Part shown: positions 1-23,789 of the stretch, in pieces
Layout of the letters: every line of letters begins with the position of its first letter
Position numbering within the stretch: position 1 is the stretch's first letter
Position numbers and translations under genes: made by a program
Notes under the pieces: model-generated
Databases searched by the model: none
What the model saw: only the letters and a program-made list of their open reading frames with translations
Told to the model about the DNA's origin: nothing
IMG/VR virus record: IMGVR_UViG_3300034082_001587
Span: 1 to 23,789 of that record
DNA length: 23,789 bases
Source: a virus
Strand: one strand, 5' to 3'

Positions 1-1
1 A

Positions 2-559
2 ATACCAAGCTTATCTGGTTTAACAAGAGCACAAGCTCAATCACTGCTAACATCACTTGGCCTTACATATTCAGAGTCGACAACAAATACATCGGATTCA
101 GGATTAACAAATTATATTCAATCTCAAGGTACATCTAGTGGAGATACAGTTTTAATTGGAACTAGCATTTCTTTTGTTTATTATAATTATGTTGCACCGT
201 ACCACGCACCGTACCACGCACCATATTACGCACCACCGTACCACGCACCATATTACGCACCACCATATTATGCACCACCGTATTATGAACCATATTATGC
301 ACCACCGTACCACGCACCGTACCACGCACCTGTTTATCACGCACCTTATCATGCACCTTATCACGCACCTTATCACGCACCTTATCACGCACCGTACCAC
401 GCACCGTACCACGTACCAGCTGGAGCAGTAGGAACAAGGTGTACATCATTTGATGCCGCTATTGGATGTTGTTCTAATTCAGGGCCATGCAGCGAGGGAT
501 TTGGTAGCGGTGCAAACTGTACCCCAATTACTGACTTCGCACCACAATCAGGTTGTTAA
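2..559 (+). CDS. PASTA-domain protein with Tyr/His/Pro repeat tail (5' partial)
   Basis: The reading frame is open from the window edge to TAA at 557-559, leaving 185 residues; the true start is outside. Residues 1-64 look like a PASTA domain: they begin IPSLSGLTRAQAQSLL, continue with GLTY and end in a beta-strand-like VLIGTSISFVY, the classic P-x-L-x-G-x-x-x-x-x-A pattern. PASTA domains bind peptidoglycan or muropeptides in Ser/Thr kinases and PBPs and also occur in phage wall-interacting proteins. Residues 65-139 are 17 units of the type APYH, APYY or APPYY. The last about 45 residues hold six Cys (RCTS, GCCS, PCSE, NCTP, SGC), suggesting disulphides or metal binding. The role is probably cell-wall contact or virion decoration; this is inferred. 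Promoter and gene 598 follow directly. Confidence 0.8.
   Translation: MPSLSGLTRAQAQSLLTSLGLTYSESTTNTSDSGLTNYIQSQGTSSGDTVLIGTSISFVYYNYVAPYHAPYHAPYYAPPYHAPYYAPPYYAPPYYEPYYAPPYHAPYHAPVYHAPYHAPYHAPYHAPYHAPYHAPYHVPAGAVGTRCTSFDAAIGCCSNSGPCSEGFGSGANCTPITDFAPQSGC
194..418 (+). repeat. Tandem APYH/APYY codon repeat, 17 units
   Basis: In-frame minisatellite inside the PASTA gene. Most units are 12 bases (GCA CCG TAC CAC and synonymous forms); a few are 15 bases with an extra Pro or Val codon. Both exact DNA copies and synonymous variants (CAC/CAT, CCG/CCT/CCA, TAC/TAT) occur, so the array is partly old and partly recently expanded, notably in the run near 343-400. The composition is almost only Ala, Pro, Tyr and His. 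Confidence 0.9.
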
Positions 560-581
560 TTTTATATCTATTTGCTATACT
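553..581 (+). promoter_or_regulatory. Promoter with TGCTATACT extended -10
   Basis: TTGTTA at 553-558 overlaps the PASTA gene stop, then 17 bases, then TATACT at 576-581 preceded by TGC. The expected start is near 588, inside or beside the AAAGGAG at 586-592, so the leader for gene 598 would be extremely short. The same 9-mer TGCTATACT recurs at 6705, 10902 and 17365. Confidence 0.6.
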
Positions 582-597
582 TATCAAAGGAGAATAA

Positions 598-1014
598 ATG
601 ATAAACGAAGAAATTATTCAAGGTATCGGAAATCCCTTAGTGTGGATTATTGATGGTGACTGCCTGTACGACTTTGCGGTAAAAGCAGAATATATTTCTA
701 TGTTTACAGAATCTGATGAGGCTATAGATGCTTCTGATGAATATCCTGAGCATAATGGTTTAACTGTTAGATTTATTAAAAACGAACAAATTATAGAGGA
801 TTTTCAAACTTCTGAGTATTTTGGTAGTATATTGCTAAGCGAGCCACAAGTAGTAAGCTTGTTTAATTATCCTTACGGACATTTTGTTGTATCTCCTAAT
901 GCAAAATTTGATGGAAACAAGTTCATTATTACAGATAGAGATGTTATGGGACTGCCAGCCTGGCATCCAAAAAATCCAAATACTCCCGAAGGGTACTTTG
1001 ATCAATTTAATTAA
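598..1014 (+). CDS. Hypothetical phage protein
   Basis: 138 residues, ATG start with AAAGGAG at 586-592, six bases before the start. I do not recognise the family. It is acidic, has no signal peptide or membrane segment, and contains the aromatic-rich segments PLVWIIDGDCLYDF near the N-terminus and LPAWHPKNPNTPEGYFDQF at the C-terminus. It is the first gene after a likely promoter and precedes the Cys-rich gene by 12 bases, so it probably heads the 598-3609 transcription unit. Confidence 0.7.
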   Translation: MINEEIIQGIGNPLVWIIDGDCLYDFAVKAEYISMFTESDEAIDASDEYPEHNGLTVRFIKNEQIIEDFQTSEYFGSILLSEPQVVSLFNYPYGHFVVSPNAKFDGNKFIITDRDVMGLPAWHPKNPNTPEGYFDQFN

Positions 1015-1026
1015 TAGGAGCAGGGC

Positions 1027-1254
1027 GTGAAATCAAGGTGGCAAGAATATAAAGAAAAAAATGGAGTAACTCCATTAGATATGCTTAATCCTAATACAAA
1101 AAGAGCAGACGATGACCTAGCCAAACAAAGACTTGACATATGCTTGGCTTGTCCAGAATTAATAACATTAACAATACAGTGCAAAAAGTGTGGTTGTTTT
1201 ATGTCTGCTAAAACAAAGCTAGACTCAGCTAAATGCCCAATTGGGAAATGGTGA
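1027..1254 (+). CDS. Six-cysteine mini-protein, zinc-ribbon-like (DUF6171-like)
   Basis: 75 residues, GTG start with AGGAG at 1016-1020. It has six Cys at 39, 42, 52, 55, 57 and 70 in the order CxxCP, CxxCGCF, KCPIGKW, a layout expected for a small zinc-binding fold. It resembles short Cys-rich proteins of aquatic phages (DUF6171-type, from memory). A paralogue with the same skeleton lies at 17158-17331. The biochemical role is unknown. It sits seven bases ahead of the glycosyltransferase and ends in the same K-W as its paralogue. The start is supported by the Shine-Dalgarno rather than by conservation. Confidence 0.75.
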   Translation: MKSRWQEYKEKNGVTPLDMLNPNTKRADDDLAKQRLDICLACPELITLTIQCKKCGCFMSAKTKLDSAKCPIGKW

Positions 1255-1261
1255 CAGATAA

Positions 1262-2278
1262 TTGAATAAGAAGATATTTGTCTGTACATCTGCCTATAAT
1301 GATACAGATTTATTTATTACATTAGAAACTGCGTATTCAAATGCTAGTAATCCTAAAGATGTTTACTTTGGGATTGGCATGCAGTATCCAGATATACCAA
1401 AACCAGACCTATCTTCATATAAAAATGTAAGAACAATAGACATATTAGAGGTGCACCCAATTGGCACAAGTCCAAGCAGAGCAATTGCGGCAGGCTTAAT
1501 AGAAGACGAACACTACTTTTTATCAATAGACGCACACACAATATTTAAAAAAAACTGGGATAAGAATCTAATAGAGTATTTTTCTGATCTTAAAGAAAAA
1601 TATAAAAAGCCAGTTATAAGTACGTACAGTCCATATTGGTATAGAGACAAAAATGGATGTATATTCAATCAGAATCAAAACAAATCATTTGAAGAAGAAA
1701 TGCCTCAGTTTAAATTAAAGTTTAAAATGGATGATGAAGTATTCCCAGAAGGCCATGTTATGCCTACCCCTACATGGGATAAAGAAGTTACAGGTAAATA
1801 TGAAGAGCATTATTTAGTAGGAGCCCACCTTTTATTTGCAGAATCATCTTATTTAAATGAAGTTCCCTTTGACCCCTATATTAGTTATCACGAAGAAAAC
1901 ACAACGGCCATGAGAGCTTGGACTAGAGGATATAGAATTTTTGCAATAGATAAAGATATATTATGGACAAGAGAAATGTTCCACGGTGTATCGGACATTG
2001 AATCTTGGAGGCATAAAGTCGAAAGAAAAAGTTTAGACGGATTTAATTATTTAGAAAAGATAGCCCTCGGAGCCTTAAGATGCAAGAGTATACTTTTAGG
2101 AGAAATTTTAGGGATATATGGATCTCCGTCTATTGAGCTATTAAAAGAGTACGAAAGATGTGCTGGAGTTGACCACGTTGATATTTACAAAAAAATATAT
2201 GAGCGTGTAGAGGCAAGCTCAAAAACAAATACTCCCTCTAGAGTTATGTATAACTTTGATAAGGAAAGAAATGCCTAA
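1262..2278 (+). CDS. Glycosyltransferase, Skp1-type GlcNAc-transferase family
   Basis: 338 residues, probably from a TTG start; the next in-frame ATG is about 40 residues inside. The N-terminus (KIFVCTSAYND) starts a GT-A Rossmann strand. SPSRAIAAGLI at 70-80 and YFLSIDAHTIF at 85-95 fit the nucleotide-sugar and metal site, with D90-A91-H92 in place of a canonical DxD. YHEENTTAMRAWTRGYRIFA at 209-228 matches the acceptor or catalytic segment (E-E, R, W-T-x-G-Y) of PF11397, the family of Skp1 hydroxyproline GlcNAc-transferase and bacterial relatives. The likely reaction is transfer of a sugar, perhaps GlcNAc, from a nucleotide sugar to protein or glycan in the cytoplasm. It overlaps the next gene by 8 bases. 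Donor and acceptor cannot be read from the sequence. Confidence 0.82.
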   Translation: MNKKIFVCTSAYNDTDLFITLETAYSNASNPKDVYFGIGMQYPDIPKPDLSSYKNVRTIDILEVHPIGTSPSRAIAAGLIEDEHYFLSIDAHTIFKKNWDKNLIEYFSDLKEKYKKPVISTYSPYWYRDKNGCIFNQNQNKSFEEEMPQFKLKFKMDDEVFPEGHVMPTPTWDKEVTGKYEEHYLVGAHLLFAESSYLNEVPFDPYISYHEENTTAMRAWTRGYRIFAIDKDILWTREMFHGVSDIESWRHKVERKSLDGFNYLEKIALGALRCKSILLGEILGIYGSPSIELLKEYERCAGVDHVDIYKKIYERVEASSKTNTPSRVMYNFDKERNA

Positions 2279-2924
2279 GATAAAATTTGTCACTTTGTCA
2301 GAAAATTTTAATTTCCCAATACCAGCAATTAAAGCACTCCCAGACTGGTACAAGTCTTCAAAAAAATATTTTAACGATGGAGAAAGTACTTATAAAAACT
2401 GCATGCCATTTTTTGAAGGTATGTATTCGGGATATGTAATGCTTTTGCCATGTGATATAGAATTCTATATTGATAATGATATTCCTAAATTTAAAATAGA
2501 CAAAGAGTATGATTTCTTTTTATCTTCCAGAACTCCAATGTCAGATTTTCAGACACCTTTTGGCTATCACGATCACCATTTTGCCTGGAAGCCTCAGTGG
2601 GGTTTTGAATCTCCAGAGGGATATAATGTTTTATATATGACTCCCTTTAACGGTTATGACGTACCATTTCTTAATACAATGGGTATTATCAATAATGACA
2701 AAACATCTCATCCTGGCAATATTCCGTTTTTTTTAAGAAAAGGTTTTTCTGGAATTATAAAAGCAGGTACACCCTTTTTACAAGTAATCCCCATTAAAAG
2801 AGAAAATTGGAATTCTGAAAATAAAATTTTAGATCCGCAAACCATAGAACATTTTAAGCCAGGAACACCAAGAATTCAAAACCATTACAAAGATGTTTTA
2901 TGGGAAAGATCAAAGTATGAATAA
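2271..2924 (+). CDS. DUF6065-like phage protein, copy 1
   Basis: 217 residues from ATG 2271, chosen over an upstream TTG at 2256 because AAGGAAAG at 2261-2268 sits correctly before ATG. It overlaps the glycosyltransferase end by 8 bases. Visible motifs are IPAIKALPDWYK near the N-terminus, CMPFFEGMYSGY, a central WGFESPEGYNVLYMTPFN, and C-terminal HPGNIPFFLRKGFSGIIKAG followed by TPFLQVIPIKRENW. From memory these match DUF6065, a family of unknown function found in aquatic phages and bacteria. The strand-rich pattern suggests a beta-sandwich or cupin-like fold, but this is a guess. It is followed by its own paralogue. Confidence 0.75.
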   Translation: MPKIKFVTLSENFNFPIPAIKALPDWYKSSKKYFNDGESTYKNCMPFFEGMYSGYVMLLPCDIEFYIDNDIPKFKIDKEYDFFLSSRTPMSDFQTPFGYHDHHFAWKPQWGFESPEGYNVLYMTPFNGYDVPFLNTMGIINNDKTSHPGNIPFFLRKGFSGIIKAGTPFLQVIPIKRENWNSENKILDPQTIEHFKPGTPRIQNHYKDVLWERSKYE

Positions 2925-3609
2925 AATAAAATTCTATGCCTGGGATGAGAAATCTGAAGATATTACATTGCCCCCTATACCTGCAATAAAAAATGTGCCA
3001 GAATATTGGAGGAAAAGCGAAAGGTTTGTAGGCTCAGAAGAACTAACAATCTCAAATAACGGAATGCCCAACTTGGGTCTAAAACACTGTATGCCATTTT
3101 TAGATGCAATAACTTCAGGGTATCACTACAGACTTCATTGTGACATAGATGTTAAAGTAATTAACGATGTGCCAAATATTTTTTACGACTCTAATTTAAC
3201 TCCAGCATACCCAAGAGCTAAAGATCATCTTCCAACACCCATAGGGTGTCATGAACAAGGATTTTTCTGGCAAATGTGGTGGGGCACAAGTCTTCCAGAC
3301 GGTTGGTCTGCATTAGTAACTAGCCCACTTAACCGTCCAGACCTACCATTTGTAGTAAACAGCGGAATAGTTGACTACGATAAGTATGTGGCTCCTGGAA
3401 ACATTTCCTTTTACATAAAGAAAGATTTTCAGGGAGTTATTAAAGCTGGTACGCCAATCTTTCAAATAATACCAATTCGCAGGGAAGCCTGGGAAATGGA
3501 AATAGACCAATCTTTAAGAAAAGTTGGACACAGCAATTTTAATAAAAAAGTAGAGCAAGTTTATGGCTATTACAAGAAACACTTAAGGCAAGACAAGCCC
3601 TACTCTTAG
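2917..3609 (+). CDS. DUF6065-like phage protein, copy 2 (tandem paralogue)
   Basis: 230 residues from ATG 2917, with GGGAAAG at 2902-2908; it overlaps copy 1 by 8 bases. It aligns along its length with copy 1: PPIPAIKNVPEYWR, HCMPFLDAITSGYHYRLHCD, FWQMWWGTSLPDGWSALVTS, APGNISFYIKKDFQGVIKAG and FQIIPIRREAWE. It has an extra insertion near residues 45-60 and a different C-terminus. Divergence between the copies is high, so the duplication is not recent. Function is unknown. Its place after a glycosyltransferase suggests a role in decoration or small-molecule chemistry, but the sequence gives no catalytic proof. Confidence 0.75.
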   Translation: MNKIKFYAWDEKSEDITLPPIPAIKNVPEYWRKSERFVGSEELTISNNGMPNLGLKHCMPFLDAITSGYHYRLHCDIDVKVINDVPNIFYDSNLTPAYPRAKDHLPTPIGCHEQGFFWQMWWGTSLPDGWSALVTSPLNRPDLPFVVNSGIVDYDKYVAPGNISFYIKKDFQGVIKAGTPIFQIIPIRREAWEMEIDQSLRKVGHSNFNKKVEQVYGYYKKHLRQDKPYS

Positions 3610-3621
3610 TAAATATTAGGG

Positions 3622-3627
3622 TATAAT
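3622..3627 (+). promoter_or_regulatory. Candidate -10 box TATAAT ahead of fibre gene
   Basis: TATAAT lies in the 38-base gap before gene 3648, with no convincing -35. The expected start near 3634 would leave a leader of about 14 bases containing GGAAGAGG, a plausible ribosome site for ATG 3648. Confidence 0.45.
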
Positions 3628-3647
3628 AGGGGAAGAGGTATACGTAA

Positions 3648-6629
3648 ATGGCAACAAGTTTTCCAGTTAGTCTGGATGAATTGATTAATCCTCAAGCATC
3701 CGACTCAGTTCAGTCACCGTCGCATTCAGAACAACATGCCGACGCTAATGACGCCATTGCGGCCCTTCAAGAAAAAGTTGGTGTAGATAATTCCACCGAT
3801 GCCGACTCCCTTGACTATAAAATTAGGCAGATCGACCCTGACAATTTTGATCCAGCAGGTTCTGCTGCAGCCGCCATCACAACAGCAAATGAATATACCG
3901 ACGAAGCCGTAGCAAGCCTTGGCAACTCTTTGCCAGAAACATATGTTCCTCTATCTGATGTTGGAAACGCAGAGGGGGTTGCCTCACTTGGACCAGACGG
4001 ATTTGTTCCACAAACAGAGTTAGATATTGATGAGCGTATTCAAGATACCGCAGCAGCAATTATTACAAGTGCAACACATACAAATATAACTGTAAATTAT
4101 GATTCAGTAAATAAAGAATTAAGTTTAACTTCAACAGGCGGAACATCTGCTGATATCTCTTCTACCGCTCCTGCTAATCCTAACGTAGGAGATCTTTGGT
4201 TAGATTCAGATACAGCAATACTTTATATTTATGATGGAGCATTCTGGGTAGAAATTTCTGGCTCTGGTGGCGGTGGTGGCGGCGGTGGAACAGGTGGAGG
4301 ATTCACAGCATCTGCAACTGCACCAGCATCACCAGTAGAAGGCTCTGCATGGTTTGATACAGTAAATGCAAAACTATATGTATACTATGATTCATATTGG
4401 GTTGAAGCAGTTTCTCCTGGTCCAACAGGTCCAGAAGGCCCAGCATTTGTAAATTATCAAGGAAACTGGAATTCAGGTGTTTCATATACACAATTTGACG
4501 GTGTTACCTATATAGGATCTTTATGGAGACTAAATGAAAATAATAGTCCTGCTGGAACTATTCCATCAGAACCAGATTGGCAAAAGGTTATTCATAAGGG
4601 CGATAAGGGCGATACAGGAGAAATAACCGTAGGTACAGTTACAGCGGTTCTTCATGGAGAACCAGCAACAGTAACAAATACTGGAACAACAACAGATGCC
4701 ATTTTAGATTTTGAAATTCCAGCAGGTCGTGCTTCTACTATAAATGTAGGATCTGTAGATAATGTAGATTTTGGCCAGTCATTAACAATTGTGAATAGCG
4801 GAGATGTTTCTGATGCTGTATTTGATTTTGAAATCCCCGCTGGTAGAGCGGCTACAATCCAGGTTGGAACAGTAGAAGATGTTCTTTATGGAGAACCCCC
4901 AACCGTAACAAACTCAGGTACAACAAGCGATTCTGTATTAGATTTTGAGATTCCTGCAGGAAGAGCATCAACAATAAATGTAGGAACAGTAACTACAGTA
5001 GTAGATGGAAATCCTGCAACCGTAGTAAATTCAGGAGATGCTAGCGACGCAGTATTTGATTTTGAAATCCCCGCTGGTCCAAGATCAACAATTGAAATTG
5101 GAGATGTAGTAGATGTAGATTTTGGCAATCCTTCAACTATTACAAATGTCGGAACTACAACTGATGCAATATTTGATTTTGAATTACAAACTGGGCGGGC
5201 AGCAACAGTAGCAATAGGAACAGTAACAACTGGAAATTATTTAACTGAAGTAGAAGTTGAAAATGTTGGTACAGTTAGCGATGCAATATTAAACATTTCA
5301 ATACCTCAAGGTATCCCTGGAGAAATGCATGACTTTAATGTTAGAGAAACTCCTCCACCAAATCCAGTAGAAGGACTTGTTTGGTATAACACAACAAACG
5401 GTAGAGCATATGTATATTATGACAGTGCATGGGTAGAATATTCTCCAGGATTTGCTGGTCCAAGAGGACCCATGTTCTTAAATTATCAAGGCGCTTGGGA
5501 TAATACTGAAGAATATGTAGAACTAGATGGAGTAACACATAATGGGAGTCTATGGGTTTTAGAACATCAAACTAGTGTTATTGGAGCACCTCCATCGTCT
5601 CCTTCTTGGTCGTTAGTAGTTGAAAAAGGAGCTACTGGAGAAATTTCAGTAGGTCAGGTAACTGATGTTCTTTACGGAAATTCCCCAACAGTTACTAATT
5701 CTGGAACATCAATAGATGCCGTATTAGATTTTGAGATTCCTGCAGGAAGAGCATCAACAATTGTTGTGGGAACAGTCGAAGATGTAGATTATGGAAATCC
5801 TCCAACAGTAATAAATAGTGGCGATACTTCCGATGCCGTATTTGATTTTGAGATTCCTGCAGGACGTGCAGCTACAATTGTTGTAGGAACAGTAGACGAT
5901 GTGGATTACGGAAATCCTCCAACAGTCACTAATTCAGGAACTACCAGCGATGCTGTTTTTGACTTTGAAGTTCCTGCTGGTAGAACAGCAACATTATCTG
6001 TAGGAACTGTTACCACAGTTTTAGATGGAGAACCAGCAACAGTTATTAATTCTGGAACAACCTCAGACGCAGTATTTGATTTTGAAATTCCTGCTGGTCC
6101 AAGATCTACAATCCAGATTGGAGATGTAGTAGATGTTAATTTTGGAACCCCTTCAACAGTAACAAATGTTGGTAATAGCACAGATGCTATATTTGATTTT
6201 GAATTACAAACTGGTCGAGCATCGACCCTTGCTGTAGGAACTGTAGAAACTGGATCATATGCATCAGAGGCAACAGTAGAAAATGTTGGAACAGTATCTG
6301 ATGCTATATTTAATTTTTCAATACCACAGGGTATTCCTGGAGATTTCCAACCAGGAGAAAATCCGCCATCTAATCCTTTATCGGGACAGGTTTGGTACAA
6401 TACCGCTGCTGGAAGAGCATATGTTTACCATGATGGATTTTGGATTGAGTTTTCGCCAGGTTTTGTTGGACCCCAAGGAGAACCAGGAACTCCTGGGGTT
6501 ACTGTTGTTTCTGTTCCATCTACAAATAGCTCTCCAGGAGCTATAGGAGAAATTGCATATGATTCTGGATATCTATATGTATGTGTTGCCAGCGATTCAT
6601 GGATACGTGTAGCAAGGAGCGCCTGGTAG
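3648..6629 (+). CDS. Large repetitive tail-fibre/virion fibre protein
   Basis: 993 residues. The N-terminus (FPVSLDELINP, then SPSHSEQHADANDAIAALQ) is the standard opening of many phage fibre proteins. A helix and an IQD-type repeat (residues about 127-163) follow, then a TAPANP-W-type module (172-205), a Gly-rich linker (205-218) and a second module with YYDSYWVE. Two blocks of six 39-residue repeats span about 326-559 and 666-899, with consensus VGTVxxVxxGxPxTVxNSG then SDAVFDFEIPAGR. A W-module (P-x-x-G-x-W-Y-N, then Y-Y-D-x-W-x-E-x-S-P-G) precedes or follows each block. Short collagen-like Gly-x-y pieces (GPTGPEGP, GPQGEPGTPG) act as linkers. It is probably a trimeric extended fibre for host contact. 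Confidence 0.88.
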   Translation: MATSFPVSLDELINPQASDSVQSPSHSEQHADANDAIAALQEKVGVDNSTDADSLDYKIRQIDPDNFDPAGSAAAAITTANEYTDEAVASLGNSLPETYVPLSDVGNAEGVASLGPDGFVPQTELDIDERIQDTAAAIITSATHTNITVNYDSVNKELSLTSTGGTSADISSTAPANPNVGDLWLDSDTAILYIYDGAFWVEISGSGGGGGGGGTGGGFTASATAPASPVEGSAWFDTVNAKLYVYYDSYWVEAVSPGPTGPEGPAFVNYQGNWNSGVSYTQFDGVTYIGSLWRLNENNSPAGTIPSEPDWQKVIHKGDKGDTGEITVGTVTAVLHGEPATVTNTGTTTDAILDFEIPAGRASTINVGSVDNVDFGQSLTIVNSGDVSDAVFDFEIPAGRAATIQVGTVEDVLYGEPPTVTNSGTTSDSVLDFEIPAGRASTINVGTVTTVVDGNPATVVNSGDASDAVFDFEIPAGPRSTIEIGDVVDVDFGNPSTITNVGTTTDAIFDFELQTGRAATVAIGTVTTGNYLTEVEVENVGTVSDAILNISIPQGIPGEMHDFNVRETPPPNPVEGLVWYNTTNGRAYVYYDSAWVEYSPGFAGPRGPMFLNYQGAWDNTEEYVELDGVTHNGSLWVLEHQTSVIGAPPSSPSWSLVVEKGATGEISVGQVTDVLYGNSPTVTNSGTSIDAVLDFEIPAGRASTIVVGTVEDVDYGNPPTVINSGDTSDAVFDFEIPAGRAATIVVGTVDDVDYGNPPTVTNSGTTSDAVFDFEVPAGRTATLSVGTVTTVLDGEPATVINSGTTSDAVFDFEIPAGPRSTIQIGDVVDVNFGTPSTVTNVGNSTDAIFDFELQTGRASTLAVGTVETGSYASEATVENVGTVSDAIFNFSIPQGIPGDFQPGENPPSNPLSGQVWYNTAAGRAYVYHDGFWIEFSPGFVGPQGEPGTPGVTVVSVPSTNSSPGAIGEIAYDSGYLYVCVASDSWIRVARSAW
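4623..5324 (+). repeat. Fibre repeat block 1: six 39-residue units
   Basis: Six consecutive 117-base units. Each starts with (I/V)xVGxV and ends near the EIPAG motif. Unit 4 is marked by AGPRST, unit 5 by FELQTGRA, and unit 6 is the capping form ending SIPQGIPG. The same order of marked units recurs in block 2. Confidence 0.85.
5643..6344 (+). repeat. Fibre repeat block 2: six 39-residue units
   Basis: Same six-unit order as block 1, shifted by 1020 bases. Units 4, 5 and 6 again carry AGPRST, FELQTGRA and SIPQGIPG. The flanking W-modules recur at 4386, 5418 and 6429 (steps of 1032 and 1011 bases), so the duplicated item was a whole superunit, not single repeats. Confidence 0.85.
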
Positions 6630-6684
6630 AATGTTTAATTTAAATTATGTGTCAAAAATCAAAAAGGAGGGGTATAAAATAGCT

Positions 6685-6713
6685 ATTTGTTTTAACAAAT
6701 ACTATGCTATACT
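6685..6713 (+). promoter_or_regulatory. Promoter with TGCTATACT and overlapping inverted repeat
   Basis: TATACT at 6708-6713 with TGC before it lies 7 bases ahead of ATG 6721, so transcription would begin at or beside the start codon. The -35 is weak (TTTGTT at about 6686). An exact 7-bp inverted repeat, ATTTGTT at 6685-6691 and AACAAAT at 6694-6700, covers the -35 region and could be a repressor or activator site. A further TATAAA and AAAGGAGG at about 6663-6678 have no start codon at the right distance. Confidence 0.6.
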
Positions 6714-6720
6714 TTAGACT

Positions 6721-7083
6721 ATGCCAGCATTAGACTTTCCCGCAAACCCAGTCGTAGGACAATTGTTTACGACTGAAGATAGGACATGGTCCTGGAGCGG
6801 AACAACATGGGATTCAGTAGCAGGTGCAGGTGGCGGTGGCGGAAGCGCAACAGACATTGGAGTTTTTTATGGCTTCAAAACAAGCAATGATCTTGGAAGG
6901 TTATATCTTCAGGTAACAGATGATGGATCTAAAGTAGTTCTTCCACAGAGTAGTATATATTCGAACGGTATTCGAGTTCGTAAAAATGACGAATACAAAG
7001 AGTGGATATTCACAACAATTCCATTACAATTTGAATGGGACGAAGAGAATCCTTCACACTTACTAGTAGAGGTAGGAGCATAG
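6721..7083 (+). CDS. Small fibre-associated protein, cassette A
   Basis: 120 residues; ATG sits 7 bases after a -10 box, with no usable Shine-Dalgarno, so it is probably leaderless. The N-terminal module reads FPANPVVGQLFTTEDRTW, then SWSGTTWDSV, a motif common at the start of phage fibre and baseplate proteins. A Gly-Ser linker (GAGGGGGS) separates it from a second part containing IGVFYGFK, VVLPQ, YKEWIFTT and FEWDEENPSHLLVEV. It is a clear paralogue of 14006-14317. It stands three bases before the large fibre gene and likely acts with it as a connector or chaperone; that role is inferred from position. Confidence 0.78.
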   Translation: MPALDFPANPVVGQLFTTEDRTWSWSGTTWDSVAGAGGGGGSATDIGVFYGFKTSNDLGRLYLQVTDDGSKVVLPQSSIYSNGIRVRKNDEYKEWIFTTIPLQFEWDEENPSHLLVEVGA

Positions 7084-7086
7084 CAT

Positions 7087-9495
7087 ATGGCAACACAATT
7101 AATCGATTTAGGTAACCTTCGCTTTATTTGGAAGGGTGATCATGATCCAACAGACACATACGAACTAAATGACGTAGTTCGTTATAACAACATTGTATGG
7201 GTATACATTAATCAAATCCCTACAGCAAATATTGCAATCACAAACGCAGCATATTGGTCACGTATGGTTGAGGGATCAGAAATTCCTCCCACAGAAGGAC
7301 AAGCAGGTAAAGTTCTTAAGACCGATGGCACATTAACATTTTGGTCAGCATCATTCGATACATTTCGAATTGGTGAAGACATTACAGATTTTATTACAGC
7401 AGCAGATCTTACTGATGTTGCACTTGGTATTCAAGGATCCTCTACATCCTTTGTACAGACAGCATTAGTTAACACAGGAGCAGGCACAGGCTCATCTGCA
7501 GACTTTATTGCATACACATCTAACGGAACAAACGAGTCTGGTTGGATAGATATGGGTATTACAAATGGTTCATTTGATGATCCAACATTTTCACTAACAG
7601 GTCCAGGAGATGGATATGTATTTATGTCTGGCGCTATTGCTGGAGTAGTTGATGTAGATCAGTACAGCGTTGCTGGAACATCTCTTAACTTAATTTCAGA
7701 TGGCCCACATGGAATGATAGCAGGAGTTATTTTTGACCTAGTTCTTCCAGTGGCTCCAACACTAGAATCTCGCTACACAGTAGTTTCAGCACCAACTTCA
7801 ACACAGGTTGTAGTTACAGTACCTGCAGGCTACACTGGCGGAAACATTGCGCTTACATCTGTTATTAACTCTCAGATGAATAAGTTTACTGGTGACGGTA
7901 ATATGGTTTTAGCAACAGATTCTACAGGACTAGTAAATAACATTATCATCGCAGCTGGTGGACTACAAAGCGGCAACGAACAAATTATTATTACTCCAGA
8001 TAATGGAATCGAAGTATATGACGAAATTTATGTAGGAACTGGAGCAAAAGCATTTAATACAAATGCAGATTTAACAAATGCCGCTGCAGTATTTGAGCTA
8101 AATGGTAATCCATACGCTCAACTAGCAATTCATAACCAATCATCAAACTCATCAACAGATATTATTGCATATTCTAATAATGGAGTAGATGCAGCAGGTT
8201 GGATTGATATGGGAATTACTGGCTCATCCTTTAGCCAGGAAACTTATGGAATCACAGGTCCAAACGATGGATACATTTTCATGGAAGCTCCAGCAAATAC
8301 AACAGGTGCAGGAAACCTAGTTTTTGCAACAGGCGCTAATGGAACTGAAAACAAGATTATATTTGCCGCAGGTGGTTACGATTCTGGTAACGAGCAAATG
8401 TCAATCACCCCAGATGTAAACGTACACATTGAAATTGCAACACCTTCTACTTCACCTACAACAGGTGCACTAACAGTGGTCGGCGGTGTAGGTATTCAAG
8501 GTGACGTTAATATTCAAGGAGACATTGTATTTGGTGGTTCAGGAACAACATTAGCAACAACAACTTTGTCGGTTGCTGATCCAATAATTAGAGTAGGTTC
8601 TGATAATACATCAGATGCCATAGACCTAGGTGTAGTTGGAGAATATGCTACTGCAAATACTTCATCTGTATTCACAGTAACAAATACTCAGATAACAGAT
8701 AATATTGCCACAGTAACAACTTCTGCCGCACATGGATTTAGCGCAGGAGATGTTGTAGTTATCGCTGGTGTTAATGCAACATATAACGGAACTTTTGTTA
8801 TTCGTACTGCAGGAGCAACAACATTTACATATTCAAAGACAAATGTCGACGTTGCCTCAGCTTCAGCTACTGGAACAGCTCAAGTAACTGGAAATCGTAA
8901 ATATGCTGGTTTAGTTCGTGATGCTTCAGATGGTGTAGTTAAGTTCTTCAAGGATTCTTCAGTTGCACCAACCGCAGGCGTTGTAAACTTTTCAGGCGCA
9001 GGTCTAGCGTATGCAGACATTCAAACTGCAGGAATTACAGCAACTACCCTCAACACATCTGGATTAATTACAGCACCTGGTGGCCTAACAGCTTCTGGAG
9101 CGGTATCATTAAGCGGTACAGTAGATATTCAAGAACTTCGTGAACAAATTGTAGATGTTACATTAGCATCAAACGTAGGAACACTTGATTGGACAGCTGG
9201 AAATATTTATTATATTGCTACAGCCCCAACAGCAGCAATGACATTTAATGTCACTAACGTGCCAACAACTTCATCTAAAGCAATGACAATTAACGTCATG
9301 GTTACGCAAGGTTCTACAGGATACATTCCTACAACTTTCCAAATTGCTGGAACAAACCAAACAATTCGTTGGCCTAATGGTGGAGCTCCAACTGCAACAT
9401 CGTCTGCTAATAAAATTGATATATTTACCTTTACTTTACTTAGAACATCTGCTAATGCGTGGATCGTTATAGGATCATTTAACTTAAATTTCTAA
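7087..9495 (+). CDS. Large tail-fibre protein, cassette A
   Basis: 802 residues; GGTAGGAG at 7071-7078 precedes ATG. Residues 1-75 hold an RFIWKGDHDP, then YELNDVVRYNNIVWVY segment, a W/Y-rich module resembling CBM5/12-like carbohydrate-binding units. EGSEIPPTEGQAGKVLKTDG and two similar shaft units follow, each with SGWIDMGIT and GPGDGYVFM-type motifs. The region around residue 490 (GDIVFGGSGTTLATTTL, then ADPIIRVGSDNT and YAGLVRDASDG) is a shaft domain widespread in aquatic phage fibres. The C-terminus contains STGYIPTTFQIAGTNQTIRW and ends FNLNF. It is paralogous to 14318-16522 but carries an extra segment of about 75 residues near 520-595. Confidence 0.87.
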   Translation: MATQLIDLGNLRFIWKGDHDPTDTYELNDVVRYNNIVWVYINQIPTANIAITNAAYWSRMVEGSEIPPTEGQAGKVLKTDGTLTFWSASFDTFRIGEDITDFITAADLTDVALGIQGSSTSFVQTALVNTGAGTGSSADFIAYTSNGTNESGWIDMGITNGSFDDPTFSLTGPGDGYVFMSGAIAGVVDVDQYSVAGTSLNLISDGPHGMIAGVIFDLVLPVAPTLESRYTVVSAPTSTQVVVTVPAGYTGGNIALTSVINSQMNKFTGDGNMVLATDSTGLVNNIIIAAGGLQSGNEQIIITPDNGIEVYDEIYVGTGAKAFNTNADLTNAAAVFELNGNPYAQLAIHNQSSNSSTDIIAYSNNGVDAAGWIDMGITGSSFSQETYGITGPNDGYIFMEAPANTTGAGNLVFATGANGTENKIIFAAGGYDSGNEQMSITPDVNVHIEIATPSTSPTTGALTVVGGVGIQGDVNIQGDIVFGGSGTTLATTTLSVADPIIRVGSDNTSDAIDLGVVGEYATANTSSVFTVTNTQITDNIATVTTSAAHGFSAGDVVVIAGVNATYNGTFVIRTAGATTFTYSKTNVDVASASATGTAQVTGNRKYAGLVRDASDGVVKFFKDSSVAPTAGVVNFSGAGLAYADIQTAGITATTLNTSGLITAPGGLTASGAVSLSGTVDIQELREQIVDVTLASNVGTLDWTAGNIYYIATAPTAAMTFNVTNVPTTSSKAMTINVMVTQGSTGYIPTTFQIAGTNQTIRWPNGGAPTATSSANKIDIFTFTLLRTSANAWIVIGSFNLNF

Positions 9496-9505
9496 AGGAG
9501 AATAA

Positions 9506-10462
9506 ATGCCATTTATTAGTAGCGTAAGAGGAAGTTTTGGCCCTCAAAGTAAATCAAAACGTAACATCAATCAGGCTATGGTTGATGCAATTAGCGGAGG
9601 ATCAATAACAACTGCTGGTGGTTATAGAATACACACATATACTACTCCAGGAGCGAATACATTTGTTAATGCCCCAGGAGTTTCAGTAGAAATATTAATG
9701 GTTGCAGGCGGTGGAGGCGGCGGCTCAATCGGAGGCGGCGGAGGCGCTGGAGGATACATTTACGGTACAGGAAGTTTTGGAGGAGGAACTTTTCCACTCA
9801 ATATTGCTTCTGGTGGTAGTGGTTCACCTGCAGGTCACGGTGCTACTATTGTAGGAACACAAGGCGGAAACACAACAGGTTTTGGATTAACAGCAATTGG
9901 TGGAGGATTTGGTTGCGGTTGGGATTCTTGGATTGGAAACTCTGGTGCTGGTGGCTCTACGGGCGGAGGAACTGGAGGAAGTGCAGCATCTGCAGCCTTA
10001 CAGCCTTCTCAACCAGCAGTTGCTGGAATTACTCAAGTAGGCCATAGAGGCGCAGATGGCGGTCAGCTTACAGATGAAGTTGGAATGACTGGAAGCCCTA
10101 CTCACCAAGGCGGTGGAGGCGGAGGCGCTGGAGACCGAGGAATTGGTCGTGGCGGCGGACTTGGGCTTTATTCTTCTATTACTGGATCTTCTGTTGGACG
10201 TGGCGGAGGCGGTGGAGGCGGAGTCCACAGTGGCGCAGCAAATAATTCGTCGAGTCCATCCTATTCTACAGTAGGAATACCTTTCGGAGGCGGTGTAGGT
10301 GCTGGTCAAAATGATCAAAACCCAGGTGGAAAAAATGGATCGCCTAACACAGGTGGTGGTGGCGGCGGAATGCATCATAGCTCAGACAATCCTTCTGGAG
10401 CTGGCGGATCAGGAATTATAGTAATTCGATATCCTTCTAGCGTAAATAGTGTATCTATTTAA
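9506..10462 (+). CDS. Glycine-rich fibre tip/adhesin, cassette A
   Basis: 318 residues; AAAGGAG at 9494-9500 and ATG 9506. The first about 20 residues (MPFISSVRGSFG) match the start of the cassette B tip gene and probably dock to the fibre end. From residue about 30 there is a YRIHTYTTPGANTF strand region, then long Gly runs (AGGGGGGSIGGGGGAGG and others) and the closing GAGGSGIIVIRYPSS, the layout of phage glycine-rich domains. Poly-Gly runs here recall the polyglycine-II sandwich of T-even-like gp38 adhesins; that is analogy, not shown homology. It is likely the host-receptor-binding tip of fibre 7087. Confidence 0.82.
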   Translation: MPFISSVRGSFGPQSKSKRNINQAMVDAISGGSITTAGGYRIHTYTTPGANTFVNAPGVSVEILMVAGGGGGGSIGGGGGAGGYIYGTGSFGGGTFPLNIASGGSGSPAGHGATIVGTQGGNTTGFGLTAIGGGFGCGWDSWIGNSGAGGSTGGGTGGSAASAALQPSQPAVAGITQVGHRGADGGQLTDEVGMTGSPTHQGGGGGGAGDRGIGRGGGLGLYSSITGSSVGRGGGGGGGVHSGAANNSSSPSYSTVGIPFGGGVGAGQNDQNPGGKNGSPNTGGGGGGMHHSSDNPSGAGGSGIIVIRYPSSVNSVSI

Positions 10463-10464
10463 TA

Positions 10465-10869
10465 ATGCCATTCTGGAGAACAACAGAAAATATACTAAAG
10501 ACACCTTGGTTTGGTGATTATTTTGATGAAAATTGGATGAATTACGATACCATTCAAACTCCTCCAAAAACAGACTGGGACTATAAAAGAGAAATGCAAA
10601 TTGAAGATGTAAATCTTTGGGAAGAAATTGCATTTAATCCTACTGGAATTGGCGTTTACGCAGCATGGGATCCATATGCTGAGTTTTATATGATAACAAA
10701 TATGAAAGATGCTATTGAAACATTTTATGGACCAGAAGCAGCTAAAAAAGTTTATAATCGTGCAAAAGAGTTAGGTCAGCCATTAAAAGTAAACGAAGTA
10801 TGGGTTGATGATGAGGATTTATGGCTACACCAGCCAAATCCAGAATTTAATAAAAAACTTATAATTTAA
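10465..10869 (+). CDS. Hypothetical phage protein (WEEI..YAAWDPYAEFYMI family)
   Basis: 134 residues; it starts two bases after the tip gene stop, without a strong Shine-Dalgarno, so it is probably translationally coupled. It has Trp-rich ends (MPFWRTTENILKTPWFGDYF; VWVDDEDLWLHQP) and a conserved-looking core, FNPTGIGVYAAWDPYAEFYM, followed by helix DAIETFYGPEAAKKVYNRAKEL. I recall similar proteins in aquatic phages but no function. There are no membrane segments. It is the first of four genes placed between the two fibre cassettes. Confidence 0.7.
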   Translation: MPFWRTTENILKTPWFGDYFDENWMNYDTIQTPPKTDWDYKREMQIEDVNLWEEIAFNPTGIGVYAAWDPYAEFYMITNMKDAIETFYGPEAAKKVYNRAKELGQPLKVNEVWVDDEDLWLHQPNPEFNKKLII

Positions 10870-10881
10870 CACTATTACCTA

Positions 10882-10910
10882 TTGAAAACTCTTTTAGATA
10901 ATGCTATACT
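10882..10910 (+). promoter_or_regulatory. Promoter with TGCTATACT extended -10
   Basis: TTGAAA at 10882-10887, a 17-base spacer, then TATACT at 10905-10910 preceded by TGC. It is the best complete copy of the recurring promoter. The expected start near 10917 gives a leader of about 19 bases to TTG 10936. It would drive the membrane protein, oxygenase and halogenase genes. Confidence 0.7.
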
Positions 10911-10935
10911 ATTTATTAAGTAGAAAGAAAAAGTA

Positions 10936-11220
10936 TTGATAAGCAAATTTGAGTGGGTTCATGCTATAAAAGGCATGGGTAATAAAAAATACTGGAATAG
11001 GGCAAATACCGTAGAGTTCTTTGCTTTTATGACAAAGCTCTGCATTATATTCCCAGGTCTTTTGTTTGGAAAACAGTGGTGGTGGCTATACATCTTTGCC
11101 CTAGCCTCAAGCCTTGCTTTAATATGGTCTTCTACTATAAAAACATTACCAACAATTATTCTATTTAATATAGGATGGTCTATATTAGCAGCAACAGCTA
11201 TAATAAAATATTGGATTTAA
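10936..11220 (+). CDS. Small membrane protein
   Basis: 94 residues from TTG 10936, the first possible start after an in-frame stop; an internal ATG at 10975 is the alternative. Three hydrophobic segments are visible: about 27-46 (VEFFAFMTKLCIIFPGLLFG), 48-65 (WWLYIFALASSLALIW) and 71-92 (PTIILFNIGWSILAATAII). The short N-terminus has several Lys and Arg (KGMGNKKYWNR). The family is not recognised. It could be an inner-membrane protein active during infection. It is separated from the oxygenase gene by a 41-base AT-rich gap with a palindrome. Confidence 0.65.
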   Translation: MISKFEWVHAIKGMGNKKYWNRANTVEFFAFMTKLCIIFPGLLFGKQWWWLYIFALASSLALIWSSTIKTLPTIILFNIGWSILAATAIIKYWI

Positions 11221-11237
11221 ATATTATATAATATTTA
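11218..11237. repeat. Perfect 20-bp AT-only palindrome
   Basis: The 20 bases 11218-11237 equal their own reverse complement and overlap the stop codon of the membrane gene. The sequence contains TATAAT at 11227-11232, with another TATAAT at 11236-11241, so it may be an operator over a promoter for the oxygenase-halogenase pair. It has no GC stem and no T-tract, so a terminator is unlikely. Confidence 0.55.
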
Positions 11238-11261
11238 TAATATATAAAATAAGGAGAAGAA

Positions 11262-11885
11262 ATGGCATACAGCGTAAACGGAATATTTCCTGGAGTACTT
11301 TTACCAACTAAAACAGTAGGCGGATGCATAGATATATTTGAAGATGCTTGGCCAAATCCTAAAGAAGCAATTAAATTAATGGAAGAGCAATGTAATGATA
11401 TATCTTCTGGCGTTAGGTGGGAAAAAGCAGGTACTGTTGGATATGGAACAGCTCAGTCTCACAGAACAAATTATATTACTAATATTACAGAAAATGCTAA
11501 TCGTGATAATTTAGCGTCACAAAATATTCATAATCAAATGAATTTATTACTTCTAGCAACTACTATTCCTTATGCAAAAAAACATGATATTGATCAATTG
11601 CAGCATGAAGGATATTCAATGTTAAGATACAGTGGCGGACAAGAGTATAAAGCACATTCTGATGGAGACACGGCTGCAGGAAGAGCAATTTCCGCAATTG
11701 TTTATTTAAATGATGATTACGAAGGTGGAGAAGTGGAGTTTGTTAACTTCGGGGTAAAAATTAAACCAAAGGCTGGAATGCTGCTTCTATTTCCATCAAC
11801 ATATCCATATACACACATAGCACATCCAGTAATTTCTGGAACTAAATATGCAATTGTTACCTGGATTCACGATAGACCACTATAA
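11262..11885 (+). CDS. Prolyl-4-hydroxylase-like 2OG/Fe(II) oxygenase
   Basis: 207 residues; AAGGAG at 11251-11256 and ATG 11262. The C-terminal half has the double-stranded beta-helix signature: YSMLRYSGGQEY, the Fe ligands H132-S-D134 in KAHSDGD, YLNDDYEGGEVEF, PKAGMLLLFPS, distal H188 in HIAHPV, and K195 in GTKYAIVTW where the family usually has Arg or Lys for 2-oxoglutarate. All three Fe ligands are present, so it should be active. The family hydroxylates Pro, Lys or small molecules with O2 and 2-oxoglutarate. The substrate is unknown. It overlaps the halogenase start by one base (TAATG), implying coupled translation. Confidence 0.87.
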   Translation: MAYSVNGIFPGVLLPTKTVGGCIDIFEDAWPNPKEAIKLMEEQCNDISSGVRWEKAGTVGYGTAQSHRTNYITNITENANRDNLASQNIHNQMNLLLLATTIPYAKKHDIDQLQHEGYSMLRYSGGQEYKAHSDGDTAAGRAISAIVYLNDDYEGGEVEFVNFGVKIKPKAGMLLLFPSTYPYTHIAHPVISGTKYAIVTWIHDRPL

Positions 11886-13495
11886 TGAAAATTAATAAAA
11901 TAGTTATTGTTGGTGGTGGATCTGCTGGATGGATGACTGCCGCTACATTAATAAAAACTTTTCCAAACAAAGATATTACCGTTATAGAATCTCCAGATGT
12001 TCCAATTGTTGGTGTAGGAGAGTCTACATTGGGTGGAATTAGACAATGGTCTAGATGGATTGGGATAGATGATAGACAAGAAGAGTTTTTTAAAGAAACG
12101 GATGCCTCATTAAAGCTAAGCATTAAATTTACAGATTTTTATAAAAAAGATTCTGGATCATTCCATTACCCATTTGGAACCCCAATGCGAAACGACCCTG
12201 GCAGAAACCCATTTTTTGATTGGGAAGCAAAAAAATATTTTTATCCAGATACCCCAGTAGAAGATTTTGCTAGGTGCATATTTTCTGGAGCAGCTTTGTT
12301 TGAAAATAATAAATTTTCAACAAATGATTATGGTCAGCTAGATAATTTTGACCCAGACGTAGACGTTGCTTATCATTTTAATGCAACAAAATTTGGATCA
12401 TGGCTAAAAAATAATTACTGTATTCCCAATGGCGTAAAATATATTTCTGCAAATGTTGTAGACATACCAACTAATTCTGATGGAATTATAAATCTTACTT
12501 TAGACAATGATGTTAAAATATTTGCAGATTTATATATAGATTGTACTGGATTCAAAAGTCTTCTTTTGGGAGAAGCTTTAAGCGAACCATTTATTTCTTA
12601 TTCGGATATGCTTCCTAACAATAGTGCATGGGCAACTCAAATACAGTATAAGGATAAAGAAAAAGAACTTCAAGGGTTTACAAATTGTACTGCTATTGAA
12701 AATGGTTGGTGCTGGAACATTCCTCTCTGGTCAAGACTTGGAACTGGATATGTTTTTTCAGATAAATATGTTACCCCAGAAGATGCCAAAGAAGAATTTA
12801 AAAAATATTTAATGTCAGATAAAATGGTTGCACCAAGAACAAAAGAAGAAGTTGATAGTTTAGAATATAGATTAATCAAAATGCGTGTTGGTATTCATGA
12901 AAGAACTTGGGTAAAGAACGCTGTAGCAATTGGTCTTTCTGCTGGATTTATTGAGCCTTTAGAAAGTAATGGATTGTTTAGTGTTCATGAATTTTTATGG
13001 AGACTAATTGATGTTCTTTATTTAGAAGATATTAATCAGTTCAACAAAGATATGTATAATGAAATTGTATACGATCAGTTTAACGATTTTAGTAAGTTTG
13101 TTGCACTACATTATGCTTTATCAAAAAGAGACGACACGCCATATTGGCTAGCAATTTCAAATAAAGAATTTAGGGATCCGCTTACAAAAGACCCTGTGTC
13201 AAAGAGTCAATTGAGGACAGCTACATTCTTTAATGTATTTTGGAGATATATGGCTAATTGGGCAAATCCATTTGAATCTGGAGGTATTACATTTATTTTG
13301 GTTGGCCAAAGAGTAAATATGGTAAATGAAAGAAGGGCATCTCAAATAGAGTATTTAGAAAAAAGATCTCTAAAAAATGAGATAGATAGAGTTAACGCAA
13401 AGTGGGAGTTTGACAAAGCCAGGTGGAAAAAAGCAGCAGACGAATCTCCAACTCTTTATGAATACCTTAGAGACACATATTATAAGGAGGACTGA
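11885..13495 (+). CDS. Flavin-dependent (tryptophan-type) halogenase
   Basis: 536 residues. FAD-binding GGGSAGW lies at 10-16, GVGESTLGGIRQW at 43-55 and the flavin-domain IDCTGFKS at about 218-225. The halogenase motif WxWxIP is intact at 275-280 (WCWNIP). A Lys at 77, in the context SLKLSIKF, fits the catalytic Lys79 of PrnA/RebH, and GFIEPLESNGL at 354-364 fits the conserved Glu segment. Such enzymes use FADH2, O2 and chloride or bromide to halogenate an aromatic ring, usually Trp or another indole or phenol. All hallmark residues are present, so an active enzyme is likely. It overlaps the oxygenase. No flavin reductase is encoded nearby, so a host reductase would supply FADH2. Similar genes are known in cyanophages. 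The substrate cannot be read. Confidence 0.9.
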   Translation: MKINKIVIVGGGSAGWMTAATLIKTFPNKDITVIESPDVPIVGVGESTLGGIRQWSRWIGIDDRQEEFFKETDASLKLSIKFTDFYKKDSGSFHYPFGTPMRNDPGRNPFFDWEAKKYFYPDTPVEDFARCIFSGAALFENNKFSTNDYGQLDNFDPDVDVAYHFNATKFGSWLKNNYCIPNGVKYISANVVDIPTNSDGIINLTLDNDVKIFADLYIDCTGFKSLLLGEALSEPFISYSDMLPNNSAWATQIQYKDKEKELQGFTNCTAIENGWCWNIPLWSRLGTGYVFSDKYVTPEDAKEEFKKYLMSDKMVAPRTKEEVDSLEYRLIKMRVGIHERTWVKNAVAIGLSAGFIEPLESNGLFSVHEFLWRLIDVLYLEDINQFNKDMYNEIVYDQFNDFSKFVALHYALSKRDDTPYWLAISNKEFRDPLTKDPVSKSQLRTATFFNVFWRYMANWANPFESGGITFILVGQRVNMVNERRASQIEYLEKRSLKNEIDRVNAKWEFDKARWKKAADESPTLYEYLRDTYYKED

Positions 13496-13497
13496 GG

Positions 13498-13503
13498 TAT
13501 AAT
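13498..13503 (+). promoter_or_regulatory. TATAAT box for leaderless gene 13510
   Basis: TATAAT lies six bases before ATG 13510, in a 14-base gap. The nearest AAGGAGG (13484-13490) is about 19 bases from ATG, too far for normal initiation, so a leaderless mRNA is the simpler reading. The -35 is not clear. Confidence 0.55.
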
Positions 13504-13509
13504 TAAAGC

Positions 13510-13995
13510 ATGACTTCCGCCTTGAATTTTCCGTCAAATCCAACCAATGGGCAGCAGGTTACTATCGGTACCCGCACCTTTTCTTGGGATGGAACAGCAT
13601 GGCGAATTTACTCAGTTTCTGAAGAAGACCCAGTTCTAACACAGGAAGAGATTCAGGACTTTGTAGCCCCTCTTCTTAATCACTCAAGCCATACAAATTT
13701 AACCGCATCCTATGATGACGATAATAATAAAATTCTTCTTACTGGCACCGCCACTATTAGCACTGATCAAATTCAAGATGCCATAGCACCGCTTTTTGAG
13801 CATTCAACGCATTCTAACATTAGCGCAGTATACGATGACGATAACAACAAGATTGTTTTAACAGCAGAAGAGGCGGGATCAACAGTAACTGTTTCTGCTA
13901 CCGCCCCCGCAAGCCCAGTTGAAGGCAATATCTGGTACAATTCAACTATAGGAAAACTTTTCATATACTACGGCTCTGTATGGGCAGAAGTATAA
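13510..13995 (+). CDS. Short fibre-like structural protein with two 40-residue repeats
   Basis: 161 residues. The N-terminal module is FPSNPTNGQQ with FSWDGTAWR. Two direct repeats at about 42-80 and 82-120 are spaced by 40 residues and share EIQD or QIQD, AP-L, HS-H-N and YDDDNNKI-LT. The C-terminal W-module (TAPASPVEGNIWYN, then KLFIYYGSVWAEV) ends the protein. The same repeat and W-module occur in the 993-residue fibre (around 127-163 and 219-260), so this looks like a stripped-down relative of that fibre. It opens cassette B after a leaderless-type promoter and lies ten bases before gene 14006. A virion structural role is inferred. Confidence 0.8.
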   Translation: MTSALNFPSNPTNGQQVTIGTRTFSWDGTAWRIYSVSEEDPVLTQEEIQDFVAPLLNHSSHTNLTASYDDDNNKILLTGTATISTDQIQDAIAPLFEHSTHSNISAVYDDDNNKIVLTAEEAGSTVTVSATAPASPVEGNIWYNSTIGKLFIYYGSVWAEV

Positions 13996-14005
13996 TAGGA
14001 GAAAT

Positions 14006-14317
14006 ATGCCAATCACATTTCCAGCTTCACCAACAATAGGCGACACTTATACCGTCGGTGATGTAGCGTGGGAATGGAGCGGGACATATTGGCAGCAAAT
14101 TCCAGGATCTAATCTTGGAGCATTTTATGGCTTTAAGTATCTTCCAGTTTCGGGAGAACTTATATTGGAAAAAATTAACGACGGGACAACCGAAGTAATT
14201 CTTCCAGATCAAAACAGAAGAAGTACAGATTACAGAGAATGGACATTCACAACTCGTGAATTGGAATTCGAATGGTCTGAGACAGACACGTCAAATCTTA
14301 TTGTGAGGGTAGAATAA
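14006..14317 (+). CDS. Small fibre-associated protein, cassette B
   Basis: 103 residues; AGGAGA at 13997-14002 and ATG 14006. It is a paralogue of 6721-7083: FPASPTIGDTYT, WEWSGTYWQQ, LGAFYGFK, EVILPDQ, YREWTFTT and FEWSETDTSNLIVRVE all align. It lacks the Gly-Ser linker and the extra RVRKND-like stretch of copy A. It ends immediately before the ATG of the large fibre, with GAGGGT inside its 3' end serving as that gene's ribosome site. Confidence 0.78.
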   Translation: MPITFPASPTIGDTYTVGDVAWEWSGTYWQQIPGSNLGAFYGFKYLPVSGELILEKINDGTTEVILPDQNRRSTDYREWTFTTRELEFEWSETDTSNLIVRVE

Positions 14318-16522
14318 ATGGCAACTCAAATTATTAATCTTGGATCAATCCGCTTTATTTGGAAGGGGGATTGGGACGATGCAGTAGAATATAAACTAAA
14401 CGATGTAGTCAGATACAATAACATCGTATGGATTTATACTAACGAATTGCCATCAACAGGCGAAGCCATCACAGATACAGATTATTGGACACGTATGGTA
14501 GAAGGTTCTGAAATTCCACCAACAGAAGGTCAGGCGGGCAAAGTATTAAAGACAGACGGAACACTCACATTCTGGTCAGACTCTTTTGATACATTTTTGA
14601 TTGGCGAAGATATTACTGACTTTATTACAGCGGCAGGCTTAACAAATGTTGCTTTAGGTATTGAAGGTTCATCAAATAGTTTTGTTCAGGCCGCCCTTGT
14701 AAACACAGGCTCTGGAACAGGTTCATCCGCTGACTTTATTGCATATGCCTCAAATGGCACAAATGAGTCAGGATGGATCGATATGGGTATTACCAATCAA
14801 TCTTTCAATGACCCAACATTCTCACTGACTGGACCAGGTGATGGATATGTATTTATGTCAGGTGCAATTGCAGGCGTAACCACCGTTTCTCAGTACAGCG
14901 TTGCTGGGGTTAACCTAAATATTATTACTTCTGCTCCACATGGAATGATAGCAGGAGTTATTTTTGACCTAGTTCTTCCAGTGGCTCCAACTCTTGAAGG
15001 ACGATACACGGTTGTTTCAGCGCCAACTACAACACAGGTTGTGGTTGCAACTCCTTCATCTTATACAGGTGGTAATATTGCCCTAACATCAGTTATTAAC
15101 TCTCAAGTTAATAAATTTACTGGTGATGGAAACTTAGTATTAGCAACCGATTCAACAGGGCTAGACAATAAAATTATTATTGCGGCGGGTGGATTACAAA
15201 GTGGCTCAGAGCAATTTATAATCACTCCAAATGACGGAACAGATATTACTGGAGATGTAAGAATTGCTGGAGACACAGCATTGACTGGAACAGTTTATGT
15301 TGGCACAGGCGCAAAGGCATGGGAAACTTCTGCCGATCTAACAAATCCAGGAGCAGTATTTAAACTTAATGGAGAGCCATATGCACAACTTGCAATTCAA
15401 AACTCTTCTTCAAATTCATCAACAGACTTTATTGCATACGCTGATAATGGCGTAGATGCATCAGGCTGGATAGATATGGGAATTACTGGATCTACATTCA
15501 GTCAAAGCACATATGGAATCACTGGACCACATGACGGTTACATATTTTTCGAAGCACCATTTGGTACAACAGGAGCTGGAAATCTTGTTTTAGCAACAGG
15601 AGCAAATGGAGCCGATAACAAAATTATTTTTGCAGCAGGTGGTTATGATTCTGGAAATGAGCAAATGTCTATTACGCCAGATCTAAATGTTCACATTGAA
15701 ATTCCAACAGCCTCTACTTCACCTTCAACAGGTGCACTGACAGTAGTCGGTGGCGTAGGTATCCAAGGCGACGTAAACATCGCTGGAGATATTACCTTCG
15801 GTGGTGCAGGAACAACTCTTACAACTACAACACTTTCTGTAACAGATCCGCTTATTTATGTTGGAACTGGAAATACAGGAGATGCTGTAGACCTAGGTCT
15901 TGTTGCTGAATATACAACGGGCGGGAACAAAAGATACGCTGGTGTAGTAAGAGATGCATCAGATGGAGAAATTAAAGCATTCCAAAATGCTACAACTAAA
16001 CCAACATCAACAGTTAACTTCTCTGAAGTTGGATTAGATTATGCAAATTTTAGAGCAAAAAATGTTGCAGCAACTGGGAATCTTACAGTAACGGGAGATG
16101 TTTCTACGGCAGGCTTAACAGCAACTGGTGGAGTTTCTTTGTCTGGAACTGTTGATATTCAGGAGCTTCGTGAAAATGTTGTACCAGTCACATTATCTTC
16201 AAATACTGGTACATTTAGCTGGACACTAGGAAACATTTATTACATTTCAGCGGCACCAACAGGAGCAATGACATTTAACTTTACAAACATGCCTACAGAC
16301 AATGATAAGGTTATGACAGTAAACGTACTTGTAACACAGGGATCTACTGGGTATATTCCAACAACTGTTCAAGTTGCTGGAACAAATCAAACAATCAGAT
16401 GGCCAAATGGTTTGGTACCAACGCCAACATCATCTGCTGGAAAGATTGACATATTTTCATTTACATTCCTTCGTTCAGGAAATGCATGGATTTTATTTGC
16501 TAACTCAAATCTAAACTACTAA
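14318..16522 (+). CDS. Large tail-fibre protein, cassette B
   Basis: 734 residues; ATG follows the previous TAA without a gap. It is collinear with 7087-9495: the FIWKGDWDDAVEYKLNDVV N-module, EGSEIPPTEGQAGKVLKTDG, two SGWIDMGIT units, the shaft domain (TTLTTTTLSVTDPLIYVGTG, then YAGVVRDASDG) and the TIRWPNG C-terminus ending SNLNY. It lacks the about 75-residue segment present in copy A and has a short extra piece (GDVRIAGDTALTG) before the second unit. Protein stretches are often identical while codons differ, so the copies have long diverged under selection. It most likely forms a second fibre or an alternative fibre. Confidence 0.87.
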   Translation: MATQIINLGSIRFIWKGDWDDAVEYKLNDVVRYNNIVWIYTNELPSTGEAITDTDYWTRMVEGSEIPPTEGQAGKVLKTDGTLTFWSDSFDTFLIGEDITDFITAAGLTNVALGIEGSSNSFVQAALVNTGSGTGSSADFIAYASNGTNESGWIDMGITNQSFNDPTFSLTGPGDGYVFMSGAIAGVTTVSQYSVAGVNLNIITSAPHGMIAGVIFDLVLPVAPTLEGRYTVVSAPTTTQVVVATPSSYTGGNIALTSVINSQVNKFTGDGNLVLATDSTGLDNKIIIAAGGLQSGSEQFIITPNDGTDITGDVRIAGDTALTGTVYVGTGAKAWETSADLTNPGAVFKLNGEPYAQLAIQNSSSNSSTDFIAYADNGVDASGWIDMGITGSTFSQSTYGITGPHDGYIFFEAPFGTTGAGNLVLATGANGADNKIIFAAGGYDSGNEQMSITPDLNVHIEIPTASTSPSTGALTVVGGVGIQGDVNIAGDITFGGAGTTLTTTTLSVTDPLIYVGTGNTGDAVDLGLVAEYTTGGNKRYAGVVRDASDGEIKAFQNATTKPTSTVNFSEVGLDYANFRAKNVAATGNLTVTGDVSTAGLTATGGVSLSGTVDIQELRENVVPVTLSSNTGTFSWTLGNIYYISAAPTGAMTFNFTNMPTDNDKVMTVNVLVTQGSTGYIPTTVQVAGTNQTIRWPNGLVPTPTSSAGKIDIFSFTFLRSGNAWILFANSNLNY

Positions 16523-16531
16523 AGGATAAAA

Positions 16532-17161
16532 ATGCCATTTATTAACAGCGTAAGAGGAACATTTGGTTCTCAGGGGAAACAAAAATCAAAAGTAGGTATT
16601 GGAAAATCCCAAGACGATTTTTTTGCTTCTCCAGTACAAGCAACTACCTTTGGAATGCCTGCTGGCACATACTGGTTTAAATCTCCATCAATGTCCTCTG
16701 CTTTACAAATGTATTATGAGCCAAATTACTATGAAAGCAAGCCGTGGGTGAGGGTATTTAGAAGCGCAGTTGGGTCTAACGCAGATATAAATTTGTTAGA
16801 AAATAACATTAATTGGGAAGGAATACTTGTTCAAAGAAATACTCTAGATGTTAGAGCTACAGGATATTATGGGACTAAGCAATTGTATAACACTCGTGGA
16901 AATGAGTCACAAGGTAATTTAACAACTTCTGGAACAAGAACTGGGTATCGAGTTTATCTTGGATATGCAGGAGGACATGGATTTTATAATACCGCTCAAG
17001 GAACTTGTAGCTGGGGTTCTTCTGATGGAGCAATAGGAGCAGGATGGACTGGAGCAACATGTGGATCTTTTCCAAATAACTTACAATGGGGTGTAGGAAC
17101 TGGTTCGGCAACATATAATAATATTTCAGGCACATGGGAGCATTGGATTTACTGGACATGA
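16532..17161 (+). CDS. Fibre tip/adhesin, cassette B (different C-terminal domain)
   Basis: 209 residues; AAAGGA at 16521-16526 and ATG 16532. The first residues (MPFINSVRGTFGSQGKQKSK) match the cassette A tip, but the rest is unrelated. It is aromatic-rich and not Gly-repeat: MPAGTYWFKSPSMSSALQMY, WVRVFRSAVGS, LGYAGGHGFYN, CSWGSSDGAIGAG and a closing GTWEHWIYWT. The GTYWFKSP and RVFR pieces recall fibrinogen-like recognition domains of phage tips, but I cannot name the fold. Two Cys in the C-terminal part could pair. Its end overlaps gene 17158 (ATGA), so the Cys-rich protein is translated with it. Confidence 0.78.
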   Translation: MPFINSVRGTFGSQGKQKSKVGIGKSQDDFFASPVQATTFGMPAGTYWFKSPSMSSALQMYYEPNYYESKPWVRVFRSAVGSNADINLLENNINWEGILVQRNTLDVRATGYYGTKQLYNTRGNESQGNLTTSGTRTGYRVYLGYAGGHGFYNTAQGTCSWGSSDGAIGAGWTGATCGSFPNNLQWGVGTGSATYNNISGTWEHWIYWT

Positions 17162-17331
17162 TTATTTGGGAAAATTTAAAACATTTTTCCGATAAACAAA
17201 AAAATGCAGTTAAAATATGCGAATCTTGCCCATATTTAGGTGAATACAAAAATTGCACAAAACATGAATGCGGATGTTTTGTAACATCTATAATCAGTAA
17301 TAATCTTAAATGCCCATTGTCAAAGTGGTAA
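17158..17331 (+). CDS. Second six-cysteine mini-protein
   Basis: 57 residues from ATG 17158, which overlaps the tip gene stop as ATGA; an upstream in-frame ATG at 17134 lies deep inside the tip gene and is less likely. Six Cys at 21, 24, 33, 38, 40 and 52 keep the skeleton of gene 1027: KICESCP, C-x4-CGCF, KCPLSKW. The middle spacing differs (CxxxxCGC instead of CxxCGC). A small zinc-binding or disulphide protein is likely; the function is unknown. It closes cassette B just ahead of a new promoter. Confidence 0.75.
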   Translation: MIIWENLKHFSDKQKNAVKICESCPYLGEYKNCTKHECGCFVTSIISNNLKCPLSKW

Positions 17332-17343
17332 GATATGGAAGAC

Positions 17344-17373
17344 TTGACTTTATCGGTAACAATTTGCTATACT
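17344..17373 (+). promoter_or_regulatory. Promoter with TTGACT and TGCTATACT
   Basis: TTGACT at 17344-17349, an 18-base spacer, then TATACT at 17368-17373 with TGC before it. It is the strongest -35 among the four copies of this promoter. It drives gene 17397 after a leader of about 17 bases containing TAGGA at 17386-17390. Confidence 0.7.
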
Positions 17374-17396
17374 GATACAAACAGATAGGATAATAT

Positions 17397-17666
17397 ATGT
17401 CAGAAAATATAGATTCAGTTGAATCCTTAGAGGTTCCCGCCCCAGAAGCGGCGGAAGTAGAAACCGTATTCTTTGTAATCAAAGATAAAGACGGTCAATT
17501 TAAAGTAGTAACAGATATTGGGCAAAAGCTAAAACTTGATCGAGTAGCAAACATCTCAGATATTCGTATGGGTTGCCAGGAAATTTCCCGTGCTCTTGAT
17601 ATTAGGCAGACGGCGGAAACAGTAGTAAAACTACTTAATGCTCAAAATACACCCCCTACAGAGTAA
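17397..17666 (+). CDS. Small acidic hypothetical protein
   Basis: 89 residues; ATG 17397 with TAGGA seven to eleven bases upstream. The first about 22 residues are acidic and Pro/Ala-rich (SENIDSVESLEVPAPEAAEV). A predicted beta-alpha domain follows: VFFVIKDKDGQFKVVTDI, KLKLDRVANISDIRMGCQEI and a final helix TAETVVKLLN. There is no membrane segment. The family is not recognised. It lies between a strong promoter and a promoter-bearing inverted repeat, so it may be transcribed alone, which would fit an abundant small protein. Confidence 0.7.
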   Translation: MSENIDSVESLEVPAPEAAEVETVFFVIKDKDGQFKVVTDIGQKLKLDRVANISDIRMGCQEISRALDIRQTAETVVKLLNAQNTPPTE

Positions 17667-17695
17667 TATACCAAATACCCATTCGTTGGTATAAT
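17667..17695 (+). promoter_or_regulatory. Promoter with inverted repeat over the -10, leaderless gene 17702
   Basis: TATAAT at 17690-17695 with TGG before it lies six bases ahead of ATG 17702. An exact 8-bp inverted repeat, TATACCAA at 17667-17674 and TTGGTATA at 17686-17693, places its right arm on the -10 box. The arms are 19 bases apart, about two helical turns, as in many dimeric operators. A weak hairpin ending the upstream unit is the alternative. Confidence 0.55.
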
Positions 17696-17701
17696 AACAA
17701 T

Positions 17702-19447
17702 ATGAGTTATCAATTAAAGGTAATTAAGGACTATCCAATTGGCTTCTGGCCGTTGGATGAGTCTTCAGGTACCACCGCTTCAGATATATCAGGATGCGGA
17801 AACAATGCTACATATGTAGGATCACCTGCATCAAATATATTACCATTAGTTTCAGGCGGGTTATCAGGAACACGTATTACAAATACAGCATATATAACAG
17901 TACCCGTTACTAAAGATTATTATGGGGCAACAGTAGGAGCAGGATTTGCAACCTCTTATACTTCAGACAATGACTTTACAATAGAAGCATGGATATATCC
18001 ATCAATTGAATCAACCGATGTTGTCAGACTATTTGCTGATACAACAAATAACATAGGATTATTCTGGGATAACGGCCATATTGTATTTAAGGTTTCAGCA
18101 GATGAGTGGGTAATATCTCCGCTTACATATTCTAAGAAGACTGCCTATATTGCTGGCAAATACACAGGAGAATCAATCCTGCTATATATTGACGGAATCT
18201 CTGTGGCCTCTAAATCATTAACTTCCTTTAAATTTACAAACACAGCATTAGGATTACAAATTGGACCAAGCACAACGGCAGGCGATGAATTTACTGTCGA
18301 TGCTCCAGCAGTATACAGATACGCATTGTCAGATAAAACAATTGCTAAACATTATATAAGCGGCAACATAACATCTCCTGCAATTCAGGTAGCATATCCA
18401 GATCAAGGAGTTTTATATTCGGGATCAGATGCTAACTTGAAACCAGCCTTTGATTACTCTTATCCCGTAAATAAGCCTTGGACAAATTGGCTAGATGATA
18501 ATACATATTACGATTTAGTAGACGGACACATTGGATTTTTTGAAACAGATACCGTAACTGCTAGAACATTTGTCATTAATGATTTTATTACAATCCCGTC
18601 GGGATTAAATCTGGTTACGTCAAAAGTTGAGTGGCGGAATGATTTAGGAATAACAGTAGAATCCAGTATAGATGGAACTACATATGTCTCATGCGTAAAT
18701 GGACAGCCTCTTCCTCAATATACAAAAGATGCATTTCATTCAAGCGGTAATGTGTATATCAGAATAACTATGTCTACCTCAGATGCCAGTAAATATCTGC
18801 CAATCTTGTCATTCTTCTGCATAGCCTTTTATTCAAATAAAGATATCTATGCCGATAATTATGGGGACAGAATATCCTCTCCCACCGAATATTACCTTGG
18901 ATCATTAAATTATCCTATCCTTTCCCGCAATTATACAAATGGAATTAGGGCTAAAGATGGGGCAGGGTTTAATATTAATACATTGTCTTCTATCAAGTCT
19001 GTAGAGATGTTCTTTACGCCCCTTACGTTGGCCGCTAGCACCCTTTTCTATGCTTCCGACCCTTCTGCTACCAGACTGGCCTGGAACGGCTCTGGAGTGG
19101 TTTCTAAGGCCAATATAGACAAGGTATATGTAAACAATATAGATGTAACTAATCAAACAAACATTAGCTCATATTTAAATGCAGAAGAGCCACACCATGT
19201 CGTAATAGTATTTACCGCCCCAGTAACTGGGTCATTGCAATTAAATTACGAGTCATCTGGTGGGCCAAGTAATCTATATAAGAATATTACGACCTACGAA
19301 AAGGAATTAACCTCTGGAATTGTAGAGACCCATTTTGAATTATATACTGGAAGAGCCGTCTCAACTTTGACGGAACCAGCAATCACCCTGACAGAATCAG
19401 ACATTATTGCATATAATAATGACTGGATAGTGTTACAAAGTACGTAA
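17702..19447 (+). CDS. LamG/concanavalin-like virion protein
   Basis: 581 residues; ATG six bases after a -10 box and no Shine-Dalgarno, so probably leaderless. The N-terminal LamG-like jelly-roll spans about 10-215: YPIGFWPLDESSG, FTIEAWIYPS, HIVFKVSADEW, ILLYIDGISVASKSL and YRYALSDKTIAKHY. A middle domain (about 225-385) has VTSKVEWRNDLGITVESSID and VYIRITMSTSD, like a baseplate or discoidin-like fold. A second LamG-like unit is probable at about 430-560 (IKSVEMFFTP, DKVYVNNIDVTN, EPHHVVIVF). Such proteins bind glycans and act at the tail tip or as capsid decoration. Its position before the portal gene is unusual for a tail-tip protein. Confidence 0.8.
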   Translation: MSYQLKVIKDYPIGFWPLDESSGTTASDISGCGNNATYVGSPASNILPLVSGGLSGTRITNTAYITVPVTKDYYGATVGAGFATSYTSDNDFTIEAWIYPSIESTDVVRLFADTTNNIGLFWDNGHIVFKVSADEWVISPLTYSKKTAYIAGKYTGESILLYIDGISVASKSLTSFKFTNTALGLQIGPSTTAGDEFTVDAPAVYRYALSDKTIAKHYISGNITSPAIQVAYPDQGVLYSGSDANLKPAFDYSYPVNKPWTNWLDDNTYYDLVDGHIGFFETDTVTARTFVINDFITIPSGLNLVTSKVEWRNDLGITVESSIDGTTYVSCVNGQPLPQYTKDAFHSSGNVYIRITMSTSDASKYLPILSFFCIAFYSNKDIYADNYGDRISSPTEYYLGSLNYPILSRNYTNGIRAKDGAGFNINTLSSIKSVEMFFTPLTLAASTLFYASDPSATRLAWNGSGVVSKANIDKVYVNNIDVTNQTNISSYLNAEEPHHVVIVFTAPVTGSLQLNYESSGGPSNLYKNITTYEKELTSGIVETHFELYTGRAVSTLTEPAITLTESDIIAYNNDWIVLQST

Positions 19448-19470
19448 TTTTGTCACTTTCCCTGACAAAA
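19448..19470. repeat. 8-bp inverted repeat after the LamG gene
   Basis: TTTTGTCA at 19448-19455 and TGACAAAA at 19463-19470 pair exactly around a 7-base loop, starting right after the stop codon. The stem is AT-rich and no T-tract follows, so it is not a standard rho-independent terminator. It could be an operator or a 3'-end stabilising hairpin. Confidence 0.5.
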
Positions 19471-19473
19471 AGC

Positions 19474-19502
19474 TGGACTTAGACCGTAAAGAGTGGTAAA
19501 AT
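19474..19502 (+). promoter_or_regulatory. Promoter for leaderless gene 19511
   Basis: TGGACT at 19474-19479 (four of six to TTGACA), a 17-base spacer, then TAAAAT at 19497-19502 with extended TGG. ATG follows after eight bases and no ribosome site is seen. It would drive gene 19511 and the portal gene. Confidence 0.6.
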
Positions 19503-19510
19503 AAACTTCT

Positions 19511-19855
19511 ATGGATATCAGTAAAGCAAAAACTAAGATTCTGCAAGAAGAATCTACACTAGGAATCTATGTTTGGGAAATGCCAGACGGCAGATGGATT
19601 GGAGACGATGATGGGAACTTTCTTTCGGTCACGTCCAAAAAAGGAAATAGATCCAGAATCGATGCTTTGGCTAGAGAAGTTCGCACATACGGTATATATG
19701 AAGGCGGGCCTAAATTTCTTTCAGCCCGACGCAAGATCACAGACGAAGAGTTTGCAGAACAAGAACAAAGACTTAGATGGGGTCTAGTTCCAGATCCTTT
19801 GGATATTGGAAACTATAAAGACGAAATAAAAAATTTGAGGGCAGAGGGACAGTAA
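19511..19855 (+). CDS. Hypothetical protein upstream of portal
   Basis: 114 residues; ATG eight bases after a -10 box. It has a compact N-terminal domain with WEMPDGRWIGDDDGNF and a basic helix SRIDALAREV, then YEGGPKFLSARRKITDEEF and a C-terminal helix. The C-terminal half (EEFAEQEQRLRWGLVPDPLD) looks alpha-helical and charged. The family is not recognised. It ends with TAATG shared with the portal start, so the two are translated together, which suggests a head-assembly or packaging partner of the portal. The GAGGG at 19844-19848 in its 3' end serves the portal. Confidence 0.72.
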   Translation: MDISKAKTKILQEESTLGIYVWEMPDGRWIGDDDGNFLSVTSKKGNRSRIDALAREVRTYGIYEGGPKFLSARRKITDEEFAEQEQRLRWGLVPDPLDIGNYKDEIKNLRAEGQ

Positions 19856-21438
19856 TGATTAAATACGAAGAAGATGATAACTCACAAGAGATAGCAATAT
19901 CTAATGTTGCCGACTGGATGAAGTTTAATACTCCAAGAGAGCAAACAAGTACAGACCTATTTAAAGTAAGCGGAGAAGACCTCACAAAAATATCAGGACT
20001 AAGTCCTGCATTCCGTCGTAAGATAGGCAGAGAATTACAAAAGAGATTCCAGGGTATTGAGGGAGTCGAAACACAACAGAATTTATTAGCACAAGCAATT
20101 ACTGGCTATGCCATGTTCGATCTTATCGAACCCCCATATAACTTAGATTATCTTTCAACCATCTATGAAATTTCACCATACAACTATGCAGCAATTAATG
20201 CTAAGGTTTCAAACATCGTAGGACTTGGTCACGACTTCATTGAGACAAGAAAAACAAACGAAGCGTTTGATAATATCACAGACGAGAAAGCATTAGACCG
20301 TGCACGTAGAAAGCTAAATAGACTTCGCCAGGATTTATATGATTGGCTAGAACAATGCAACGAAGAAGAAACATTTACAGAAACACTTATTAAGGCCTAC
20401 ACAGATGTTGAAGCAACAGGAAATGGATATATCGAAATCGGCAGAACATCTGCTGGACGAATTGGATATATCGGACATATTCCTGCAAAGACAATGCGTG
20501 TGCGTCGCCTTCGTGACGGCTTCATTCAATTACTATACGGCAAGGCAGTATACTTCCGTAACTTTGGAGATCAAGAAACAGAGAACCCAATTGCGGGCGG
20601 ACTGGATAGACCAAATGAAATTATTCATCTAAAGAAATACACACCAACAAATAACTACTATGGTATTCCAGATATCGTAGCATCATCAAATGCTATGGCT
20701 GGAAACGAGTTTGCTGGAAAGTATAACCTTGACTACTTTGAGAACAAAGCGGTTCCAAGATATATTATCACCGTAAAGGGTGCTAAATTATCAACAGAGT
20801 CTGAGCGTAAATTGCTCGAGTTTTTCCAGGTAGGCCTAAGAGGTAAGAATCACAGATCCCTTTATATTCCTCTTCCACCAGATTCACCAGACTCAAAAGT
20901 TGAATTTAAGATGGAGCCAATTGAGGCAGGAACTCAAGAGTCCTCATTTAACGTGTATCGTAAATCTAATAGAGATGAAATTCTATTATCTCACCGTGTC
21001 CCAATTAATAAAATTGGAACTCCTGAAGGAGTTAATTTAGCGGTGGCTAGAGATGCCGATAAAACATTTAGAGAGCAAGTATGCCGTCCAGCCCAAATGA
21101 ATTTGGAAAAGAAATTAAATAAAATTATTGAGGAAATGACAGATGCCCTAATAATTAAATTTAATGAGCTTACTTTGACCGACGCCGATACCCAGTCCAA
21201 AATTGATGAAAGATATTTGAGGATGCAGGTTGTTACCCCTAATGAGGTAAGAATTAGAATGGGTATGGTCCCACTTGACGGCGGAGATAAAGTCGTTGAA
21301 TTAAAACCACAGCAACAGGCAGAGGCAAGAGCACAGGCAGGAAAAACCAGAACTAGAGATTCTGAAAGGTCTGCAAATTCCCCAGATATTTCTGGAGAAG
21401 GCCGAAATGCTCAGGGCGACGGAAGACAAGTCGACTAA
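19855..21438 (+). CDS. Portal protein
   Basis: 527 residues; ATG overlaps the previous stop by one base. The pattern is that of PBSX-type or HK97-type portals: YNLDYLSTIYEISPYNYAAINAK at about 96-118 (entry helix), EATGNGYIEIGR (wing strand), HIPAKTMRVRR, then HLKKYTPTNNYYGIPDIVAS, YFENKAVPRYIITVKG, and a long stem-region helix with FREQVCRPAQMNLEKKLN. The C-terminal about 50 residues are disordered and Gln/Arg-rich. It forms the dodecameric DNA gate at the head vertex and is the docking site for the terminase, which is not in this window. Length fits the family (about 450-550). Confidence 0.9.
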   Translation: MIKYEEDDNSQEIAISNVADWMKFNTPREQTSTDLFKVSGEDLTKISGLSPAFRRKIGRELQKRFQGIEGVETQQNLLAQAITGYAMFDLIEPPYNLDYLSTIYEISPYNYAAINAKVSNIVGLGHDFIETRKTNEAFDNITDEKALDRARRKLNRLRQDLYDWLEQCNEEETFTETLIKAYTDVEATGNGYIEIGRTSAGRIGYIGHIPAKTMRVRRLRDGFIQLLYGKAVYFRNFGDQETENPIAGGLDRPNEIIHLKKYTPTNNYYGIPDIVASSNAMAGNEFAGKYNLDYFENKAVPRYIITVKGAKLSTESERKLLEFFQVGLRGKNHRSLYIPLPPDSPDSKVEFKMEPIEAGTQESSFNVYRKSNRDEILLSHRVPINKIGTPEGVNLAVARDADKTFREQVCRPAQMNLEKKLNKIIEEMTDALIIKFNELTLTDADTQSKIDERYLRMQVVTPNEVRIRMGMVPLDGGDKVVELKPQQQAEARAQAGKTRTRDSERSANSPDISGEGRNAQGDGRQVD

Positions 21439-21456
21439 CCCTACTCAACTGATTAT

Positions 21457-21485
21457 TTGCCTTATATACAATAACGTTATAAAAT
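21457..21485 (+). promoter_or_regulatory. Promoter for leaderless protease gene
   Basis: TTGCCT at 21457-21462, a 17-base spacer, then TAAAAT at 21480-21485; ATG 21493 follows after seven bases. There is no Shine-Dalgarno in the gap. The layout matches the promoter at 19474-19502. Confidence 0.6.
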
Positions 21486-21492
21486 TAAGCAT

Positions 21493-22821
21493 ATGAACAT
21501 TGAGAAATCACTTTGGTCTTCGCATGGCGATAACATCACGTTATCCGTGCCATTCACTAAAGTTAACCGTGAAAAACGCACAGTCTCAGGATTTGCAACA
21601 CTTGATAATGTTGATCAGACTGGTGATGTAGTCACCTCTGAAGCAAGCATTAAGGCATTCGAAAATTTCCGTGGAAATCTTCGTGAAATGCATCAGCCAG
21701 TTGCAGTAGGTAAGATTGTTTCTTTTAAACCAGAAACTTATTACGATCCAGCATCAAAGGAATTCTATAACGGAGTTTATGTAGATGCATACATCTCAAA
21801 GGGCGCACAAGATACATGGGAAAAAGTTTTAGACGGAACCCTCGCAGGTTTCTCTATCGGCGGAAAGATTATTGAATCAGATAACGAAGTTAATAAGTCA
21901 ACAGGTAAGACTGTAAGGTTTATTAAAGACTATGCTCTAATGGAGTTGTCAATTGTAGATTCGCCAGCAAACGAACTATGTAACATATTGTCAATCTCTA
22001 AGATGAACGGTCAGCTAGTATTTAAAGGAATGGCAGCAGATATCGTAACAGAAAATATTTTTTATTGTAACGAATCTGATTCAGTATTCATTTCCACAGA
22101 GTCATCATATGATTCCCCAGTTACAGGTAAGCCTGCAACATTGATCGGATGGGTAGAATCAAACGATGTTAACAAAGCAAAAGAAATAGATAAGATTCTT
22201 GATTTACATAAAAAGTCAAGATTGTCGACGCCTGAAACACAAATTGCAAAACAGGCAGACATAGAAGGAGGTAAAGAAGTGTCAGATAATACAGAAAACG
22301 TAGTTGCAGAAGATGCAGTAGCACCAGAAGCAACCGTAGAAGACACAGCAGTAGATGCTCCCGTAGAGGAAGCACCAGCTGTTGAAGAAGCTCCTGCAGA
22401 TGCAGTAGCAGACGCTTCTGCCGAATCTCTAGAAAAAGCAGCCGACGTATCAGAAGTTATGGTTGATGAACCTGATTTTGCAAAGATGCTTGGCGATCTT
22501 AAAGGCTTTTTCTCAGAAACACTAAATAAGGCTTCAGAAGCAAATGCTGCTCAAGTTTCACTTATCAAAGATACAGTTGAAACATTCAGCAAGAGCGTTG
22601 ATGGTCGTATTTCAGAATTGGCAGAACAACATACAGCACTTTCAAAGGCTGTAGAAGATATCAAGAACACGATTGATGGCGTAGAGAAGCGTGTCGATGC
22701 AGTAGAATCAGAGACTGCAATTAAGAAGTCCTCAGACCTTGGCGGGTCTCAGGAAGTAACAATCAAAAAATCAAAGTGGAACGGTTCTTTCCTCGGTTCC
22801 GTAACAGAATTAATTAAATAA
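21493..22821 (+). CDS. Prohead protease with C-terminal scaffold region
   Basis: 442 residues. Residues about 10-165 are an HK97-type (S78) prohead serine protease: a KRTVSGFATLDNVDQTGDVV strand region, H67 in LREMHQPVAVGKI, S121 in DGTLAGFSIGGKI and the ELSIVDSPAN strand at 151-160. Residues about 170-260 form a linker. From about 265 there is an acidic Ala/Glu/Val/Pro stretch, then a long probable coiled coil (about 330-410, with LGDLKGFFSETLNKA, ELAEQHTALSKAVEDI and VEKRVDAVE) and a basic C-terminus (IKKSKWNGSFLGSV), as in scaffolding proteins. The protease would mature the capsid and degrade the scaffold. It precedes the capsid gene by 17 bases. Confidence 0.88.
   Translation: MNIEKSLWSSHGDNITLSVPFTKVNREKRTVSGFATLDNVDQTGDVVTSEASIKAFENFRGNLREMHQPVAVGKIVSFKPETYYDPASKEFYNGVYVDAYISKGAQDTWEKVLDGTLAGFSIGGKIIESDNEVNKSTGKTVRFIKDYALMELSIVDSPANELCNILSISKMNGQLVFKGMAADIVTENIFYCNESDSVFISTESSYDSPVTGKPATLIGWVESNDVNKAKEIDKILDLHKKSRLSTPETQIAKQADIEGGKEVSDNTENVVAEDAVAPEATVEDTAVDAPVEEAPAVEEAPADAVADASAESLEKAADVSEVMVDEPDFAKMLGDLKGFFSETLNKASEANAAQVSLIKDTVETFSKSVDGRISELAEQHTALSKAVEDIKNTIDGVEKRVDAVESETAIKKSSDLGGSQEVTIKKSKWNGSFLGSVTELIK
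22279..22821 (+). CDS. Possible nested scaffold protein from an internal start
   Basis: Inside the protease gene, AAGGAGGT at 22265-22272 is followed after about seven bases by GTG 22279, in frame at codon 263. Initiation here would make a 180-residue protein with only the acidic and coiled-coil scaffold region. Nested in-frame scaffold genes are established in lambda (C and Nu3). The parent gene appears leaderless while this site has a near-perfect ribosome site, which supports separate initiation. The caveat is that the site also encodes EGGKEV and could be chance. Confidence 0.5.
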   Translation: MSDNTENVVAEDAVAPEATVEDTAVDAPVEEAPAVEEAPADAVADASAESLEKAADVSEVMVDEPDFAKMLGDLKGFFSETLNKASEANAAQVSLIKDTVETFSKSVDGRISELAEQHTALSKAVEDIKNTIDGVEKRVDAVESETAIKKSSDLGGSQEVTIKKSKWNGSFLGSVTELIK

Positions 22822-22838
22822 GGTAGGTGAAATATAAT

Positions 22839-23789
22839 ATGAGTAACGAAACATTACAAAAGGCAATCGAAGCAGGCACAACTGCTACAGGTACCTTTGC
22901 TTCTACCACAGGTGGAGCAGGAGTTCACGTAGCTAGCGAAGCTGGCAACGGTGGTCTTCTAAATGCAGAACAATCAGCCCGCTTTTTAGATTATATGTTC
23001 GACGCAACCGTAATTGGAAAAGTCGCCCGTACAGTCAGAATGAGAAGCGATACATCAGAGATTGATCGTATGTCCGTTGGTGAGAAGCTTATGTCTCTCG
23101 CAACAGAAGGAGATGCAACTGGTGCAAACGCAGCAGTTACTTTCTCAAAGATCTCTCTTACAACAAAGAAGCTTCGTTTGAATTGGGAGCTTTCAACTGA
23201 GTCTCTAGAAGACAATATTGAAGGTCCAGATCTAGAAGATCACATTGCTCGCTTGATGGCAACACAAGCAGGTAACGACATTGAAGATGTAGTCCTTAAC
23301 GGAGATACATCACTAACAGGCGATGCCCTGTACAAGTCATTTGATGGTATTGTAAAGAAGGCAAAGGCTAGCGGTCACGTTGTAGCAGGTGCAGGCGCAG
23401 GAGTATCTCGTGAGCTTTTCAATAAGGCTCTAAAGGCACTTCCACGTAAGTACAAGCAACGCCGTGGTGATCTACGCTTCTTGGTAGGTTCAAACCTAAT
23501 CCAGGACTTCCTATATGCTAACAGCATTGGAACAAACCAGACAATCCCACAAGATATCGCATCAGGCGTTATCCGTGGAGCAACTCCAGGACTTGGTGGT
23601 CCAGCAGGATACGTAGCACCATTCGCATTTGGTATTCCAATTGTTGAAGTTCCTATGCTAAAAGAAGCACAGGATGGTACATATTCAGGCGAGACTGGCG
23701 ATCACGGAGATATCCACTTGACATTCCCAAATAACGTAGTTATTGGTATCAAGCGTGATGTAACCGTCTATCGTTTCTTCCAGCCACGT
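22839..23789 (+). CDS. Major capsid protein, HK97 fold (3' partial)
   Basis: 317 residues are visible to the window end without a stop. ATG 22839 has AGGTAGGTGA at 22821-22830, the longest anti-16S match among the ordinary gene starts. The N-terminal about 45 residues are Gly/Thr/Ala-rich (delta-like region); then comes GLLNAEQSARFLDYMFDATV, E-loop-like MRSDTSEIDRMSVGEKLMS, LTTKKLRLNWELSTESLEDN (spine helix entry), LATQAGNDIEDVVLNGDTS-like segments, LPRKYKQRRGDLRFLVGSN and PFAFGIPIVEVPML, then NNVVIGIKRDVTVYRFFQPR near the end. The order matches HK97-type capsid proteins. Its place after protease and portal agrees. GC content and codon choice (CTT, CGT, AAG) are higher than in the cargo genes, as expected for high expression. 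Confidence 0.9.
   Translation, partial: MSNETLQKAIEAGTTATGTFASTTGGAGVHVASEAGNGGLLNAEQSARFLDYMFDATVIGKVARTVRMRSDTSEIDRMSVGEKLMSLATEGDATGANAAVTFSKISLTTKKLRLNWELSTESLEDNIEGPDLEDHIARLMATQAGNDIEDVVLNGDTSLTGDALYKSFDGIVKKAKASGHVVAGAGAGVSRELFNKALKALPRKYKQRRGDLRFLVGSNLIQDFLYANSIGTNQTIPQDIASGVIRGATPGLGGPAGYVAPFAFGIPIVEVPMLKEAQDGTYSGETGDHGDIHLTFPNNVVIGIKRDVTVYRFFQPR

Follow-up and report, generated by a model that had tools for sequence, protein, structure and literature searches.

The window, a 23,789-nucleotide stretch of viral DNA (IMGVR_UViG_3300034082_001587), carries three modification enzymes in one fibre module, and we give about even weight to the reading that they belong to two independent modification cassettes: unit A, a glycosyltransferase with a repeat protein, and unit B, an oxygenase with a halogenase. 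An initial annotation had joined the three enzymes in a single hydroxylate-glycosylate-halogenate pathway. That proposal is rejected because, in a set of about 100 related virus records, the three genes occur independently of one another, an outcome that the annotation itself had named as grounds for abandoning it. What the genes are, that their motifs are intact, how they are ordered among relatives and the accompanying statistics are established; every substrate, sugar, reaction order and virion location discussed below is inferred.

Two gene units in one fibre module

Unit A (2-3609) consists of a PASTA-[APYH]n-Cys protein, a small ORF, a DUF6171-like (D6171) zinc ribbon, the glycosyltransferase and two dUTPase-fold proteins, and unit B (10936-13495) of a phage-only three-helix protein (TM94), the oxygenase and the halogenase (Table 1). 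The three enzyme genes lie where they had first been placed, and they encode a PF11397 glycosyltransferase, a prolyl-4-hydroxylase (P4H)-like 2-oxoglutarate (2OG) oxygenase and a flavin halogenase of the VirX1 type with its motifs intact. Both sets of repeats put forward as Pro-rich acceptors, the APYH repeats (2-559) and the EIPAG repeats of the 993-residue fibre, are also present. The fibre contains seven EIPAG repeats and only three short collagen-like GXY runs. As an acceptor it is without comparative support, and it shows no link to the three enzymes.

Table 1. Features of the two units and the intervening fibre gene, with window coordinates.
Feature	Position	Strand	Basis or remark
PASTA C-terminal part, APYH/APPYY repeat and Cys-rich tail; candidate glycosyltransferase acceptor	2..559	+	PASTA PF03793 E 1.5e-6, composition
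Small ORF, 138 aa	598..1014	+	Matches position of 67-148 aa ORFs in relatives
DUF6171-like Cys-rich (zinc-ribbon-like) protein	1027..1254	+	PF19668 E 3.7e-6, phrog_13558
PF11397 glycosyltransferase, TTG start	1262..2278	+	PF11397 'GlcNAc' E 9e-26, motif, synteny
phrog_7084 protein, dUTPase-like fold	2256..2924	+	AlphaFold model; likely start ATG 2271
Second phrog_7084 paralogue, dUTPase-fold	2893..3609	+	phrog_7084 match
Tail-fibre protein, 993 aa, EIPAG repeats	3648..6629	+	phrog_5073 tail fibre
TM94, predicted 3-helix membrane protein, 94 aa	10936..11220	+	Adjoins halogenase in most relatives
P4H-like 2OG-Fe(II) oxygenase, halogenase-linked clade	11262..11885	+	PF13640 E 7e-17
VirX1-type flavin-dependent halogenase, active-site residues intact	11885..13495	+	PF04820 E 3e-99

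The glycosyltransferase and its repeat protein

The glycosyltransferase scores 91.6 bits against PF11397, for which the cut-off is 21, and carries the D-A/S-H (D-x-H) motif of the family as SIDAH. Its designation as a Skp1-type GlcNAc-transferase holds as far as membership of PF11397 is concerned; however, 'Skp1-type' is only the Pfam family name, and the sequence does not reveal specificity for acceptor or donor. A Skp1-type GlcNAc-transferase (Gnt1) uses UDP-GlcNAc as donor and hydroxyproline as acceptor. Zero matches were obtained among PDB sequences, and an IMG/VR scan with the single sequence returned zero relatives, whereas a two-sequence profile did retrieve relatives.

In the loci L367 and L368, a Pro/Tyr-repeat protein is followed by a small ORF, D6171, the glycosyltransferase, a dUTPase-fold gene and a fibre gene. 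L369 keeps the same order, but the interval from small ORF to glycosyltransferase lacks D6171, a gene that lies 5' of the glycosyltransferase in 9 of 14 non-redundant loci. The architecture of the window protein (PASTA, Pro/Tyr repeat, Cys) is common to all three loci. By an automatic rule, a Pro-repeat protein precedes the glycosyltransferase in 10 of 16 non-redundant loci, and in 13 of 16 once L367, L369 and L137 are added by eye. Among loci outside the repeat-scan retrieval the count is 6/11, against 7/119 for control genes drawn from the same modules (p=1e-4). These counts use strict coding and low-complexity rules, adopted after an initial automatic search for Pro-rich ORFs had produced many spurious antisense matches. 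Locus L127 has no Pro-repeat protein 5' of the glycosyltransferase, and L016 has collagen-like GPSG repeats only.

The preserved order in L367, L368 and L369 supports the earlier suggestion of a Pro-rich repeat protein as likely acceptor, and the glycosyltransferase probably glycosylates the Pro/Tyr-repeat tail-region protein with which it travels. The window protein, whose 5' end is lost at the left edge of the contig, would be a tail-region or virion component, judging from gene position. Encoded slightly downstream, the enzyme would act on the Pro/Tyr repeats, 74 residues with 21 Pro, 22 Tyr and 12 His. Because Ser and Thr are absent from the repeat, the acceptor in this phage may be the repeat Tyr, or hydroxyproline if another oxygenase supplies it. 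No 2OG oxygenase adjoins the glycosyltransferase in the window, L367, L368 or L369, and glycosyltransferase and Pro/Tyr-repeat genes occur together in records 53 kb and 90 kb long that contain neither a PF13640 oxygenase nor a halogenase.

The glycosyltransferase might instead target host surface glycans. It could alter host or phage-surface glycans for receptor masking or superinfection exclusion, in which case the Pro-repeat adjacency would reflect only that both genes insert at the same site on the margin of the fibre module. Phage glycosyltransferases that change host serotype are known (PMC12619734), and these slots are hypervariable, the portal-nearest relatives holding different genes there. 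However, the order of small ORF, D6171 (in most cases) and glycosyltransferase persists while the neighbours change, and the same-module controls rarely have Pro-repeats upstream. We regard this explanation as doubtful.

The neighbouring phrog_7084 proteins were considered as a further oxygenase, a reading rejected on the dUTPase-like fold of the model. In the AlphaFold model (pLDDT 78) the top 50 structural matches are all dUTPases at Z 9-10 (Z 10.0, rmsd 4.4 and 121 aligned residues in the comparison with a dUTPase); the Pfam search of the window gave no dUTPase match for these proteins.

The oxygenase and the halogenase

The iron triad and the 2-oxoglutarate Lys of the oxygenase are intact (HxD at 132-134, H132/D134; distal His in THIAHP; Lys in GTKYAIV). 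Over the core domain only, the solved structures that match it best are those of viral and bacterial P4Hs (E 2e-7 to 3e-7), with PKHD and EglN at 5e-4. P4Hs hydroxylate peptidyl proline. The one-base overlap with the halogenase gene is confirmed (TAA 11883-11885 and ATG 11885-11887, as TAATG). The two form a genuine pair, for the same adjacency recurs in L001, L019 and L064 and the oxygenase clusters with the halogenase-adjacent oxygenases of those loci.

The closest solved structure to the halogenase is VirX1 (6qgm; E 5.5e-102 over residues 2-533; next best 1.3e-75). The motifs GGGSAGW (GxGxxG, 10-16) and GWCWNIP (WxWxIP, 274-280) are present, and the catalytic Lys77 and Glu357 are conserved in 123/123 aligned relatives. 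A VirX1-type enzyme would be expected to prefer iodide and to accept a broad range of aromatic substrates. TM94 had zero matches in 84,980 cellular genomes. Its role as a dedicated halogenase partner is weakened by L079, L083/L087/L123 and L091/L120, in which it occurs without an adjoining halogenase. A SemiSWEET-like identity was set aside, as TM94 has no PDB sequence match and its low-confidence model (pLDDT 69) no clear fold match.

The oxygenase-halogenase pair shows no link to the APYH repeat protein, and its substrate is probably some aromatic other than that protein. Together with TM94, the two enzymes may successively oxidise and then halogenate one electron-rich aromatic substrate, for which a small molecule or a surface or membrane glycoconjugate would be likelier than the fibre repeats. 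That unit B is a separate cassette is favoured by L001 and L002/L003, where the halogenase cassette has the opposite orientation to the fibres. The repeat-protein associations described below also suggest some places that can probably be passed over in looking for the natural substrate of VirX1-like halogenases.

Alternatively, the pair might modify aromatic or proline residues of fibre proteins, as a virion modification without the glycosyltransferase. Many halogenase loci do sit among fibre genes, in Sf-CH11 the halogenase lies in a run with oxygenase genes directly after a 10-kb structural gene, and the open active site of VirX1 accommodates bulky substrates (PMC8407142). However, cassettes of halogenase and TM94 occur also in metabolic regions without fibre genes, as in L059, where one adjoins a carbamoyltransferase, and a cyanophage cluster of halogenase, carbamoyltransferase and oxygenase has been interpreted as decorating metabolites or capsule (PMC7824862). 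We consider such fibre modification unlikely.

Proline repeats and oxygenases in related phages

Unbiased DNA scans found Pro-repeat proteins 5' of this glycosyltransferase family and PPFF-repeat proteins 5' of 2OG-oxygenase genes. In the PPFF scan, a 2OG gene lies downstream in 34 of 46 non-redundant groups and upstream in 1 of 38 (p=3e-12); PF13640 is present in 45 of 47 PPFF records. In L313, L326 and L354 a PPFF protein, a 2OG oxygenase, D6171 and the glycosyltransferase form a single run, which in L354 also includes a nucleotide-sugar epimerase-like gene. A 2OG gene lies within 3.5 kb in 0/6 Tyr-rich and 3/5 Phe-type glycosyltransferase loci, a difference (p~0.06, worked out by hand) over the few loci on which the choice between Tyr and hydroxyproline as acceptor depends. 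In these related PPFF cassettes, whose repeats are nearly hydroxyl-free, the oxygenase genes adjoin those for the repeat protein and the glycosyltransferase or sit in the interval separating them, and their products may create hydroxyprolines.

These links name candidate substrates, through the directional association of PPFF proteins with oxygenases and that of the glycosyltransferase with Pro/Tyr or Pro/Thr repeats. Tentatively, they raise the possibility that aquatic phages possess modular protein decoration, in which a tail-protein Pro repeat is followed by its own enzymes: PPFF repeats by hydroxyproline-making 2OG oxygenases, and Tyr-bearing repeats (APYH, APQYY and PPYF) directly by the PF11397 glycosyltransferase. 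If so, these proteins, with O-glycans on hydroxyproline or Tyr, would be to bacteriophages what extensins or mucins are to plants. We found no paper in the open literature that connects phage Pro-repeat proteins to oxygenases; viral use of prolyl-hydroxylase has been termed cryptic (PMC9301287), and the roles proposed for cyanophage 2OG oxygenases extend from the control of 2-oxoglutarate to DNA repair (PMC3037559).

A further reading, in which all the accessory enzymes are morons or auxiliary metabolic genes that have nothing to do with one another and merely occupy a fibre slot prone to recombination, is distinctly unlikely. The slot beside closely related portals does hold differing enzyme sets, and prnA and 2OG genes are reported sporadically in cyanophages (PMC3037559). 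However, the overlapping oxygenase-halogenase pairs and the halogenase-TM94 pairs are conserved among relatives, and the PPFF-2OG association is directional.

Independent assortment of the three genes

Of 26 records with a closely related portal, 2 carry the halogenase, 1 the glycosyltransferase and 10 the oxygenase, in different records. Among 39 halogenase records, 19 contain PF13640 and 6 contain PF11397, almost never both together, although such absences are weak because all IMG/VR records may be fragments. Pro-rich repeats remain credible acceptors for the glycosyltransferase and, elsewhere, for oxygenases, but not for the halogenase, which was found near a PPFF protein in 0 of 46 groups. 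The order of hydroxylase then glycosyltransferase, as in the Skp1-type pathway, was likewise found in L313, L326 and L354, but with oxygenases of another type than that of the window, where no prolyl hydroxylase is encoded with the glycosyltransferase. It is very improbable that the oxygenase makes hydroxyproline in Pro-rich virion proteins, the glycosyltransferase adds GlcNAc and the halogenase modifies Tyr or Trp of the same proteins: the shared module, the PPFF loci just described, the action of Skp1 Gnt1 on hydroxyproline from a prolyl hydroxylase (PMC11570480) and the ability of a flavin halogenase to brominate a ribosomal peptide at Trp (PMC10858898) are outweighed by the independent assortment, the missing halogenase link to PPFF groups and the position of the oxygenase, about 9 kb from the glycosyltransferase and in a halogenase-linked clade.

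Comparison with known systems

Returning to the two-cassette reading, unit A resembles the Skp1 hydroxyproline glycosylation system (PHYa and Gnt1; PMC11570480) in its PF11397 enzyme, the family being named for that activity, and the resemblance extends in L313, L326 and L354 to a 2OG oxygenase and glycosyltransferase 3' of a Pro-rich protein. In contrast to the Skp1 system, unit A has no adjacent oxygenase and its candidate acceptor is a Tyr/Pro repeat rather than Skp1; the Skp1 pathway, in turn, has no counterpart to the window halogenase. In mycobacteriophage virion glycosylation (Freeman 2023, as cited in PMC12619734), a phage glycosyltransferase is likewise matched with a proposed virion acceptor, but the acceptors described there are capsid and tail-tube C-termini, whereas the window candidate is a low-complexity Pro/Tyr repeat.

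The oxygenase of unit B shares the HxD...H...K motif with viral and bacterial P4Hs (PDB 5c5t, 3itq and 5hv0), its best solved relatives. However, the match covers core residues 105-202 only (E 2e-7), and its neighbour is a halogenase rather than a collagen-like or Pro-rich protein. The halogenase cluster of S-SSM6a, with 2OGFeDO and carbamoyltransferase genes (PMC7824862), also combines a halogenase with oxygenases, and L059 recalls it through its carbamoyltransferase; the window lacks that gene, and the S-SSM6a halogenase aligns over 77% of the query only, at 30% identity. The window halogenase is instead of the VirX1 type. Like VirX1 of cyanophage Syn10 (6qgm; Syn10 CPUG_00131), which it matches over the full length in motifs and in the Lys and Glu residues at about 38% identity, it is an intact flavin halogenase; in the window a P4H-like oxygenase and TM94 accompany it.

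Results

The window is a piece of a tailed phage and a complete 23,789-base IMG/VR-type virus record. The initial annotation had joined three of its enzymes in a single possible pathway that would hydroxylate, glycosylate and halogenate Pro-rich repeat proteins, and all three are present and intact. The glycosyltransferase (GT) matches PF11397 (91.6 bits vs a cut-off of 21). The oxygenase belongs to PF13640, has the HxD motif, the distal His and the Lys, and has one viral and bacterial prolyl-4-hydroxylases as its nearest PDB relatives (2e-7 to 3e-7). The halogenase matches PF04820 at 3e-99 and retains Lys77 and Glu357 as well as two motifs, GxGxxG and WxWxIP; its nearest PDB structure is VirX1 of cyanophage Syn10 (CPUG_00131; 5.5e-102). 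The overlap of the oxygenase and halogenase genes was confirmed, TAATG joining the stop of the former to the start of the latter.

Positions of features in the window
Feature	Position	Remarks
First ORF	2-559	Cut by contig end; PASTA domain, APYH/APPYY repeats, Cys-rich tail
GT	1262-2278	PF11397
phrog_7084 proteins	2256-2924, 2893-3609	
TM94	10936-11220	94 aa, three predicted helices
Tail-fibre genes	extending to about 17 kb	
Second DUF6171-like protein	17134-17331	Cys-rich (phrog_13558); downstream of second fibre set, without GT
Portal	19855-21438	
Head maturation protease	21493-22821	

Across relatives, the comparison named in advance as a check on the single pathway, the three genes assort independently. 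A halogenase query of IMG/VR gave 41 loci; among 39 halogenase-bearing records, a PF13640 oxygenase occurs in 19 and a PF11397 GT in 6. Those with strong GT matches (G002/G003, G014/G016/G020) have no PF13640 oxygenase, and the only one with all three families (G011) has a weak GT match. The cleaner test used 26 records fetched by portal (78-100% identity): the halogenase was found in 2, the GT in 1 and the oxygenase in 10, and no record held two of the three. The slot upstream of the portal varies in content, holding the halogenase with TM94, arrays of five or six 2-oxoglutarate (2OG) oxygenases with phrog_7084 proteins, or neither. Some records that have the GT and a Pro/Tyr-repeat protein, but neither the oxygenase nor the halogenase family, are long: 53 kb for G047 and 90 kb for G110. 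Although any one absence is weak, as records may be fragments, the overall pattern of separate assortment is not.

The APYH/APPYY stretch of the first ORF comprises 74 residues (21 Pro, 22 Tyr, 16 Ala and 12 His). Two small genes (138 aa; DUF6171-like) separate this ORF from the GT, which is followed by the two phrog_7084 proteins. The same order is found in the virus loci L367 (APQYY repeats; the record of the L002/L003 phage), L368 (APYH) and L369 (APYY, with no DUF6171 gene at that place), in none of which an oxygenase adjoins the GT. A scan for APYH-like repeats gave only six stretches, and the three of the window type (L361, L364, L366) lead into this order wherever the contig is long enough. 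More widely, a protein with APYH, PPYF/PPFF, PT or GPSG repeats lies upstream of the GT at 10 of 16 non-redundant loci by an automatic rule, or at 13 of 16 when L367, L369 and L137 are added by eye. For GT loci from outside the repeat scans the count is 6/11, vs 7/119 (p = 1e-4) for the controls, which were halogenase, TM94, C18 and portal genes. In L138-L150 a longer PF11397 GT (about 415 aa) comes after structural proteins whose TPTPTP repeats make them candidate mucin-like acceptors. The phrog_7084 proteins keep company with oxygenases, halogenases and GTs; that they are additional oxygenases was ruled out because their predicted structure (pLDDT 78) matches dUTPases (Z about 10).

IMG/VR was also scanned for DNA encoding PPFFPPFFPP, a selection in which enzymes played no part, and at least 120 stretches were found. 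Among the matches listed, PF13640 oxygenases occur in 45 of 47 PPFF records of at least 20 kb, often in 5-9 copies. Counted over non-redundant groups for which 3 kb of sequence could be examined, again among the matches listed, a same-strand 2OG oxygenase lies within 3 kb downstream of the PPFF protein in 34/46 groups vs upstream in 1/38 (p = 3e-12), the first following at a median of 443 bases; a same-strand halogenase lies within this distance in 0/46 and 0/38, respectively. A single same-strand run holds the PPFF protein, an oxygenase and a GT in L313, L326 and L354, the last with a nucleotide-sugar epimerase-like gene in addition. At PPFF loci such as L242, L282 and L261, the PPFF protein is immediately followed by an array in which phrog_7084 proteins are interspersed among as many as seven 2OG oxygenases. 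Some PPFF proteins have a Hint/intein-like C-terminal domain (L313:2140-3861, L023:4879-5805, L012:4657-5616; PF14890 and PF13403, sub-threshold), which suggests possible autoprocessing.

The oxygenase and halogenase form a genuine pair, as had been proposed, and the pairing recurs at other loci. In a tree of 307 oxygenases, whose many long branches, the window's not among them, are uncertainly placed, the window sequence groups with L001, L064 and L019, each halogenase-adjacent (SH-aLRT 92; 97 once L070 is included), and apart from oxygenases adjoining Pro-repeat proteins. TM94 adjoins the pair; it has more than 560 viral relatives, was not found among 84,980 cellular genomes (GTDB) and matched nothing in Pfam or PHROG. 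The halogenase directly adjoins TM94 in most TM94 loci (L057-L135), the ends often overlapping, and TM94 also occurs alone. Halogenase-TM94 cassettes lie in fibre modules, but also in regions with a carbamoyltransferase or with genes that, from their sequences, appear peroxiredoxin-like or thermonuclease-like. In L001 and L002/L003 the halogenase cassette is oriented opposite to the fibre genes. Among loci L009 and L043/L044, tandem halogenase genes occur, three in L009 and two in Syn10, and in Sf-CH11 (L043) an oxygenase run that includes a halogenase is located after a 10-kb structural gene.

Discussion

Synteny supports Pro-rich repeats as putative enzyme substrates, as the initial annotation had suggested, but the wiring is unlike the one it proposed. 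In this phage the APYH protein goes with the GT, and the oxygenase with the halogenase. It is possible, as a hypothesis, that Tyr-bearing repeats would be served by the GT alone, whereas hydroxyl-less PPFF repeats would need an oxygenase first; an oxygenase is nearby at 0/6 GT loci with Tyr-rich repeats vs 3/5 with Phe-type repeats (about p = 0.06, hand calculation).

Because its settings vary, its orientation can oppose that of the fibre genes and no halogenase lies near PPFF proteins, we read the TM94-oxygenase-halogenase unit (10936-13495) as a self-contained cassette, whose putative substrate would be some electron-rich aromatic; the fibre is a less likely target than a metabolite or a glycoconjugate of the surface. 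A comparable cyanophage cluster was interpreted along these lines by Iyer et al. (PMC7824862).

No published pairing of Pro-repeat proteins with these enzymes in phages was found in the open literature searched. Viral prolyl-4-hydroxylases and tail-fibre collagens have already been discussed, the viral use being termed cryptic (PMC9301287), and the Trp of a ribosomal peptide can be the target of a flavin halogenase (PMC10858898). Glycosylation of capsid and tail-tube subunits has been described in phages (PMC12619734), and hydroxyproline made by a prolyl hydroxylase is the site glycosylated by Skp1 Gnt1 (PMC11570480).
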